Positions 1-64,000 of a DNA stretch of 64,000 nt are shown here, in pieces. Positions within the stretch are counted from its first letter, which is position 1. Each line of letters begins with the position of its first letter. The position numbers and the translations under genes are program-made. Below the pieces are notes generated by a model. That model saw only the letters and a program-made list of their open reading frames with translations. It was not told the origin of the DNA and did not search any database. Origin of the DNA: Aestuariivirga litoralis (GTDB taxonomy: Bacteria; Pseudomonadota; Alphaproteobacteria; Rhizobiales; Aestuariivirgaceae); assembly GCF_003234965.1 (NCBI RefSeq), contig NZ_QKVK01000011.1:1-64000 (forward strand), in the 5' to 3' direction.

Positions 1-1351
<1,351 letters not shown>

Positions 1352-1364
1352 CGCAGGATCGGCA

Positions 1365-1395
1365 TGCGGCCCTGCCCTTGCGCAGGGCCGCATTT
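1365..1395 (+). terminator. Probable intrinsic terminator after the collagen-like gene
   Basis: An 11-bp GC-rich stem (TGCGGCCCTGC at 1365-1375 with GCAGGGCCGCA at 1382-1392) and a six-base loop is followed by a short TTT. It lies 13 bases after the stop codon. The T-tract is short, so termination strength is uncertain. Confidence 0.6.
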
Positions 1396-1440
1396 CGCTG
1401 CGCGGACGTATTGCCGCCGTTGCACAAACATGATGCTTTT

Positions 1441-1471
1441 GGTTGTCGCCGATGCCTGGCGGACGACAACC
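1441..1471. other. Intergenic inverted repeat
   Basis: GGTTGTCG (1441-1448) is matched by CGACAACC (1464-1471) across a 15-base spacer, between the collagen-like gene and the next gene. It could be a second stem-loop or a regulator site for the downstream gene. Nothing else was recognised between 1396 and 1538. Confidence 0.4.
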
Positions 1472-1571
1472 GCGATGACATGTTCACAGGTCGCAGAAAT
1501 CGATTGCAGATCACCTGCCCCGGCGCCGCCGATGTGGCATGGTGGCGGCTTCCAACCACGGCGGGCCATCC

Positions 1572-2057
1572 ATGCATTTCGACAGTGACGAACTCCGGAA
1601 CTATGCCACGGTGCTGGCTGCCCTGGTGGCGCTCATGGTGTTCATCGTCAACACCCGCTCGCAGGCGCGCAGCCGGCGCATCGAGAACATCGCGCGCTTC
1701 AACCAGGTTCACCAGCGGCTGTTCGCGGAGGACAGCTACCTGGCGCGGAACCTGGTGGCGATCGAGAACGGCACGATGCAGCGCGACCCCGCCGACCCCC
1801 AGTCCGAGGCGCGCTTCCACCTGATGCTGCTGGAGATCGAGCGCCTCGCCGTGCTGGCCAACAACAAGGCGGTGCCGCGTTCGACCCAGGTCTATCTCTT
1901 CGGGTCCTATGCCCCGACCCTGCTGCGGCTGATGACCGAGGCCGAGCGCGACAGCATGTTCTGGGAACTGGCGCGCGGCTACCTCGAGGCCATTGCCGCC
2001 GACGCCCAGCGCTATGCGAAGCTGACCCGCGGCGAGCGGGCGCAGTTCTGGCGCTAG
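1572..2057 (+). CDS. Small membrane-anchored protein of unknown function (DUF4760-like)
   Basis: Encodes 161 residues from the ATG at 1572; an in-frame ATG at 1539 would add 11 residues, and neither start has a convincing ribosome site. One hydrophobic segment lies at about residues 10-27 (YATVLAALVALMVFIV), followed by a basic Arg-rich stretch and a helical cytoplasmic domain, so an N-out/C-in single-pass protein is expected. The body (NIARFNQVHQRLF, LLEIERLAVLAN) is helical and resembles DUF4760-type proteins, but the family match is only an impression. It stands alone and converges with the GntP-type permease gene. No function is proposed. Confidence 0.7.
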   Translation: MHFDSDELRNYATVLAALVALMVFIVNTRSQARSRRIENIARFNQVHQRLFAEDSYLARNLVAIENGTMQRDPADPQSEARFHLMLLEIERLAVLANNKAVPRSTQVYLFGSYAPTLLRLMTEAERDSMFWELARGYLEAIAADAQRYAKLTRGERAQFWR

Positions 2058-2070
2058 GCGGCGGGCCGGC

Positions 2071-3516
2071 CTAGAACGACCCGAAGAGCGAGCCGACGAC
2101 GAGCACGGCGATCAGCGAGATGACCACCCCGACGATGACCGTCATGACCATGTCGAGATAGCTTTCGGCATGGGTGAGCTTGCTGATCTGCAGCAGCATG
2201 AGCACCGTGCCGTTGTGGGGCAGCGCATCGAGCGTGCCGGCGCTGATGACGGTGACGCGGTGCATCAGTGCGGGATCGATGCCATAGGTCTTGGCGAGCT
2301 CGAGGAAGTGGTCGCCCAGGGCAGCGAGCGCGATGGCCGAGCCGCCCGAGGCCGTGCCGGTGAGGGCGGCAAGGCTGTTCATGGCAACGGTGAGCGAGAT
2401 CAGCGGCCCGCCGGGGATGGTGAGCACCGCATCGCGCACCTGGTTGAAGGCTGGGAGCGCCGCCACCACGGCGCCGAAGCCGACGAGGCTGGCGATGGTG
2501 AGCATGGGCAGTGCTGCGGAATTGGCGCCCGCATCGATGGTTTCGCGCAGGCCCGGCATGCGCCGCCAGTTGACCGCGATGACGGTGAGGTTGGCGGCGG
2601 CGAGCGCCAGCATGACCGACCACACGCCGCCCACCGCGCCGAACGAGGTGGAGCCCCAGGCGGGATCCGACAGGAAGGCGAAATCGAGCCGCGGCAGGAT
2701 GACCAGCGCCATGAGGAAGTTGACGACGATGACCACGGCGAGCGGCAGCGCGGCGAGGAAGAAGGGCGGCTCGTCCCTGGACTTCTGGCCGTGGTCGAGC
2801 TCGGCGATGTCGAACTCGCCCGAGACGGTGGTGAGCTCGCGCAGCTTCTCGTCGACGGGCGAGGGCAGGGCGGCGGCACTGCCGAAGCCTTCACCGGCGG
2901 CGCGCGCCTTGGCCTCGGCGCGGGCCAGCCACCACAGGCCGAAGGCCAGCGTGATGAGCGAGGCCATGATGCCGATGCCGGGTGCGGCGAAGGTGGTGGT
3001 GCCGAAATAGGGCATCGGGATCGCATTGTTGACCGACGGCGTGCCGGGCAGCGCCGTCATGGTGAAGGTGAAGGCGCCGAGCCCGATGGTGGCGGGCATC
3101 AGGCGGCGCGGAATGTCGGCCGATTCGAACATGCGCTGCGCCATGGGCACCAGCACGAAGAAGGCGACGAAGACGCTGACGCCGCCATAGGTGACGACGG
3201 CGGAGGCCAGCACCACGGCGAGGATGGTGCGCCTGGTGCCCAGCCGCTCGGTCATGTACTTGGCGATCGAGGCGATGGAGCCGCTGTCGTCCATCAGCTT
3301 GCCGAACAGGCCGCCGAGCAGGAAGATGGGAAACCACTGGGCCACGAAGCGCGCGGCCCCCGGCATGAAGGTCTGCGTCCAGTTGGCGAGCAGCGGCTCT
3401 CCCGCGAAGGCGGCGGCGGCCAGCGCGGCGATGGGCGCCACGAGCAGCGTGCTCCAGCCGCGATAGGCCAGCCACATGAGCAGCGCCAGTGATACGAGAA
3501 TGCCGATGAGGCCCAT
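2071..3516 (-). CDS. GntP-family permease
   Basis: Encodes 481 residues with about twelve to fourteen hydrophobic segments, starting GLIGILVSLALLMWLAYRG. The motifs WFPIFLLGGLFGKLMDDSG and ALVVLASAVVTYGGVSVFVAFF-like segments are typical of GntP/H+:gluconate or citrate-type symporters. The C-terminal part has TGTASGGSAIALAAL, the usual glycine-rich re-entrant region. It would import a small hydroxy- or carboxylic acid with protons across the inner membrane; the substrate cannot be told from sequence. It lies last in the leftward urease arm, 75 bases after the urea transporter gene, so co-transcription is possible but a functional link to urea is not obvious. The start ATG follows a GGAG-type site (AGAAGGAGTTC). 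Confidence 0.88.
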   Translation of the reverse strand: MGLIGILVSLALLMWLAYRGWSTLLVAPIAALAAAAFAGEPLLANWTQTFMPGAARFVAQWFPIFLLGGLFGKLMDDSGSIASIAKYMTERLGTRRTILAVVLASAVVTYGGVSVFVAFFVLVPMAQRMFESADIPRRLMPATIGLGAFTFTMTALPGTPSVNNAIPMPYFGTTTFAAPGIGIMASLITLAFGLWWLARAEAKARAAGEGFGSAAALPSPVDEKLRELTTVSGEFDIAELDHGQKSRDEPPFFLAALPLAVVIVVNFLMALVILPRLDFAFLSDPAWGSTSFGAVGGVWSVMLALAAANLTVIAVNWRRMPGLRETIDAGANSAALPMLTIASLVGFGAVVAALPAFNQVRDAVLTIPGGPLISLTVAMNSLAALTGTASGGSAIALAALGDHFLELAKTYGIDPALMHRVTVISAGTLDALPHNGTVLMLLQISKLTHAESYLDMVMTVIVGVVISLIAVLVVGSLFGSF

Positions 3517-3591
3517 GATGCAGAACTCCTTCTCCCATTGCGGCCCCGGCCCGCAGGCGCAGGCAGGGACCAGGTCACGCGGGGCAGCCCG

Positions 3592-4653
3592 TCAGCCTGG
3601 CCGTTTGGCCATGGCCTTGAGGTGCCGTTGTCGATTGTCTTCCGGCGTCGTCGCCTCGGCCGGCGGCACCGGCACCAGCGCCCGGAAGCCATATTGCCCG
3701 AGCAGCATGAGCCAGGTGACGAGCACGAAGGCGGAGGTGAGCACCGGCATGCCGATCGGCTTGAGGAAAATGGCCACCGAGGCCCAGAGCCAGGTGGTGA
3801 CCACGATGCCGAACAGCGTGTAGAGGAAGGACCGCCAGGTGAGAACGAGGAAGAAGCCGCCCAGCGCGATGGCGGTCAAGGCCGCGTTGTAGCCGAAGAG
3901 CCCGTCGCGGATCGCCCCTTCCGGCCCGCCGAACAGCGCGGCGACGAGCGCCGCCCCCGCTGCCCCGAGAAGCGCCATGGCGGCCGAGACGCGGGAATTG
4001 ACGGCGATGCCGATGATGATGAGGTAGCCCGAGATCCAGTTGTCCTGGAAGAAGATCTGGCCGATGGCATTGCCGATGCCCATGTACCAGGTGGGCAGCA
4101 CATAGGCCGCGGCGGCATCGAACTGGTCGGGCGAGATGGGCTTGATGAGCGGCCCGGCCTCGAGGCCCTCGAATTTCAGGACGGCGAAGAGGAAGAGCCA
4201 GCCGGTGAGCACGAAGGGGGCGGTGAGGGCCGCCACCTTGTGCGGCCCCAGCAGCGTGGCGATGGCCTGGAACACCACCGTGGTCATGGCCGCGGCGAAG
4301 GCGATGTAGACCATCATCAGCCCTGAGGGCACGGCGCCGGTGCGGAAGTCGGCACTGGTGAAGGCGACGAGGGCGAGTGCTGCCAGCGCGCCGTTGAAGC
4401 CGAAGAGCCCGTTGCGGACGAGCTCCCTGTCGGCCTTCAGGAACACCGCCATGGCGGTGGCGATCGCGACGCCGAACAGGCAGGTGACGCCATAGATCCA
4501 GGAGTTGAAGAACAGCGCGAGAAGGATGATGAGCCCGCTCAGCGCATTGTTCTGGAACACCACCTGGCCGATGCCGCGCAACAGCCAGTCCACCGGGCCC
4601 AGCACCGGGTGGTCTGCCAGGCTCGCGGCCAGCGTCTTCACGGACTGTGCCAT
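3592..4653 (-). CDS. Urea transporter (UT family)
   Basis: Encodes 353 residues with two homologous halves, each having a LFGFNGALAALAL / LFGYNAALTAIAL signature (about residues 82-95 and 253-266), the internal duplication seen in UT-family urea channels. Segments QVVFQNNALSGLIILLALF and QIFFQDNWISGYLIIIGI mark the two repeats' pore regions. The protein would let urea move passively across the inner membrane to the cytoplasmic urease. Its gene follows ureC by 79 bases on the same strand, which supports the function. The C-terminal tail (about 30 residues) is polar and probably cytoplasmic. Family assignment is confident; whether transport is channel-like or coupled is not visible. Confidence 0.92.
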   Translation of the reverse strand: MAQSVKTLAASLADHPVLGPVDWLLRGIGQVVFQNNALSGLIILLALFFNSWIYGVTCLFGVAIATAMAVFLKADRELVRNGLFGFNGALAALALVAFTSADFRTGAVPSGLMMVYIAFAAAMTTVVFQAIATLLGPHKVAALTAPFVLTGWLFLFAVLKFEGLEAGPLIKPISPDQFDAAAAYVLPTWYMGIGNAIGQIFFQDNWISGYLIIIGIAVNSRVSAAMALLGAAGAALVAALFGGPEGAIRDGLFGYNAALTAIALGGFFLVLTWRSFLYTLFGIVVTTWLWASVAIFLKPIGMPVLTSAFVLVTWLMLLGQYGFRALVPVPPAEATTPEDNRQRHLKAMAKRPG

Positions 4654-4732
4654 GTCAATTCGTCCCCCTCGTGGAAGCCCGCCGGGTGCTGCCGGCCCCG
4701 GCGGGTCCTGCCTCGTGCTGTTTGCCCGGCGG

Positions 4733-6436
4733 TCAGAACAGGAAGTAGCGCTGCGTCATCGGCAGCTTGTCCACCGGTTCGCAGGTGATGAGCTCGCCAT
4801 CGATGCGGACTTCATAGTTCTGCGGATCGACGGTGATCTCCGGCGTGAAGGAATTGTGGATCATGTCCTTCTTGCGCACGCCGCGCGTGCCCTTGACGGC
4901 GACCAGCTGCTTCTGGAGCTTGAGCCTTTCGCCGATCTTCTCGTCCAGGGCTGCCTGCGACACGAAGGTGACGCCGGTCTTGCCGCGGGCCCGGCCGAGC
5001 ACGCCATACATCGGCCGGTAGTGCACCGGCTGCGGCGTCGAGATCGAGGCGTTGGGGTCGCCCATCGGCGCGGTGGCGATCATGCCGCCGATCAGCACCA
5101 GCGAGGGCTTGATGCCGAAGAAGGCGGGCTTCCACAACACGAGATCGGCGCGCTTGCCCACCTCGATCGAGCCGATCTCATGGGCGAAGCCATGGGTGAT
5201 GGCGGGGTTGATGGTGTATTTCGCGACATAGCGCTTGCAGCGGAAATTGTCGTTGCGCTCGCTGTCCTCGGGCAAAGGGCCGCGCTGCACCTTCATCTTG
5301 TGCGCCGTCTGCCAGCAGCGCAGCGTGGTCTCGCCGATGCGGCCCATGGCCTGCGAGTCCGACGACATCATCGAGAAGGCGCCGAGATCGTGCAGGATGT
5401 CCTCCGCCGCGATCGTCTCCTTGCGGATGCGCGATTCGGCGAAGGCCACGTCCTCGGGGATCTGCGGGCTCAGGTGGTGGCACACCATGAGCATGTCGAG
5501 GTGCTCGTCGATGGTGTTGACGGTGTAGGGCCTCGTCGGGTTGGTGGAGGAGGGCAGGATGTTCTCCTGGCCCGCCGCGGTGATGATGTCCGGTGCGTGG
5601 CCGCCGCCCGCGCCCTCGGTGTGGAAGGAGTGGATGGCGCGGCCCTTCAGCGCCGCGAAGGTATCGGCCACGAAGCCGCTTTCGTTCAGCGTGTCGGAAT
5701 GGAGTGCTACCTGCACGTCCATCTCGTCGGCGACCGCGAGGCAGTTGTCGATGGCGGCGGGCGTGGTGCCCCAGTCCTCGTGCAGCTTGAGGCCGATGAC
5801 GCCGGCGCGCACCTGCTCGCGCAGCGGTTCCGGCAGCGAGGCATTGCCCTTGCCGAGGAGGCCCACGTTGATCGGCAGGTCCTCGATCGCCTCCAGCATG
5901 CGGTGGATGTACCAGGGACCAGGCGTCACCGTGGTGGCCAGCGTTCCGACCGAGGGGCCGGTGCCGCCGCCCACCAGCGTGGTGGTGCCGCTGGTCAGGG
6001 CTTCTTCCGCCTGCTGCGGCGCGATGAAGTGGATGTGGGTGTCGATGCAGCCCGCCGTGAGGATGCGGCCCTCGCCCGCCACCACGTCGGTGCCGGGGCC
6101 GATGACGATCGACACGCCGGGCTGGACGTCGGGGTTGCCGGCCTTGCCGATGCCGGAGATGCGGCCATCCTTGATGCCGACATCGGCCTTCACGATGCCC
6201 CAGTAGTCGAGGATGATGACATTGGTGATGACGAGGTCGGCGACCTCCGCCGCATTGGCCTGGCCCTGGCCCATGCCGTCACGGATGACCTTGCCGCCGC
6301 CGAAGGTGACTTCCTCGCCATAGACCGTGTGGTCCTTCTCGATCTCGATCAGGAGCGCGGTGTCGGCCAGGCGGACGCGGTCGCCGGTGGTCGGGCCATA
6401 GAGCGAGGCGTAGTTCTCACGCGTGATCTTCGTCAT
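4733..6436 (-). CDS. ureC: Urease subunit alpha
   Basis: Encodes 567 residues, the normal UreC length. It hydrolyses urea to ammonia and carbamate in the cytoplasm with UreA and UreB. All nickel and catalytic residues are present at their classical positions: His134 and His136 (DTHIHF), carbamylated Lys217 and His219 (GLKLHEDW), His246 (LHSDTL), His272 (HTEGAGGGH), Cys319-His320 (MVCHHLSP) and Asp360 (SSDSQAMG). The start chosen is the ATG at 6436, giving [14 protein letters not shown]; the frame is open further upstream but only antisense to ureB. It overlaps nothing and starts two bases before the ureB stop codon, in the order ureD-A-B-C. Confidence 0.98.
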
Positions 6437-6437
6437 C

Positions 6438-6749
6438 TCAGGCCTCCAGCTTTCCCATGACCTTGGCGTTGAAGCCGTAGACCTTGCGCGCGCCGCCGAA
6501 GGCCACGAGCGTGACGGGCCGGGCCTGGCCCGGCTCGAAGCGCACCGCGGTGCCCGCCGGAATGTCCAGCCGGAAGCCGCGCGTTTTCGCACGGTCGAAG
6601 GTCAGCGCCGTGTTGGTTTCGTAGAAGTGGTAGTGCGAGCCCACCTGGATCGGCCGGTCGCCCGAATTGGCGACCTCGACCACGATGGTGTCACGGCCGG
6701 CGTTCAGCTCGATCTCGCCGTCCTCGATCAGCATTTCACCTGGAATCAT
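6438..6749 (-). CDS. ureB: Urease subunit beta
   Basis: Encodes 103 residues beginning [19 protein letters not shown], the typical start of a separate bacterial UreB. The motifs [19 protein letters not shown] and [14 protein letters not shown] match the family. The subunit packs with UreA and UreC in the (ABC)3 enzyme. It lies ten bases after ureA and directly before ureC. Nothing unusual is seen. Confidence 0.97.
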
Positions 6750-6759
6750 GGCTTCGCCC

Positions 6760-7062
6760 TCACGGAATGGGGTTGTGGACGGTCACCAGCTTGGTGCCGT
6801 CGGGAAAGGTCGCCTCGACCTGGATGTCGTGGATCATCTCGGGGACACCCTCCATCACGTCGTCGCGCGTCAGCAGCGTTGCGCCATAGGACATGAGGTC
6901 GGCCACGCTGCGCCCGTCGCGCGCGCCCTCGAGAATGGCCGCCGAGATATAGGCCACCACCTCCGGGTAGTTCAGCTTCACGCCGCGCGCCTTGCGGCGC
7001 TCGGCCAGCAGGGCTGCGGTGAACAGTAGCAGCTTGTCCTTCTCGCGGGGCAGAAGCTCCAT
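6760..7062 (-). CDS. ureA: Urease subunit gamma
   Basis: Encodes 100 residues, the standard length for UreA, beginning [23 protein letters not shown] and containing [21 protein letters not shown] and [27 protein letters not shown]. It is the smallest structural subunit of urease. The gene lies 21 bases after ureD, and a GAGAGGGAACC sequence just upstream of the ATG supplies the ribosome site. Confidence 0.97.
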
Positions 7063-7083
7063 CGCGGTTCCCTCTCGATGTTG

Positions 7084-8013
7084 TTACGTTGCCCAGATGC
7101 GCGGCGGACTGGCCGCCTTGCCCTGGCTGAGATTGCGCAGCACCCCCCAGGCGCGGGCGAAGAGCGCCTTGCCCTCTGCCGCGTGGGGGCCGAGATAGCG
7201 GCAGACCACCACCTCGGCGAGGCAGCTGACGGAGAACCGGCCCTGGCCCTGATCGCCCAGCGCGGCGCGCACCCGCTCGGCCGCGGAGTCGAGGCCCGCC
7301 GCCACGTAGACCATGGTGCCCCAGGTGGTGTGGCCGGCCAGCGCATGGGCCGCACCCAGCATGGGCGAGCCTCCGGCAAGGTTGCTGCGCTCGACCCAGA
7401 GGGGCCGCCCGTCGCGCCGGATCTCGACCCGCTGGCGGAGGCGCCCGGTGGCGAAGCGTTCATCGGCCGCGGGCCGGCCGAGGCAGAAGAAGTCCCAGCC
7501 GGCAAAGCCCGCGCTGCCCGCGAGGTCGACCTCGGTCACCACCTCGGCCTGGGCGCCGTCGAACAGGATGGTCTCCTGCGGGAAATATTCACACATGCCG
7601 CCATCGGCCACGTCGATCGCCGTCACCTGCCGGCTCAGCCCGGTGCGGGTGCAGTAGAACTTGGTGGCGCCCGGCGTCGTCAGCAGGGCGCGGGCGGCGG
7701 GCGCGAGGTGGAACTTGAGCGCCAGTTCGTCGCCGCCGGCGACACCGCCCGGCGGATGCAGCACATAGACGTGGCAGGTGCCGTCCTTCTCCGGGTGGAA
7801 CGGGCTCTGCACCATCAAGGGCCCGAGGTGGCGGCGGCGCGCCAGCCGCGTCTTGCCGGCGGCGGGGGCAAACCACAACTCGAGTTCGGCCTTCCAGGAG
7901 GCGGCGGGCGCAGAGGCCGACAGCGTGGCGCGGGTCATGGCGCGCGCCGGCGCTGCGCTGGTTGCGCCATCGCGGGGACCGCGAAGGGAAATGCACTCTG
8001 CCATTGCCGTCAT
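7084..8013 (-). CDS. ureD: Urease accessory protein UreD
   Basis: Encodes 309 residues from the ATG at 8013 (alternative ATG at 8004). UreD forms the scaffold on which UreF and UreG deliver nickel to apo-urease. Recognisable family motifs are LVQSPFHPEKDGTCHVYVLHPPGG-type text (split here as SPFHPEKDGTCHVYVLH), PGATKFYCT and EYFPQETILFDGA. It is the first gene of the leftward arm and diverges from ureE across about 100 bases, so the two arms probably share a bidirectional control region. The ribosome site before 8013 is weak (CTGGAACG), so the exact start is open. The C-terminus is Ala/Arg-rich. Confidence 0.92.
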   Translation of the reverse strand: MTAMAECISLRGPRDGATSAAPARAMTRATLSASAPAASWKAELELWFAPAAGKTRLARRRHLGPLMVQSPFHPEKDGTCHVYVLHPPGGVAGGDELALKFHLAPAARALLTTPGATKFYCTRTGLSRQVTAIDVADGGMCEYFPQETILFDGAQAEVVTEVDLAGSAGFAGWDFFCLGRPAADERFATGRLRQRVEIRRDGRPLWVERSNLAGGSPMLGAAHALAGHTTWGTMVYVAAGLDSAAERVRAALGDQGQGRFSVSCLAEVVVCRYLGPHAAEGKALFARAWGVLRNLSQGKAASPPRIWAT

Positions 8014-8116
8014 CGTTCCAGATGCTATCTCATCGGCACCACTGGTCCGCAAGTGAAAACATGCAGCAGGTTGAGTGGCGCGCCCGCAGGGTTGTGAATT
8101 CGAGAGGAGGCAGGGC
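8014..8116. promoter_or_regulatory. Divergent ureD / ureE control region
   Basis: These 103 bases separate the outward-reading ureD and ureE genes and must hold the start signals for both arms of the urease locus. A good ribosome site (GAGAGGAGGCAGGGC) precedes ureE. No convincing sigma-54 element or NtrC/NAC-type palindrome could be seen by eye. Confidence 0.45.
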
Positions 8117-8638
<522 letters not shown>

Positions 8639-8686
8639 TCACCTGGCGTAGAGCTGCAGTTTCATTCTTCTTCCGAGGTTCGCTTC

Positions 8687-9313
8687 ATGACTTCCAGCAA
8701 TGGCCCCCTGCGCGTCGGCATCGGCGGACCGGTCGGTTCCGGCAAGACCACGCTGACCGAGAAGCTGTGCCGGGCGCTGCGCGATGACTTCTCGCTCGCC
8801 GTCGTCACCAACGACATCTACACCCAGGAGGACGCCATGATCCTGGCGCGCAAGCAGGCGCTGCCGGAGGACCGCATCATGGGCGTCGAGACCGGCGGCT
8901 GCCCGCACACCGCGATCCGCGAGGACGCCTCGATCAACCTGCAGGCCATCGCCGAGATGCGCCGCCGCATTCCCGACCTCGACATCGTGTTCATCGAATC
9001 GGGCGGCGACAATCTGGCCGCTACCTTCTCGCCGGAACTCGCCGACGTGACGATCTACGTGATCTCGGTGTGCCAGGGCGAGGAGATCCCGCGCAAGGGC
9101 GGCCCCGGCATCACCCGCTCCGACTTCCTCGTCATCAACAAGAGCGATCTTGCACCGCATGTCGACGTCGACCTCGAGGTGATGCGCGCCGACGCCGCCC
9201 GCATGCGCGCCGGCCGGCCCTTCGGCTTCACCGACCTGCGGCGCGGCCAGGGCCTCGACGCGGTGACGGACTACATCCTCGACATGGGCGGGCTCGCCCG
9301 GCGCGCCGGATGA
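8687..9313 (+). CDS. ureG: Urease accessory GTPase UreG
   Basis: Encodes 208 residues. The P-loop GGPVGSGKT is at residues 13-21 and the nickel-binding Cys72-Pro73-His74 ([11 protein letters not shown]) is intact. [29 protein letters not shown] and [13 protein letters not shown] are further conserved segments; the last carries the guanine-specificity NKSD motif. The SIMIBI-class GTPase couples GTP hydrolysis to nickel insertion in urease. The stop codon overlaps the ureF start (ATGA at 9310-9313), indicating translational coupling. Confidence 0.98.
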
Positions 9314-9990
9314 GCATGCCCAACGCACCCGACGGGTTGCCGCTGCAGCTGCTGCGGCTGGTCAGCCCCAGCCTGCCGGTGGGCAGTTTTTCCTATTCGC
9401 GCGGGCTCGAGTCGGCCGTCGAGGCGGGCTGGGTGAAGGACGAGGCGACGGCCGGCGCGTGGATCCTCGGCACGCTGGAGCACAGCGTGGCAGCGCTCGA
9501 CGGCGCCATGTTCTGGCGCATGATGGCGGCACTCGCGGCGGGCGACCATGATGGCTTCCTCGGCCATGACGCGTGGCTTGCCGCGGCGCGCGAGAGCCTC
9601 GAACTGCAGCGCGAGGACCGCCGCATGGCCGAGGCGCTGGCAACCCTGCTCGCCGACCTCGACGCGCTGCCGGAGCCGCGCCTCGCCGCCGTCACCACCT
9701 ATGCCGGGGCCTTCGCGCTGGCCGCCCGGCACGGGCAGGTGGCGCCGGCCGCGGCGCTCAAGGGCCTGATGTGGGCCGTAGCCGACGCCCAGGTGGCGGC
9801 GGCCCTGCGGCTTGCCCGGCTGGGCCAGACCGCGGGCCAGCGCATCCTCATCGCCGCCAGTGCGGTGATCGAGCGCAGTGCGGCGCGCGCCATGACGCTC
9901 GATGATGACGAGATCGGCAATGTCTCGGTCGCCCTGGCCATGGCCAGCGCCTGGCACGAGACCCAGTATTCGCGGCTGTTCCGCTCCTGA
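9310..9990 (+). CDS. ureF: Urease accessory protein UreF
   Basis: Encodes 226 residues from the ATG at 9310, which overlaps the ureG stop codon. The family signature near the N-terminus, [16 protein letters not shown], is present, as is the C-terminal [29 protein letters not shown]. UreF bridges UreD and UreG in the activation complex. It is an all-helical protein. The next gene starts about 80 bases downstream and is unrelated to urease. Confidence 0.96.
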
Positions 9991-10068
9991 GCCATGCAGC
10001 GGCGGCGGGGGCCCCTGCCGCAACAGGCCGGTTCCGCCGGGCCGCCGGTTGGCGTATGGGCCCGGCGC

Positions 10069-11205
10069 ATGCGCTGCCGTCACCTCGTCCTTCTCGCCCT
10101 CGTTCTGCCGCTCGCCACGCCGGCCGGTGCGGCCGGGACGCAAGCCGAACTCGGCCGGGCGCTGTTCTTCGACGTCAACCTGTCGCACAACCGCAGCCAG
10201 TCCTGCGCCAGCTGCCACATGCCGGAGCGCGCCTTCAGCGATGGCCGCGGCACGGCGGCAGGGGCTGCCTCGCTGGGCGATGACGGCACATCGATCGGCG
10301 ACCGCAACGCGCCCACCGCCGCCTATGCCCGCTTCGTGCCCGCCTTCGGGCGCAACGCCAGTGGCAACTGGGCCGGCGGCCTGTTCCATGACGGGCGTGC
10401 CGCCACGCTGGAGGACCAGGCCGGCGGCCCGCCGCTCAACCCCGCCGAGATGGGCATGGGCTCGAAGGCCGCGGTGGTGGCGCGCCTGAAGGAGAACCCC
10501 GGTTACGTGGCCGCCTTCGAGGCGCTCCACGGCGCCGGCGTGCTGGAGGACGACGCGAAGGCCTATGCCGCGATGACCTCGGCCATCGCCGCCTTCGAGC
10601 GCACGCCGGAGTTCTCGCCCTTCGATTCGAAATATGACCGCTTCCTGCGCGGCGCGGCGAAGCTGACGGAGGAGGAGGAACTGGGCCGCGTGCTGTTCTT
10701 CTCCAACCAGTTCACCAACTGCAGGAGTTGCCATCAATTGCAGGCGCTGGGTGGTGCCGCGGAGGAGACCTTCTCCAATTATGCGTTCCACAATATCGGC
10801 GTGCCGGTGAACACCGCCCTCAGGGCGGCCAATGGCTCCGCCCCGGGCCGCATCGACGATGGCCTTGCGGCCAATCCGGCGGTGAAGGGCGAGCCTGCCC
10901 AGCGCGGCAAGTTCCGCACCCCCAGCCTGCGCAACGTGGCGGTGACGGGCCCCTACATGCACAATGGCGTGTTCCGGGACCTGCGCACCGTCATCCTGTT
11001 CTACAACAAGTACAACAGCAAGTCGGCCAGGCGCCAGATCAACCCCGAGACCGGCCAGCCCTGGGCCGCCCCCGAGGTGGCGGACACCGTGGCGCTCAAG
11101 GAACTCGAGGCCGGACCCGCCCTCAAGGACCGCGAGATCGACGCGCTGGTGGCCTTCCTGAAGACCCTGACCGACCAGCGCTATGAGCCGCTGCTCGCCC
11201 GCTGA
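10069..11205 (+). CDS. Di-heme cytochrome c peroxidase / MauG-family protein
   Basis: Encodes 378 residues from the ATG at 10069, where a signal peptide begins (RCRHLVLLALVLPLATPAGA); an upstream ATG at 9994 would put 25 polar residues before it. Two heme c motifs are present, CASCH at residues 46-50 and CRSCH at 218-222, giving the two-domain layout of bacterial CCP and MauG. FHDGRAATLEDQAGGPPLNPAEMG and the C-terminal RTPSLRNVAVTGPYMHNGVF are typical of this superfamily. The protein should be periplasmic, reducing peroxide or oxidising a partner. It precedes the Irr-box operon by 105 bases; co-transcription is possible, but the Irr box lies just after its stop codon. The exact substrate is unknown. 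Confidence 0.9.
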   Translation: MRCRHLVLLALVLPLATPAGAAGTQAELGRALFFDVNLSHNRSQSCASCHMPERAFSDGRGTAAGAASLGDDGTSIGDRNAPTAAYARFVPAFGRNASGNWAGGLFHDGRAATLEDQAGGPPLNPAEMGMGSKAAVVARLKENPGYVAAFEALHGAGVLEDDAKAYAAMTSAIAAFERTPEFSPFDSKYDRFLRGAAKLTEEEELGRVLFFSNQFTNCRSCHQLQALGGAAEETFSNYAFHNIGVPVNTALRAANGSAPGRIDDGLAANPAVKGEPAQRGKFRTPSLRNVAVTGPYMHNGVFRDLRTVILFYNKYNSKSARRQINPETGQPWAAPEVADTVALKELEAGPALKDREIDALVAFLKTLTDQRYEPLLAR

Positions 11206-11208
11206 TTC

Positions 11209-11225
11209 TTTAGAATCATTCTAAA
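11209..11225. promoter_or_regulatory. Irr-box (iron control element) palindrome
   Basis: TTTAGAATCATTCTAAA is a perfect 17-bp palindrome with 8-bp arms. It matches the TTTAGAA-N3-TTCTAAA form of iron control elements bound by the Fur-family regulator Irr in Rhizobiales and relatives. It lies about 85 bases upstream of the start of the imelysin operon and directly after the peroxidase stop codon. The position upstream of the likely promoter suggests activation under iron limitation, but this is inference. Confidence 0.8.
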
Positions 11226-11274
11226 TCATTGAAATTCAAATGATTTTTCTTGCATGACGGGGTTCGCTCTGATA

Positions 11275-11293
11275 TCCGACAAAAATAGTCGGA
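11275..11293. promoter_or_regulatory. Inverted repeat ahead of the Irr-box operon
   Basis: TCCGAC (11275-11280) and GTCGGA (11288-11293) flank AAAAATA, 17 bases before the first start codon at 11311. It may be a second operator or a leader stem-loop. A TTGCAT element at 11250-11255 could be the -35 box of the promoter reading into this leader. Confidence 0.4.
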
Positions 11294-11310
11294 AATAGGA
11301 ACCCCACGCC

Positions 11311-11778
11311 ATGACCCGCTCCCGCCGTGACCTGCCGGACCATCCCGCCGAGCGCCTGGTGATCTCTGGCTACCGCAACATGATGGCGGCGCTGGACCTG
11401 GGCGATGGCGCCTGCTGGGAGGAAATCTGGCGCGCCTTCACGCGCGAACTCGGGCCCGAGGACGCGCGCCGCACGGTGGGCGAGGTGCAGTACTGGGTGC
11501 GCACGCTGCGCGCCTGCAGCGCCCGCGCCCTGGGCTTCTACCCGCAATGCAGCGGGCTGCTGTGCGAGGACGAGTGCATGGCGCTGACGCTGGTCGCCGC
11601 CGCGCAGGCAGGCGATGCCAGCACGGGCTGCGAGGCCGCCAGCCTGCTGACCGGCAGCGGCGAGGCGGCGCGGCTGCGCGAGGTGTGGCAGGCCTCCTGC
11701 CACCTCGCCACGGCGCTCACCTGCTCCGGCTGCCGGATGCAGGCCTGCCCGCTCTTCGCCCTGCGAACCCTCAACTGA
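11311..11778 (+). CDS. Cysteine-rich protein of unknown function in Irr-box operon
   Basis: Encodes 155 residues, ten of them cysteines, without signal peptide or membrane segment. Cysteines cluster as RACSARALGFYPQCSGLLCEDEC (about residues 67-91, longer motif abbreviated: C-x10-C-x4-C-x3-C) and near the C-terminus as TCSGCRMQACP. The rest is predicted helical. I do not recognise the family. The pattern could bind a metal or Fe-S cluster. It is the first gene after the Irr box and precedes imelysin by 14 bases, so an iron-linked role is likely from context alone. A modest AGGA ribosome site lies ahead of the ATG. Confidence 0.7.
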   Translation: MTRSRRDLPDHPAERLVISGYRNMMAALDLGDGACWEEIWRAFTRELGPEDARRTVGEVQYWVRTLRACSARALGFYPQCSGLLCEDECMALTLVAAAQAGDASTGCEAASLLTGSGEAARLREVWQASCHLATALTCSGCRMQACPLFALRTLN

Positions 11779-11792
11779 CCGGAGACGAATGA

Positions 11793-13076
11793 ATGCGCTT
11801 TCCCTGGACCGGCCTTCTCTGCGCCACGGCACTCACCGCCTGTTCCATCCTGTCGCTGGCCCATGCCGAGGCGGTGACGGCGAAAGCCGTGACGCAGCAT
11901 TATGCGGCCTCCGCCGCGGCGATGTTCGGCGATGCGGCAGCGGCAGGGCATGACCTGCAGAAGGCGGTGGCCGCGCTGGTCGCCGCGCCGTCGGAAGCAA
12001 GCCTCGCGGCGGCGCGCGCCGCCTGGGTGGAGGCGCGGCCCTGGTACATGCAGACCGAGGGATTCCGCTTCGGCAACCCGCTGGTCGATGCCTGGGAAGG
12101 CCGCGTCAATGCCTGGCCGCTGGACGAGGGCCTGATCGACTACGTCGACACCGCCAGCTATGGCGAGGAGTCGGAGGAGAACGCGCTGTTCACCGCCAAC
12201 GTCATCGCCAACCCCTCGCTGACGATCGGGACGGAGACCATCGATGCCGGCACCATCACGCCCGAGCTCGTGCGCTCGCTGCACGAGGCCGCCGGCAGCG
12301 AGGCCAATGTGGCGACGGGCTACCACGCCATCGAGTTCCTGCTGTGGGGGCAGGACCTGAACGGCACCGGCCCCGGCGCCGGCAACCGCCCCTTCACCGA
12401 CTTCGACACCGCCAACTGCACCGGCGGCCACTGCGACCGCCGGGCGGCCTACCTGACGGCGGTGACCGCCTTGCTGGTGGCCGACCTCGACGAGATGGCG
12501 GCGAGCTGGAATGAGGGCGGCGCGGCGCGCCAGGACTATCTGGCGAGGAACGACAAGGAGGCCCTGTCGCGCATCCTCACCGGTCTCGGCAGCCTGTCCT
12601 ATGGCGAACTCGCTGGCGAGCGCATGAAGCTGGGCCTGCTGCTGCACGACCCCGAGGAAGAGCAGGACTGCTTCTCCGACAACACCCACAATTCGCACTA
12701 TCATGACGTGGCGGGCATGTGGGCGATCTACTCCGGCAGCGTGCCGCGCCGCGACGGCACGGTGATGCAGGGCCCCGGCATCGAGGAGCTTGCCGCCGTC
12801 GCGGCACCCGCCGCCGGGGCGAAGCTCACCGCCGACATGCAGGCGACATTGGCCGCCTTCCGGGCGCTGAAGGACAAGGCCGACAGCGGCGCCATGGCCT
12901 ATGACCAGATGATCGCTGCCGGCAACGATGAGGGCAATGCCCTGGTACAGGCCGCGATCGACAGCCTGATCACCCAGACGCGCGGCATCGAGGCGCTGGT
13001 CGCCGCCATGCAGCTGTCGATCAAGGTCGAGGGGTCCGACAGCCTCGACAGCCCCTCGGCGGTGGCGCCGCAGTGA
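11793..13076 (+). CDS. Imelysin family periplasmic protein
   Basis: Encodes 427 residues with an N-terminal signal sequence (about residues 1-26, ending AHA) and a possible lipobox-like LTAC. The imelysin (peptidase M75 / IrpA-like) signature GxHxxE appears as GYHAIEFLLWGQD with His178 and Glu181. WYMQTEGFRFGNP, NAWPLDEGLIDYVD and THNSHYHDVAGMWAIYSG are further typical segments. Imelysin proteins are iron-regulated envelope proteins thought to take part in iron uptake; protease activity is not generally accepted. Placed downstream of the Irr box and coupled (GTGA overlap at 13073-13076) to the di-heme oxidoreductase. Confidence 0.93.
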   Translation: MRFPWTGLLCATALTACSILSLAHAEAVTAKAVTQHYAASAAAMFGDAAAAGHDLQKAVAALVAAPSEASLAAARAAWVEARPWYMQTEGFRFGNPLVDAWEGRVNAWPLDEGLIDYVDTASYGEESEENALFTANVIANPSLTIGTETIDAGTITPELVRSLHEAAGSEANVATGYHAIEFLLWGQDLNGTGPGAGNRPFTDFDTANCTGGHCDRRAAYLTAVTALLVADLDEMAASWNEGGAARQDYLARNDKEALSRILTGLGSLSYGELAGERMKLGLLLHDPEEEQDCFSDNTHNSHYHDVAGMWAIYSGSVPRRDGTVMQGPGIEELAAVAAPAAGAKLTADMQATLAAFRALKDKADSGAMAYDQMIAAGNDEGNALVQAAIDSLITQTRGIEALVAAMQLSIKVEGSDSLDSPSAVAPQ

Positions 13077-14287
13077 AGTCGCGGCGCAGCCTGCTCGCCG
13101 CGCTGGGCGTGGCCGCCACGAGCCTCTGCGCCGCTGCGGCTGGTGCGGCGCAGACTGGCCAGGGCCTCGACGTGGCGCTGGGCAAGGCGCTGTTCGAACG
13201 GCTGTGGGTGGCGGCGCCATCCTCCACCGCCGCGGCCGACGGGCTGGGCCCGCTGTTCAACCAGCGCGCCTGCGCGGGCTGCCATCAGGACGGGGGCGCG
13301 GCGCGCTTCACCCGGCGCGACGACAGCACGCGGGCGCAGGGCCTCGTGGTGCGGGTGGCGGCAGCGGATGGCGGACCCCACCCCGAACTCGGCGCGCAGA
13401 TCCAGGACCGCGCCGTTCCGGGCCTCGCCGCGGAAGCGCGGCTCACGGTGACGATCCGCCAGGGCGCGCTGGCGGTGCAGACCGATCTTGCGGCCGGGCC
13501 ACGCCAGCCCGCCATCTTCGAAACCCGCATCGCGCCGCCGCTCACCGGGCGGGCGGCGCTGGATGACATAGATGACGCCGCCGTGCTGGCGCTGGCCGAC
13601 CCGCAGGACCGTGACGGCGACGGCATTTCAGGCCGCGCGCACATGGTGCCGGACGACAGCGGCGCCATGGTGCTGGGACGCTTCGGATACAAGGCGACGG
13701 GCGCGAGCCTGCTGCGCCAGACGGCCGAAGCGGCAGCACTCGACATGGGGCTGTCCTCACCCCTCGTGCCGCAGCCTTTTGGTGACTGCACGGCAGCGCA
13801 GCCTGCCTGCCGGGCGCGGCCCAGCGGCCGCGGCGCCATGGCGGATGGCGAGGAGATCTCCGCCGCGGCGGTGGAGCGGGTGGTGGCCTATCTCGCCAGC
13901 CTCAGGCCCGCGCCGGCTGACCGGACCACGCCGGGCTTCCGGCTCTTCGCCGCGGCGGGCTGTGCCGCCTGCCACGTGCCGGACCTGCCGGGTCGCGACG
14001 GCCGGATGCGGCAGGTGTTCAGCGACCTGCTGCTGCATGACCTGGGCGCCGAAGGTGCCTCGCGCATCACGGCGGGCGGTGCGGCGCCGGGCGAATGGCG
14101 CACCACGCCGCTTGCCGGACTCGCCCCGCGCGATGGCGAGCGGCGTTACTTCCACGATGGCCGCGCGGCGACACTGCGCGCGGCCATTGCCGCGCACGGC
14201 GGCGAGGCGGCAGCAGCCCGCGATGCCTTCGCCGGGGTTGATGGACGCCGCCAGCAGATGATCCTAGACTTCCTTGCGAAACTGTAG
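13073..14287 (+). CDS. Di-heme oxidoreductase (DUF1111), imelysin-linked
   Basis: Encodes 404 residues from a GTG that overlaps the imelysin stop codon (GTGA). A signal peptide (SRRSLLAALGVAATSLCAAAAGAA) precedes two heme c motifs, CAGCH at residues 67-71 and CAACH near residue 303. This is the DUF1111 'thiol oxidoreductase-like' family that regularly accompanies imelysins in proteobacteria. HDGRAATLRAAIAAHGGEA near the C-terminus is a family hallmark. It is presumably a periplasmic redox partner of the imelysins, perhaps acting on ferric or ferrous iron; that role is inferred. Confidence 0.92.
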   Translation: MKSRRSLLAALGVAATSLCAAAAGAAQTGQGLDVALGKALFERLWVAAPSSTAAADGLGPLFNQRACAGCHQDGGAARFTRRDDSTRAQGLVVRVAAADGGPHPELGAQIQDRAVPGLAAEARLTVTIRQGALAVQTDLAAGPRQPAIFETRIAPPLTGRAALDDIDDAAVLALADPQDRDGDGISGRAHMVPDDSGAMVLGRFGYKATGASLLRQTAEAAALDMGLSSPLVPQPFGDCTAAQPACRARPSGRGAMADGEEISAAAVERVVAYLASLRPAPADRTTPGFRLFAAAGCAACHVPDLPGRDGRMRQVFSDLLLHDLGAEGASRITAGGAAPGEWRTTPLAGLAPRDGERRYFHDGRAATLRAAIAAHGGEAAAARDAFAGVDGRRQQMILDFLAKL

Positions 14288-14291
14288 CGCC

Positions 14292-15299
14292 ATGACCCTC
14301 CGCACGCTTCTCGCCGTCATTCTCCTCGGGCTTTCCACCCTCCACGCGCAGGCGCAGCAGGCGGCCGACGAGCATTACCGGCACGTCCTCACCGATTTCA
14401 TCCGCCCGGGCTTCGCGGCGCTGGCGGAGGAAGCGAATCGCCACGCGGCGGAGTGGGCGGCCTATTGCCAGGCGCCTTCGCCCGAGGGGCTGGCGGCGCT
14501 CGCCGCGTCGTTCCAGTCGCTGGCCGATCGCTGGGCGGAAGTGGGCATCATCCGCTACGGCCCGTCCTCGCAGGACTTCCGCAATGAGCGCTTCGCCTTC
14601 TGGCCGGAGCGCAAGAATGCGGTGGAGCGCGGCCTCGGCGCGCTGCTGAAGCACCCGGAGGCCCTCGACCCCGCCACCATCCGCCGGCAATCCGCCGCGG
14701 TGCAGGGCCTCCCCGCGCTGGAGCGGCTGCTCTATGCCGACGGCCAGCCGGACGCCGGGCTGGGCAGCGACCCGGAGGAGGGCGTGCGCTGCACCGCGGG
14801 CAGCGTGATTTCCGCCAATGCGGCGGGGCTGGCGGCGGACATGGCGGCAGGCTGGGCCGCGGCACCCGGCCTCGTGACGCAGGAGGTGCGCGCCCAGCTG
14901 GCGACCGACATCGTGACCGCCTATGCGATCCTCAAGGACCAGAAGATCGAGGCGGTGATGGGCAAGGACGAGGACAAGGTCAGGCCGCATGCCGGAGCCT
15001 TCTGGCGCAGCGGCCGCACGATGCGCGACATCAGCCAGAACCTGGCCGGGCTGGCGGCGGTCAGCGCGCTGCTGTTCCCCTATCCGCCCGACGACATCGC
15101 CCTGCCGCACACCACGAAGACCGCGCTGGGGATTGCGGAGACGATCGATGACCTGGCCGCCACCGCCGGCAACACCGCGACGCGCAACGAGGCGGTGCTG
15201 CTGCGCGATGCGGTGACGGCGGCGGCGGACCGCGCCATCATCGAGGTGCCCTCGGCGCTGGGCGTGACCATCGGGTTCAACAGCCTCGATGGGGACTGA
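14292..15299 (+). CDS. Second imelysin family protein
   Basis: Encodes 335 residues from the ATG at 14292, followed by a signal peptide (TLRTLLAVILLGLSTLHAQAQ). It belongs to the shorter imelysin type with IIRYGPSSQDFRNERFAFWPERK and LPALERLLY, and it lacks the GYHAIE motif of the first imelysin. It lies four bases after the DUF1111 gene. Two different imelysins flanking a di-heme protein and followed by DUF1513 is a recurring order in proteobacterial iron-regulated operons. Function in iron handling in the periplasm is inferred. Confidence 0.9.
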   Translation: MTLRTLLAVILLGLSTLHAQAQQAADEHYRHVLTDFIRPGFAALAEEANRHAAEWAAYCQAPSPEGLAALAASFQSLADRWAEVGIIRYGPSSQDFRNERFAFWPERKNAVERGLGALLKHPEALDPATIRRQSAAVQGLPALERLLYADGQPDAGLGSDPEEGVRCTAGSVISANAAGLAADMAAGWAAAPGLVTQEVRAQLATDIVTAYAILKDQKIEAVMGKDEDKVRPHAGAFWRSGRTMRDISQNLAGLAAVSALLFPYPPDDIALPHTTKTALGIAETIDDLAATAGNTATRNEAVLLRDAVTAAADRAIIEVPSALGVTIGFNSLDGD

Positions 15300-15302
15300 G
15301 GC

Positions 15303-16415
15303 GTGCTGATCGACCGGCGCCAGCTGCTGGGCGTCATGCTCACCGGGTTCATGGCCGGCGGGGCGGGGGCGGACGTGCCGCGAGGGCGGCTCTTCGTGTC
15401 CTGCCGCAGGGATGCAGCCGACAATGCCTCCGTCGCCTGTTTCGACCGCGACGGCCGGGAGGTCTTCGCCACCAGCCTGCCGGCGCGCGGCCATGACGTG
15501 ACGCGGCGCCCGCGGGCCGCCGAGATCGTGGCCTTCGCGCGCCGGCCCGGCAACTGGTTCGCGGTGCTGGGCAGTGCCGACGGCAGCCTGCGCCAGGTGG
15601 TCGAGGCGGCCGAGGGACGCCACTTCTATGGCCACGGCGCCTTTTCGGCCGATGGCAGGCTGCTCCATGCGACCGAGAACCTGATCGCCACGGGCGAGGG
15701 GCTGATCGGCATCTATGATGCCAGCGACGGCTATCGCCGCATCGGTGAAATGCCCTCGGGCGGCATCGGGCCGCATGACCTGGCGCTGCTGCCCGGCGGG
15801 CGCGGCCTCATCATCGCCAATGGCGGTCTGCGCACCCACCCGGACACGGGCCGCGAGACGCTGAACCCGGAGGACATGAAGCCCAATCTCGCGCTGCTCG
15901 ACCTCCGCCACGGCGAGGTGACGGCGCGCCACGAGCTGGCCGCCGAGCTGCGCAGGCTGAGCATCCGCCACCTGGCGGTGCGCGGCGATGGCGTGGTGGC
16001 CTTCGGCGGCCAGTACCAGGGTGCTGCCGAGGATGCGCCGCCGCTGATCGGCCTGCTGCGGCCGGGCGGCACGCCCGCCATGCTGGCGGTGGAAGGCGAC
16101 GCGCTCTTCGCCATGAACAACTACATCGGCTCGGTGGCCTTCGACGATGATGGCGGCAGCCTGATCGCCACCAGCCCCGAGGGCGGTGCGGCGCTCATCT
16201 GGGACATGGCGGGCGACAGGCTTGCGGCCAGCCTGCGCCTGCCGGACGTGTGCGGCGCGGCGGCCAATGGCCGGCAGTCCTTCATCGTCACCTCGGGCAA
16301 TGCCGGGATCACCACGCTGGGCCTGTCGGGCCTTGCGGGGCCGGGGGTGGAACAGCGCTGGATCTGGGACAATCACGCCCGCGTGCTGCGGGAGGCAGGC
16401 CAGGCAGACGATTGA
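15303..16415 (+). CDS. DUF1513 beta-propeller-like periplasmic protein
   Basis: Encodes 370 residues from a GTG three bases after the preceding stop. The N-terminus DRRQLLGVMLTGFMAGGAGA looks like a Tat or Sec signal (twin Arg as RRQLLG). The body has repeated beta-propeller-like blades: ARGHDVTRRPRAAEIVAFARRPG, FYGHGAFSADGRLLHATEN, GGIGPHDLALLPGG and SIRHLAVRGDGVVAFGGQ. DUF1513 proteins close the imelysin operon in many bacteria. No enzyme motif is visible. The gene converges with the flavin reductase gene with 12 bases between stop codons. Confidence 0.9.
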   Translation: MLIDRRQLLGVMLTGFMAGGAGADVPRGRLFVSCRRDAADNASVACFDRDGREVFATSLPARGHDVTRRPRAAEIVAFARRPGNWFAVLGSADGSLRQVVEAAEGRHFYGHGAFSADGRLLHATENLIATGEGLIGIYDASDGYRRIGEMPSGGIGPHDLALLPGGRGLIIANGGLRTHPDTGRETLNPEDMKPNLALLDLRHGEVTARHELAAELRRLSIRHLAVRGDGVVAFGGQYQGAAEDAPPLIGLLRPGGTPAMLAVEGDALFAMNNYIGSVAFDDDGGSLIATSPEGGAALIWDMAGDRLAASLRLPDVCGAAANGRQSFIVTSGNAGITTLGLSGLAGPGVEQRWIWDNHARVLREAGQADD

Positions 16416-16427
16416 GGCGAACCGCGG

Positions 16428-16922
16428 TCACTGCGCCAGCTGGCGGTAGCGGCCCTGCTGGTAGGTGAGGGGATCATGGTCCGAGGTCTGCACCTGCTGC
16501 ACCTGGCCGAGGAAGATGGTGTGGGTGCCGGCAGCGAGGCGGCCGGAGACGGTGCAGGCGAAGGCGGTGGCGTCCGGCAGCACCACGAAGCCATGCGCGG
16601 CGTGGTGGGCGTCGATGCCCTCGAAGCGGTCGGCCACCGCGCTGTCATGGCTGCCCGAGAAGCGTTCGGCCACATGCGGGTGGCGGTGCGACAGGATGTT
16701 GAGGCAGAAGGCGCCATTGGCCTCCACTGCCGCGGCGATGCGGCTGGCCGAGCGCAGGCAGACGAGGAGCTGCGGCGGATCGGCCGAGACCGAGGAGAAG
16801 GCGCTCACCGTGGCCCCATGGCGCCCCGCGGCGCCATGGGTGGTGACCACCGCCACGCTGCTGGCCACCTGGCGCATGCCGCGGATGAACAACTCGCGCG
16901 AGACGGGGTGAAGGCCCTCCAT
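16428..16922 (-). CDS. Flavin reductase domain protein (RutF/HpaC-like)
   Basis: Encodes 164 residues. The flavin-reductase-like FMN-binding fold is shown by VAVVTTHGAAGRHGATVSAFSSVSADPPQLLVCL, read in parts: VVTTHG, GATVSAFSSVS and PPQLLVCL, then FCLNILS and HTIFLGQV. The length equals that of E. coli RutF. It would supply reduced FMN to a two-component monooxygenase, and the only LLM oxygenase in the window is encoded at 32533-33570. It is the last gene of the leftward operon from 19920. The partnership is inferred. Confidence 0.9.
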   Translation of the reverse strand: MEGLHPVSRELFIRGMRQVASSVAVVTTHGAAGRHGATVSAFSSVSADPPQLLVCLRSASRIAAAVEANGAFCLNILSHRHPHVAERFSGSHDSAVADRFEGIDAHHAAHGFVVLPDATAFACTVSGRLAAGTHTIFLGQVQQVQTSDHDPLTYQQGRYRQLAQ

Positions 16923-16927
16923 GCCGC

Positions 16928-17536
16928 CTAGCGCCCGAGGCGGGCCGGATCGCTGACGTCGGCCCCGATGTCGGCGAGGTCCTGGTAGCGGTCGCCGATG
17001 CGGTGGTGCGGGCGCCCGCCCGTGGCGCCGCCGAACGCGGCGATCAGCTCGTCATCGGCCGGCGCGTCGGCGATCGAGAACTGCACCGTGAGGTAATGCG
17101 AGCGCCGCCCGGTGTCGTGCTTGTCCATCAGCGGGATCTGGATCTGCGTGTTGGCGGGCCCGCGCGTGTTGGTGAAGCCGAGATAGGTCTTGGCGCCCAG
17201 CGCCTCGCGGTAGAAATTGCCGAAATGCAGGGTGTGGATGAGGGCGGAGGCATGTTCCTGCTCGCAGTCGAGCCCCGCCATGGCGGCCTTGCCATAGGCC
17301 TCGATCCTGTCCGCCCCGCCGGCCATGGCGACGATGCGCTCGGTCAGGAGCTTGCCGAGGATGGGCGCGAAGGCGCGGATCTCGGGCTTCAGGTCTGCGA
17401 CATAGCCGCGGCCTGCCCAGGGGTTCTTCACCACCGCGGCGACGCCCAGCATGCGCAGCGGCGGGGTGGCGGCGCGTTCGCCCTCGAGATGGATTTCCTC
17501 CTCGAAGTTCACGAGCTTTCTGATCTTCAGTTCCAT
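16928..17536 (-). CDS. AA_synth family protein (DUF1185)
   Basis: Encodes 202 residues matching the 'amino acid synthesis' family (PF06684). Seen are MELKIRKLVNFEEEIHLEGE, AAVVKNPWAGRGYVADL and EQEHASALIHTLHFGNFYREALGAKTYLGFTN (in parts), and ANTQIQIPLMDKHDTGRRSHY. No biochemical function is established for the family that I can state with confidence. It is encoded five bases from the flavin reductase gene and 15 bases after the CoA-transferase gene, which places it in a catabolic operon rather than a biosynthetic one. Confidence 0.85.
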   Translation of the reverse strand: MELKIRKLVNFEEEIHLEGERAATPPLRMLGVAAVVKNPWAGRGYVADLKPEIRAFAPILGKLLTERIVAMAGGADRIEAYGKAAMAGLDCEQEHASALIHTLHFGNFYREALGAKTYLGFTNTRGPANTQIQIPLMDKHDTGRRSHYLTVQFSIADAPADDELIAAFGGATGGRPHHRIGDRYQDLADIGADVSDPARLGR

Positions 17537-17551
17537 GGCGGTCTCCGGCGT

Positions 17552-18736
17552 TCAGGTGACGGGTTTGGCGGGCGCGAACACGGGATTGTGCTCGCCCAGC
17601 CGCGGGGGTGTCGAAGCGGGAATAGCAGGGGTGAGGCTGAAACGCACCGGGTTGGCGGCGACGCGCCAGGCCTTGCGGCCGGGCTCGGCATGCGGCACCT
17701 CGGCGATCATGCCGCGCGCCGCCACATGCGGATCGGCGAAGATGTCGCGCGCGTCGTTGACCGGGCCGAAGGGCAGGCGGCCGCCAAGCAGCGCCGTGAG
17801 CTCGGCCTTGCTGCGGGACCTCGTCCATGTGCTCACCGCCTCGTTCACCTCCGCCGCATGGGCGCGGCGGCCGGACTTGCCGGCAAGGCGCGGGTCATCG
17901 GCGAGGTCGGGGCGTTCCATGATGCGGGCGAGCTCGCGCCAGAAGCCATCGTCGACGACGCCGATCGATACCCAGCCATCGGCGGCCGGGAACAGGCCGA
18001 AGGGGGCGAGCAGCGGGTGGCCGTTGCCGGCGGGCTCCGCCACCCTGCCTTCCATGTCGTAGAGATAGACCAGGCGCTCGCACAGGCTCAGCATCGCGTC
18101 ATACATGGCGATGTCGACGAACTGGCCCTGGCCGGTCTGCTCCGCGTGGCGCAGCGCGGCGACGATGGCGAAGGCCAGCATCATGCCGGCGAAGACGTCG
18201 CCGATGCCGGGGCCGGTCTTCATCGGGTGGTCGCGGTCCGCCCCCGTCATGCTCATCAGCCCGCCCATGGCCTGGGCGACCACGTCATAGGAGGGCCAGG
18301 CGGCATAGGGGCTCTCGCCGCTGCGCGGGTCGCCGAAGCCGCGGATCGCGGCATAGACGAGGGCGGGATTGAGCTTCGCCAGCTCCTCGTAGCCAAGCCC
18401 CAGCCGCTCCATCACGCCGGGGCGGAAATTCTCGACCACGACATGCGACGAGCGAACGAGCCCGCGCAGCGTGGCCTTCGCCTCCTCCTGCTTGAGGTCG
18501 AGCACGAGGCTCTTCTTGCCGCGGTTGAGGCTGACGAAATAGCCCGCCCAGTCATGCGCCGCGTCATCGGCGCGCCACGGGCCGTTGGAGCGGCTGGTGT
18601 CGCCCTCAGGCCCCTCGATCTTGATCACCTCGGCGCCGTGGTCGGCGAGCATCATGGTGCAATAGGGGCCGGAGAGCATGCGGCTCAGGTCCAGCACGCG
18701 GATGCCGGCGAGGATGCCGCGCGGCGCCTCAGCCAC
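17552..18736 (-). CDS. Class III (CaiB/BaiF) CoA-transferase
   Basis: Encodes 394 residues from a GTG at 18736 that overlaps the hydrolase stop; an ATG 36 bases upstream is possible but would overlap more deeply. The N-terminus GIRVLDLSRMLSGPYCTMMLADHGAEVIKIE is the family hallmark (given here as LDLSRMLSGPYC and GAEVIKIE). FSLNRGKKSL-like text, ENFRPGVMERLGLGYE with the usual region of the catalytic Asp (VDIAMYDAMLSL) follows. Such enzymes move CoA between carboxylic acids in an ordered mechanism. CaiB of this family acts on crotonobetaine and carnitine; because carnitine genes lie 10 kb away, a quaternary amine substrate is possible but unproven. Confidence 0.92.
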   Translation of the reverse strand: MAEAPRGILAGIRVLDLSRMLSGPYCTMMLADHGAEVIKIEGPEGDTSRSNGPWRADDAAHDWAGYFVSLNRGKKSLVLDLKQEEAKATLRGLVRSSHVVVENFRPGVMERLGLGYEELAKLNPALVYAAIRGFGDPRSGESPYAAWPSYDVVAQAMGGLMSMTGADRDHPMKTGPGIGDVFAGMMLAFAIVAALRHAEQTGQGQFVDIAMYDAMLSLCERLVYLYDMEGRVAEPAGNGHPLLAPFGLFPAADGWVSIGVVDDGFWRELARIMERPDLADDPRLAGKSGRRAHAAEVNEAVSTWTRSRSKAELTALLGGRLPFGPVNDARDIFADPHVAARGMIAEVPHAEPGRKAWRVAANPVRFSLTPAIPASTPPRLGEHNPVFAPAKPVT

Positions 18737-19526
18737 CCTGCACCCGCTGCAGGAAGTGAAGGAGCTTCGCATTGAACAGCTCCGGCGCCTCGGCCAGCGC
18801 CATGTGGCGCAAGCCCGGCAGGATGACGAGTTCGGAACCTGCGATCTCCGCCGCGATGGCGCGGCTCATGGCGGGGGAATTGCCATGGTCCTCCTCGCCG
18901 GTCATCACCAGCGTGGGCGCGGTGATCGGCGGCTTCGGCGCCACGAGCTCCGTCACGCCGTTGACCAGCACCTGGTAGATCGGCGCATAGATGTCCTTGC
19001 GGTTGGCGAGGATCCAGCGTCGCACCTCGTCCATCATCTGCGGGTGGCTCGCGCGGAAGCCGTCGGTGAACCAGCGCTGAAGCGCTGCCTCCACGGTGGC
19101 GGCGGGACCCTCCCTTGCGGCCTGCACCACGCGGGCCTGGATCGCCTCGTGCGCCGCCGTGTCGCGCGCATGGGCGGAGTGCAGGATGCCGAGCGCATCG
19201 AGCCTCCCGCCATGGTCCATGGCGAAGCGCCGCGCGATCATGCCGCCGAGCGAGAAGCCGAAGACCGAGGCACGTGCAATGCCGAGATGGTCGAGGAGCT
19301 CCGCCAGCTGCTCCGCGAACAGGCTGAGTGATGGCGTCCGCGGCGGCACGCTGCTGTCGCCATGGCCATGGAGGTCATAGGTGATGACGCGGTGCTTGGC
19401 CGCGAGTGCCGGCACCTGCCATTGCCAGGAGTGCCGGTTGAGGCCGAGGCCATGGACGAGCGCGATGGTGCGCTCACCTGAGCCGAAGCTTTCATAGGCC
19501 GTGCCGCGCGGGGTGCGGGAGGCCAT
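18729..19526 (-). CDS. Alpha/beta hydrolase (RutD/PcaD-like)
   Basis: Encodes 265 residues from the ATG at 19526, one base before the RidA stop codon. The oxyanion segment LVHGLGLNRHSWQWQ, nucleophile elbow GFSLGG (Ser near residue 95), acid TGEEDHGN and catalytic His in LRHMALAEAPE form a full triad. Closest family resemblance is to 3-oxoadipate enol-lactonase and RutD aminoacrylate hydrolase. In the Rut pathway RutD acts after RutC, a RidA protein, and here the gene also follows a RidA gene. The real substrate is unknown. Confidence 0.9.
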   Translation of the reverse strand: MASRTPRGTAYESFGSGERTIALVHGLGLNRHSWQWQVPALAAKHRVITYDLHGHGDSSVPPRTPSLSLFAEQLAELLDHLGIARASVFGFSLGGMIARRFAMDHGGRLDALGILHSAHARDTAAHEAIQARVVQAAREGPAATVEAALQRWFTDGFRASHPQMMDEVRRWILANRKDIYAPIYQVLVNGVTELVAPKPPITAPTLVMTGEEDHGNSPAMSRAIAAEIAGSELVILPGLRHMALAEAPELFNAKLLHFLQRVQGG

Positions 19527-19527
19527 G

Positions 19528-19920
19528 TCAGCCCGCCACCGGCTTGTAGGCGACGACTTCCACCTCGACGCGGACATCGACGAGGAGGTCGCTCACCACG
19601 GCGGAACGGGCCGGCGGTTCATCGGGAAAATATTCGCCATAGACGGCATTGAAGCCGGGGAAATCGGCGCGGTCGCGCAGCCAGACCATGGCCTTGACCA
19701 CGTCGGAGCGCTGGCAGCCGGCTTCGGCCAGCGTGGCGGTGATGGCGTCGAGCACGGCGCGGGTCTGCTCCTCCACCGTTCCCGTGGTCATCACCTGGCC
19801 GTCCCGGAACGGCACCTGGCCGGTGAGGAACACGAAGTCACCCGCGCGGATGGCGCGTGACAGCGACAGCTTGCGGCCGCCGATCACCAGTGGTCCGCCG
19901 ATCACCTGCTTGCTGCTCAC
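19528..19920 (-). CDS. RidA family protein
   Basis: Encodes 130 residues of the YjgF/YER057c/UK114 fold. Visible are LSLSRAIRAGDFVFLTGQVPF, TGTVEEQTRAVLDAI, VVKAMVWLRD, NAVYGEYFPDEPPARSAV and VEVEVVAYKP. The Arg in PPARSAV corresponds to the conserved active-site Arg of enamine/imine deaminases. RidA proteins hydrolyse reactive 2-aminoacrylate-type intermediates, and RutC is one member. It is the first gene of the leftward operon that ends with the flavin reductase and diverges from the aldehyde dehydrogenase gene. Confidence 0.93.
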   Translation of the reverse strand: MSSKQVIGGPLVIGGRKLSLSRAIRAGDFVFLTGQVPFRDGQVMTTGTVEEQTRAVLDAITATLAEAGCQRSDVVKAMVWLRDRADFPGFNAVYGEYFPDEPPARSAVVSDLLVDVRVEVEVVAYKPVAG

Positions 19921-20062
19921 CAGGCCCTCCCCCGAAACATCGAAAAACTATGCGTGCATGCTCCGGGCATTGTAATAGATTTCCGACAGCGCCCGGCGAA
20001 AATCTTGCATCACCGCCCTGCGTCGACCCTAGTCTCGGATGCAGTCGAAGGAGGCCCGACCC
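19921..20062. promoter_or_regulatory. Divergent RidA-operon / aldehyde dehydrogenase promoter region
   Basis: Reading left, TTACAA and CATAGT with a 17-base spacer could serve the RidA operon. Reading right, TTGCAT (20005-20010) followed after 17-18 bases by CCTAGTC could serve the aldehyde dehydrogenase. At 19974-19990 the region carries a 17-bp word (minus strand GCTGTCGGAAATCTATT) that recurs with four changes upstream of the LLM monooxygenase at 33644-33660. Confidence 0.45.
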
Positions 20063-21547
20063 ATGACCACGCTGCAGCGCTACCAGATGTTCATCGACGG
20101 CCAGTGGGTCGATGCCGCGGATGGGCGGACCTTCACCTCGATGAATCCGACGACGGGCGACGACTGGTCGGAGATCCCCGAGGCGACGGCAGCCGACGTC
20201 AACCGCGCGGTGGAGGCCGCGCACCGCGCCTTCACCAGCGGCGAATGGGCCAGTGCGCTCCCCACCACCCGCGGCAAGTATCTCCGCCGCCTCGCCGAAC
20301 TCCTGGCGCAGAAGTCCGAGGAGCTGGGCCGCACCGAGACCATCGACACCGGCAAGATGCTGAAGGAGACGCGCTGGCAGGCGAAGTACATCGCCGAGTT
20401 CTTCCAGTTCTATGCCGGGGCCGCCGACAAGGTAATGGGCAACACGCTGCCCATCGACAAGCCCGACATGCTGGCGATGACGCTGCGCGAGCCCCTGGGC
20501 GTGGTGGCCGCCGTGGTGCCGTGGAACTCGCAGCTGTTCCTCGTGGCGGTGAAGATCGGCCCGGCGCTGGCGGCGGGCAACACCGTGGTGCTGAAGGCCT
20601 CCGAACATGCTTCCGCCCCGATGCTGGATTTCGCGAAGCTCATGGAGGAGGCGGGCTTCCCGCCCGGCGTGTTCAATGTGGTGACGGGCCATGGCGACCC
20701 CTGCGGGCGGGTGCTCACCTCCCATCCGCTGGTGCAGCGCATCTCGTTCACCGGCGGGCCTGAATCGGCGCGCCACATCATCCGCAACTCGGCGGAGAAC
20801 TTCGCCGAGGTGTCGCTGGAACTGGGCGGCAAGTCGCCCTTCCTGGTGTTCGACGACGCCGACCTCGAGAGTGCGGTGAACGGCTCGATCTCGGGGATCT
20901 TCGGCGCCACCGGCCAGTCCTGCGTGGCGGGCTCCAGGCTGTACCTGCAGGAGAAGGTGGCGGACCAGTTCCTCGAGACGATGGTCTCTCGCGCCCGCCA
21001 GATCCGCATCGGCGATCCGCTGCTGGAGGAGACCCAGATGGGCCCGCTCGCCACCCACGGCCAGCTCGCCCGCATCGAGAAGGAAGTGGCCTTCGCACAG
21101 GAGCAGGGGGGCAAGCTTCTCACCGGTGGCCAGCGCCCGCCGGGCCAGAACCGCGGGCTGTTCTACGAACCCACCATCATCGAATGCCGGAGCCAGCAGG
21201 ACCGCATCGTCGACACCGAGATGTTCGGCCCGGTGCTGAGCGTGCTGCGCTTCAAGGACGAGGACGAGGTGGTGCGGCTCGCCAACGACACGAAGCACGG
21301 CCTCGCCGCCGGCGTCTTCACCCGCAACGGGGCCCGCGCCCTGCGCGTGACGAAGCAGCTGCGCGCCGGCATCGTGTGGGTGAACACCTATCGCGTCGTC
21401 TCGCCCATCGCCGAATTCGGCGGCTTCAAGGAGTCGGGCTATGGCCGCGAGAGCGGCTTCCAGGCGATCTACGACTACACGCGGCCCAAGACGGTGTGGA
21501 TCAACACCTCCGACCAGCCGCTGGCCAACCCCTTCGTCATGCGCTGA
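20063..21547 (+). CDS. NAD(P)-dependent aldehyde dehydrogenase
   Basis: Encodes 494 residues from the ATG at 20063, preceded by GAAGGAGG. Typical motifs are VPWNSQLFLVAVKIGPALAAGN (cofactor site, in parts), SFTGGPESARHI, the general base in LELGGKSPFLVF and the nucleophile in TGQSCVAGSRLY (Cys about residue 293). ETQMGPLATHGQLARIE and EMFGPVLSVLRF are also typical. The enzyme oxidises an aldehyde to a carboxylate in the cytoplasm. It diverges from the RidA operon and converges with the acyl-CoA synthetase gene, overlapping it by 11 bases. Substrate could be a betaine-type or semialdehyde intermediate; family-level naming only is safe. Confidence 0.93.
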   Translation: MTTLQRYQMFIDGQWVDAADGRTFTSMNPTTGDDWSEIPEATAADVNRAVEAAHRAFTSGEWASALPTTRGKYLRRLAELLAQKSEELGRTETIDTGKMLKETRWQAKYIAEFFQFYAGAADKVMGNTLPIDKPDMLAMTLREPLGVVAAVVPWNSQLFLVAVKIGPALAAGNTVVLKASEHASAPMLDFAKLMEEAGFPPGVFNVVTGHGDPCGRVLTSHPLVQRISFTGGPESARHIIRNSAENFAEVSLELGGKSPFLVFDDADLESAVNGSISGIFGATGQSCVAGSRLYLQEKVADQFLETMVSRARQIRIGDPLLEETQMGPLATHGQLARIEKEVAFAQEQGGKLLTGGQRPPGQNRGLFYEPTIIECRSQQDRIVDTEMFGPVLSVLRFKDEDEVVRLANDTKHGLAAGVFTRNGARALRVTKQLRAGIVWVNTYRVVSPIAEFGGFKESGYGRESGFQAIYDYTRPKTVWINTSDQPLANPFVMR

Positions 21548-23630
21548 GGCGCTGCATCAGCACGTCGACGGCGCAGGTTTCATGGACGCCGGCGAAGAGC
21601 GGGTTGATCTCGATCTCCGCCACCTCATTGGCCGGGTCGGCGGCGAAGGCGGCGAGGCGTTCGAGCGTGTCGAGGAGGGCCTCGCGGTTCGCGGCGGGCC
21701 TGCCGCGATAGCCAGCGAGCAGGCGGCTGATCTTCAAGCGCGACAGGGCGCGGGCGAGATCGGCGCGCGAGGCGGGCAGCAGCACGGTGACGGCATCGGC
21801 CAGGAGTTCGACGAGGATGCCGCCGGCGGCCAGCGTCATCGCAAGGCCGAATTGCGGGTCGCGCCGGATGCTGACCATCAGCTCCGCCACGGGCTGGGCC
21901 ACCATGGCCTCGACGAGGAACACATCCGTGAGGGCAGCCGGATTGTAGGCCGCGACGTCGGCCCGCATGCGCTGCACGGCCGCGGTGACGTCTTCCGCCG
22001 AGCGCAGGCCCAGCCTCACGGCGCCGGCTTCCGTCTTGTGCGGCAGTTTTTCGCTCACCATCTTGAGGGCCACCGGATAGCCCAGCTCCCGCGACAGCGC
22101 GGCGATCTCCGCGCCGCTGCCAATCCGGCTGTGCGGCACCGCGATGCCCTTTGCGGCAAGCAACGTCTTTGCAGCGGCCTCGTCGATGAGGCGCACGTCT
22201 CCGGCAGGTTGCTGCGGCAGCAACGGTGCTGTCGGACTGGCCGCGATCTCGGCGCGGCGCTCGCCATGCCACGCGGCAGCGGCAATCGCCGCCATGCATT
22301 GCTCGATGCCCTGCATCGGCGCCACGCCCTGCGCCACGAGGAAGCTGCGCGTCTCCTCGTCCAGGTTCTCGGGGATCGTGCTGCACACCGCGGCGGGCAG
22401 CGCTCGCGCCTTCGCCGCGGCGATGAAGGACAGCGTGTCGTTGCGATACCAGGGCTTGCTCTCGTCGAGGCCGGGGGCGGGATAGTCCTGCACGATCACC
22501 GCCGCGTCATGGCCTTGTGCGAAAAGTGTGTCGAACACCGGCCGCGTCTTTTCCGGAATGCCCCAGATCGGCGTCGTATAGTCGAGTGGGTTGGAAACGG
22601 TGGCGGTCTGCGGAAGGAGTACCCGCAGGCTCGCGGCTGTTGCCGCATCGGGTGGCGTGAAGCTCAAGTCCAGCCGCTCGGCATAATCCGCCAGCATGGT
22701 GGCGCCGCCGCCGGAGCAGGTGAGGCCCGCCAGACGCCGGCCCTTCGGAACACCCGCGACGCACAGGAACTTCACCGTCTCCAGCAGCTGCGCCGGACTG
22801 TCGGCGCGGATGATGCCCAGCCTGTCGAACAGCGCATCGTAGAGCTCTTCCGTTCCGGACAGCGAACCGGTGTGGCTGACCGTGAGGCTTGACCCCAGCC
22901 GCGAGGTGCCGGTCTTCAGCGCCACGATGGGCTTGCCGAGAGACAGGCTCTTCAGTGCCGCGCGCTCGAAGGCGGCGACGTCCTTAAGCCCCTCGATGTG
23001 CAGCCCGATGGCGCGCACCTCCGGGCGCTCGCACAGCGCATCGACGAAATCCTCGAGCCGCAGCAGCGTCTGGTTGCCGGCCGAGACCATGTAGGCGAAG
23101 GGCACGCCGCGCTGGCTCATGGTGAAGTCGGAGGACAGCATGCCGGATTGCGTGATGATGGCAGCGCCATGACCGGGGCAGGCACCGCCATGGGTGAAGG
23201 GCCACAGCGCAACCCTGTCGACGTAATTGATGACGCCATAGCAATTGGGCCCGACGAGTGCGAGATTGCCCGCCGCCTGCACCAGTCGCGCCTCGGCATC
23301 GGCCCCCTCGGCACCCGTTTCGCCGAAGCCCGCCGTGTAGCAGACGACACCACCCGCCCCCATGGCGCTGAGCTTGTGCAGCGCCTCGATGGCCGCTTCC
23401 TTCGGCACCGCGAGGAACACCGCGTCTGGCGCTTCCGGCAGATCTTCCACACTGGCGAAGCAGGCGTGGCCGCCGACCTGGCTGCGCTTCGGGTTCACCG
23501 GCCAGAAGGGGCCCGCAAAGCCGATGCGCTTGCATTCCGCCGCCACCGTCTCGGCGTCGCGCCCGCCGATCACCGCGACATGGCGCGGGCGCAGCAGCCG
23601 GTCGAGATTGGCGCGGGCCTTCGGCGTCAT
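21537..23630 (-). CDS. Single-chain NDP-forming acyl-CoA synthetase
   Basis: Encodes 697 residues with the order CoA-binding Rossmann domain (RPRHVAVIGGRDAETVAAEC, about residues 15-135), succinyl-CoA-ligase-like domains (ALVGPNCYGVINY, TQSGMLSSDF, SHTGSLSGTEELYDALF, about 140-460) and C-terminal ATP-grasp domain (PHSRIGSGAEIAALSRELGYPVALKMVSE, about 480-697, with INPLFAG). SHTGSLSG corresponds to the phospho-histidine region of the ligase alpha part. It would interconvert acid, CoA and ATP with acyl-CoA, ADP and phosphate, reversibly. It overlaps the acyl-CoA dehydrogenase gene by four bases and ends the operon led by the beta-keto acid cleavage enzyme. Gamma-butyrobetaine or carnitine is the likely substrate from context. 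Confidence 0.9.
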   Translation of the reverse strand: MTPKARANLDRLLRPRHVAVIGGRDAETVAAECKRIGFAGPFWPVNPKRSQVGGHACFASVEDLPEAPDAVFLAVPKEAAIEALHKLSAMGAGGVVCYTAGFGETGAEGADAEARLVQAAGNLALVGPNCYGVINYVDRVALWPFTHGGACPGHGAAIITQSGMLSSDFTMSQRGVPFAYMVSAGNQTLLRLEDFVDALCERPEVRAIGLHIEGLKDVAAFERAALKSLSLGKPIVALKTGTSRLGSSLTVSHTGSLSGTEELYDALFDRLGIIRADSPAQLLETVKFLCVAGVPKGRRLAGLTCSGGGATMLADYAERLDLSFTPPDAATAASLRVLLPQTATVSNPLDYTTPIWGIPEKTRPVFDTLFAQGHDAAVIVQDYPAPGLDESKPWYRNDTLSFIAAAKARALPAAVCSTIPENLDEETRSFLVAQGVAPMQGIEQCMAAIAAAAWHGERRAEIAASPTAPLLPQQPAGDVRLIDEAAAKTLLAAKGIAVPHSRIGSGAEIAALSRELGYPVALKMVSEKLPHKTEAGAVRLGLRSAEDVTAAVQRMRADVAAYNPAALTDVFLVEAMVAQPVAELMVSIRRDPQFGLAMTLAAGGILVELLADAVTVLLPASRADLARALSRLKISRLLAGYRGRPAANREALLDTLERLAAFAADPANEVAEIEINPLFAGVHETCAVDVLMQRLSA

Positions 23631-24787
23631 GCGCCGAGCGGCCGCAGGATGGCGCGCGAGATGATGTGGCGCTGGATTTCCGAGGTGCCGTCCCAGATGC
23701 GCTCGAGCCTGGCGTCGCGCCACAGGCGCTGGATGGGAAGCTCTTCCATCAGCCCCATGCCGCCATAGATCTGCACCGTGTTGTCGGCCACGCGGTTCAC
23801 CATCTCGGAGCAGTAGAGCTTCACCATCGAGATGTCGGCATCGCTGAGCGTGCCCTCATTGGCGCGGCGCACGGCGTCCTCGACGAGGAGGTCGGCGGCG
23901 CGCAGCTCGGTGGCCATGTCGGCGAGCTTGAAGCCGGTGCCCTGGAACTTGCCGATGGCCTGGCCGAACTGCTTGCGGCTCGCCGCCCATTCTGTGGCAT
24001 AGCCCATCAGCCGCTCCGCCTTGCCGCAGCACGAGGCGCCGACGAAGATGCGGCCATAGGTGAGCCACTGGCCCGAAAGCTCCAGCCCCTTGCCCTCCTC
24101 GCCGAGGATCTGGCGCTGGTGGAGGCGCACGTTGTCGAAGCTGAGCTGGAAGGTCTTGTAGCCCCTGTAGCTGACGCAATGCGTGCCGTCGCGCACGTCG
24201 AAGCCCGGCGTTCCGACGTCGACGAGGAAGGCGGTGACGCGCTTCCTGGACCCGCGCGGGCCCTCATCGACGCCCGTGGCGGCGAAGACGATGGCGAAAT
24301 CCGGCATCACCGGGCCCGAGATGAAATGCTTCGATCCATTGAGGATCCAGTCGTCGCCGTCGCGCCGGGCGTTCGACTTCATGCCCATCACGTCGGAGCC
24401 GGCCTCGGGCTCGGTCAGCGCGAAAAGCTCGCGCTTCTCGCCCTTCACGCAGGGGTAGAGGTAGCGCTCGCGCTGCTCGCCCTCGCAGGCCAGCAGCAGT
24501 TCGGTGGGCCTCGCCACCCAGCTGTGCAGCGCGTGGCTGGTCTTGCCGAATTCGCGCTCCATGATCACCTTGGCCTCGAGGCTCAGGCCCCCGCCGCCCA
24601 CTTCCTCCGGCAGGTTGGCGGCATAGAGGCCCGCCTCATGGGCGCGCGCCTCGATCTGGCGGCCGATCTCGAGGGGCACCTCGCCCAGCCTGTCGACGAG
24701 GTCCTCGTGCGGGTGGAGCTCGGCCTTCATGAAGGCCTGGACGGTTTCCAGCAGCAGGCGGTTTTCGTGGGAACTGACGAGACTCAA
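23627..24787 (-). CDS. Acyl-CoA dehydrogenase (CaiA-like context)
   Basis: Encodes 386 residues from a TTG at 24787, chosen because GGAGG lies six bases upstream and the product then has the normal family length; a GTG at 24799 is an alternative. FALTEPEAGSD (FAD and substrate binding), WILNGSKHFISG, GYKTFQLSFDNVRL, RKQFGQAIGKFQ and the C-terminal QIYGGMGLMEELPIQRLWRDARLERIWDGTSEIQR region (in parts YGGMGLMEE, IWDGTSEIQ) are typical. It introduces a double bond into an acyl-CoA and passes electrons to ETF. Located between the ABC permease and the acyl-CoA synthetase, it fits gamma-butyrobetainyl-CoA oxidation to crotonobetainyl-CoA, by inference. Confidence 0.92.
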   Translation of the reverse strand: MSLVSSHENRLLLETVQAFMKAELHPHEDLVDRLGEVPLEIGRQIEARAHEAGLYAANLPEEVGGGGLSLEAKVIMEREFGKTSHALHSWVARPTELLLACEGEQRERYLYPCVKGEKRELFALTEPEAGSDVMGMKSNARRDGDDWILNGSKHFISGPVMPDFAIVFAATGVDEGPRGSRKRVTAFLVDVGTPGFDVRDGTHCVSYRGYKTFQLSFDNVRLHQRQILGEEGKGLELSGQWLTYGRIFVGASCCGKAERLMGYATEWAASRKQFGQAIGKFQGTGFKLADMATELRAADLLVEDAVRRANEGTLSDADISMVKLYCSEMVNRVADNTVQIYGGMGLMEELPIQRLWRDARLERIWDGTSEIQRHIISRAILRPLGA

Positions 24788-24804
24788 GCGATCCTCCACG
24801 GGGC

Positions 24805-25599
24805 TCAGGCGGCCTCTTCGCCGCGCCTGCGCGACAGGAGCGCGAAGCCGACGATGAAGACGAGGGTTGTACAGATCAGCACCACTGCCGCGGCGGCGAC
24901 GGTGGGGTCGGTGTTCTCGCGCATGCCGTTCCACAGGCGGCGCGGCAGGGTGAAGACGTCGAACTTGGAGATGAACAGCGTCACCACGATCTCGTCCCAT
25001 GACAGGATGAAGGCGAAGACCGCGCCCGCGACGATTCCCGGGCGGATCACCGGCAGGATGACACGGCGCACCGTGGTCGGGAGCGAGGCGCCGAGGCTGC
25101 GCGAGGCCTGTTCGAGCCTGAGGTCGAAATTGGCCAGTGCCGCCGAGACGGTGATCACCACCATGGGAATTGCCAGGATGGCATGGGCAAGGATGATGCC
25201 CATGTAGCTGTCGATCAGGCCGAGCGGCACCCACCAGCGATAGAAGGCCATGGCGGAGATGATCGGCGGCACCATCAGCGGCAGCAGCAGGAAGGCGCGG
25301 ATCGCCTCGATGAAGCGCCCCGACAGGCGCCACAGGCCGATGGCGGCCAGCGTGCCGAGCAGCGTGGCAAGCGCCGAGGAGACGATGGCGATGAGCAGGC
25401 TCTGGCCGAAGCTCGAGATCCATTCCGGGCTGGTCAGCAGGTTCCGGAAGTGGCGCAGCGAGGCGCCTTCCCACGGGAAGGAGAGGTAGGTCTTGCCGGT
25501 GACGGAAACCGGGAAGGCGACGAGCGACGGGATGATGAGGATCGAGAGGATCACCCAGGCGGCGATGCGGTTGATGCGGCCGGCGAGCGAGGGCTTCAT
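24805..25599 (-). CDS. ABC transporter permease (PotC-like)
   Basis: Encodes 264 residues with six membrane segments. The EAA loop reads EQASRSLGASLPTTVRRVILPVIRPGIVAG (shortened: SLGASLPTTVRRVILPVI), the usual contact with the ATPase. The architecture is that of PotC-type permeases for polyamine or quaternary amine importers. It overlaps the PotB-like gene by four bases (25596-25599) and is followed after 17 bases by the acyl-CoA dehydrogenase gene, tying the transporter to that catabolic step. Confidence 0.92.
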   Translation of the reverse strand: MKPSLAGRINRIAAWVILSILIIPSLVAFPVSVTGKTYLSFPWEGASLRHFRNLLTSPEWISSFGQSLLIAIVSSALATLLGTLAAIGLWRLSGRFIEAIRAFLLLPLMVPPIISAMAFYRWWVPLGLIDSYMGIILAHAILAIPMVVITVSAALANFDLRLEQASRSLGASLPTTVRRVILPVIRPGIVAGAVFAFILSWDEIVVTLFISKFDVFTLPRRLWNGMRENTDPTVAAAAVVLICTTLVFIVGFALLSRRRGEEAA

Positions 25600-26444
25600 C
25601 GCGCTGCTCCGCCGAAGACGACCGACAGCTTCATGAAGCGGTTCAGCACATACATCAGCACCAGCACGCTGGCGATCATCAGCGTGGCCAGCATGGCGGC
25701 CACACCCCAGCGCACGGTGACGAGCAGCTGCACCGAGATGTATTCGGCGATCATCTGCACCTTGCCGCCGCCGAGGATGGCGGGGGTCACGTAGAAGCCG
25801 AGCGAGCTGATGAAGACGAGCAGCGCGGCCGCGATGATGCCGGGCCTCGTGAGCGGCAGGAAGACGCGGAAGAAGGTCTGGGCATGGCTGGCGCCGAGGC
25901 TGCGCGAGGCGCTGGAGACGCGCGGGTCGATGCCCTGCATGTTGGCGAGCAGCGGCAGGATGGCGTAGGGCAGCATGTATTCGGTCATGCCGATCAGCAC
26001 GCCGAGCTCATTGCGCATGAGGGGCAGTGGCTCCGCGATGATGCCCAGCCTCAGCAGCATGTCGTTCAGGAGGCCATTGTGGCCGAGCAGCATGAGCCAG
26101 GCGAAGGAGCGCACCAGCACCGAGATCCAGAACGAGATGAGCAGGATCGACATCATGCGCCGGCGCACACCGGCCAGCGCATGCAGCATGGCATAGGACA
26201 CGATGTAGCCGAGCGTGACCGCGGCCACCGTGGTGATGAGGCAGAGCCTGATGGTGCGCCAGATCAGGTTGGCCACCGTGTCGCTCTCGAAGATCTTGGC
26301 ATAGTTGCCGAGGCCGGGCTTCGGGTCGGTGACGCTCAGCAGCAGCACGTTCACGATGGGCGCCACATAGAGCGCCAGCACCAGCAGCACCGCGGGCGCC
26401 ACCAGCAGCCAGTAGGGATTGAACGTGAAGCGGCGCGTGTTCAT
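25596..26444 (-). CDS. ABC transporter permease (PotB-like)
   Basis: Encodes 282 residues from the ATG at 26444, giving NTRRFTFNPYWLLVAPAVLL with a first membrane segment near the start; the frame remains open upstream without a coding look. The EAA loop is present as SSASRSLGASHAQTFFRVFLPL. Six membrane helices are expected. It pairs with the PotC-like protein and the ATPase encoded at 27671-28705. A strong stem-loop separates it from the binding-protein gene. Confidence 0.9.
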   Translation of the reverse strand: MNTRRFTFNPYWLLVAPAVLLVLALYVAPIVNVLLLSVTDPKPGLGNYAKIFESDTVANLIWRTIRLCLITTVAAVTLGYIVSYAMLHALAGVRRRMMSILLISFWISVLVRSFAWLMLLGHNGLLNDMLLRLGIIAEPLPLMRNELGVLIGMTEYMLPYAILPLLANMQGIDPRVSSASRSLGASHAQTFFRVFLPLTRPGIIAAALLVFISSLGFYVTPAILGGGKVQMIAEYISVQLLVTVRWGVAAMLATLMIASVLVLMYVLNRFMKLSVVFGGAAR

Positions 26445-26454
26445 GGGCGGGGAG

Positions 26455-26483
26455 GCACGCGCCCCGGCGGGCGGGGCGCGTGC
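26455..26483 (-). other. Intercistronic stem-loop between binding protein and permease genes
   Basis: An 11-bp perfect stem (GCACGCGCCCC with GGGGCGCGTGC) and seven-base loop lies between the binding-protein stop (26498) and the permease start (26444). It has no T-tract. In many ABC operons such a structure protects the upstream mRNA or attenuates read-through, so the binding protein is made in excess; here that role is inferred. Confidence 0.65.
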
Positions 26484-26497
26484 ATCGTTCTCCTGTG

Positions 26498-27607
26498 TCA
26501 GCCGATGGCGTCGAGGAAGGCGTTGACGGCGTCGCCGCCATTGTCGGCCCACCACACCGGATCGTTGAAGATCACCTTGTCGATGTTCTGCGCCGAGTTG
26601 ACGGCATAGGGCGCCATGGCCTCCGGGATCTTGGCGAAGGCTTCGGGGTTCGACGGCGTCATGCCGAGGCAGTCGAGGATGGCGAGCTGCGAGTCGACCT
26701 GCAGGGCCTGCGCGATGAACTTCATCACGTTGTCGCGGCCCGCCGGGTTGCCGCGCGGCACGATGTAGGCGCCGGGCATGGCGATCGCCTCGTTCATCAC
26801 CATCTTGTAGCGGCCATTGGTGCGCTCCTCGATGGTCTTGCCGCGGTTCTGCCAGATCATGCCCATCGCCACTTCGCCGTTGACGATCATGTCATGGGCT
26901 TCCGAGCCCGAGCCCCAGTAGAGGCTGTCGCCCTTGATGGTCTTGATCTTGGTGATGGCGCGCGGCACGTCGCAGGGGTAGACCTTGTCCTTCGGTACGC
27001 CGTCGGCGACCAGCGCGCTCTCGATCGAGCCGTTGGCCCATTTGTAGAGCGAGCGCTTGCCGGGGAACTTGGCGGTGTCATAGAAGTCGGCCCAGCCCTG
27101 GGGCGGATTGTCGCCGAAGGCCTTGGTGTCATACATGAAGGCGTAGCCGTAGAAGATGACGCAGACGCCATAGTCCCAGGCGAAGCCGTCCTTGATCTGC
27201 TTCTTGTTGACGATGTTGTAGTCGATGGCCTCGAGATGGCCCGACTTGCCGAGCGCAATGGCATCGAAGCCGTCGGCGTCGCAGACGTCGGCCGTCACCT
27301 TGCCGGAATCGACCATCTCCTTGATCTTGCCCTGGAGCGGCCCCGAGGTGTCGAACTTCAGCGGAATGCCGGTCGCGGCGGTGAAGGGCTTGCCGATGGC
27401 GCTGCCGTGGCAGCTCTCGGATTCACCGCCCCAGTTCCACATGACGATCTCGTTGGCGGCGGCTTCGGCGTCGCCGGCCTTCACCGCCAGCGTGGCGACT
27501 CCCGCCAGGCCGCACAGCATCAGGAAGCTGCGGCGGTCGAGCCGGCCGGACTTGAAGGCAATTGCACCCTCGCGCGCGAGGTCATTCAGGAAAGCTTTGT
27601 CTTTCAT
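26498..27607 (-). CDS. ABC transporter substrate-binding protein (PotD-like, probable quaternary amine)
   Basis: Encodes 369 residues from the ATG at 27607. A twin-arginine-type signal (LDRRSFLMLCGLAGVATLAV, about residues 24-43) precedes the mature domain, so Tat export is possible. It belongs to the extracellular solute-binding family of PotD/PotF. Several Trp-rich segments (MWNWGGES, FAWDYGVC, LYWGSGSE, MIWQNRG, DPVWWADNGG) could form an aromatic cage for a quaternary ammonium or polyamine ligand. Neighbouring carnitine genes favour carnitine, gamma-butyrobetaine or crotonobetaine. Confidence 0.88.
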   Translation of the reverse strand: MKDKAFLNDLAREGAIAFKSGRLDRRSFLMLCGLAGVATLAVKAGDAEAAANEIVMWNWGGESESCHGSAIGKPFTAATGIPLKFDTSGPLQGKIKEMVDSGKVTADVCDADGFDAIALGKSGHLEAIDYNIVNKKQIKDGFAWDYGVCVIFYGYAFMYDTKAFGDNPPQGWADFYDTAKFPGKRSLYKWANGSIESALVADGVPKDKVYPCDVPRAITKIKTIKGDSLYWGSGSEAHDMIVNGEVAMGMIWQNRGKTIEERTNGRYKMVMNEAIAMPGAYIVPRGNPAGRDNVMKFIAQALQVDSQLAILDCLGMTPSNPEAFAKIPEAMAPYAVNSAQNIDKVIFNDPVWWADNGGDAVNAFLDAIG

Positions 27608-27670
27608 GGTCACGTCCTCCATTTTGCTGCGGCCTCGGCCGCGGTCATCGTTGCGGGCCTGCGCCCGGTC

Positions 27671-28705
27671 TCATGCGGATCTTGCGCCCGCTTCTTCGCC
27701 GTCACCGCCCTCGACCTCGACCTGAGCATCATCGCTCCAGCAGAGATCGACGGCCTGTGAGTCACTGAACGGCCCCGCATTGCGCCAGGCGGGGACGTGA
27801 ACCTCGATCACCGGGTGGCCCTCGGCCACGACCATCAGCTTGAGGGTGGCGCCCATGTAGGTGATGCCGCGGATGGTGCCAGTGAGCCGGTTCTGGCCAT
27901 GGCCCCGGCCGGCGTGGAACACCTCGATCTTTTCGGGGCGCAGCGCGAAGGTCCGGCCATCGCGGTGGATGAAGTTGCTCTTGCCGAGGAAGCTCGCGGC
28001 AAAGGCGGTGCGCGGCCTTTCGTAGAGTGCCTCCGGGCTGCCCACCTGCACGACCTTGCCGCGATTCATGATCACGATGCGGTCCGACATGGTGAGGGCT
28101 TCCTCCTGGTCATGCGTCACGTAGATGAAGGTGGTGCCGACGCGGTTGTGGATCTCCTTCAGCTGCTCCTGCACGTCGGCGCGCAGCTTGCGGTCGAGCG
28201 CGCCCAGGGGCTCGTCGAGGAGCAGGACGCGGGGCGAGAAGCTGAGCGCGCGGGCCAGCGCCACGCGCTGCTGCTGGCCGCCCGACAGCTGGTGCGGATA
28301 GCGGCCGGCGAAGCCCTTGAGCTGCACGAGGTCCAGCATCTCGCCGACGCGCGCGTCGATCTCGGGCCTGGGCTTCCGGCGGATCTCGAGCGGATAGGCG
28401 ATGTTCTTCGCCACCGTCATGTGCGGGAACAGGGCATAGCCCTGGAACACCATGCCGAAATTGCGCTTCTCGGGCGGGGTCGCGGCAATCGATGCGCCGC
28501 CCACCAGGATGTCGCCCTGCGTGATGTCCTGGAAGCCCGCCAGCATCATCAGCAGCGTGGTCTTGCCGGAACCGGACGGCCCCAGCAGCGTCAGGAACTC
28601 GCCCGCGCGGATGTCGAGCGACACGCCGTCGACGGCGGTCATCTTCCCGTATCGCTTGGTGACGCCCTGGAAGACGACACCGATGCCGGAAGGGCTGGCG
28701 CTCAT
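27671..28705 (-). CDS. ABC transporter ATP-binding protein (PotA-like)
   Basis: Encodes 344 residues from the ATG at 28705, which overlaps the stop of the upstream cleavage-enzyme gene by four bases. Walker [10 protein letters not shown] (about residues 42-50), Q-loop [13 protein letters not shown], signature [15 protein letters not shown], Walker [13 protein letters not shown] and H-loop YVTHDQEEA are all intact. A C-terminal TOBE-like regulatory domain follows ([14 protein letters not shown]). It energises the PotBC-like permease pair downstream. A 63-base gap separates it from the binding-protein gene. Confidence 0.94.
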
Positions 28706-29589
28706 CCCTGCTTCTTGAGCCCGAGCTTCTTGCGCGCCTCGGCCGGCGTCAGCACCCTTGCCCCCATGCGCTCGATGATGCCGACGACGCGCTCGACGAG
28801 CTGGGCATTGCTCGCCAGCACGCCGCGGTCGAGATAGAGGTTGTCCTCGAGACCCACCCGCACGTTGCCGCCCATCGCCACCGCCGCGGCGGCCATCGGC
28901 ATCTGCATGCGCGAGATGCCGAAGCTGGCCCAGCTCGCGTTGGCGGGGAGCTGGTCCTTCATCGCCTTCATGTTGTCGACCGACTGGTCGGCACCCCACG
29001 GAATGCCGAGGCAGATCTGGAACATCGGCGGGTCCTCGATCAGGCCCTCGGCGATCAGCTGCTTCGCCAGCCGGATGTGCCCTAAGTCGAAGACCTCGAG
29101 CTCGGGCTTCACGCCCCATTCCTTCACCAGTGCGGCCATGCGGCGGAGATAGGGCGGCGTGGACATGTAGACGTAATTGCCGTCGCCGAAATTCATCGAG
29201 CCGCAGTCGAGGCTGCAGATCTCGGGGCGCAGCATCTCGACGTGGCGCAGCCGCTCCTCCGGCCCGATCATGTCGGTGCCGGGGCCGGGCCTGCAGGGGT
29301 CTGCCTCGCTGATCATCCAGTCACCGCCCATGCCGGCGGTGAGGTTGATGACGACGTCGGTGCCGCTGGAGCGCACGATGTCCACCGCACGCCTGAACAG
29401 CTCAGGATCGCGCGAGCCCTTGCCGGTGGCCGGGTCGCGCACGTGGAGATGGGCCGCCGTTGCGCCGGCCTTGGCGGCGTCGATCGCCGCCTGGGCGATC
29501 TGCTCCGGCGTCACGGGCACGCCCGGGTGCTTGCCCAGCGTATCGCCCGCGCCGGTGACCGCACATGTCACGATGACTTCGAAGTTCAC
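28702..29589 (-). CDS. Beta-keto acid cleavage enzyme (BKACE, DUF849), probable 3-dehydrocarnitine cleavage
   Basis: Encodes 295 residues from a GTG at 29589 preceded by GAGGGAGAG. Metal-binding and catalytic features of the BKACE TIM barrel are seen: [21 protein letters not shown] in part, [35 protein letters not shown] and [17 protein letters not shown]. The zinc histidines lie in HLHVRD. The family condenses a beta-keto acid with acetyl-CoA to give acetoacetate and a new CoA ester. Next to an L-carnitine dehydrogenase and a CdhR-like regulator the likely substrate is 3-dehydrocarnitine, giving betainyl-CoA. It leads the operon with the ABC transporter. Confidence 0.88.
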
Positions 29590-29700
29590 GCTGTCTCTCC
29601 CTCAGGCTTTTCTTGTTATGGCCGAAATGATTTGCCCGAATGCCGCGGAGCGTTATAGAATTTTCGCCATCAATTCGTTTTTTTCGCCGGTCACGAAATC
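29590..29700. promoter_or_regulatory. Divergent control region with TTTTCGCC direct repeats
   Basis: This AT-richer gap separates the cleavage-enzyme operon (left) from the CdhR-like gene (right). TTTTCGCC occurs at 29661-29668 and again at 29681-29688, exactly 20 bases apart, about two helical turns, as expected for half-sites of an AraC-type activator. A promoter for the leftward operon must also be here, but its boxes are not clear. Confidence 0.5.
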
Positions 29701-30765
29701 ATGGCGCAATCGGCTGATGTGGCAACGGAGCCGGGTGACGTGACCCGCGTGAGCTTCGTGCTGCTGCCGCGCTTCAACATGATGACGCTGACGATGCTCA
29801 TGGAGCCGATGCGCATCGCCAACTATCTTGCACCGCACAAACTCTATGAATGGGACTTCCGCGCCACCGCCGCCGGGCCGGTGTCGGCCAGCAACGGCCT
29901 CAGCGTCGCCTGCCGCCCCATCGACGAGGAGGGACTGGCGAAGCCCGACATCATCGCGGTGTGCGGCAGCTGGGGGGCGGAGCACATGAACGACCAGCGG
30001 CTGTTCCGCTGGCTGCGCCGCAACGCCCGCGCCCAGGTGCAGATGGTGGCGGTGGAACTCGGCATCTATGCCTTCGCCAAGGCGGGTCTCGTCACCGACC
30101 ACAAGGTGACGACGCACTGGTCGATGATGGCGGGGCTGGCCGAGGCGCATCCCGGCCTCGAGGTGGTGGAGCAGCTCTATTCGGTGGAGAAGCCGGTGAT
30201 GACCTGTGCCGGCGGCACGGCGGGCCTCGACCTGATGCTGCACATCGTGGGGCGCAAGAACGGCGACCAGCTGGCCGCCGAGATCGCCAACCAGGTGATG
30301 CACCACCCGCGCCGTCCGCCCGAATCGCTGCAGCGCCACGCCACCGGCGGCAAGCATGACGACGTGCACCAGGACGTGCGCGCCGCGATGACGCTGCTCG
30401 AGGGCCGCATCGAGGACCCGACACCGGTGCCGCGCGTCTGCCGCGAGCTCGGCGTGTCGCAGAGGAAGCTCGAGCGCCTGTTCAAGCGCGACATCGGCTG
30501 CACCATCGTGCAGTATTCGAAGCTGCTGCGGCTGCAATATGCGCGCGTGCTGCTGAGCTCGACGCGCATGTCGATCCGCGAGGTGTCGGCCGCCTGCGGC
30601 TTCAACTCCATGTCCTATTTCTCGCAGAGCTTCCTGCAGGCCTTCGGCAAGAAGCCGAGCGAATACCGCCAGGCCTGGCCGGAGAAGGATGCCGCGCCGT
30701 CATGGCCCGGCACCGTCTATGCCTATCTGCAGACGGCGCGGAAGCAGCCGCGCAAGCGCGGCTAG
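29701..30765 (+). CDS. GlxA/CdhR-like AraC-family regulator
   Basis: Encodes 354 residues from the ATG at 29701, which lacks a ribosome site; a GTG at 29740 with GGAG nine bases ahead is a good alternative start. An N-terminal DJ-1/PfpI-like domain (VCGSWGAEHM, VAVELGIYAFAKAGL, about residues 15-200) precedes a C-terminal AraC helix-turn-helix pair (VCRELGVSQRKLERLFKRDIG and IREVSAACGFNSMSYFSQSF, about 235-335). CdhR of Pseudomonas, an activator of carnitine genes, has this layout. It diverges from the cleavage-enzyme operon and its stop overlaps that of the carnitine dehydrogenase gene by four bases. Confidence 0.88.
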   Translation: MAQSADVATEPGDVTRVSFVLLPRFNMMTLTMLMEPMRIANYLAPHKLYEWDFRATAAGPVSASNGLSVACRPIDEEGLAKPDIIAVCGSWGAEHMNDQRLFRWLRRNARAQVQMVAVELGIYAFAKAGLVTDHKVTTHWSMMAGLAEAHPGLEVVEQLYSVEKPVMTCAGGTAGLDLMLHIVGRKNGDQLAAEIANQVMHHPRRPPESLQRHATGGKHDDVHQDVRAAMTLLEGRIEDPTPVPRVCRELGVSQRKLERLFKRDIGCTIVQYSKLLRLQYARVLLSSTRMSIREVSAACGFNSMSYFSQSFLQAFGKKPSEYRQAWPEKDAAPSWPGTVYAYLQTARKQPRKRG

Positions 30766-31715
30766 GCGCCGGCGCGCGCCGCCTTCACCGCCTTGAGCAC
30801 GCCGACGATGGCGCGGTCGCGCTCGGCGGCCATGTCCTCGAAGTGGCGTCCCGCCGCCATCTCGTTGCAGCCATCGACCATGCGGTCGCGCAGCTCCTTG
30901 GTCAGTTCGGGTGCGGCGAGTCTCGTCCACGGCAGCTTGAGGGCCGGGCCGAACTGGTCGAGGTTGGTGGCCATGCCGCCTTCCCCGCAGGCGACGTGGA
31001 AGGCCATGCACTGGCCCTGGATGGCAAGGCGCGGGGCCGGGCCGTTCATCAGCGCGATGTCGATGTCCTCGGGCGTCGCCTCGCCATTGGCCACCATGTG
31101 CAGCGCCTCGCGCCACAGCGCCTCCTGCAGGCGGGTGGCGACGAAGCCGGGAATTTCCTTCTTCATCACCAGTGGTGCCTTGCCGGCATGGGCATAGAAG
31201 TCGCGCGCCCAGGCCACCGCCTCGGGCGAGGTCTTGCCGCCGCCGATGATCTCGACCAGCGGCAGCAGATAGGGCGGGTTGAAGGGGTGCCCGATCACCG
31301 TGCGCTCCGGCGTGGGGCACAGCGCCTGGATGTCGGTCATCATCAGCCCCGAGGTGCTGGACGCGATCACCACGCCCGGCGGCACGATGCGGCCAAGCTT
31401 TTCGTAGAGCGTCTGCTTCAGGTCCAGCCGTTCCGGCGCGCTTTCCTGCACGAAGCCGGCATCGGCCACGGCGGTTTCGAGATTGTCCGTGAGCGTCAGC
31501 CGCTCGCGCGAGGCGCCGGGTGCAAGCCCCAGCGCGGTGAGGCTGATCCACGCTGTGTCGAGCACCTTGCGGTAGGTGGCTTCCTCGGCCATGGAATGGA
31601 CATAGCCCGCCACGTCATAGCCGCGCGCCAGGAAATGTGCGGCCCAGCCTGCACCGATCGGCCCGCCGCCGATGCTCGCCACTTTCTTCACTGCCGTCAC
31701 GGCTGGCCTGGTCAT
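30762..31715 (-). CDS. lcdH: L-carnitine dehydrogenase (3-hydroxyacyl-CoA dehydrogenase family)
   Basis: Encodes 317 residues from the ATG at 31715. The NAD-binding ASIGGGPIGAGWAAHFLARGYDV is followed by ESAPERLDLKQ, SSTSGLMMTDIQ and HPFNPPYLLPLVEIIGG, the segment diagnostic of carnitine and related beta-hydroxy acid dehydrogenases. GFVATRLQEALWREALHMVANGEATPEDID (in part) belongs to the C-terminal dimerisation domain. It oxidises L-carnitine to 3-dehydrocarnitine with NAD. Many alphaproteobacterial versions carry a fused thioesterase; this one does not. It follows the CaiD-like gene by two bases. Confidence 0.87.
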   Translation of the reverse strand: MTRPAVTAVKKVASIGGGPIGAGWAAHFLARGYDVAGYVHSMAEEATYRKVLDTAWISLTALGLAPGASRERLTLTDNLETAVADAGFVQESAPERLDLKQTLYEKLGRIVPPGVVIASSTSGLMMTDIQALCPTPERTVIGHPFNPPYLLPLVEIIGGGKTSPEAVAWARDFYAHAGKAPLVMKKEIPGFVATRLQEALWREALHMVANGEATPEDIDIALMNGPAPRLAIQGQCMAFHVACGEGGMATNLDQFGPALKLPWTRLAAPELTKELRDRMVDGCNEMAAGRHFEDMAAERDRAIVGVLKAVKAARAGA

Positions 31716-31717
31716 GC

Positions 31718-32521
31718 TCACTTCCCCTTGAATACCGGTTCGCGCTTCTCGACGAAGGCTTTCACGCCCTCGGCCGCATCCTCCGACTTCAGCATGGCGC
31801 GGTAGACCGGAAGCTCGCCCTTGCGCATGGTCTCGAAGGTGTCGCGCATCGGCTTGCCTTCGATGGCGCGCAGCACTTCCTTCACCGTCTGCATGGCGAG
31901 CGGCGCCGACTTGGCAAGCTGGGTTGCCCAGGCACGCGCCTCGGTCATCAGCTCGGCATAAGGCACCACCTTGTTGACGAGGCCATAGCGCGCGGCCTCC
32001 TCCGCCCCCATGCGGCGGCCCAGCAGCAGCATCTCCATGGCGATGTTGTAAGGCAGCCTTCGCGGCAGGCGCTGCAGCGCTCCCGCATCCGGCACGATGC
32101 CGAGCGGCATTTCGGGGAGCGCGAACTGCACGTGGTCCGCCGCGATGACGAGGTCGCAGGACAGGGCGATCTCGAAGCCGCCGCCGATGGCGAGGCCGTT
32201 GAGCGCCGCGATCACCGGCTTGTTGAGGGTCCAGTTCTCGGTCAGCCCGGCGAAGCCGCCATCGCCGTAGTCGCCGTCCTCCCACCAGTTGTCGAGCTTG
32301 ATGTCGCCGGAGTTCAGCGCCTTCAGGTCCCAGCCGGCGGAGAAGATCTTCTCGCCCGCCGCCGTGAGGATGCCGACGCGCAGGTCCGGATCATCGCGCA
32401 GCAGCGCGAAGGCCGCACCCATGTCGCGGCTCATCGCATGGTCGATGGCGTTGACCTTGGGCTTGTTGAGCCTGACCTCGAGGATGTGGCCGTTGCGGGT
32501 GACGTCGACGAAACCGGTCAT
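31718..32521 (-). CDS. CaiD-like enoyl-CoA hydratase (crotonobetainyl-CoA hydratase)
   Basis: Encodes 267 residues from the ATG at 32521, which aligns residue for residue with the known start of E. coli CaiD; a GTG at 32536 overlaps the preceding stop and is possible. The crotonase motifs GEKIFSAGWDLKA, LNGLAIGGGFEIALSCDLV and FALPEMPLGIVPDAGALQRLP are present, and GEK-FSAGWDLKA, GGFAGLTE and the Lys-Gly end of the protein match CaiD closely. It should hydrate crotonobetainyl-CoA to L-carnitinyl-CoA. It lies between the LLM monooxygenase gene and the carnitine dehydrogenase gene. Confidence 0.87.
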   Translation of the reverse strand: MTGFVDVTRNGHILEVRLNKPKVNAIDHAMSRDMGAAFALLRDDPDLRVGILTAAGEKIFSAGWDLKALNSGDIKLDNWWEDGDYGDGGFAGLTENWTLNKPVIAALNGLAIGGGFEIALSCDLVIAADHVQFALPEMPLGIVPDAGALQRLPRRLPYNIAMEMLLLGRRMGAEEAARYGLVNKVVPYAELMTEARAWATQLAKSAPLAMQTVKEVLRAIEGKPMRDTFETMRKGELPVYRAMLKSEDAAEGVKAFVEKREPVFKGK

Positions 32522-32532
32522 GGCGGGCACAC

Positions 32533-33570
32533 TCACGCGAAGGCGGGGATCACTTCCTTGCAGAACAGCTCGAGCGAGCGCTTCTGCTCCTTCAGGCCAA
32601 GCCCGAGGCTGGCGTAATAGGTGAACTCGTCCACCCCCAGCGTCTCGTAGGGCCTGAGCTTGGCGATCACCTCGTCGGGCGTGCCGAACATCAGGTTGGT
32701 CGACAGCATCTTGGGGTCATATTCGCTGCGGTTGGCGATGTCGTGCAGGTCCACTTCCTTGGGGAAGCCGTTCTTCACGTCGCCCATGTTCTTGAACAGG
32801 TTCTCGAACTGGCCGAGCTGGCGCTGCGCGGCCCTGACCGGCATCATCCAGTCTTCCTTCTTGTCGTAGAGTGCCGTGTGGCGCATCATGGCGAAGACCG
32901 GGCGCTTCTTGCCGGGATTGTTGGCCATGGCCTCGTCGAGGCGCGACTTGTAGAGCTCGGCCTCGCTCATCGGGCGCGTCAGCGGCCAGGACATGATGTT
33001 GAGCCCGTGCTTGACCGCGAAATCATAGGTGATGGGGGCGCGCGCCGCCACCCAGAGCGGCGGATGCGGCTGCTGCAGGGGCTTGGGCACCGAGGTGGAG
33101 GTGGGGAATTTCCAGTAGGTGCCATCATGGGCATAGTCGCCCTGCCACAGGGCGAGCACGGCGGGCAGCATTTCCTGCATGTATTTCCAGCCATCGGATT
33201 GCAGGAGGCCAGGGTGCATGCGGTCGAACTCGCGCTGGTAGGCGCCGGAGCCGATGCCGAATTCGAGCCGGCCGCCGGTGATGAGGTCGGTGAAGGCGGC
33301 TTCGCCCGCCAGCTTGATGGGGTGCCAGTAGGGGGCCACCGCCACCGCCGTGCCGAGCCGGATCTTCGAGGTGTGGGCGCCCCACCAGGTGAGGATCTGG
33401 AACGGGTCCGGGGCGATGGTCATCTCGAGGGCGTGGTGCTCGGCCGCCCAGGCGATGTTGAAGCCGCCGTCTTCCGCCATCTGCACCATCTCGAGCGTGT
33501 GGCGGGCGACCTCGCGCATGTCGAGGCTTTCGTCCATGCGTTCGAGGTTGATGGCGAGCTGGAATTTCAT
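32533..33570 (-). CDS. LLM-class flavin-dependent monooxygenase
   Basis: Encodes 345 residues of the luciferase-like fold, beginning KFQLAINLERMDESLD. AWAAEHHALEMTIAPDPF, LGTAVAVAPYWHPIKLAGEAAF and GRLEFGIGSGAYQREFDRMHP (parts of longer motifs) are characteristic. A very strong ribosome site (CCAGGAGGGACTGCC) precedes the ATG. It would use reduced FMN and oxygen on an unknown substrate; a flavin reductase is encoded at 16428-16922. It heads the operon with the CaiD-like hydratase and carnitine dehydrogenase, which suggests a role in quaternary amine or carnitine metabolism. Confidence 0.9.
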   Translation of the reverse strand: MKFQLAINLERMDESLDMREVARHTLEMVQMAEDGGFNIAWAAEHHALEMTIAPDPFQILTWWGAHTSKIRLGTAVAVAPYWHPIKLAGEAAFTDLITGGRLEFGIGSGAYQREFDRMHPGLLQSDGWKYMQEMLPAVLALWQGDYAHDGTYWKFPTSTSVPKPLQQPHPPLWVAARAPITYDFAVKHGLNIMSWPLTRPMSEAELYKSRLDEAMANNPGKKRPVFAMMRHTALYDKKEDWMMPVRAAQRQLGQFENLFKNMGDVKNGFPKEVDLHDIANRSEYDPKMLSTNLMFGTPDEVIAKLRPYETLGVDEFTYYASLGLGLKEQKRSLELFCKEVIPAFA

Positions 33571-33682
33571 GGCAGTCCCTCCTGGCGTGGTTTGCTTCTT
33601 GCGAGCACTGGCGCGAGTGTCTGTCGCGTCTGGAACCGAGACTATCAGAAATCCGACAGCATCGCAGGGAATTCGCCGGGCC
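33571..33682. promoter_or_regulatory. Upstream region of the LLM monooxygenase operon
   Basis: The leftward promoter of the LLM-hydratase-dehydrogenase operon should be here. On the minus strand GATAGT (33641-33646) is a possible -10 box without a clear -35 box. It overlaps the word GCTGTCGGATTTCTGAT (33644-33660), which matches 13 of 17 bases of the word upstream of the RidA operon. Confidence 0.4.
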
Positions 33683-34801
33683 TCAGGCGAGGTGATTCAG
33701 CGCATCCGCCAGGGCTGCGATGATCTCGGCAAAATACCCGTCACGCTCGCCATACGCGGTTTCGAGCACGCTGAAGAAGGCTGCCGCGGCGCGGCGCTGC
33801 GGGTCCACCATCAGGAACTGGCCGCCATAGCCGGGGTGGCCCGCCCAGGTGCCGTTGCTCATCAGGTGATTGCGGTAGCGCAGGCCGGGCGCGCCGCCAT
33901 AATGGGTGCCGGCACCGCTCATCGCATCGGCCAGGAAGGCGCCGCCGCGCCGCGCCAGCAACAGGCCATAGCGGGCCAGGTCGCGTGCCGTCATCACGCC
34001 GCCGCCGCTCAGCACCGGCACACCGTCACAGTCGGCGGAGACATGGAAGACCGCCTCGAGTCCCGCCTCCGCCACGATCTCCTCGACATGCGCGGCCAAG
34101 GGCCGGCCGGACGCCCTCTCGATCACCCAGCCCAGCATGTCGGTGTTGGGCGAGGCGTAGCGCGTGGCGCGATCATCGCCACGCGGGGCGGCGGTGAGGC
34201 CCGCGGCGAAGCTGCGGACACCGAATTCGGCTTCCCCCGCCGGCGGCAGGCGCCAGCCCATGGCGATCTCCTGCCGGGCATAGCCAACGGGTTCTCCGCG
34301 GGCCGGGGCAGGCGCATAGGGTGCGGCATAGTCCTCGGCGAAATTGCTGGCGACATCCATGTCCAGGACCTGCTGCAGGCGCGCCCCCGCATAGGCTTCG
34401 CCGGCCTCCGGCACATAGTCTCCGACGGCGCGCGCGGGATCCACCGCGCCGGCCGCGACGAGGCGGCCCAGGGCCAGGTGCACGAAGGTCTTGGTGATCG
34501 ACTGCATGCTGTGCAGCCGGTCGGCGGCGAAGTCCGCCGCATGGCGCTCGAGCACGATGCGGTCGTCCTTTACGATGACGAGGGCACAGAACTCCGGCGC
34601 GGCCAGCAGGCGGGCGAGGCCGGGCCGCTGCGCCAGCATCGCGTTCTCCGCATGCCGCAGGGCCAGCACCTCCGCCGCGCGGAAGCCGAGGCCGCGGCGC
34701 TGGATGTTGTGGAGGTCGCGAAAGCTCTGCCGCCGCCGGCCGGCGGTGTTCCACAGCGCGAGGCGCTGCGCATTGACCTCGAGATCAGGGTTGCGCGGCA
34801 T
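33683..34801 (-). CDS. Serine hydrolase of the beta-lactamase / DD-peptidase fold
   Basis: Encodes 372 residues. The catalytic SxxK motif is in HSMQSITKTFVHLAL (Ser about residue 97), the second motif in YASPNTDML and the third in GHPGYGGQFLMVD. This is the class C beta-lactamase-like layout of esterases and 6-aminohexanoate-oligomer hydrolases. No signal peptide is seen, which argues for a cytoplasmic esterase or amidase rather than a beta-lactamase. Its start lies within the end of the carboxymuconolactone decarboxylase-family gene (17-base overlap), so the two are co-expressed. Confidence 0.88.
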   Translation of the reverse strand: MPRNPDLEVNAQRLALWNTAGRRRQSFRDLHNIQRRGLGFRAAEVLALRHAENAMLAQRPGLARLLAAPEFCALVIVKDDRIVLERHAADFAADRLHSMQSITKTFVHLALGRLVAAGAVDPARAVGDYVPEAGEAYAGARLQQVLDMDVASNFAEDYAAPYAPAPARGEPVGYARQEIAMGWRLPPAGEAEFGVRSFAAGLTAAPRGDDRATRYASPNTDMLGWVIERASGRPLAAHVEEIVAEAGLEAVFHVSADCDGVPVLSGGGVMTARDLARYGLLLARRGGAFLADAMSGAGTHYGGAPGLRYRNHLMSNGTWAGHPGYGGQFLMVDPQRRAAAAFFSVLETAYGERDGYFAEIIAALADALNHLA

Positions 34802-35189
34802 CGTCGATGGGCAGCAGGCCGCGCTCGGTCAGCACCTTGCGCGCCACGCGGAAGCATTCGAGCGCCTGCGGCACGCCGCAATAGATGCCCACGACATGGA
34901 CGATGGCGCGGATTTCCCTGGCCGACACGCCATTGTTGAGGGCGCCGTTGCAGTGGATTTCCCACTCATGCATCTTGCCCAGCGCGCCCAGCATGGCGAG
35001 GTTCATCATCGAGCGGGTCTTGGCATCGATGGTCTCGTCGCCCCAGCCGAAGCCCCAGCACCAGGCCGTCATCGCTTCCTGGAAGGGGCGGGTGAGTGAA
35101 TCGGCGGCCTTCAGGTTCTGCGCCACGTAATCCGCCCCCAGCGTTTCCCCGCGCTTCTTCAGCCCCTTGTCGAACAGCGTCTCGTCCAC
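34785..35189 (-). CDS. Carboxymuconolactone decarboxylase family protein
   Basis: Encodes 134 residues from a GTG at 35189, chosen for GGGGAGG eight to ten bases ahead and the normal family length. The sequence DETLFDKGLKKRGETLGADYVA, TRSMMNLAMLGALGK and NNGVSAREIRAIVHVVGIYCGVPQAL is typical of the all-helical CMD family. The region of the AhpD-type CxxC is replaced here (YCGVPQA), so it is more like the gamma-carboxymuconolactone decarboxylases than peroxidases. The substrate is unknown. It precedes and overlaps the serine hydrolase gene. Confidence 0.88.
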   Translation of the reverse strand: MDETLFDKGLKKRGETLGADYVAQNLKAADSLTRPFQEAMTAWCWGFGWGDETIDAKTRSMMNLAMLGALGKMHEWEIHCNGALNNGVSAREIRAIVHVVGIYCGVPQALECFRVARKVLTERGLLPIDDAAQP

Positions 35190-35211
35190 CTGGCGGTCCT
35201 CCCCTTTGCCG

Positions 35212-35412
35212 ATGCTTACCAGCAATTGCCGCCCGGAGACCAGACCGGCGGCCACCCTGGCGCTGGTGACACCGTGGTTCATCAATGACATGCTGCTGCC
35301 GGGCGCGGAACACTGGCGGGGCGGCGGCATGGGAGACGGCGACGAATTCGGCGCGCAGGCGCTGGCGCACCTGCGAGGGCTGGCTTTTGCCGGGGCGGGT
35401 TCGGACGCATGA
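35212..35412 (+). pseudogene. Possible HybE-like fragment upstream of yigZ-like gene
   Basis: A short frame of 66 codons from the ATG at 35212 contains ALVTPWFINDMLLPGAEHW, which resembles the LVTPWFMNLVLLPG motif of the HybE/HupJ hydrogenase-assembly family. The remainder lacks the usual C-terminal FP-G-YEF and SPMFEF segments. Its TGA overlaps the ATG of the next gene (ATGA at 35409-35412), as in coupled genes. It may be a remnant or a small divergent member. No hydrogenase genes are in the window. Confidence 0.35.
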
Positions 35413-35756
35413 TCATCCTCGACAACGTCATCGTGGACCGCGGGTCGAAATATGCGGTGTCCGGCGGCCCCTGCCGCTCCGCCGAGGAGGCCCGCATGTT
35501 CCTGGCGGAATTGAAGCGCACCAAGAAGTTCGCCAAGGCCACGCATAATTCCTGGGCCCTCATCTGCGGCGGACAGATGATCAAGAACGATGACGGCGAG
35601 GCGGGCGCCGGCATGGTCATCCTGCGCATGCTCGAACGCGAGGGACTTCACGACCACATCATCGTGGTCACCCGGTGGTTCGGCGGCAAGCACCTCGGCG
35701 GCGACCGCTTCCGCCATGTGCAGGACGCCGTGCGGACCTACCTCAAGGCCATGTGA
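35409..35756 (+). CDS. Short YigZ/IMPACT N-domain protein (UPF0029)
   Basis: Encodes 115 residues. KKFAKATHNSWALICGG, DDGEAGAGMVILRMLE and IIVVTRWFGGKHLGGDRF match the YigZ/IMPACT N-terminal domain (KATHNxxA, DDGEPxGTAG, VVTRYFGGxKLG). The usual C-terminal DUF1949 domain of about 80 residues is absent, and the DDGE and LG motifs are altered. The protein would be cytoplasmic; its biochemical role is not established. It overlaps the upstream HybE-like fragment by four bases. Confidence 0.82.
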   Translation: MIILDNVIVDRGSKYAVSGGPCRSAEEARMFLAELKRTKKFAKATHNSWALICGGQMIKNDDGEAGAGMVILRMLEREGLHDHIIVVTRWFGGKHLGGDRFRHVQDAVRTYLKAM

Positions 35757-35790
35757 GGGAGGGAGGCGCCGCGGCCGGCGCCCTTCGCGC

Positions 35791-37389
35791 TCACGCCCAG
35801 AAGGCGCCGGCGCGGCGGAAATCCTTCCACTTCCTTGCCAGATGCGTGTCGGCCGCCAGCATGGCGTGGCGATAGAAGCCGAGCACGTAGCCTGCGGCGA
35901 ACTGCGCCGGCGCGTCGGCGGCGAGGTTCAGCGACTGGATGAAGGCCTCGGCGGTGGCGGCGTCATTGTGGGCGCCGAGGTCTTCCTGCAGGTCGGAGAC
36001 CAGGCGGAGGAAGCTGCGCTGCGCCTTGTCCCGGGCGAAGAGCGGGCCGAAGAACTCCGCCGCATAGCGCAGGTTCTTGAGCGCGATGCGCAGGTCGTGG
36101 CGCTCGCCGTCCGGCATGCCGGGCAGGTGCTTGCCGCGCTTCAGGACCCGCTTGCGCAGCCCGTCCAGCAGCTTGGCCGCGACGTCACGCGCCGGGGCGG
36201 TGAGAAGGCCGAGATCCTCCGGCGCAGGCGCGGTGCGCCAGGCGCGCTGCAGCAGGACGGACTGGACGTCGAGCACGAAGAGCGAGGTTGCGGGGTCATC
36301 GATGACGCGGCGCGCCGCGGCATAGGCGTCGCGCCGCGCCACCTCCACCGCGTCGAGAAGCGGTGCGGCGGCGGCGAGGCGGCCGGGCTGGTCATGGAAC
36401 GGGCCTGCCAGGGCATTGTGCCGGAAGACGTCGCACGCGCGCGCCGGCCCCAGGGCCGATGCGATGTCGCGCGCCCGGGCGCGGATGTCCTCGAGCTCCG
36501 GCAGGGAAATGCGCTTGCGGAGGATGCGCAGCGCACTGCGCAGCCGGCGCAGGGCCACGCGCAGCTGGTGCACCGACTCCGGCGCGTCCGTTTCGCGCAG
36601 GGCCGCCCAGTTGGCGGTGAAGTGGGAGAGGCAGTTGCCGATCACCGCGGCGATCACATCCTCGAAGCTGGCCTGCGGGGCGATGTCGAGCGGCCTTGCC
36701 TTGTGCGGGCGCGCCACGGCCTGGTCGGCCAGGCGGTAGCCGCGCCCGGCCTTGGGCTCGAAGGCCAGGCTCAGGCCGCAGTCCAGCGCAAGCGCGCGGC
36801 CGAGGCCGAGCAGGTCTTGGGCGTGACCGCTCTTCAGCTCCACTTCCACCTCGGTCACCGGCCGGCTCTGGTCGTTGGCCAGGATGACGCCGTCGTCGAG
36901 TGCGAGCTCGAAGGCCGAGCGGCCATGGCGGACGACCGCGGTGCGGCGCTGCACATGCGTCTTGAACACGGGGGCGAGCGGCCGGTCGCCCACGATCTGC
37001 TTCAGCCGGTCACGCAGGGCGGGCGCGAAGAGCGCGATGTCGGGTTCGCCCTCCGGCGCGCGGGTCTCGACTTCGCCGCGGATGAACAGGTCGCCTGCGC
37101 CGGTGTTTGTCCACTTGACGCTGAGGACGGGAGTGGCCCGGCCCTTGCGGCGCAGCCGCAGGGTGAGGCCGGCGCGCTGCAGCTCACGCCCGGGCGTGTC
37201 GAAGTAGGTGGACAGCAGCTCGCGTTCGGGCGCAATGGCGGCACCCTGCAGATGGCGGGCGGCGAGCACGCGCTCCAGCGCTGCCCGGTCCGCCTGGAAC
37301 TTGATCTCGATCTCCGTGGGCTGGTCTGCCGGCGGGTCACCCGGTGACGCCGGGGAGGGCGCGGCCTGGCCAACCGTTTCGCCACTCAT
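35791..37389 (-). CDS. CYTH and CHAD domain protein
   Basis: Encodes 532 residues from the ATG at 37389, preceded by GACGAGGCAG. The N-terminal CYTH domain starts with the metal-binding EIEIKFQ (about residues 26-32) and includes TYFDTPGRELQRAGLTLRLRRKG in part and VEVELKSG. The C-terminal CHAD domain (about 230-532) has QLRVALRRLRSALRILRK and ALKNLRYAAEFFGPLF, helical and Arg/His-rich, suited to binding polyphosphate. Similar proteins hydrolyse triphosphate or associate with polyphosphate granules. A 200-base gap separates it from the divergent dehydrogenase gene. Confidence 0.92.
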   Translation of the reverse strand: MSGETVGQAAPSPASPGDPPADQPTEIEIKFQADRAALERVLAARHLQGAAIAPERELLSTYFDTPGRELQRAGLTLRLRRKGRATPVLSVKWTNTGAGDLFIRGEVETRAPEGEPDIALFAPALRDRLKQIVGDRPLAPVFKTHVQRRTAVVRHGRSAFELALDDGVILANDQSRPVTEVEVELKSGHAQDLLGLGRALALDCGLSLAFEPKAGRGYRLADQAVARPHKARPLDIAPQASFEDVIAAVIGNCLSHFTANWAALRETDAPESVHQLRVALRRLRSALRILRKRISLPELEDIRARARDIASALGPARACDVFRHNALAGPFHDQPGRLAAAAPLLDAVEVARRDAYAAARRVIDDPATSLFVLDVQSVLLQRAWRTAPAPEDLGLLTAPARDVAAKLLDGLRKRVLKRGKHLPGMPDGERHDLRIALKNLRYAAEFFGPLFARDKAQRSFLRLVSDLQEDLGAHNDAATAEAFIQSLNLAADAPAQFAAGYVLGFYRHAMLAADTHLARKWKDFRRAGAFWA

Positions 37390-37517
37390 CTGCCTCGTCC
37401 CTTCCTGCTGGGTCGCCGTTGCCCTGTCCATGAACTGGATAGGGAGGCGCATCGTCACAATCAACCGACGGTCTCACGCCGCACGCCTGCGCGCCGACCC
37501 GGCGCAACAGTTGGCCA

Positions 37518-37546
37518 TTGACTTCCGTCCCGGTCACCGGCTAGAT
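37518..37546 (+). promoter_or_regulatory. Sigma-70 type promoter of the Gfo/Idh/MocA operon
   Basis: TTGACT (37518-37523) and CTAGAT (37541-37546) are separated by 17 bases, close to the rhizobial consensus CTTGAC-N17-CTATAT. The box pair lies 45 bases ahead of the GTG at 37591, just before the operator pair. Confidence 0.7.
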
Positions 37547-37547
37547 C

Positions 37548-37573
37548 GGAACGTTCCAATGGAACGATCCAAT
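37548..37573. promoter_or_regulatory. Tandem LacI-type operators
   Basis: GGAACGTTCCAAT (37548-37560) is repeated immediately as GGAACGATCCAAT (37561-37573) with one change. The first contains a perfect palindrome GGAACGTTCC with a central CG, as in LacI-family operators. A second palindrome (CGTTCCA-A-TGGAACG) spans the junction. The position right after the -10 box indicates repression of transcription start. The LacI-family protein encoded at 50341 is the obvious candidate. Confidence 0.7.
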
Positions 37574-37590
37574 CGTACGGAGGCCTGGTC

Positions 37591-38592
37591 GTGAAGTGGT
37601 TGCTCGTGGGTGCCAGCACCATTGCGGCGGAATATATGATCTGGGCGATGCGTGCCCTGCCCGGAGGCTCGGTTGCCCAGGTGACAAGCGGCTCGGCGGC
37701 GCGGGCGGCGGACTTCGCGGCCCGCTACCAGATCCCGGCCTGGGGCACCGACCTCGATGCTGCCCTTGCCGCTCCCGGGATCGAGGCCGTCTATGTTTCG
37801 AGCACCAATGAGAAGCATCATGCGCAGGCCATGGCCGCCATTGCCGCCGGCAAGCACGTGCTCTGCGAGAAGCCGCTGGGCATGAGCCTCGCCGAAGCAG
37901 GCGAGATGGTGCGCGCGGCGGAAGCCCGCGGCGTGGTCTTCGCCACCAACCATCACCTGCGCTGCGCCGGCAGCCACCGCGCCATCCGGGCGGCCGTCGC
38001 GCAGGGGCGCATCGGCAGGGTTCTGTCGATGCGGGTCCATCATGCGGTCCACCTGCCGCCGCACCTGCAGGGCTGGCGCCTGAACGATCCGGCCGCGGGC
38101 GGTGGCGTCATCCCGGACATCACCGTGCATGACGCCGACACCGTGCGCTTCCATCTGGGCGAGGACCCCGTCGAGGTGGTGGCGCAGATGACCCAGTCCG
38201 GCCTCGGCCAGGGCGTCGAGGACAGTTGCATGTCGGTCTGGTCCACGCCGTCGGGCGTGCAGGTCTTCGCGCATGACAGCTTCACCCACCGCTTCGCGGG
38301 CTGCGGGCTGGAGATCCACGGCACCGAGGGCTCGATCTTCGGCCGGGGCATCATGACCCAGAAGCCGGTGGGCGAGATCGAACTCGTCACCGCAGCGGGC
38401 CGCGAGCGCGTGCCCTATTCGAACTATGATCTCTACACGCAAGGTGTTGCCGATTTCGAGGCCGCGGTGGCGGGCAGGGGCCGCCCGGCGGCTGATGGCG
38501 CAGACGGCGTGAAGTCGCTGGCCATCGCCCTTGCGGTGCGCGAGGCCGCCCGCAGCGGCACCCGCCAGCGCATCGATTACGGGGGCTTCTGA
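37591..38592 (+). CDS. Gfo/Idh/MocA family oxidoreductase
   Basis: Encodes 333 residues from a GTG preceded by GGAGG. The N-terminal Rossmann domain (KWLLVGASTIAAEYMIWAM, VYVSSTNEKHHAQAMAAIAAGKHVLCEKPLGMS in parts) has the family's E-K-P motif (about residues 93-95), and the C-terminal dimer domain includes GGGVIPDITVHDADTVRFHLGED, where Asp and His form the usual catalytic pair. It would oxidise or reduce a sugar, inositol or related polyol with NAD(P). It is the first gene of the run to 51354 and its stop overlaps the CoA-transferase start (TGATG). Confidence 0.92.
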   Translation: MKWLLVGASTIAAEYMIWAMRALPGGSVAQVTSGSAARAADFAARYQIPAWGTDLDAALAAPGIEAVYVSSTNEKHHAQAMAAIAAGKHVLCEKPLGMSLAEAGEMVRAAEARGVVFATNHHLRCAGSHRAIRAAVAQGRIGRVLSMRVHHAVHLPPHLQGWRLNDPAAGGGVIPDITVHDADTVRFHLGEDPVEVVAQMTQSGLGQGVEDSCMSVWSTPSGVQVFAHDSFTHRFAGCGLEIHGTEGSIFGRGIMTQKPVGEIELVTAAGRERVPYSNYDLYTQGVADFEAAVAGRGRPAADGADGVKSLAIALAVREAARSGTRQRIDYGGF

Positions 38593-40175
38593 TGGGCAAG
38601 CTCGTCTCCCCCGCCGAAGCCGCGGCGCGCATCAGGGATGGCGCAGTGGTCACCGTCTCGTCTTCCTCGGCCCTCGGCTGCCCGGACCGCGTGCTGCAGG
38701 CGATCGGCGAACGCTTCCGCGACACCGGCCATCCGCGCAACATCACCACGATCCATCCCATCGCGGCGGGTGACATGTATGGCGTGAAGGGCATGGACCA
38801 CATTGCGCAGGAGGGCCTGCTCGCCCGGGTCATCGCCGGGTCCTATCCCTCGGGCCCCTCCAACCTGCCCATGCCGGCGATCTGGAAGATGATCGTCGAT
38901 GATGCGATCCCCGCTTACAACGTGCCCTCCGGCATCCTCTTCGACATGCACCGCGATGTGGCCGCGCGCCGCCCGGGCGTTCTCACCAAGGTGGGGCTCG
39001 ACACCTTCGTCGACCCGAAGCGCGAAGGCTGCGCCATGAATGCCAGGGGGGCCGCGGCCCCCATCGTGCAGCGCGCCGAATTCGGCGGCGAGACCTGGCT
39101 GCACTTTCCCAATATCGCGCCCGATGTCTGCATCCTGCGCGCCACCACGGCGGATGAGCGCGGCAACCTCACCTATGAGCATGAGGGCGCCTATCTCGGC
39201 GGCCTCGACCAGGCCATCGCCACGCGCAACCATGGCGGCCTCGTCATCGCCCAGGTGAAGCGCATGACGGCCTATGGCTCGCTCCGCCCGCACACCGTGC
39301 GCGTTCCCGGCCATCTCATCGATCTCGTGGTTCTCGACCCCGACCAGAAGCAGACCACCGAAACGCCCTATGACCCCGCCATCTCGGGCGAGGTGATGCG
39401 TCCCTGGTCGAGCTTCGAGCCCGCGCCCCACGGCATCGAGAAGGTGATCGCGCGGCGTGCCGCCATGGAGCTGCGCGAGGGCATGACCGCCAATCTGGGC
39501 TTCGGCATCTCCGCCATGGTGCCTTACGTGCTGCTCGAGGAGGGCCATGCCCAGTCCGTCACCTGGGCGATCGAGCAGGGGGCGGTCGGCGGCATGCCGC
39601 TCACCGGCTTCGCCTTCGGCTGCGCGTCGAACGCCGATGCCTATGTGCCCTCGCCCAACCAGTTCACCTACTTCCAGGGCGGCGGCTTCGACATGTCCTT
39701 CCTGTCGTTCCTCGAGGTCGATGTGGAGGGCAATGTCAATGTCTCGAAGCTCGGCAAGAAGCCCTACCTCACCGCAGGCTGCGGCGGCTTCGTCGACATC
39801 ACGGCGCATGCCCGCAAGATCGTGTTCTCCGGCTGGTTCGAGGCGGGTGCCGACATCGCACTGGGGCCTGACGGCGTGAAGGTGCTGAAGCCCGGCAAGT
39901 TCACCAAGATGGTGGACAAGGTGGAGCACGTCACCTTCTCCGGCGCGCGCGCCAGGGCGCAGGGGCAGGAGGTGCTCTATGTCACCGAGCGCTGCGTCAT
40001 CGCGCTCCGCCCCGAGGGGCTGGTGGCGGTCGAGATCATGCCGGGCATCGACCCCGCGCGTGACATCGTCGCGGCCAGCCATGGCCGTGTGACAATCGCC
40101 GCCAATGCGCGCGTGATGCCGCATTCCCTGTTGGCAGAAGGGCCCACGGGCTGGTCGCCGGGGAGCAAATCATGA
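38592..40175 (+). CDS. Family I acyl-CoA:acid CoA-transferase (YdiF/Pct-like)
   Basis: Encodes 527 residues, the length of single-chain propionate or acetoacetate-type CoA-transferases in which alpha and beta parts are fused. The glycine-rich GFGISAMVPYVL and the catalytic glutamate in WAIEQGAVGGMP (about residue 330) are seen. The first part contains the CoA-transferase alpha features VTVSSSSALGCPD. It moves CoA from a donor such as acetyl-CoA to a carboxylic acid via a glutamyl-CoA thioester. It starts on the last base of the dehydrogenase stop and overlaps the enoyl-CoA hydratase start by four bases. Confidence 0.92.
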   Translation: MGKLVSPAEAAARIRDGAVVTVSSSSALGCPDRVLQAIGERFRDTGHPRNITTIHPIAAGDMYGVKGMDHIAQEGLLARVIAGSYPSGPSNLPMPAIWKMIVDDAIPAYNVPSGILFDMHRDVAARRPGVLTKVGLDTFVDPKREGCAMNARGAAAPIVQRAEFGGETWLHFPNIAPDVCILRATTADERGNLTYEHEGAYLGGLDQAIATRNHGGLVIAQVKRMTAYGSLRPHTVRVPGHLIDLVVLDPDQKQTTETPYDPAISGEVMRPWSSFEPAPHGIEKVIARRAAMELREGMTANLGFGISAMVPYVLLEEGHAQSVTWAIEQGAVGGMPLTGFAFGCASNADAYVPSPNQFTYFQGGGFDMSFLSFLEVDVEGNVNVSKLGKKPYLTAGCGGFVDITAHARKIVFSGWFEAGADIALGPDGVKVLKPGKFTKMVDKVEHVTFSGARARAQGQEVLYVTERCVIALRPEGLVAVEIMPGIDPARDIVAASHGRVTIAANARVMPHSLLAEGPTGWSPGSKS

Positions 40176-40939
40176 GCGCCATCCATCTCGATCGCGAGGG
40201 CCCGCTGGCCATCCTCCGGCTGGACAATCCCGCCAAGCTCAATTCGCTGACGCCCGAAATGCTCTCGGGCCTCGAAGCCCATTGTGACGCGCTGGACCGG
40301 GATGATGGGGTGCGCTGCGTGCTGCTCACAGCAGAAGGCGACCGCGCCTTCTGCACGGGTGCCGACATCAATGCCTGGGGCGACCTGGCGCCCGCCGATT
40401 TCGCCCGCCGCTGGGTGCGCGACGGGCACCGCATCTTCGACCGGCTGGCCAGGCTGTCGAAGCCGACCATCGCCGTGCTCACCGGTCATGCCTTCGGCGG
40501 CGGCCTCGAGCTTGCCACCGCCTGCGACATCCGGGTGATGGCGCCCGCCGCCACGCTGGCGCTGCCGGAAACCGGGGTCGGCATCGTTCCCGGCTGGTCC
40601 GGCACCCAGCGCCTCATGCGCCTGCTGCCGGAGCCCGTGGTGAAGGAGATGGCGCTCTTCGGCCGCAGGCTCTCGGCCGAGCGGGCCCTGGCGCTGGGCT
40701 TCGTCGCAGAGCTGGCGGAGGACCCGCTCAGCGCTGCGCGGTCCATCGCCGAGCGCCTGCTCGGCACGTCGCCGCGCGCCACCGAGGTCGCCAAATACAT
40801 GATCCATGCCGCCGCCGGCGAGGATGCGCCCGCCATGGTGGAGGCCCTGGCCAGTGGCATGATCGCCGCCAGCGCCGACAAGCAGGAGGGCGTTGCCGCC
40901 TTCCGCGCCAAGCGCAAACCCAATTTTACCGGAGCGTGA
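40172..40939 (+). CDS. Enoyl-CoA hydratase/isomerase family protein
   Basis: Encodes 255 residues. Crotonase motifs are LTAEGDRAFCTGADINAWG, LTGHAFGGGLELATACDIRV (oxyanion hole) and LALPETGVGIVPGWSGTQRL. The Glu in ALPETGVGIVPG is at the usual catalytic place. The reaction could be hydration, isomerisation or retro-Claisen C-C cleavage of the CoA ester formed by the preceding CoA-transferase. Gene order transferase-hydratase is tightly coupled (ATGA overlap). Confidence 0.92.
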   Translation: MSAIHLDREGPLAILRLDNPAKLNSLTPEMLSGLEAHCDALDRDDGVRCVLLTAEGDRAFCTGADINAWGDLAPADFARRWVRDGHRIFDRLARLSKPTIAVLTGHAFGGGLELATACDIRVMAPAATLALPETGVGIVPGWSGTQRLMRLLPEPVVKEMALFGRRLSAERALALGFVAELAEDPLSAARSIAERLLGTSPRATEVAKYMIHAAAGEDAPAMVEALASGMIAASADKQEGVAAFRAKRKPNFTGA

Positions 40940-41098
40940 GTGCAAAGATGTGCGAGCATTCAAGTGACGGCGTTTGGAATTCCCCGGGGTTTCAGCCTCG
41001 CAAGGCGCAAGGCGCCACAGGCGAGAATCACGGGTGAAGACGGGCCGGCCCTGCGGGGGCGGCGAAAGACATTCTGCGCAAACACATGGGAGGATCCA

Positions 41099-42352
41099 AT
41101 GCGTGGTTTTGTTGCAAAGGCGCTAGCGGCCGTGGCCATCACCGCCCTTTCGGCGGGCATGGCGAAGGCGGCCGACGTGGAAGTTCTGCACTGGTGGACG
41201 TCGGGCGGCGAGGCCGCGGCCCTCAACGTGCTGAAGGAAGACCTCAAGAGCCAGGGCATCGGCTGGGTCGACATGCCGGTCGCCGGCGGCGGCGGCGAGG
41301 CCGCGATGACGGCGCTGCGCGCCCGCGTCACGGCGGGCAACCCGCCCACTGCCGTGCAGATGCTGGGCTTCGACATCCAGGACTGGGCTGAGCAGGGAGC
41401 ACTCGGCAATCTCGATGCCGTGGCCACCGCCGAGGGCTGGGACAAGGTGGTGCCCGCCGCCCTGCAGCGCTTCTCCAAGTATGACGGCCACTGGATCGCG
41501 GCACCCGTCAACGTCCACTCCACCAACTGGATCTGGATCAGCAAGGACGCGCTCGACAAGGCCGGCGGCAAGGCGCCGGAGAACTGGGACGAGCTCGTCG
41601 TGGTGCTCGACAAGATGAAGGCCAACGGCATCACGCCGCTGGCCCATGGCGGCCAGCCCTGGCAGGAAGCCACCATCTTCGATGGCATCGTGCTGTCGGA
41701 AGGCAATGACTTCTACAAGAAGGCCTTCATCGACCTCGATCCGGAAGCCCTCGGCGGCAAGCAGATGGCGGATGCCTTCGACCGGCTGATGAAGCTGCGC
41801 ACCTATGTCGACGACAACTTCTCCGGCCGCGACTGGAACCTCGCCTCCGCCATGGTCATCAACGGCCAGGGCGGCATGCAGATCATGGGCGACTGGGCCA
41901 AGGGCGAGTTCCTCAAGGCCGGCAAGAAGCCGGGTGTGGACTTCATCTGCATCCGCTTCCCCGGCACGCAGGGCTCGGTGACCTTCAACTCCGACCAGTT
42001 CGCCATGTTCAACGTGCAGGGTGACGACAAGCAGAAGGCCCAGGCGCAGATGGCCTCCTCGATCGAGAGCCCGAAGTTCCAGTCGGCCTTCAACGTGGTC
42101 AAGGGCTCGGTGCCCGCCCGCACCGACGTGCCGGACACCGACTTCGACGATTGCGGCAAGAAGGGCATCAAGGACCTGGCAGAGGCCAACACCAACGGCA
42201 CACTGTTCGGCTCCATGGCGCATGGCCACGCCGCACCGGCGGCCGTGAAGAACGCGGTCTATGACGTCGTCACCGGCGCCTTCAACGGCAAGTACAAGGA
42301 CGGCACCGAAGCCGCCCAGGCCCTTGCCAGCGCGGTGGCCGCCGCCAAGTAA
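41099..42352 (+). CDS. Sugar ABC transporter substrate-binding protein
   Basis: Encodes 417 residues from the ATG at 41099, preceded by GGGAGGA. A signal peptide ([21 protein letters not shown], about residues 4-24) leads to a mature start [18 protein letters not shown], typical of glucose/mannose-type binding proteins of the CUT1 class. [21 protein letters not shown] in part and [22 protein letters not shown] support this. The ligand is unknown. A 159-base gap to the hydratase gene and a stem-loop after the gene suggest internal regulation in the operon. Confidence 0.92.
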
Positions 42353-42356
42353 ACAT

Positions 42357-42387
42357 GACGGCGGGGCGGCCATGGTGCCGCCCCGTC
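42357..42387 (+). other. Intercistronic stem-loop between binding protein and permease genes
   Basis: GGGGCGGC (42363-42370) pairs with GCCGCCCC (42377-42384) around CATGGT, extended by GAC/GTC across a small bulge. There is no T-tract. Its place just after the binding-protein stop is typical of structures that stabilise the upstream mRNA or limit read-through into the permease genes. Confidence 0.6.
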
Positions 42388-42427
42388 ACCTCTCTCCGCC
42401 CAGCGTCCCGCCCCAGGATCAAGCGCC

Positions 42428-43321
42428 ATGCGCCAAGCTGCCGACGCCGATTTCCGCACCCGCCTCCAGGACTTGCTGCCAAAGCTCGTGCTGGCGCCGT
42501 CCTTCGCGGCGACACTGCTCTTCGTCTATGGCTTCATCATCTTCACGGTGGTCCTGTCCTTCACCGGCTCCAAGATGCTGCCGCTCTACACCTTCGTGGG
42601 GTTCGAGAACTACCGCAAGCTCTGGGCGCTGGAGCACTGGCACACGGCGCTGATCAACATCGCCATCTTCGCTTCCTGCTACATCGTCATCTGCACCGCG
42701 GTGGGGCTGATGCTGGCGATCTTCCTCGACCAGAAGATCAGGGGCGAGGGCGTGCTGCGCCCGATCTACCTCTATCCCATGGCGCTGTCCTTCATCGTCA
42801 CCGGCACGGCCTGGAAATGGTTCCTCGACCCCGGCATCGGGCTCGAAAAGACCATGCATCTGTGGGGCTGGGAGAGCTTCTCCTTCACCTGGATCAAGGA
42901 CAGCAACATGGCGATCTACACAATCGTCATCGCCGCCGTCTGGCAGACCAGCGGCTTCGTCATGGCCATGTTCCTCGCGGGCCTTCGCGGCATCGACAAC
43001 GAGATCCTGAAGGCCGCGCAGATCGACGGCGCCACGTCCTTCCAGCTCTACCGGCGCATCGTCATCCCGCTGCTGAGGCCCGCCTTCCTCTCGGCCTTCG
43101 TCATCCTCAGCCACCTTGCCATCAAGTCCTATGACCTGGTGATCGCGCTCACCGGCGGCGGGCCGGGCCGCGCCACCGAGCTTCCCGCCACCTTCATGTA
43201 TTCCTACACCTTCACCCGCAACCAGATGGGCATCGGCGCCTCCTCGGCGGTGATGATGCTCATGGCGATCGCCGCCATCATGATCCCCTATCTCTATTCC
43301 GAGCTGAAGGAGAAGGCCTGA
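42428..43321 (+). CDS. Sugar ABC transporter permease (MalF-like)
   Basis: Encodes 297 residues with six membrane helices, opening with a cytoplasmic polar N-terminus and LVLAPSFAATLLFVYGFIIFTVVL (in part). The EAA loop is LKAAQIDGATSFQLYRRIVIPLLRPAF (shortened: AQIDGATSFQLYRRIVIPLL). It forms the channel with the MalG-like protein, with which its gene shares an ATGA overlap at 43318-43322. Confidence 0.94.
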   Translation: MRQAADADFRTRLQDLLPKLVLAPSFAATLLFVYGFIIFTVVLSFTGSKMLPLYTFVGFENYRKLWALEHWHTALINIAIFASCYIVICTAVGLMLAIFLDQKIRGEGVLRPIYLYPMALSFIVTGTAWKWFLDPGIGLEKTMHLWGWESFSFTWIKDSNMAIYTIVIAAVWQTSGFVMAMFLAGLRGIDNEILKAAQIDGATSFQLYRRIVIPLLRPAFLSAFVILSHLAIKSYDLVIALTGGGPGRATELPATFMYSYTFTRNQMGIGASSAVMMLMAIAAIMIPYLYSELKEKA

Positions 43322-44199
43322 TGTCCGCCGCCTCGCAGGAAACCGCCGTCTCCACCGGCCGCGTGACCAGGACCTTCATCTACCTCGTGCTGCTGCTCTT
43401 CGCGCTCTACTACCTGTTGCCGCTTTATGTCATGGTGGTGAACTCGGTGAAGCCGCTCCCTGAGATCACCGGCGGCAACATGATGTCGCTGCCGCAGACC
43501 TTCACGCTCGAACCCTGGCTCTCCGCCTGGTCGACCGCGCAGATCGGGGTGGAGCCCACCGGCCTCAAGCCCTATTTCATCAACTCGATCCTCATGGTGG
43601 TGCCGGCGGTGGCGATCTCCACCGTGCTGGGGGCACTCAACGGCTATGTGCTGACCAAGTGGCGCTTCAAATATGACGGCATCGTCTTCGGGCTCCTGCT
43701 GTTCTCCTGCTTCATCCCCTTCCAGATCGTGCTCATCCCCATGGCGGTGGTGCTGGGCAAGCTCGGCCTCGCGGGCTCGGTCCCCGGCCTCGTCCTCGTC
43801 CACGTGGTCTATGGGCTGGGCTTCACCACGCTCTACTACCGCAACTACTATGCGGCGTTCCCGACCGAGCTGGTGCGCGCCGCGATGATCGACGGGGCGG
43901 GCTTCTTCCGCATCTTCTGGCGCATCCTGCTGCCCGTCTCCGGGCCGATCACGGTGGTGTCGGTGATCTGGCAGTTCACCAATATCTGGAACGACTTCCT
44001 GTTCGGCGTCTCGTTCGGCGGCACGCGCCAGCCGATGACGGTGGCGCTCAACAACCTCGTCCAGTCCTCAACCGGCGTGAAGGAATACAACGTGCATTTT
44101 GCCGGTGCCATTCTGGCGGCACTCCCCACGCTTCTGGTCTACATCGTCGCCGGCCGCTACTTCGTGCGCGGTCTCATGGCAGGTTCAGTGAAGGGATAG
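43321..44199 (+). CDS. Sugar ABC transporter permease (MalG-like)
   Basis: Encodes 292 residues with six membrane segments; the EAA loop reads VRAAMIDGAGFFRIFWRILLPVSGP. The N-terminal helix (FIYLVLLLFALYYLLPLYVMVVNSVK, in part) and the final helix (LPTLLVYIVAGRYFVRGLMAGSVKG, in part) are typical of CUT1 MalG-type partners. Its stop is three bases from the ATPase gene. Confidence 0.94.
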   Translation: MSAASQETAVSTGRVTRTFIYLVLLLFALYYLLPLYVMVVNSVKPLPEITGGNMMSLPQTFTLEPWLSAWSTAQIGVEPTGLKPYFINSILMVVPAVAISTVLGALNGYVLTKWRFKYDGIVFGLLLFSCFIPFQIVLIPMAVVLGKLGLAGSVPGLVLVHVVYGLGFTTLYYRNYYAAFPTELVRAAMIDGAGFFRIFWRILLPVSGPITVVSVIWQFTNIWNDFLFGVSFGGTRQPMTVALNNLVQSSTGVKEYNVHFAGAILAALPTLLVYIVAGRYFVRGLMAGSVKG

Positions 44200-44202
44200 G
44201 TC

Positions 44203-45311
<1,109 letters not shown>

Positions 45312-45315
<4 letters not shown>

Positions 45316-46811
45316 CAGCGCCGGACGTCATCATCATCGGCTCCGGCATGGGCGGGGCGACGCTCGCCGCGGCGCTCGCGCCCACGGGCCGCCGCATCCT
45401 CATCCTCGAGCGCGGCGATCGCTTACGTCCCGGTGCGGCCGACCGCGACGACGAAGCGATCTTCGGGCGCGGCCATTTCCGGCCGGACGAGGAATGGCTC
45501 GACGGCAATGGCGTGGCCTTCAACCCCGGCAACTACTATCACGTGGGCGGCAATTCCAAGTTCTATGGCGCGGTGCTGATCCGCTACCGGGCGGAGGACT
45601 TCCGCCCCATCCGCCACCTGGGCGGCATGACGGCAGGCTGGCCGCTCTCCTATGACGAAGTCGAACCCTTCTACCAGCATGCGGAAGAGCTGTTCCAAGT
45701 GCGCGGGCGGCTGGGCGAGGACCCCACCGAGCCGCCGCATTCCGGCGCCTATCCCTTTCCCCCGGTGCCGGACGAGCCGCCCATCGCCGACCTGCGCCGG
45801 CGCCTCAAGGCCGTGGGCCTGCATCCGTCGTCACTGCCGCTGGCGGTTGATCTACCGCGCTGGCTTGGGGCTGGCCGCACCACGTGGGATGCCTTCCCCG
45901 ACACCTGCGGCGGCAAGCTCGATGCCGAGACGGCGGCGCTGGCCGCAGCGCTGAAGCACCCGAACGTCACGCTCCTCACCAACACCCGCGCCACCCGGCT
46001 CGTCTGTGGCGCGGACAACCGGATCACCGCCGTGGAGGTCATGCGCGACGGAAAGGCTGAAAGCCTCCCGGCACCTGTCATCGCGCTGGCCGCAGGTGCG
46101 GTGCAGTCCGCGGTGCTGCTGCTCGGCTCGGCCGATGCGGCCCACCCGGCGGGGCTTGCCAATGGCTCGGGCCAGCTCGGGCGCAATTTCATGAACCACA
46201 ACTGCTCTGCCGTGCTGGCGGTGCACCCGTTCCGCCGCAATGACTGCGTCTATCAGAAGACGCTGCAGGTGAATGACTTCTATTTCACCGGCGGCCCGGG
46301 CGGCGAGCCGCTGGGCAATATCCAGCTCCTCGGCAAGATCAGCGGCACGATCCTCGCCTCGGGTGCGCCGGTGCCGCGCCTGCTGGCGGGCTGGCTGGCG
46401 CGCCGCTCCATCGACCTCTATGCCATGTCGGAGGACCTCCCCAATCCCGAAAGCCGGGTGAGCCTCAAAGATGGCCGCATCGTGCTCGACTGGAAGCGCT
46501 CCAACTGGCAGACGCATGAGCTGCTGGTGGCCAAGCTGAAGGACGTGCTGCGCAAGGCGGGCTTTCCGCTCGTGCTGTCCCGCGCCTTCGACCGGCGCAC
46601 GCCCAGCCACCAGTGCGGCACGGCGCGCATGGGGCACGATCCGCGCCACAGCGTGGTCGATCCCTTCTGCCGCGCCCATGAGCACCCGAACCTCTTCATC
46701 ACCGATGCATCGGTGCTGCCCACCTCGTCAGCCGTCAACCCGTCGCTCACCGTCGCGGCGCTGGCCCTGCGCGCAGGCCGCCACATCGCGGAGCGGGAGC
46801 TCGCGGCATGA
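45312..46811 (+). CDS. GMC-family oxidoreductase (glucoside/gluconate dehydrogenase-like)
   Basis: Encodes 499 residues. The FAD-binding IIIGSGMGGATLAAALAPTGRRILILERGD region (GSGMGGAT), GNYYHVGGNSKFYGAVLIRYR, and the C-terminal HQCGTARMGHDPRHSVVD and VNPSLTVAALALRAG place it in the GMC group resembling sugar 3-dehydrogenases and gluconate dehydrogenase large subunits. His in HQCGTARMG and Asn in AVNPSLT are the usual catalytic pair. No small subunit or cytochrome partner is encoded nearby and no signal peptide is seen, so a cytoplasmic enzyme is likely. It is coupled to the ATPase and SDR genes by ATGA overlaps. Confidence 0.92.
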
Positions 46812-47566
46812 GCGGTGTGGCCCTCATCACCGGCGGCCAGCAGGGCATCGGCCTTGGCATTGCCCGCGCGCTCGTCAGCGCCGGTTTCCGTGTTGCGCTT
46901 GCCGCCGAGCGTGAGCCCGATGCGCCTGAGGTGACTGCGGCCCTGTCCGAACTCGGGCCCCGGGCCTCCTATTTCACCCATGATGTGCGCAACGTCGATG
47001 CGGTGCCCACACTGCTCGATACGGTCACGGCGCAACTCGGCCCCGTCACCACGCTCGTCTCCAATGCCGGCGTGCCCGCAAGGATCCGCGGCGACATGCT
47101 GGCGCTGAGCCCGGAGAATTTCGACCACGTGATGGACATCAACCTGCGCGGCGGCTTCTTCCTCGCCCAGCAGGTGGCACTGCGCATGCTGCAGGCGCCG
47201 CCGGAACCCTATCGCGCGCTGATCTTCATCACCTCCGTCAGCGCCGCCATGGCCTCGGTGGAGCGGGCGGAATACTGCATCTCCAAGGCGGGGGCCGCGA
47301 TGATGACGCAGCTTTTCGCGCTGCGCCTGGCGGGCGAGGGCATCGGCGTCTTCGAGATCCGCCCGGGCATCATCGCCACGCCGATGACGGCGGGCGTGCG
47401 CGAGGCCTATGGCCAGCGCATCGCCGGCGGCCTGGTTCCGGCGGGGCGCTGGGGCGAGCCTGCCGATGTGGGCGCCGTGGCGGTGCCCATGGCCACAGGC
47501 CAGATGGCTTTCGCCACGGGCGCCGTCGTCCCGGTGGATGGCGGCCTCTCCCTGGCGCGCTTGTGA
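46808..47566 (+). CDS. Short-chain dehydrogenase/reductase
   Basis: Encodes 252 residues. The cofactor motif TGGQQGIGLGIA (about residues 8-19), SNAGV, the catalytic Ser in FITSVSAAMASVERAEYCISKAGAA with Tyr-x3-Lys as YCISK, and the PGIIATPM segment are intact. Glu/Arg rather than Asp in the second strand (AAEREPD) makes the cofactor choice uncertain. It is a classical SDR acting on a sugar, polyol or keto acid. It follows the first GMC gene with a 4-base overlap. Confidence 0.94.
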   Translation: MSGVALITGGQQGIGLGIARALVSAGFRVALAAEREPDAPEVTAALSELGPRASYFTHDVRNVDAVPTLLDTVTAQLGPVTTLVSNAGVPARIRGDMLALSPENFDHVMDINLRGGFFLAQQVALRMLQAPPEPYRALIFITSVSAAMASVERAEYCISKAGAAMMTQLFALRLAGEGIGVFEIRPGIIATPMTAGVREAYGQRIAGGLVPAGRWGEPADVGAVAVPMATGQMAFATGAVVPVDGGLSLARL

Positions 47567-47576
47567 CGAGGCTTCG

Positions 47577-49163
47577 ATGAACGGGATTTATGATTACGTG
47601 ATCGTGGGGGGCGGCTCGGCAGGCTCGGTCCTCGCGGCGCGCCTGTCGGAAGACAGCGCGACGCGCGTGCTGCTGCTCGAGGCAGGCCCGCGTGACTGGC
47701 ACCCCTTCTATCACATCCCCGCCGGCTTCGCGAAAATGACCAAGGGCATCGGCAGCTGGGGCTGGCACACCGTGCCGCAGCGCCACATGAACAACATGGT
47801 CATCCGCTACACGCAGGCCCGCGTGCTGGGCGGCGGCTCCACCATCAATGCCCAGATCTACACCCGCGGCAATGCGCTGGATTACGACGAGTGGCGCCAG
47901 GCCGGCTGCACCGGCTGGTCCTACGAGGATGTGCTGCCCTATTTCCGCAAGGCGGAAGACAATGACAGCTTCGACAACCGCTATCACGGCAAGGGCGGCC
48001 CATTGGGGGTAAGCCGCCCGGCCGCCCCGCTGCCCATCTGCGAGGCCTATTTCGCCGCCGCGGCCGAACTCGGCATTCCCCGCAACCCGGACATGACGGG
48101 CGAGCGGCAGGACGGTGTGGGCTACTACCAGCTCACCCAGCGCAACGTGCGCCGCTCCTCCGCCTCGATTGCCTATCTGAACCCCGCGCGCTCCCGGCCC
48201 AACCTGACCATGCGCACGGCTGCGCAGGTGCTGCGCATCGTGGTGGAGAAGGGCAGGGCGGTGGGCGTCGAGACGGCAGCCGACGGCCTCATCCGGGCGG
48301 AGCGCGAGGTCATCCTCTCCTCCGGTGCCATCGGCAGCCCGCGCCTCCTGATGCTCTCAGGCATCGGGCCCGCCGATCACCTGCGCAGTCTCGGCTTGCC
48401 TGTGGTGTTGGACCAGCCGGAAGTGGGCGCCAACCTGCAGGACCACATCGACCTCTTCGTCATCGCCGAATGCACCGGTCCCCACACCTATGACCGCTAC
48501 GCGAAGCCCCTGTGGTCGGCGCTGGCGGGCGTGCAGTATCTGCTCACCCGCAAGGGCCCGGTGGCGTCGAGCCTCTTCGAAACCGGCGGCTTCTGGTATG
48601 CCGATCCCAACGCCCGCTCGCCTGACATCCAGCTGCATCTGGGCTTGGGCTCCGGCATCGAGGCGGGCGTGGCCGCCATGCCCGATGGCGGCGTCACCCT
48701 CAACTCCGCCTATCTGCGCCCGCGTTCGCGTGGCAGCGTGCGGCTCGCCTCCGCTGATCCGCTGGCGGCTCCGCTGATCGATCCCAATTACTGGACTGAC
48801 CCGCATGACCGCGAGATGTCGATCCGTGGCCTCAAGCTGGCGCAGGAGATCATGCGCCAGGACGCGCTCAAGCCCTTCGTCAAGGCGGAGCGCCTGCCGG
48901 GACCGGAGGTGAAGACCGAGCAGGATTATGTCGACTATGCCTGCCGCCATGCCAAGACCGACCATCACCCCGCCGGCACCTGCCGCATGGGGGCGGATCC
49001 CGCCGCGGTGGTCGACCCCACGCTGCGCTTCAACGGCATCGCGGCGCTGCGGGTGGTCGATGCCTCGATCATGCCCACGGTCGTATCCTCGAACACCAAT
49101 GCCGCCACCATCATGATCGCGGAAAAGGCCGCGGACATGATCCGCGCCAGCCACGGGACCTGA
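47577..49163 (+). CDS. GMC-family oxidoreductase (choline/alcohol dehydrogenase-like)
   Basis: Encodes 528 residues from the ATG at 47577. VIVGGGSAGSVLAARLSEDS is the FAD-binding start; ARVLGGGSTINAQIYTRGNALDYDEW is the GMC signature 1 (in part), SSGAIGSPRLLMLSGIG signature 2, and DHHPAGTCRMG with VVSSNTNAATIMIAEKAADMI the C-terminal catalytic part. It differs in type from the first GMC enzyme of the operon and resembles choline and long-chain alcohol dehydrogenases. Substrate is probably an alcohol intermediate of the operon's pathway. Confidence 0.94.
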   Translation: MNGIYDYVIVGGGSAGSVLAARLSEDSATRVLLLEAGPRDWHPFYHIPAGFAKMTKGIGSWGWHTVPQRHMNNMVIRYTQARVLGGGSTINAQIYTRGNALDYDEWRQAGCTGWSYEDVLPYFRKAEDNDSFDNRYHGKGGPLGVSRPAAPLPICEAYFAAAAELGIPRNPDMTGERQDGVGYYQLTQRNVRRSSASIAYLNPARSRPNLTMRTAAQVLRIVVEKGRAVGVETAADGLIRAEREVILSSGAIGSPRLLMLSGIGPADHLRSLGLPVVLDQPEVGANLQDHIDLFVIAECTGPHTYDRYAKPLWSALAGVQYLLTRKGPVASSLFETGGFWYADPNARSPDIQLHLGLGSGIEAGVAAMPDGGVTLNSAYLRPRSRGSVRLASADPLAAPLIDPNYWTDPHDREMSIRGLKLAQEIMRQDALKPFVKAERLPGPEVKTEQDYVDYACRHAKTDHHPAGTCRMGADPAAVVDPTLRFNGIAALRVVDASIMPTVVSSNTNAATIMIAEKAADMIRASHGT

Positions 49164-49166
49164 CCC

Positions 49167-50330
49167 ATGCTCACGCTGCCCACCGACGACCACCGCCTCG
49201 AACCCTACCGCCTGCGCGGTGCGCCGCTGGTGCCGCGCGCGCCAAGGATCCCGCTCACCCGCACGGCCTTTGCCGCCGCCCATGTCGTGTCGGACCCGCT
49301 CAGCGAGCGCAACCCGTGGGACACGCGCCCCGCGGTGGACTGGGATGCGACACTCGCCTTCCGCATCGGCTTGTGGGACCAGGGCCTGGGCCTCGCCGAG
49401 GCGATGGACACCGCCCAGCGCGGCATGGGCGTCGACTGGCTGACCGCGAAGGAACTGATCGAGCGCACCATGAGAGCGGCCAAGGCGCACCCGATGAAGC
49501 CGCGCGTTGCCTGCGGCGCGGGCACCGATCACGTGCCGCTGTCGGACCTGCGTGACGCCGCGGCCATCACCGCTGCCTATGAAACGCAGGCGGAAGCGAT
49601 CGAGGCGGCGGGCGGCCAGCTCATCCTCATGGCGAGCCGCGCCTTCCCCGCCATCGCCGCGTCACCTGAAACCTATGCCGCGGTCTACCGCCGGCTCATC
49701 GACGGCGCGCGGGAGCCCGTGATCCTGCACTGGCTGGGCGACATGTTCGACCCTGCGCTGAAGGGCTATTGGGGCTCCGGAAATGTCGAGGCCGCGTCGG
49801 ACGTCGTGCTGGACCTCATCGCCGCCAATCCGTCGAAGGTCGACGGCATCAAGATCTCGCTGCTCGACCAGGCGCATGAGGAGGCCTTCCGTGCGCGGCT
49901 ACCCGCCGGCGTCAGGCTCTACACCGGCGATGACTTCAACTACGCGGATCTCATCGCCGGTGACGGCCGGCACCACTCGCACGCGCTGCTCGGCATCTTC
50001 GCGGCCATCGCACCCGCCGCATCCCAGGCGCTGGAGGCGCTGGCCCGCAACGACATGGCGACCTACCACGCGCTGCTCGCCCCCACCGTGCCGCTGTCAC
50101 GCGAGATCTTCCGTGCGCCCACCCGCTTCTACAAGGCGGGGATCGCCTTCCTGTCATGGCTCAACGGCTATCAGAGGCACTTCATCATGCCGGCCGGCTT
50201 CCAGTCGAGCCGCGACATCACGCATTATGCCGCGGTGTTCCGCCTCGCCGATGCCGCAGGGCTGTTGACGAAGCCCGATCTCGCGGTAGAGAGGATGAAG
50301 ACCCTTCTCGCCCTGCACGGAATCGACTGA
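49167..50330 (+). CDS. DUF993 protein (aldolase-like TIM barrel)
   Basis: Encodes 387 residues matching DUF993, a group distantly related to dihydrodipicolinate synthase-type TIM-barrel aldolases. Segments RPAVDWDATLAFRIGLWDQGLGLAEAMDTAQRGMG (in part), CGAGTDHVPLSDL, LMASRAFPAIAAS, LHWLGDMFDPAL and DGIKISLLDQAHE are seen; the Lys in GIKISLLD sits at the place expected for a Schiff-base lysine, which is an inference. Experimental function of the family is not known to me. It lies four bases after the second GMC gene and ten before the LacI gene. Confidence 0.87.
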   Translation: MLTLPTDDHRLEPYRLRGAPLVPRAPRIPLTRTAFAAAHVVSDPLSERNPWDTRPAVDWDATLAFRIGLWDQGLGLAEAMDTAQRGMGVDWLTAKELIERTMRAAKAHPMKPRVACGAGTDHVPLSDLRDAAAITAAYETQAEAIEAAGGQLILMASRAFPAIAASPETYAAVYRRLIDGAREPVILHWLGDMFDPALKGYWGSGNVEAASDVVLDLIAANPSKVDGIKISLLDQAHEEAFRARLPAGVRLYTGDDFNYADLIAGDGRHHSHALLGIFAAIAPAASQALEALARNDMATYHALLAPTVPLSREIFRAPTRFYKAGIAFLSWLNGYQRHFIMPAGFQSSRDITHYAAVFRLADAAGLLTKPDLAVERMKTLLALHGID

Positions 50331-50340
50331 CCGAATCGCC

Positions 50341-51354
50341 ATGGACCGCAGACCCACCATCATCGACGTGGCGCGCGAGGCGGGGGTTTCCAAGTCGACG
50401 GTGAGCCTCGTGCTGCAGAACAGCCCCAGCGTGCGCGCCGAGACGCGCGCCGAGGTGCGTGCCGCGATGGCGCGCCTCGGCTATGTCTACAACCGTTCCG
50501 CCGCCATGATGCGCTCGTCCAGCGCGGGCCTCATCGGCCTCGTCATCAATGACCTGCGCAATCCCTTCTTCACCGAGTTCGCAACCTCGCTGCAGATGGC
50601 GCTGTCGGCGCGCGGTTTCGCCACGGTCATCGCCAACACCGATGAAAGCCCGGACCTGCAGGTGCAGGTGATCTCCGCCATGCTCGAGCATGGCGTCTCG
50701 GCGCTCATCATTTCGCCAGCCTATGGCGACGGCGACACGGCCTTCGAGATGATCGAGCGTGCCGGCGTTCCCGCCATGCAGGTGCTGCGCAAGGTGAACC
50801 CCCGCACGGAGCGCTTTCCCTTCGCCGCACCGGACTACATGGCGGGTGGACTTCTCGCCGCGCGCCACCTCCTGGCTGAAGGCTGCCGCCGCATTGCCTT
50901 CGTCGGCGGCATGTCCGACCGGGGCGTGACGCAGGAGCGCATGGCGGGCTATCTCTCGGAGCTGGACCGGGCGGGGCTCGAGCCCTTTGCCCTCCATGGC
51001 CGCGCGACGCGCGCCTTCGGCCGCGAAGCCGCACGGCAGCTCCTCGCCCGGCAGCCCCGCCTGGATGGCGCCATCTGCTTCAATGACATGGTCGCCCTGG
51101 GCATGATGTCCGGATTTGCGGAAGCCGGGCACACCGTGGGCAGCGCCTTCCGGATCGTGGGCTTCGACAATATCGAGGAGGCGGCGCAGGCCTATCCGTC
51201 CCTGACGTCAATCGGTTGCGGCATCGCGGATTTCGGCGTGCGCATCGCCGCCACCGTTCTCGGCTGGCTGCAGGACGGAACCGTGCCGCCACCGGAACTC
51301 CGCACGCCCGTCGAATTGCTGGTGCGCCGCTCGAGCGGTCTGACGCAGGCCTGA
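50341..51354 (+). CDS. LacI-family transcriptional regulator
   Basis: Encodes 337 residues. The N-terminal HTH begins TIIDVAREAGVSKSTVSLVLQNSPSVR and the hinge helix follows (residues 1-60). The periplasmic-binding-like core has IGLVINDLRNPFFTEFATSLQMAL, ALIISPAYGDGDT, RIAFVGGMSDRG and ICFNDMVALGMMSG. It probably represses the operon through the tandem operators at 37548-37573 and releases DNA on binding the transported sugar or a pathway intermediate. The weak hairpin GGGGC-TGCGC-GCCCC (51357-51371) after it might help end transcription. Confidence 0.94.
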   Translation: MDRRPTIIDVAREAGVSKSTVSLVLQNSPSVRAETRAEVRAAMARLGYVYNRSAAMMRSSSAGLIGLVINDLRNPFFTEFATSLQMALSARGFATVIANTDESPDLQVQVISAMLEHGVSALIISPAYGDGDTAFEMIERAGVPAMQVLRKVNPRTERFPFAAPDYMAGGLLAARHLLAEGCRRIAFVGGMSDRGVTQERMAGYLSELDRAGLEPFALHGRATRAFGREAARQLLARQPRLDGAICFNDMVALGMMSGFAEAGHTVGSAFRIVGFDNIEEAAQAYPSLTSIGCGIADFGVRIAATVLGWLQDGTVPPPELRTPVELLVRRSSGLTQA

Positions 51355-51410
51355 GAGGGGCTGCGCGCCCCGGCAACACCCGGCCCCCTGCCGTGGGCTG
51401 TGTGAATGCC

Positions 51411-52886
51411 TCACCTGCCCGAAACGGCGCGGTCCACGAAGGCCAGGATCCGGCTTTCCATGTAGGGGTAGAAGGGGTTCCAGTGCTGCCGCGTCATGGC
51501 GCTGTCGGGAATCTCCAGCCGGCCCTTCTCGCCCCGCAGCACGGCGCGCCCGAGGTTGAGGCTGTTGAGCCGGGTGGCCCGCCCGTCCCCGTAGAGAGGG
51601 TCCTCTGGCGGGAAAGGCAGCGCAATATGGGCGAGGGAGTAGACGTCCCTGGGCCAGCTCAGCCCCGTGTCCTCGGTCGTGACGGCATCAGCCATCGGCA
51701 GGCGCCGACGCACCACGGCCGCCAGGTCCTGCGGGGTGCGGTTGGTCAGGATGCTCACGGTGTAGCGGTGCGGCGGCCCGGCCAGCGCGGTGTCGAAGCC
51801 GGCGGGCTGGATGACGAGGCCCTCGGTTTCGAACACCCTGTTGACGTCGAAGAGCACGAGTTCCGCGTCATCCGACTCGAGACGGTCGAACAGTTCGCGC
51901 TTGACGGCCGTCGCGGTGACCGTCGCATCCGCTTCGGACTGGAAGGCGAGAATGGGCGGAACTTCCTTGAGGCGCCCGGCCGCCGCCACTGCGCTGATCT
52001 GCGCCTGCACCAGTTGCGTCATGCGGTAGGCCTGTGCCCCGGCATTGACGGCAAAGGAGTTGTATTTGAAGGGATCGAATTCGGCCTCGATCGAATCCCA
52101 TGCGAGTTCTGCGGTACCCAGGATCTCGCCGATCCAGGCCTGCCAGCTCGCCAGAGCCGCAACCGGTGAAATGCCGACCTCGGGCGAGATCAGCACCAGC
52201 GCCGCAGGCCGCTCCGCACGTCCGGCATTGATCGCCGCGAAAGTGTGGTGAAGTGCCAGCGCCGCGCCATTCGAGTAGCCGACGATGATGACCGGCTTGC
52301 CCGGCAGCTCCCGATGGAGGTGGGCCATGGCCAGCGCCACCGCCGCATTCATGTCTTCCGCGGTTGTCAGCCGCAGGCCGCTGGGGGCCGTCCCATGTCC
52401 CGGAATGCGCAGGCCGAGGACCTGCCCGCCCCTTGCATGGAGCGCTTCGCCGAGGGCGCGCAGGCTGTAGGGGCTGTCGGAATAGCCGTGCAGCAGGAGC
52501 ACGCCAAAGCGGGCATCGTGCACAGTCCACTCGAAGCTGCGGTTCCAGTTCACCGGCCACTGCGCCGGGTCGGACCTGCTGCCCGCGCTGAAGCGGTTGA
52601 ACCTTGTCCGCGCGGCCGCCGGAACGCGCTGGATGATCTCCGCGTCGAGCTGCCGGAACAGGGCGTCCTCGCGCGCGAGGTACTGCTGCCAGTCCGTCAC
52701 GCCCGCGCCTGCCGTGAACTCGTCGCTGAGCAGGGTCTCATGCCAGATGCTGAGCGCGGGCCGATAGGAGATGTAGATGGCCGCGGCGGCGGCGAGCGAA
52801 ATGCACGCCCCCATCAGCATCAGCAGGACGGGCACTCCCACTCTCACCCAAATATGGCGCAGCAACGGCCAATCTCCATGTTCCAT
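51411..52886 (-). CDS. Membrane-anchored alpha/beta hydrolase
   Basis: Encodes 491 residues from the ATG at 52886, chosen for GGAGG six bases ahead. One hydrophobic segment (VPVLLMLMGACISLAAAAAIYISY, about residues 22-45) suggests a signal anchor; the Cys in MGACIS could even be a lipobox. The hydrolase part has LLLHGYSDSPYSLRAL (oxyanion), GYSNGAALALHHTF (nucleophile Ser) and FQSEADATVTATAV (acid), and a C-terminal extension of about 120 residues. An extracytoplasmic lipase or esterase is likely. It converges with the LacI gene and diverges from the betaine transporter operon. Confidence 0.88.
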   Translation of the reverse strand: MEHGDWPLLRHIWVRVGVPVLLMLMGACISLAAAAAIYISYRPALSIWHETLLSDEFTAGAGVTDWQQYLAREDALFRQLDAEIIQRVPAAARTRFNRFSAGSRSDPAQWPVNWNRSFEWTVHDARFGVLLLHGYSDSPYSLRALGEALHARGGQVLGLRIPGHGTAPSGLRLTTAEDMNAAVALAMAHLHRELPGKPVIIVGYSNGAALALHHTFAAINAGRAERPAALVLISPEVGISPVAALASWQAWIGEILGTAELAWDSIEAEFDPFKYNSFAVNAGAQAYRMTQLVQAQISAVAAAGRLKEVPPILAFQSEADATVTATAVKRELFDRLESDDAELVLFDVNRVFETEGLVIQPAGFDTALAGPPHRYTVSILTNRTPQDLAAVVRRRLPMADAVTTEDTGLSWPRDVYSLAHIALPFPPEDPLYGDGRATRLNSLNLGRAVLRGEKGRLEIPDSAMTRQHWNPFYPYMESRILAFVDRAVSGR

Positions 52887-53185
52887 GCCCGCCTCCACGC
52901 GAAGCACGACGGCGCGATCCCCGGACGTCGCAACCCGCCACGTGCGACCCGCAACCTGGCGTCTTTATCCGGCTTCGGCGCAGGCAGCAAAGCGCATCGG
53001 CGACGACGTGCCCCGCAAATCGGAACGGTGATGAGCTTTCTCCTGCGCCCGGAGCATGCCGTCCCGGCACGATCCGGGAAGTGCGATTCCTGGAAAGCCC
53101 GCGATTGACTCTGCGCCAAGCATGGGGCGACACTGTTTTGCAAGGCCGGCGATCAAGACACGGCGACACACAGGAGAGGGAACAA
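52887..53185. other. Intergenic region upstream of the betaine-type ABC operon
   Basis: These 299 bases separate the divergent hydrolase and binding-protein genes. Apart from the promoter at 53105 and the ribosome site AGGAGAGGG near 53172, no RNA gene, terminator or clear operator was recognised. Short open frames here look like chance. Confidence 0.4.
53105..53134 (+). promoter_or_regulatory. Candidate promoter of the betaine-type ABC operon
   Basis: TTGACT (53105-53110) is followed after 18 bases by GACACT (53129-53134), a good -35 box with a poor -10 box. It lies about 50 bases before the ATG at 53186, which would leave a short leader. Confidence 0.4.
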
Positions 53186-54154
53186 ATGAGCGAATTAAGT
53201 GGCTGGAAGTCAAGGATTTTAGCCGTCACCGCGGTGGTGGCGATGGCGTTGGCGCCGCTGCCGGCCAAGGCGGTGGAATCCAACGATCCGATCAAGATCG
53301 CGTTGTTCGACTGGACCAGCGTGAACCTCAATGCCCGAATTCTGGGCGATATTCTCGAGAAGCTGGGCTACACCGTCGAGTATCCGACGGGCGATTACCT
53401 GTCCTCGCTGACCACCGGCCTCACCAATGGCGACATCACGGTCGGCATGGAATACTGGGATACCACGGCTGGCGAAGCCATGAAGGCATCCGATGCCACC
53501 GGCCAGACCGAGAAGCTCGGCATGCTCGGCCCCAAGGCCAAGGAGGAGTGGTGGTATCCGCTCTACATGAAGGAGAAATGCCCCGGCCTTCCCAACTGGG
53601 AGGCGCTGAAGGACCCGAAATGCGCCGAGGCCTTCTCCACCCCGGAGACGGCCCCCAACGGGCGCTACCTGGGCGGCCCGGTGACCTGGGAAGGCTTCGA
53701 CGACGAACGCGTCGTCGCCCTCAACCTGCCCTTCACCGTCATCCATGCCGGCACCGATGCGGCGATGTTCGCGGAACTCGACTCCGCCTACCAGCGCAAG
53801 GCGCCGATCATGCTGTGGATCTATTCGCCGCACTGGGCCCCCGCCAAGTATGAAGGCGAGTGGGTGCAGTTCCCGGAATACTCGCCTGAGTGCTACAGCG
53901 ATCCCAAGGCCGGCGTGAACCCCGACAAGGCCTATGACTGCGGCAAGCCGCATGGCGAGATCTGGAAATATGCCTGGGGCGGCATGAAGGACAAGTGGCC
54001 CGTCGCCTACAAGGTCGCCAAGAACTACCAGATCGACACCAACGAGCTGAATGCCATGTCGGGCCAGGTCGATCTCGACGGCAAGACCATCGAGGAGGTC
54101 GCCGCAGCCTGGGTCGCTGCCAACGAGCCCAAGTGGAGGGCCTGGGCGCAGTGA
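53186..54154 (+). CDS. Glycine betaine/choline-type ABC substrate-binding protein (OpuAC family)
   Basis: Encodes 322 residues from the ATG at 53186 with AGGAGAGGG ahead. A signal peptide (about residues 9-28, SRILAVTAVVAMALAPLPAKA in part) precedes the OpuAC domain: IKIALFDWTSVNLNARILGDILEKLGY and DITVGMEYWDTTAGEA. Many Trp and Tyr residues (EEWWYPLYM, VTWEGFDD, MLWIYSPHWAPAKYEGEW) could form the aromatic box that binds trimethylammonium groups. Ligand may be glycine betaine, choline, proline betaine or another quaternary amine. It heads an operon with ATPase, fused permease, a demethylating flavoenzyme and a kinase. Confidence 0.92.
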   Translation: MSELSGWKSRILAVTAVVAMALAPLPAKAVESNDPIKIALFDWTSVNLNARILGDILEKLGYTVEYPTGDYLSSLTTGLTNGDITVGMEYWDTTAGEAMKASDATGQTEKLGMLGPKAKEEWWYPLYMKEKCPGLPNWEALKDPKCAEAFSTPETAPNGRYLGGPVTWEGFDDERVVALNLPFTVIHAGTDAAMFAELDSAYQRKAPIMLWIYSPHWAPAKYEGEWVQFPEYSPECYSDPKAGVNPDKAYDCGKPHGEIWKYAWGGMKDKWPVAYKVAKNYQIDTNELNAMSGQVDLDGKTIEEVAAAWVAANEPKWRAWAQ

Positions 54155-54173
54155 TGCGCGCCAGGCGTCGTGC

Positions 54174-55241
54174 ATGAACAACACGGCCTCGGGCGCGGCG
54201 CCGCCGCGCCCGGTCAAACTCTCCTGCCACGGGCTGTGGAAGGTGTTTGGCCCCAATGCAGCACAGTTCCTTGCCGCCCATGGCGGCAAGGTCACCTCTG
54301 CCGATCTCGAAAGGGCCCACATGGTGGGGGCCGTCCGCAACGCCTCGATCGAGGTGCGCGAGGGCGAGACCTTCATCATCATGGGACTGTCGGGGTCCGG
54401 CAAGTCGACGCTGGTACGCTGCCTGTCACGGCTGATCGAGCCGACGATGGGAGAGCTCACCGTCGACGGCCAGGACCTGCTGACCATGACGGAAGCGGAA
54501 CTGATCGACATCAGGCGCCACAAGATGGGCATGGTGTTCCAGCACTTCGCGTTGCTCCCGCACCTCAACGTGCTCGACAACGTCGCCTTTCCGCTGATGA
54601 TCCAGGGCGTCGCCCGCAAGGCGCGCGAAGAGCGCGCCATGCAGATGATCGAGCTCGTCAGCCTCAAGGGCCGCGAGCGCCGCTTCCCGGCCGAGCTTTC
54701 GGGCGGCCAGCAGCAGCGCGTGGGCATCGCCCGATCGCTCGCCGTCGAGCCCGAGATCTGGTTCCTCGATGAACCCTTCTCGGCCCTCGACCCGCTGATC
54801 CGCCGCGAGATGCAGGCCGAGCTCATCCGCCTGCAGAACGTGCTGAAGAAGACCATCATCTTCATCACCCACGACTTCGACGAGGCGATCCGCCTCGCCG
54901 ACCGCATCGCCATCATGAAGGATGGCGAGATCATCCAGATCGGCAGGCCGGAGGACCTGGTGAGTAACCCGGCAACCGACTACGTCGCCAAGTTCACCCA
55001 GGACGTCAATCGTGCGCGGGTGCTGTCGGCGGGCGGCATCATGCGGCAAAGCTCGCCGGCAGCCGCGTCGCTGCGGCGCGTGCAGGCAGCCCAGAAGGTC
55101 GAGAGCTTCGCCGCCGAGATCGTCGAGTCGGCCCAGCCCTTCGCCGTCGAGGACGCGGCCGGCAGGATCGTGGGCGAGGTCATGCCGCGCGACGTGCTCG
55201 ACGTGCTCACCGGCAGGGGACGGGAGCCGTTGCGTGACTGA
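54174..55241 (+). CDS. Betaine-type ABC transporter ATP-binding protein (ProV/OpuAA-like)
   Basis: Encodes 355 residues from the ATG at 54174. An N-terminal extension typical of ProV (CHGLWKVFGPNA) precedes Walker A GLSGSGKST, Q-loop VFQHFALLPHLNVL, signature [15 protein letters not shown], Walker B IWFLDEPFSALDPLIRREMQ and H-loop FITHDFDEAIRLAD. The C-terminus is short: one degenerate CBS-like segment (AVEDAAGRIVGEVMPRDVLDVL) instead of the two CBS domains of OpuA-type osmosensors. It overlaps the permease gene by eight bases. Confidence 0.94.
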   Translation: MNNTASGAAPPRPVKLSCHGLWKVFGPNAAQFLAAHGGKVTSADLERAHMVGAVRNASIEVREGETFIIMGLSGSGKSTLVRCLSRLIEPTMGELTVDGQDLLTMTEAELIDIRRHKMGMVFQHFALLPHLNVLDNVAFPLMIQGVARKAREERAMQMIELVSLKGRERRFPAELSGGQQQRVGIARSLAVEPEIWFLDEPFSALDPLIRREMQAELIRLQNVLKKTIIFITHDFDEAIRLADRIAIMKDGEIIQIGRPEDLVSNPATDYVAKFTQDVNRARVLSAGGIMRQSSPAAASLRRVQAAQKVESFAAEIVESAQPFAVEDAAGRIVGEVMPRDVLDVLTGRGREPLRD

Positions 55242-57213
55242 CGTGACCGCGAGCCGCCCGCCCGTCACCCGCAAGGCTGAGGACGCCGGCCGCTACCTGG
55301 TGCTGCTCGCGGTGGCGGCGGCGGTGGCGATCTTCCTGGCCCGCGACGTGGTGCCGTCGCTCACCACCTATCCCGATGCCGCCATCATCCCGTTCAAGGA
55401 CTGGATCGGCGCCGTGATGAACTGGATGAAGGTGAACCTCACCTGGTTCACCCGCTCGCTCGCCGCCATCATGGACGTGCCGCTGCGCTTCGCCTTCAAC
55501 CTCCTGGCCAAGGGCTTCAAGCTTGGCAGCGGACCCGAGGCCACCGTGCTGCCGCGCCTCTCCTGGGCGGGCGTGGTGGCGGTGATGGGCTGGCTCGGCT
55601 ACATCAATGGCGGCTGGCGGCTGGCGCTGCTGTGCGGCGGCGGCTTCTTCGCGCTCGCCCTGTTCGGCGTATGGGACAACGCCATGCTGACGCTGGCGCT
55701 GATCGTCATCTGCGTGCCGTTCTGCGTCATCACCGGCCTGCTGGTCGGCATCTGGAGCTATCGCTCGCCGCGCTTCAACAACTGGCTGATCACGCCTGCG
55801 CTCGACCTGATGCAGACCATCCCGACCTTCGCCTATCTCATCCCCATGCTGCTGCTGTATGGCTCGAGCCCGGTGTCGGCGCTGCTGGCGACCGGCCTCT
55901 TCGCCACCCCGCCCATGGTGCGCGCCACCCTGCTGGGGCTGAACAAGGTGCCCTCCGAGATCCAGGATTTCGCCGACATGGCGGGCTGCACCCGGCGGCA
56001 GAAGCTGTGGCGCGTGCTCATTCCCTCTGCCAAGCCGTCGCTGATGATCGGCGTGAACCAGGTCATCATGCTGGCCCTCAACATGGTGATCATCTCGTCG
56101 ATGATCGGTGCCGGCGGGCTGGGCTACGACGTGCTGCTGGCGCTGCGGGCCCTGAAGATCGGCCAGGCGATGGAGGCGGGCCTCGCCATCGTCATCATCG
56201 CCATCGTGCTTGACCGGCTGAGCCAGGCCATTGCCCACCGCCAGCCCGCCATCGCGGCGCGGGAAGGAACCTGGGCGCGCCACGGCAACCTCATCATCGC
56301 ACTGGGGCTGCTGGCGGTCACCACGCTGCTGGCCCTGGTGATCCCGGCCCTTGCCGACTTCCCCAAGTCGCTCACCCTCACCACCGCACCCTGGTGGAAG
56401 GCGGGGGTCGACTGGCTCACCCTGCACCTGTTCGATGCCATCGAGGCGCTGCGCGTCTTCGTGCTGCTCCACTTCCTGAACCCGATGCGCGCCGGCTTCG
56501 AGGCGCTGCCGTGGTTCGGCGTGCTGCTGGTCGTCGTGGCGCTCGGCTGGCGGCTGGGCGGCTGGCGGCTGGCGCTGCTGGTCGCCGCGCTCGGCTTCTT
56601 CGCCGCCGCCTCGGGCCTGTGGGTCCCGGCCATGCAGACGCTCTACCTCGCGGGGGCCGCAACGCTGGTGGCCTGCGTCATCGGAATCCCGCTCGGCGTC
56701 TGGTCATCGCGCAGCGACCGTGTCCAGTCCGTCGTGCTGCCCATCATCGACACGCTGCAGACCATACCGATGTTCTGCATCATCATCCCGGTCGTCATGC
56801 TGTTCCGCGTCGGCGACGTGACGGCGCTGATCGCCACGGTGGCCTTCGCCATCGTGCCGGCGGTGCGCTATACCGACCACGGCCTGAGGCAGGTTCCCTA
56901 TCAGCTCGTCGAGGCGGGGCAGGTGGCCGGCTGCACGCGCTGGCAGCTGTTCCGCCACGTGCAGCTGCCAGTCGCCATGCCGGAGATCCTTCTCGGCATC
57001 AACCAGGCCATCCTGCTGGCCCTCTCCATGATCATCATCTGTGCCATGGTCGGCACGCGCGACCTCGGCCAGGAAATCTTCAAGGCGCTGGCCAAGGCGG
57101 ATTCGGGCCGCGGCATCGTCGCCGGGCTGGTGATCGCCTTCATCGGCATCATCGCCGACCGCCTGATCTCCGCCTGGGTGAACAAGCGGAAAATGCGGAG
57201 CGGCATGGGATGA
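55234..57213 (+). CDS. Betaine-type ABC permease with two fused ProW-like domains
   Basis: Encodes 659 residues from a GTG at 55234 overlapping the ATPase stop. Two ProW/OpuAB-type permease domains lie in tandem, each with its own EAA loop: FADMAGCTRRQKLWRVLIPSAKPSLM (about residue 245-270) and EAGQVAGCTRWQLFRHVQLPVAMPEI (about residue 565-590), and each with QTIPTFAYLIPM / QTIPMFCIIIPV. Two N-terminal helices and a middle linker of extra helices are also present. The chain could form the whole membrane part alone, replacing a homodimer. The substrate is expected to be a quaternary amine. Confidence 0.92.
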   Translation: MTDVTASRPPVTRKAEDAGRYLVLLAVAAAVAIFLARDVVPSLTTYPDAAIIPFKDWIGAVMNWMKVNLTWFTRSLAAIMDVPLRFAFNLLAKGFKLGSGPEATVLPRLSWAGVVAVMGWLGYINGGWRLALLCGGGFFALALFGVWDNAMLTLALIVICVPFCVITGLLVGIWSYRSPRFNNWLITPALDLMQTIPTFAYLIPMLLLYGSSPVSALLATGLFATPPMVRATLLGLNKVPSEIQDFADMAGCTRRQKLWRVLIPSAKPSLMIGVNQVIMLALNMVIISSMIGAGGLGYDVLLALRALKIGQAMEAGLAIVIIAIVLDRLSQAIAHRQPAIAAREGTWARHGNLIIALGLLAVTTLLALVIPALADFPKSLTLTTAPWWKAGVDWLTLHLFDAIEALRVFVLLHFLNPMRAGFEALPWFGVLLVVVALGWRLGGWRLALLVAALGFFAAASGLWVPAMQTLYLAGAATLVACVIGIPLGVWSSRSDRVQSVVLPIIDTLQTIPMFCIIIPVVMLFRVGDVTALIATVAFAIVPAVRYTDHGLRQVPYQLVEAGQVAGCTRWQLFRHVQLPVAMPEILLGINQAILLALSMIIICAMVGTRDLGQEIFKALAKADSGRGIVAGLVIAFIGIIADRLISAWVNKRKMRSGMG

Positions 57214-57252
57214 TGGCCGCCTCCCGCAGAGACAACATCGGCGAGTGACATC

Positions 57253-59670
57253 ATGGCTTTCCGGGCAGACCGACACGTCCATATCCTGATCATCGGCGGG
57301 GGTGCCATCGGCACCTCGCTGGCCTATCACCTGGCGCGTGATGGCGCCGAGGGTGTGCTGCTGGTGGAGAAGGCACAGCTGACCCATGGCTGCACCTGGC
57401 ACGCGGCGGGGCTGGTCGGCCAGCTGCGCGGCAAGAAGAACCTCACCCGGCTGATGCAGAATTCGGTTGCCGTGTTCGACCGGCTGCAGCAGGAGACCGG
57501 CCAGGACATTGCGTGGAAGAAGGTTGGCTCGCTGCGGCTTGCCGGAAGCGAGGCGCGCTGGAGCGAGGTGCGCCGCGCCATGACCCAGGCCAAGAGCTTC
57601 GGCGTCGACTGCCACTCGCTCTCGGCCGAGGAGGCGAAGGCCCATTTCCCCTACATCACCACCGATGGCATCCGGGGCGCCGCCTTCATCCCGGGGGATG
57701 GCTACATCGATCCCTATTCCCTCACCATGGCCTATGCCAGGGGAGCGCGCCAGAACGGTGCGGTCATCGAGGAGGGGGTCTGCGTCGAGGAGATCGTCAG
57801 CGAGGCGGGCCGCGTGCTCGGCGTCGTCACCAATGGCGGCACCATCGGCTGCGACATCCTCGTCAACTGCGCCGGGCTGTGGGCCAAGCGCGTGGGTCGC
57901 ATGGCGGGGGTGGAACTCGCCGCCGGCATCGTCGAGCACCAGTATTTCCTGACCGAGAAGAAGCTCTCCTTCGATCCGGGGCTCACCACGCTGCGCGACC
58001 CCGACAACAACTTCTACCTCAAGCCGGACACCGGCAGCTTCGCCATTGGCGGCTGGGAAGATGGCTCGAAGGGTTTTCACGGCGGCCTGCCGCCCCTGTC
58101 CTTCGGGCGCGAGCTGCTGGAGCCCAGCCTCGAGCGGCTGGAGCTCTTTGCCCTGCCGGCCGCGACGCGCCTGCCGGTCCTCAACGAGATCGGCATCCAG
58201 ACCGTCATCAACGGCCCCATCCCGGTCTCGGCGGATGGCGAGCCGATCATGGGCAAGGCGCCGGCCTACGAGAACTTCTACGTCGCCTGCGGCTTCACCG
58301 CGGGCATCGCGGCGTCAGGCGGCGCCGGCCTCGCCATGTCGAACCTCATCCTGCATGGCGATGCCGGCATGGACCTCTGGCCCTTCGACGTCCGCCGCTT
58401 TTCCGCCGTCCAGGCGCAGCCGCGCTACCTCGAGCAGCGCGCCATCGAGGCCTATGGCGCCTATTACAAGATCCACTGGCCCGCCGAGGAAGCCCATGCG
58501 GCGCGCAACCTGCGCCTTTCGCCCCTGCATGAACGCCTGCGCCAGGCCGGCGCGGTGTTCGGCTCCAAGATGGGGTGGGAGCGGCCCAACTGGTTCGCCC
58601 CGCCCGGCGTTGCGGCGGAGGACGTTGCGTCCTTCGAGGGCAAGCCCAACTGGTTCGACCACGTGGCGGCGGAGCATCGCGCCATCCGCGAACGCGCGGC
58701 ACTCATCGACCAGACCTCATTCTCCAAGTTCGAGATCTCCGGCCCCGGCACCGAGGCCGCCCTGCAGCGCATCGCCGCCAATGACCTGTCGGGCCCGCCC
58801 GGCAAGGCCGTCTACACCCAGCTGTGCAACGCGCGCGGTGGCATCGAGGCCGATGTGACGCTGATCCACGACGCCCCCGATCACGTCTACATGGTGACGG
58901 GCGCGGGTTTCGGCCTGCGCGATTCGGGCTGGGTGGCCCGGCACCTGCCGCCCTCCGTCACCATCCGCGAAGTGACCAACAGCCTTGCCGTCATCAACCT
59001 GTGCGGACCGCGCGCCCGCGACATTCTGCAGGCGGTGACGGACGACGACGTCTCGAATGCCGCCTTCCCGTTTCTCGCCGCGCGGCGGATCGGCATCGGC
59101 TGCGCCACGGCGCTCGCGGTGCGCATCGGCTATGTCGGCGAGCTCGGGTATGAACTCTATGTCCCGCAAGAATTCGCGGGCCATGTCTATGACACGCTGT
59201 GGGCCGCCGGCGCGCCGCATGGCATCGCCAATGCGGGCTATCGCGCCATCGATTCCTGCCGCATGGAGAAGGGCTACCTCTACTGGTCGGGTGACATCAC
59301 GCCCGACTACAATCCCTATGAGGCGGGTCTCGGCTTCTGCGTTGTTCCCGGCAAGGGTGACTTCATCGGGCGCGACGCCCTGGCGAAGATCAGGGCGGAG
59401 GGCGTGGCGCGCAAGCTGTGCTCGTTCACGGTCGACGGCTTCGCGCCCTTCCATGGCGGCGAGACCATTCTCCTCGACGGCAAGGTGGTGGGTTCGACCA
59501 GCAGCGTGGGCTTCGGCCACACGCTCGGCAAGACCATCGCGCTGGGCTATGTTCCCACCGCGGTGGCGGCGCATTCCGACTTCACCATCGAGGCCTTCGG
59601 CCGTGCCTATCCGGCGCGGCGCGGGCCGCGCTGCCTTTATGATGCGAAAATGGAGCGGCTGAGGGGCTGA
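57253..59670 (+). CDS. Dimethylglycine/sarcosine dehydrogenase-like FAD enzyme
   Basis: Encodes 805 residues. The N-terminal FAD domain starts ILIIGGGAIGTSLAYHLARDG (residues about 11-31), and CTWHAAGLVGQL contains the His that carries covalent FAD in dimethylglycine dehydrogenase. The C-terminal half (from about residue 430) has the GcvT/aminomethyltransferase fold with GKPNWFDHV, DQTSFSKFEISGPG, NARGGIEADVTLI and GYRAIDSCRMEKGYLYWSGDI, which binds tetrahydrofolate. It would oxidatively demethylate an N-methylated glycine to formaldehyde or methylene-THF. Position after a betaine-type importer supports this. A sarcosine-type or other N-methyl amino acid substrate is equally possible. Confidence 0.91.
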   Translation: MAFRADRHVHILIIGGGAIGTSLAYHLARDGAEGVLLVEKAQLTHGCTWHAAGLVGQLRGKKNLTRLMQNSVAVFDRLQQETGQDIAWKKVGSLRLAGSEARWSEVRRAMTQAKSFGVDCHSLSAEEAKAHFPYITTDGIRGAAFIPGDGYIDPYSLTMAYARGARQNGAVIEEGVCVEEIVSEAGRVLGVVTNGGTIGCDILVNCAGLWAKRVGRMAGVELAAGIVEHQYFLTEKKLSFDPGLTTLRDPDNNFYLKPDTGSFAIGGWEDGSKGFHGGLPPLSFGRELLEPSLERLELFALPAATRLPVLNEIGIQTVINGPIPVSADGEPIMGKAPAYENFYVACGFTAGIAASGGAGLAMSNLILHGDAGMDLWPFDVRRFSAVQAQPRYLEQRAIEAYGAYYKIHWPAEEAHAARNLRLSPLHERLRQAGAVFGSKMGWERPNWFAPPGVAAEDVASFEGKPNWFDHVAAEHRAIRERAALIDQTSFSKFEISGPGTEAALQRIAANDLSGPPGKAVYTQLCNARGGIEADVTLIHDAPDHVYMVTGAGFGLRDSGWVARHLPPSVTIREVTNSLAVINLCGPRARDILQAVTDDDVSNAAFPFLAARRIGIGCATALAVRIGYVGELGYELYVPQEFAGHVYDTLWAAGAPHGIANAGYRAIDSCRMEKGYLYWSGDITPDYNPYEAGLGFCVVPGKGDFIGRDALAKIRAEGVARKLCSFTVDGFAPFHGGETILLDGKVVGSTSSVGFGHTLGKTIALGYVPTAVAAHSDFTIEAFGRAYPARRGPRCLYDAKMERLRG

Positions 59671-59672
59671 GC

Positions 59673-60605
59673 ATGAGCGACCAGGCGATCGACAGCGCGC
59701 GTGCGGCGGTCTTGGAGATTCCACTGTTCCGCGGCATCGACATTCCTGCCGCTTCCATCCGGAGGCTGGGGGGCCTCACCAATCTCGTCTTTGCCGTCAC
59801 CCATCATGACGATCACTATGTGTTGCGTCTGCCCGGCAAGGGCACCGAGGAATACATCAATCGCGCCAACGAGGCGCAGGCCGCTGCCGAGGCCGCCCGC
59901 GCCGGGGTCAGCCCGGAGGTGCTCTTCGCCGATCCGGCGACGGGCGTGATGGTGACGCGCCTCGTTGCCGGCGCCGTCACCATGTCACCGGAGAAATTCA
60001 AGTCGATTGCCGGCGCGCCCGCCCGCGCGGGCGAGGTGTTCCGCCGCCTGCACCAGTCTGGCGCCACCTTCAAGTTTCGCTTCGAGCTGTTCAGCATGAT
60101 CGACGAGTACCTGAAGGTGCTGGCCACCAAGAAGATGGAGCTGCCTGCCGGCTACCACGAGGTGGTGCGCGAGGCCGAGACGGTGCGTGCCGCCCTGGCC
60201 GCCCATCCGCTGCCGCTCGCCGCCTGTCATTGCGATCCCCTGTGTGAAAACTTCCTCGATGCGGGCGAGCGCATGTGGCTCGTCGACTGGGAATACTCCG
60301 GCATGAACGATCCGATGTGGGACCTCGGCGACCTGGCGGTCGAGGGCCAGTTCACGGCGCAGCAGGAGGAGGAAATGATCCGCGCCTATTTCGGCGGCGA
60401 GCCGTCTCCGCATGACCGTGGCCGCATCGTCATCTACAAGGCGATGTGCGACCTGCTCTGGACCCTCTGGGGCCTGATCCAGCACGCCAGCCAGAATCCG
60501 GCCGACGACTTCTGGGCCTATGCCGTGAACCGTTTCGAACGCTGCAAGTCTCTCATGTCCACCCCCGCCTTCGCCGAACACGTGAAGGCAGTGGCGAGGG
60601 GCTGA
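59673..60605 (+). CDS. Choline/ethanolamine kinase-like phosphotransferase
   Basis: Encodes 310 residues of the protein-kinase-like phosphotransferase fold. The catalytic loop is ACHCDPLCENFL (H-x-D-x4-N) and the metal-binding motif VDWEYSGMNDPMWDLGDLAVE, both characteristic of choline kinases (LicA group). GLTNLVFAVTHHDDHYVLRLPGKG covers the nucleotide-binding lobe with Lys replaced by Arg near VLRLPG. It could phosphorylate choline or a related amino alcohol. It starts two bases after the demethylase gene, as the last gene of the operon. Confidence 0.88.
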   Translation: MSDQAIDSARAAVLEIPLFRGIDIPAASIRRLGGLTNLVFAVTHHDDHYVLRLPGKGTEEYINRANEAQAAAEAARAGVSPEVLFADPATGVMVTRLVAGAVTMSPEKFKSIAGAPARAGEVFRRLHQSGATFKFRFELFSMIDEYLKVLATKKMELPAGYHEVVREAETVRAALAAHPLPLAACHCDPLCENFLDAGERMWLVDWEYSGMNDPMWDLGDLAVEGQFTAQQEEEMIRAYFGGEPSPHDRGRIVIYKAMCDLLWTLWGLIQHASQNPADDFWAYAVNRFERCKSLMSTPAFAEHVKAVARG

Positions 60606-60658
60606 GGCCCCGCAAGTCGCCCTCGGCGCGCCCCGCCGGCAACGGTGCGCCTGTCCGG

Positions 60659-60674
60659 GCCGGGCGTACCCGGC
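60659..60674. terminator. Possible hairpin between convergent genes
   Basis: GCCGGG-CGTA-CCCGGC forms a 6-bp stem between the kinase and alpha-galactosidase genes, which face each other. It lacks a T-tract in either direction, so it is only a weak candidate for a shared terminator. Confidence 0.25.
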
Positions 60675-60704
60675 GGATGGATCGCGCGGGAGAGGGCAGG
60701 GGCG

Positions 60705-62057
60705 TCAGCGGCGGAGCCACTCCGGCAACCACTCACCGTGCGCGGCGATGAGATCGTCGACGAGCTGCCAGATCTGGTCAAGGTCGAGCTCGGCGGCGGT
60801 GTGGGGGTCCATCATCGCGGCGTGGTAGACATGCGCGCGGTTCTCCTCCATCAGCGCCGCGACGGTGAGCTCCTGTACGTTGACGTTGGTGCGAATGAGG
60901 GCCGTGAGCTGCGGCGGCAGCGCGCCGATCAGTGTGGGCTGGATGCCGTTGTGGTCGACGAGGCAGGGCACCTCGGCGGCGCAGGCAGCAGGCAGCGAGG
61001 TGATGGCGCCGTTGTTGCGCAGGTTGCCGTAGATCACCGAGGGCTCGCCCGTCCACACCGAATGCAGGATCGAGGAGGCATATTCATGCGAGGCCTTCAC
61101 CTCGATCGTCTCCGCGGCGCGGAACTGCTCGGCTTCCCGCGACCAGCGCGCCACCTGCTCGATGCAGCGCTTGGGATATTCGTCGAGCGGGATGCCGAAG
61201 CGCGCGATCAGGTCGTCGCGGCCCTCCTTGATGAAATAGGGCGTGTATTCGGCGAAGTGCTCCGAGCTTTCGGTGACGAAATAGCCCAATCGCTTCAGCA
61301 TCTCGTAACGCACCTTGTTGGGGCAGCGCGGGTTCCAGTGCGAGGGCTTGGGGAAGCGGCCTTCTTCGTAACCGCGCAGCAGGTCGGGATAGAGACTGCG
61401 GTAGCTGCCGTCCTTCTGGCGCTGCTCAAACTGCAGGTAGAAGGCCATGTGGTTGATGCCGGCGGCACGATAGCGGATCTCAGACAAGGGAATCTCGAGG
61501 TCGCGCGCCAGCTCGTAGGCCGTGCCCTGCACCGAGTGGCACAGGCCCACCTGGCGGATCGCGGGATATTTCTCGGCGATCGCCCAGGTGTTGATGGCCA
61601 TGGGGTTCACATATTGCAGCATGATGGCGTTGGGGCAGACCGCCAGCATGTCCTCGCAGATCTTCCAGAGATGCGGCACGGTGCGAAGCCCGCGCATGAT
61701 GCCGCCAACCCCCAGCGTGTCGGCGATGGTCTGGCGCAGGCCGAAGCGCTTGGGCACCTCGAAATCGGTGACCGTGCAGGGCTCGTAGCCGCCGATCTGG
61801 AAGGCGACGATGACGAAATCCGCCTTGTCCAGCGCGCGGCGCTGCTCGGCATGGGTCTCGACCTGCGCACCGACACCCAGCGTGCGGATGATCTTGCGCG
61901 CCACGAGTTCCGACTCGGCGAGGCGCTGCGGATCGATGTCCATGAGTGCCAGGGTTGCATTGGCCAGTGCGGGGCGCATGAGGATGTCGCCCACGATGTT
62001 CTTCATGAAGACGGTGGAGCCGGCGCCGATGAAGGCGATGCGGGGTGCGTGTGACAT
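60705..62057 (-). CDS. Glycoside hydrolase family 4 (alpha-galactosidase/alpha-glucosidase type)
   Basis: Encodes 450 residues from the ATG at 62057. GH4 enzymes use NAD and a divalent metal; the N-terminal RIAFIGAGSTVFMKNIVGDIL dinucleotide site, the metal-binding Cys-His in GLCHSVQGTAYEL and GINHMAFYL, and YVNPMAINTWA are all present. MelA-type alpha-galactosidase is the closest by motif and length, but alpha-glucosidase and alpha-glucuronidase members exist. It follows the AraC-type regulator gene on the same strand by 72 bases and is near a sugar ABC system, so it degrades an imported alpha-glycoside in the cytoplasm. Confidence 0.9.
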   Translation of the reverse strand: MSHAPRIAFIGAGSTVFMKNIVGDILMRPALANATLALMDIDPQRLAESELVARKIIRTLGVGAQVETHAEQRRALDKADFVIVAFQIGGYEPCTVTDFEVPKRFGLRQTIADTLGVGGIMRGLRTVPHLWKICEDMLAVCPNAIMLQYVNPMAINTWAIAEKYPAIRQVGLCHSVQGTAYELARDLEIPLSEIRYRAAGINHMAFYLQFEQRQKDGSYRSLYPDLLRGYEEGRFPKPSHWNPRCPNKVRYEMLKRLGYFVTESSEHFAEYTPYFIKEGRDDLIARFGIPLDEYPKRCIEQVARWSREAEQFRAAETIEVKASHEYASSILHSVWTGEPSVIYGNLRNNGAITSLPAACAAEVPCLVDHNGIQPTLIGALPPQLTALIRTNVNVQELTVAALMEENRAHVYHAAMMDPHTAAELDLDQIWQLVDDLIAAHGEWLPEWLRR

Positions 62058-62129
62058 GGGCTGGACACTGTGCCGGCCCAGGGCCGAAATCAATCGCGGC
62101 CAGCGCATATCTTTTCCGGGTTCATAAGG

Positions 62130-63065
62130 TCAGGCGGCCTTGGTGATGCGCTCATAGGCCTCGCGGAAGGCGGCGGGGCTCTGGCGGAAGCGCTGGGTGA
62201 AGGCGGTGTAGAAGCTCGACAGCGAGTTGAAGCCGCAGTCGAAGGCAATGGCGGCGACTGAGAGGTCGGTGGCGATCAGCATCGACTGCGCCATGTCCAG
62301 CCGGTGGCGGGTGATGGACTGCTTGATGGTGAGGCCCACGCCGCGCTTGAACAGCGACATGGCATAATTGGGATGAAGCCCCGCGGCGCGCGCCACGTCA
62401 TCGGCCGCGATGTCCTCCAGCGCATGCTCGCCGATGAACTGCGCCATCTTCTCGACCTTCAGCGCCCGGTCATGGTCGTGGCCGAGGTGACCGGCCTGCG
62501 GGTTCTGCCTTGCGGTCTCGCGCAGGTCGCGCCAGCCTTCGCGGTCGAGCCGCTGCACGCGGGCGGAAAGCTCGCTTTTCACGATCTGCTCCAGCTGGCC
62601 GTCGCCCGCCAGCAGGTCGCCCCGCCATTGCTGGAAGATGTCGCGGTCATAGGGCTTCACGTCCAGCGCCTCGATGACGGCCCCGCGGAAGATGGCGGAG
62701 CGCAGTTCGCTCAGCGCCGGAAGCTCGAGGAAGGTGGCCATGGGCACATAGAGCACCACGAAACGGGTGCCCGGCGCGCAATCCGTCACCTGGTGCGGGA
62801 TCATGCCCCAGAACAGCGCGAGGCGCCCGGCGGTCAACTCCATCACCCGGCCGTCGAACCAGTAGGTCATGGCGCCGTCCAGCACGAAATTCAGTTCCAC
62901 CTGGCTGTGCATGTGGGGGCGCGGCATGGGGCGCACCTCGAGCGTCGAGCCGGCGCAGAAACTGTGGTCGCCGAAGACCACCACGGGGTGGCCCCGGTCC
63001 AGCTCCGGGTGGGCCGGTACGCTTTCGTCCCGGTAATTGACCTGTCGCTGCGTGAGCTTCGGCAT
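62130..63065 (-). CDS. AraC-family regulator (MelR-like) of the alpha-glycoside locus
   Basis: Encodes 311 residues from the ATG at 63065. An N-terminal cupin-like sensor domain (PMPRPHMHSQVELNFVLDG, MELTAGRLALFWGMIPHQV) precedes two AraC helix-turn-helix motifs (IAADDVARAAGLHPNYAMSLFKRGVGL and VAAIAFDCGFNSLSSFYTAFTQRFRQSPAAFR, shown in part). The layout equals that of MelR, the melibiose regulator. It diverges from the ABC binding-protein gene and precedes the GH4 gene, so it probably activates both arms in the presence of the sugar. Confidence 0.9.
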   Translation of the reverse strand: MPKLTQRQVNYRDESVPAHPELDRGHPVVVFGDHSFCAGSTLEVRPMPRPHMHSQVELNFVLDGAMTYWFDGRVMELTAGRLALFWGMIPHQVTDCAPGTRFVVLYVPMATFLELPALSELRSAIFRGAVIEALDVKPYDRDIFQQWRGDLLAGDGQLEQIVKSELSARVQRLDREGWRDLRETARQNPQAGHLGHDHDRALKVEKMAQFIGEHALEDIAADDVARAAGLHPNYAMSLFKRGVGLTIKQSITRHRLDMAQSMLIATDLSVAAIAFDCGFNSLSSFYTAFTQRFRQSPAAFREAYERITKAA

Positions 63066-63214
63066 GGAGCTTAGAATTCCGGAAGGAACGAGGGGTGTTC
63101 CGGTAGAAACTTGCCGATTATTACGGGCATGGTCAAGCATCCATGACGGCAAACAACAACCGCCGCATGCAGAAGGACTTCGCCGCCAATGGTGGCGGCA
63201 TTGGGAGGACATCC
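63066..63214. promoter_or_regulatory. Divergent control region of the alpha-glycoside locus
   Basis: The 149-base gap between the AraC and ABC genes has the palindrome TTCCGGAA at 63077-63084 and the inverted pair GGAAC (63085-63089) / GTTCC (63097-63101), possible regulator sites. GGGAGGACATCC just before 63215 is the ribosome site for the binding protein. Confidence 0.4.
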
Positions 63215-64000
63215 ATGAATATCCTGAAAGGCCTGTTCGGCCTTGGCTTCGCCATGGCCCTTTCCGCCGGCACCGCGCTGGCGGGCGAACTCGTGATCAA
63301 TTCCGACCAGTCGGACCCCGCGCCGAAGAAGGCGATGGAGGAGCTGATCGCCGGCTTCGAAGCCGCCAACCCGGACATCAAGGTGAAGTGGAACAACTTC
63401 GACCATGAGGGCTACAAGGCGGCGATCCGCAACTTCCTGACCGCCGATCCGCCGGACGTCGCCGCCTGGTATGCCGGCAACCGCATGGCGCCCTTCGTCA
63501 AGGCCGGGCTGTTCGAGCCGGTGGACGATGTCTGGGCCGCCAATGGCTTCAACGACCAGCTGAAGTCGGCCTCCGCCTCGATGACCATCGACGGCAAGAA
63601 GTGGGGCGTGCCCTACACGTACTATCAGTGGGGCATCTACTACAACAAGGAGGCCTACAAGAAGGCCGGCGTCGAAGTGCCGAAGACCTGGGCCGAGTTC
63701 GTCTCCAACTGCGAGAAGTTCAAGGCGGCCGGAATCGACTGCCTGACCACGGGCACCAAGGCGCTGTGGCCGGCCGCCGGCATCTTCGATTATCTCGACC
63801 TGCGCGTGAACGGCTATGACTTCCACATGGACCTCGCCAACGGCAAGATTCCGTGGACGGATGATCGCGTGAAGGCGGTCTTCGCCGAATGGGCCAAGAT
63901 CCAGCCCTATACCACGGCGAACCATGCCGCCATCGACTGGCAGGATGCCGCAGCGCTGCTGTCGCAGGGCAAGGCAGCCAACTATGTCATGGGCAATTTC
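63215..64000 (+). CDS. Sugar ABC transporter substrate-binding protein, cut by window end
   Basis: 262 codons are visible from the ATG at 63215; the 3' end lies beyond the window. A signal peptide (NILKGLFGLGFAMALSAGTALA, in part, cleavage after ALA near residue 22) precedes a CUT1-type binding domain: ELVINSDQSDPAPKKAMEELIAGF, TADPPDVAAWYAGNRMAPFVKAGLFEPVDD in part, and WGVPYTYYQWGIYYNKEAYKKAG. It is probably the binding protein for an alpha-galactoside or related sugar, given the GH4 gene next door. Permease and ATPase genes would be expected to follow outside the window. Confidence 0.92.
   Translation, partial: MNILKGLFGLGFAMALSAGTALAGELVINSDQSDPAPKKAMEELIAGFEAANPDIKVKWNNFDHEGYKAAIRNFLTADPPDVAAWYAGNRMAPFVKAGLFEPVDDVWAANGFNDQLKSASASMTIDGKKWGVPYTYYQWGIYYNKEAYKKAGVEVPKTWAEFVSNCEKFKAAGIDCLTTGTKALWPAAGIFDYLDLRVNGYDFHMDLANGKIPWTDDRVKAVFAEWAKIQPYTTANHAAIDWQDAAALLSQGKAANYVMGNF

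What the first reader, a model, noticed from the sequence alone, without database searches (positions are those of the whole stretch)
16428..19920. Rut-like parts in an operon with CoA-transferase and DUF1185
The operon encodes RidA, alpha/beta hydrolase and flavin reductase in sizes and families of RutC, RutD and RutF, while an LLM flavin monooxygenase (family of RutA) is encoded at 32533-33570. RutB and RutE equivalents are missing. In their place are a CaiB-type CoA-transferase and an AA_synth (DUF1185) protein. This suggests oxygenolytic opening or N-dealkylation of a nitrogenous compound that releases an enamine for RidA, then CoA activation of the acid. It does not match the pyrimidine pathway and may be a new variant.
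Basis: partly seen in the sequence, partly recalled or inferred. Interest (0 to 1): 0.62.

Follow-up and report, generated by a model that had tools for sequence, protein, structure and literature searches.

The report
Trigonelline-type ring-opening cluster beside carnitine-like genes
These genes are not a version of the pyrimidine (Rut) pathway but a separate branch of the pathway that bacteria use to open the ring of trigonelline, joined to carnitine-type enzymes, and they probably let the cell eat a related plant or algal nitrogen compound that is still unknown.

Summary
The genes are real and at the stated coordinates. The Rut frame fails: RidA, hydrolase and reductase reach less than half of the RutC, RutD and RutF cut-off scores, and the LLM enzyme is 25% identical to E. 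coli RutA. That set stands in one order in 7 of 7 Moraxellaceae loci examined and on S. meliloti pSymA. The window holds a separate branch: its LLM clade (A) is 35-44% identical to the Tgn clade (T), both with 100% bootstrap, and 6 of 17 genomes with the window-type cluster also hold a T-like LLM. Branch A adds RidA, often a CoA-transferase (fused to the reductase in 42 of 80 loci) and carnitine-type hydratase, dehydrogenase and BKACE (28, 28 and 26 of 46 loci). TTTTCGCC occurs three times in the window, all in this cluster's two divergent promoters, which suggests co-regulation. Substrate unknown; a pyridinium-type betaine is likeliest, homarine one candidate.

The parts
16428..16922 (-). flavin reductase, 164 aa (TgnA-like in role; lacks the extra C-terminal ~150 aa of most relatives)
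   Evidence: Pfam Flavin_Reduct 2.4e-37; RutF 105 of 254.75 bits, not met; 31% to the reductase domain of the Acinetobacter-type copy
16928..17536 (-). DUF1185 / AA_synth protein, TgnF-like
   Evidence: Pfam 3e-66; 62% to the DUF1185 of the Acinetobacter-type cluster; relative named TgnF in PMC7913881
17552..18736 (-). class III (CaiB-type) CoA-transferase
   Evidence: Pfam 3.4e-131; best NCBIfam match succinyl-CoA:mesaconate CoA-transferase, 425 of 700 bits, L-carnitine CoA-transferase only 131 of 413
18729..19526 (-). alpha/beta hydrolase, TgnD-like in role
   Evidence: 27% to the Acinetobacter-type copy, 21% to RutD
19528..19920 (-). RidA-family protein
   Evidence: Pfam 3.3e-28; RutC 58.4 of 169.1 bits, not met
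19978..20004 (.). candidate operator, imperfect inverted repeat GATTTCCGAC/GATTTTCGCC in the divergent RidA/ALDH promoter
20039..21547 (+). aldehyde dehydrogenase, TgnC-like
   Evidence: Pfam 5.5e-165; 57% to the TgnC-like and 33% to the SSADH-like copy of the Acinetobacter-type cluster
21537..23630 (-). ADP-forming-type acyl-CoA ligase
   Evidence: Pfam; start
23627..24799 (-). acyl-CoA dehydrogenase
   Evidence: Pfam; start
24805..25599 (-). ABC transporter permease
   Evidence: Pfam
25596..26444 (-). ABC transporter permease
   Evidence: Pfam; start
26498..27622 (-). ABC solute-binding protein
   Evidence: Pfam SBP_bac_8 1.5e-35
27671..28705 (-). ABC ATPase, polyamine-type; 57% to the ATPase of the S. 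meliloti pSymA trigonelline-type cluster
28702..29589 (-). BKACE (beta-keto acid cleavage enzyme)
   Evidence: Pfam 4e-103
29661..29688 (+). two TTTTCGCC words 20 bases apart in the BKACE/regulator promoter
29701..30765 (+). AraC/GlxA-type regulator, GbdR-like
   Evidence: Pfam; NCBIfam GbdR 228 of 480 bits
30762..31721 (-). 3-hydroxyacyl-CoA-dehydrogenase-family protein, carnitine-dehydrogenase-like paralog
   Evidence: NCBIfam L-carnitine dehydrogenase 326.8 of 414 bits, not met
31718..32536 (-). enoyl-CoA hydratase, crotonobetainyl-CoA-hydratase-like
   Evidence: 322 of 500 bits, not met
32533..33570 (-). LLM (luciferase-like) monooxygenase, clade A of the TgnB-like group
   Evidence: Pfam 8e-50; tree
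33683..34801 (-). beta-lactamase-family serine hydrolase, kept between LLM and CMD in two close relatives
   Evidence: Pfam; L131 and L132
34785..35180 (-). carboxymuconolactone-decarboxylase-family protein (start not certain)
   Evidence: Pfam; 69% to the CMD beside the Psychrobacter cluster; CMD also in 7 of 7 Moraxellaceae loci

Best explanation
The region is a catabolic island built on a diverged copy (clade A) of the trigonelline-type oxygenolytic pathway. The reductase makes FMNH2, the LLM enzyme oxygenates and opens an N-alkylated ring of a betaine (a pyridinium-type compound is likeliest), the aldehyde dehydrogenase oxidises the exposed aldehyde, the alpha/beta hydrolase removes the formyl group from the enamide, and RidA hydrolyses the released enamine, giving an amine and a keto or semialdehyde acid. 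DUF1185 (TgnF-like) and CMD assist the last steps. The ABC transporter imports the substrate. The CoA-transferase/ligase, acyl-CoA dehydrogenase, hydratase, dehydrogenase and BKACE deal with a carnitine-like acid that comes from, or comes in with, the same substrate. The GbdR-like regulator probably switches on both operons. Shown: gene content, conserved order, homology to the trigonelline set, separate LLM clade, shared promoter word. Inferred: every reaction, the substrate and the regulator's site. Which Tgn letter is the aldehyde dehydrogenase (C) and which the hydrolase (D) is recalled, not from a call.
For: Order DUF1185-hydrolase-reductase-LLM-aldehyde dehydrogenase in 7 of 7 Moraxellaceae loci examined, out of 12 of 149 genomes with this LLM, and on S. 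meliloti pSymA. The LLM of one of these loci is 96% identical to one in an Acinetobacter baumannii record. PMC7913881 (passage) says TgnF is a DUF1185 homologue that stimulates TgnE-dependent oxidation of succinic semialdehyde; PMC8269262 (passages) says TgnA/TgnB open the trigonelline ring. Window ALDH 57%, DUF1185 62%, LLM 40% to the Acinetobacter-type set. Clades A, T and B of the LLM each one side of a branch, support 100/99, 100/100, 95/91. 6 of 17 genomes with the window-type cluster also hold a T-like LLM, three of the six placed in T by the tree. CoA-transferase-reductase fusion ORFs in 42 of 80 loci, hydrolase-reductase in 3. TTTTCGCC three times in 64 kb, all in the two divergent promoters. 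Glutamate-synthase-like triplet beside the cluster in 4 of 80 loci and a type III glutamine-synthetase-like gene in one, which fits release of a methylamine.
Against: Hydrolase and reductase are only 27% and 31% identical to the Acinetobacter-type copies, so their step may differ. 10 of the 38 full-flank loci with LLM lack the hydratase and dehydrogenase, so the carnitine-type genes may be mere neighbours. The ring is inferred from clade T only. The operator word was chosen after looking; its number in the window (3) is not above expectation (about 2), only its placement is, and a looser pattern has 33 matches scattered over the window. Ruegeria pomeroyi DSS-3 grew better on trigonelline than on homarine (PMC8269262), while strain SZCCDBG043 has only the clade-A LLM, which would fit trigonelline itself if DSS-3 is alike.
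Confidence: 0.6

Rival explanations
1. It is simply a trigonelline pathway whose enzymes have drifted; the carnitine-type genes are unrelated neighbours.
For: Same core parts as the trigonelline set; R. pomeroyi strain SZCCDBG043 has only this LLM of the group, and R. pomeroyi DSS-3 grew on trigonelline (PMC8269262 passages).
Against: A and T LLMs coexist in 6 of 17 genomes and form separate clades; 26 columns are fixed differently between 17 A and 9 T sequences chosen by me. Branch A adds RidA in 37 of 46 loci, not seen in the 7 Moraxellaceae loci.
Confidence: 0.13
2. It is the homarine (N-methylpicolinate) pathway: opening of the ring beside the nitrogen, then deformylation and RidA hydrolysis of a 2-enamino acid to 2-oxoglutarate and methylamine.
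For: The chemistry explains the added RidA (inference); most of the 80 relatives are marine Rhodobacteraceae by record title; methylamine-type genes beside the cluster in 4 of 80 loci; PMC13390433 (passage) reports that Mgd takes part in homarine catabolism.
Against: Does not explain the hydratase, dehydrogenase, BKACE or CoA-transferase. PMC8269262 argues that TgnA/TgnB would be hindered on homarine. The 2026 homarine paper cited there could not be read, so the real homarine genes may be others, or may be these.
Confidence: 0.25
3. It is a pathway for an open-chain betaine (gamma-butyrobetaine, crotonobetaine or an acyl carnitine): the CoA-type genes carry the main route and the LLM removes the amine or oxygenates a keto intermediate.
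For: LLM, hydratase and dehydrogenase genes overlap in window and R. pomeroyi; dehydrogenase and hydratase have carnitine models as best match; GbdR-like regulator; LLM-hydratase-dehydrogenase occur as a unit apart from the rest in locus L144.
Against: None of these enzymes reaches its carnitine equivalog cut-off; own genome holds a second paralogous set at contig C2 and R. pomeroyi SZCCDBG043 a true carnitine 3-dehydrogenase elsewhere (828 of 592 bits); the conserved ALDH and DUF1185 point to the trigonelline-type series.
Confidence: 0.22
4. A Rut pathway variant.
For: Same broad families: LLM, reductase, RidA, hydrolase.
Against: RutC, RutD, RutF cut-offs not met; LLM-RutA 25%, RidA-RutC 32%, hydrolase-RutD 21%; no RutB or RutE family among the ORFs scanned.
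Confidence: 0.02

Closest known systems
Trigonelline degradation, TgnA-F of Acinetobacter baylyi (Perchat et al. 2018; not held, known here through passages of PMC7913881, PMC8269262 and a table of PMC9151330)
   Same: Flavin reductase, LLM, aldehyde dehydrogenase, alpha/beta hydrolase and DUF1185 (TgnF); a CMD gene near by
   Different: LLM in another clade (35-44% identity); RidA added; CoA-transferase, often fused to the reductase; hydratase, dehydrogenase, BKACE and acyl-CoA genes; GlxA/GbdR-like instead of GntR-type regulator; no SSADH in the cluster
Clade-B clusters (Agrobacterium fabrum pAt, Mesorhizobium ciceri, Azospirillum oryzae plasmids), function unknown
   Same: Reductase, aldehyde dehydrogenase, LLM, hydrolase, CMD and DUF1185
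   Different: LLM 43-52% to clade A; ProX-type betaine or amino acid ABC transporters instead of the polyamine type; no hydratase or dehydrogenase listed beside them
Bacterial carnitine degradation (carnitine 3-dehydrogenase, BKACE, GbdR/CdhR-type regulator)
   Same: Dehydrogenase, BKACE and regulator families in the same neighbourhood
   Different: Equivalog cut-offs not met; the true match in R. pomeroyi SZCCDBG043 lies elsewhere
Rut pyrimidine pathway of E. coli
   Same: Four broad families
   Different: No equivalog met, RutB and RutE absent, low identities

Membership tests
Rut pathway | RutC, RutD, RutF equivalog scores | tested here: not met
   58.4/169.1, 76.5/238.5, 105/254.75 bits
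Rut pathway | RutA-type LLM | tested here: not met
   25.3% to E. coli RutA over 296 aligned positions; no RutA model among the 25 of 30 NCBIfam hits shown
Rut pathway | RutB and RutE genes present | tested here: not met
   not among the 30 ORFs scanned; elsewhere in the genome not searched
Trigonelline (Tgn) pathway | reductase, LLM, aldehyde dehydrogenase, hydrolase and DUF1185 genes clustered | tested here: met
Trigonelline (Tgn) pathway | LLM inside the clade that holds the Acinetobacter-type TgnB | tested here: not met
   separate clades A and T, 100/99 and 100/100
Trigonelline (Tgn) pathway | succinate-semialdehyde dehydrogenase (TgnE) in the cluster | tested here: not met
   the only aldehyde dehydrogenase found in 11.8-37.5 kb is 57% to the TgnC-like and 33% to the SSADH-like copy; rest of genome not searched
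Trigonelline (Tgn) pathway | oxygenation of trigonelline by the LLM | not testable with these tools
   needs an enzyme assay
Carnitine degradation | carnitine dehydrogenase equivalog | tested here: not met
   326.8/414 and 266.2/592 bits
Carnitine degradation | BKACE that accepts dehydrocarnitine | not testable with these tools
   family membership only
Homarine (hom) operon | identity with the published hom genes | not tested
   the paper is not held

The most novel reading that the evidence does not exclude
A hybrid catabolic pathway, widespread in marine Rhodobacteraceae and present in some soil bacteria, in which a trigonelline-type flavin oxygenase of a distinct clade opens the ring of an abundant pyridinium-type betaine (homarine or a still unnamed one), and the ring-opened acid itself is loaded onto CoA by a CoA-transferase that is often fused to the flavin reductase, then hydrated, oxidised and split by BKACE to acetoacetate.
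Probability: 0.2. Interest if true: 0.75.

Novelty: new variant of a known kind. Interest (0 to 1): 0.55.

Why it matters
If right, a large group of 'LLM class oxidoreductase' and 'amino acid synthesis family' genes in marine and soil bacteria can be placed in ring-opening pathways for N-methylated betaines, with at least three LLM branches of which only one has a known substrate. It gives DUF1185 (structures solved, function guessed as amino acid synthesis in 2010) a consistent home beside these enzymes, and gives a testable list of substrates and hosts. The amount of homarine and related compounds in the sea makes the missing substrate of interest for carbon and nitrogen cycling.

Tried and rejected
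Rejected: Rut membership. Rejected: plain carnitine cluster, because of equivalog failures and paralogous sets elsewhere. My first idea, that the window is simply the trigonelline cluster, was dropped after searches showed a separate clade that coexists with the trigonelline clade.

Led nowhere: PDB search with the LLM gave only distant matches, best 7bip at 1.6e-25; PDB search with BKACE did not tell the substrate; a tree with RutA and three own-genome paralogs had very long branches and is not used for placement; two paper searches for homarine genes gave no description of them; a last paper search for DUF1185 and LLM product names gave no functional paper in the 20 of 64 listed. Structure prediction and fold search were not used. 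A pattern GATTTYCGMC with one mismatch was too loose to mark the operator (33 matches). The type III glutamine-synthetase model is over its cut-off in the own genome and in 9 of 10 genomes searched, so it does not discriminate.

Novelty in print rests in one open-access library only; the two key papers (Perchat 2018, the 2026 homarine paper) are not in it.


Full report
What is there. The five genes of the finding lie where stated, on the minus strand, as one tight operon. Two things were missed: a divergent aldehyde dehydrogenase at 20039-21547, and that the LLM gene overlaps a hydratase gene, which overlaps a dehydrogenase gene. Between the two blocks lie an ADP-forming-type acyl-CoA ligase, an acyl-CoA dehydrogenase, a four-part ABC transporter, BKACE and a GbdR-like regulator. 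Upstream of the LLM follow a beta-lactamase-family gene and a CMD-family gene. A close relative (L132) keeps this whole order from reductase to CMD, and another (L131) the part from dehydrogenase to CMD.

Conservation. A search of genome contigs with DUF1185 kept 80 loci of 330 relatives. In the 46 that hold at least 9 kb on both sides, the aldehyde dehydrogenase is seen in 46, hydrolase in 45, LLM in 38, RidA in 37, reductase in 36, CoA-transferase in 31, regulator in 29, hydratase and dehydrogenase in 28 each, BKACE in 26, acyl-CoA dehydrogenase in 15, ligase in 10. Five of the eight without LLM are near relatives of the window (L005, L006, L007, L009, L010), where it can lie further off, as it does in the window and in L132. 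In the window's genus a copy at 86% or more is present in 6 of 36 other genomes, so the island is patchy.

Not Rut. RutC, RutD and RutF models score 58.4 of 169.1, 76.5 of 238.5 and 105 of 254.75 bits. Identities are 25% for LLM and RutA, 32% for RidA and RutC, 21% for hydrolase and RutD. Tblastn with E. coli Rut proteins found nothing at 1e-5 in the stretches around the three other LLM genes of this genome.

The trigonelline template. With the LLM of a Psychrobacter locus, 12 of 149 genomes of its family had a match. In the 7 examined more widely, DUF1185, hydrolase, reductase, LLM and aldehyde dehydrogenase stand in that order, 7 of 7 with a CMD gene near by, and an SSADH-like gene was seen in 5; that of L113 passes the SSADH subfamily cut-off, 687 of 646 bits. 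The LLM of L113 is 96% identical to one in an Acinetobacter baumannii record. A passage in PMC7913881 states that a DUF1185-type protein, TgnF, stimulates TgnE-dependent oxidation of succinic semialdehyde in A. baylyi ADP1; the same paper could not show such an effect for its own DUF1185 protein. Passages in PMC8269262 state that TgnA/TgnB open the trigonelline ring. A. baylyi ADP1 itself was not fetched, and the roles of TgnC (aldehyde dehydrogenase) and TgnD (hydrolase) are recalled. The same order stands on S. meliloti pSymA, with an ABC transporter whose ATPase is 57% identical to the window's and an SSADH-like gene; that record has no annotation, so these are my ORF calls. That S. meliloti carries trigonelline genes on this plasmid is recalled.

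A separate branch. Plasmid records show many relatives (436 records at 1e-20). A tree of 31 LLM sequences chosen by me gives three groups: A (window, marine Rhodobacteraceae, Aminobacter sp. SR38, Parasedimentitalea), T (Moraxellaceae, Burkholderia multivorans, S. meliloti, Leisingera) and B (Agrobacterium, Mesorhizobium, Azospirillum and two Rhodobacterales), with supports 100/99, 100/100 and 95/91. Identity between A and T is 35-44%. Of 17 genomes that hold the window-type cluster, 6 also hold a T-like LLM at 56-71% to the Acinetobacter-type one; the three whose neighbourhood I fetched have the full T operon. Sixty columns are invariant in both A and T, and 26 are fixed but different, among them N8/H, M50/F, A75/G, S108/R and W195/T. 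That some of these line the substrate pocket is recalled from luciferase and not tested.

What branch A adds. RidA is translated with the hydrolase. The CoA-transferase is closest to succinyl-CoA:mesaconate CoA-transferase (425 of 700 bits) and far from L-carnitine CoA-transferase (131 of 413). In 42 of 80 loci one ORF holds CoA-transferase and reductase, in 3 hydrolase and reductase; two of the 42 (L019, L029) are shorter than the full fusion. The record of Parasedimentitalea marina annotates a single 2124-base CoA-transferase gene at that place. The carnitine-type genes are frequent but separable: 10 of 38 full-flank loci with LLM lack hydratase and dehydrogenase. Aminobacter sp. SR38 has the same set without a CoA-transferase in the RidA operon, and an acetoacetate-CoA ligase behind the acyl-CoA ligase, which fits acetoacetate from BKACE.

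Not plain carnitine. The window dehydrogenase scores 326.8 of 414 and 266.2 of 592 bits on the two carnitine models. In R. pomeroyi SZCCDBG043 a fused protein elsewhere scores 828 of 592. The window's genome has a second set of regulator, BKACE, dehydrogenase, acyl-CoA dehydrogenase, ligase and hydratase on contig C2, whose dehydrogenase is also under the cut-off (350.8 of 414) but nearer.

Co-regulation. The RidA/ALDH gap is nearly unchanged over 35 bases between the window and L132. Half-sites TTTCG[CTA]C or G[GAT]CGAAA occur in 58 of 65 such gaps (64 loci plus the window; the other 16 of 80 loci lacked one of the genes within reach); 25 have two or more, against a mean of 0.38 and at most 3 in 200 shuffled sets. 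The window's own gap holds one exact and one altered half-site. TTTTCGCC occurs three times in the 64 kb, once in this gap and twice, 20 bases apart, in the BKACE/regulator gap. The total is not above expectation (about 2); only the placement is striking, and the word was chosen after seeing these gaps. A weaker pair can be read upstream of the LLM at about 33648-33677.

Substrate. The chemistry of branch T suggests an N-alkylpyridinium. Homarine would explain RidA (a 2-enamino acid after deformylation) and the marine spread, but not the CoA genes. Methylamine-type genes lie beside the cluster in 4 of 80 loci. R. pomeroyi DSS-3 grew better on trigonelline than on homarine (PMC8269262 passages); the strain searched here is another one. 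I therefore leave the substrate open.

Noticed in passing
11793-16415: Imelysin, di-haem oxidoreductase, second imelysin and DUF1513 genes in a row on the plus strand, an iron-uptake-type operon ending just beside the finding.
   Followed up: no
G000 contig C2, locus L128 6461-14412: Second paralogous carnitine-type cluster: GbdR-like regulator, BKACE, dehydrogenase, acyl-CoA dehydrogenase, ADP-forming ligase, hydratase.
   Followed up: partly
L021, L025, L041, L066, between LLM and ALDH: An extra gene of about 380 aa (family F25, Rieske-like by eye, not scanned) inserted in the LLM-ALDH operon in 4 of 80 loci.
   Followed up: no
L034, L035, L044, L054, L062, L073, L083, L084: An arginase-family gene near DUF1185 in 8 of 80 loci (Pfam on the L073 copy); a look-alike by sequence start stands in L145 behind a second clade-A LLM cluster.
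   Followed up: no
L133 3835-9078: In Aminobacter sp. SR38 a CoA ester lyase, MaoC dehydratase, CoA transferase, acyl-CoA dehydrogenase and MmgE/PrpD row lies next to DUF1185, which might handle a C5 dicarboxylate.
   Followed up: no
G000 contig C12 222137-223263: Two tandem DUF1185 genes unlike the window's (37-39% identity), without LLM near by.
   Followed up: partly
L134, L139, L140: Clade-B clusters with betaine or amino acid ABC transporters and unknown substrate.
   Followed up: partly
L017 9064-9987 and L113 9389-10321: The reductases of most relatives carry about 150 extra C-terminal residues without a Pfam match; the window's reductase lacks them.
   Followed up: no
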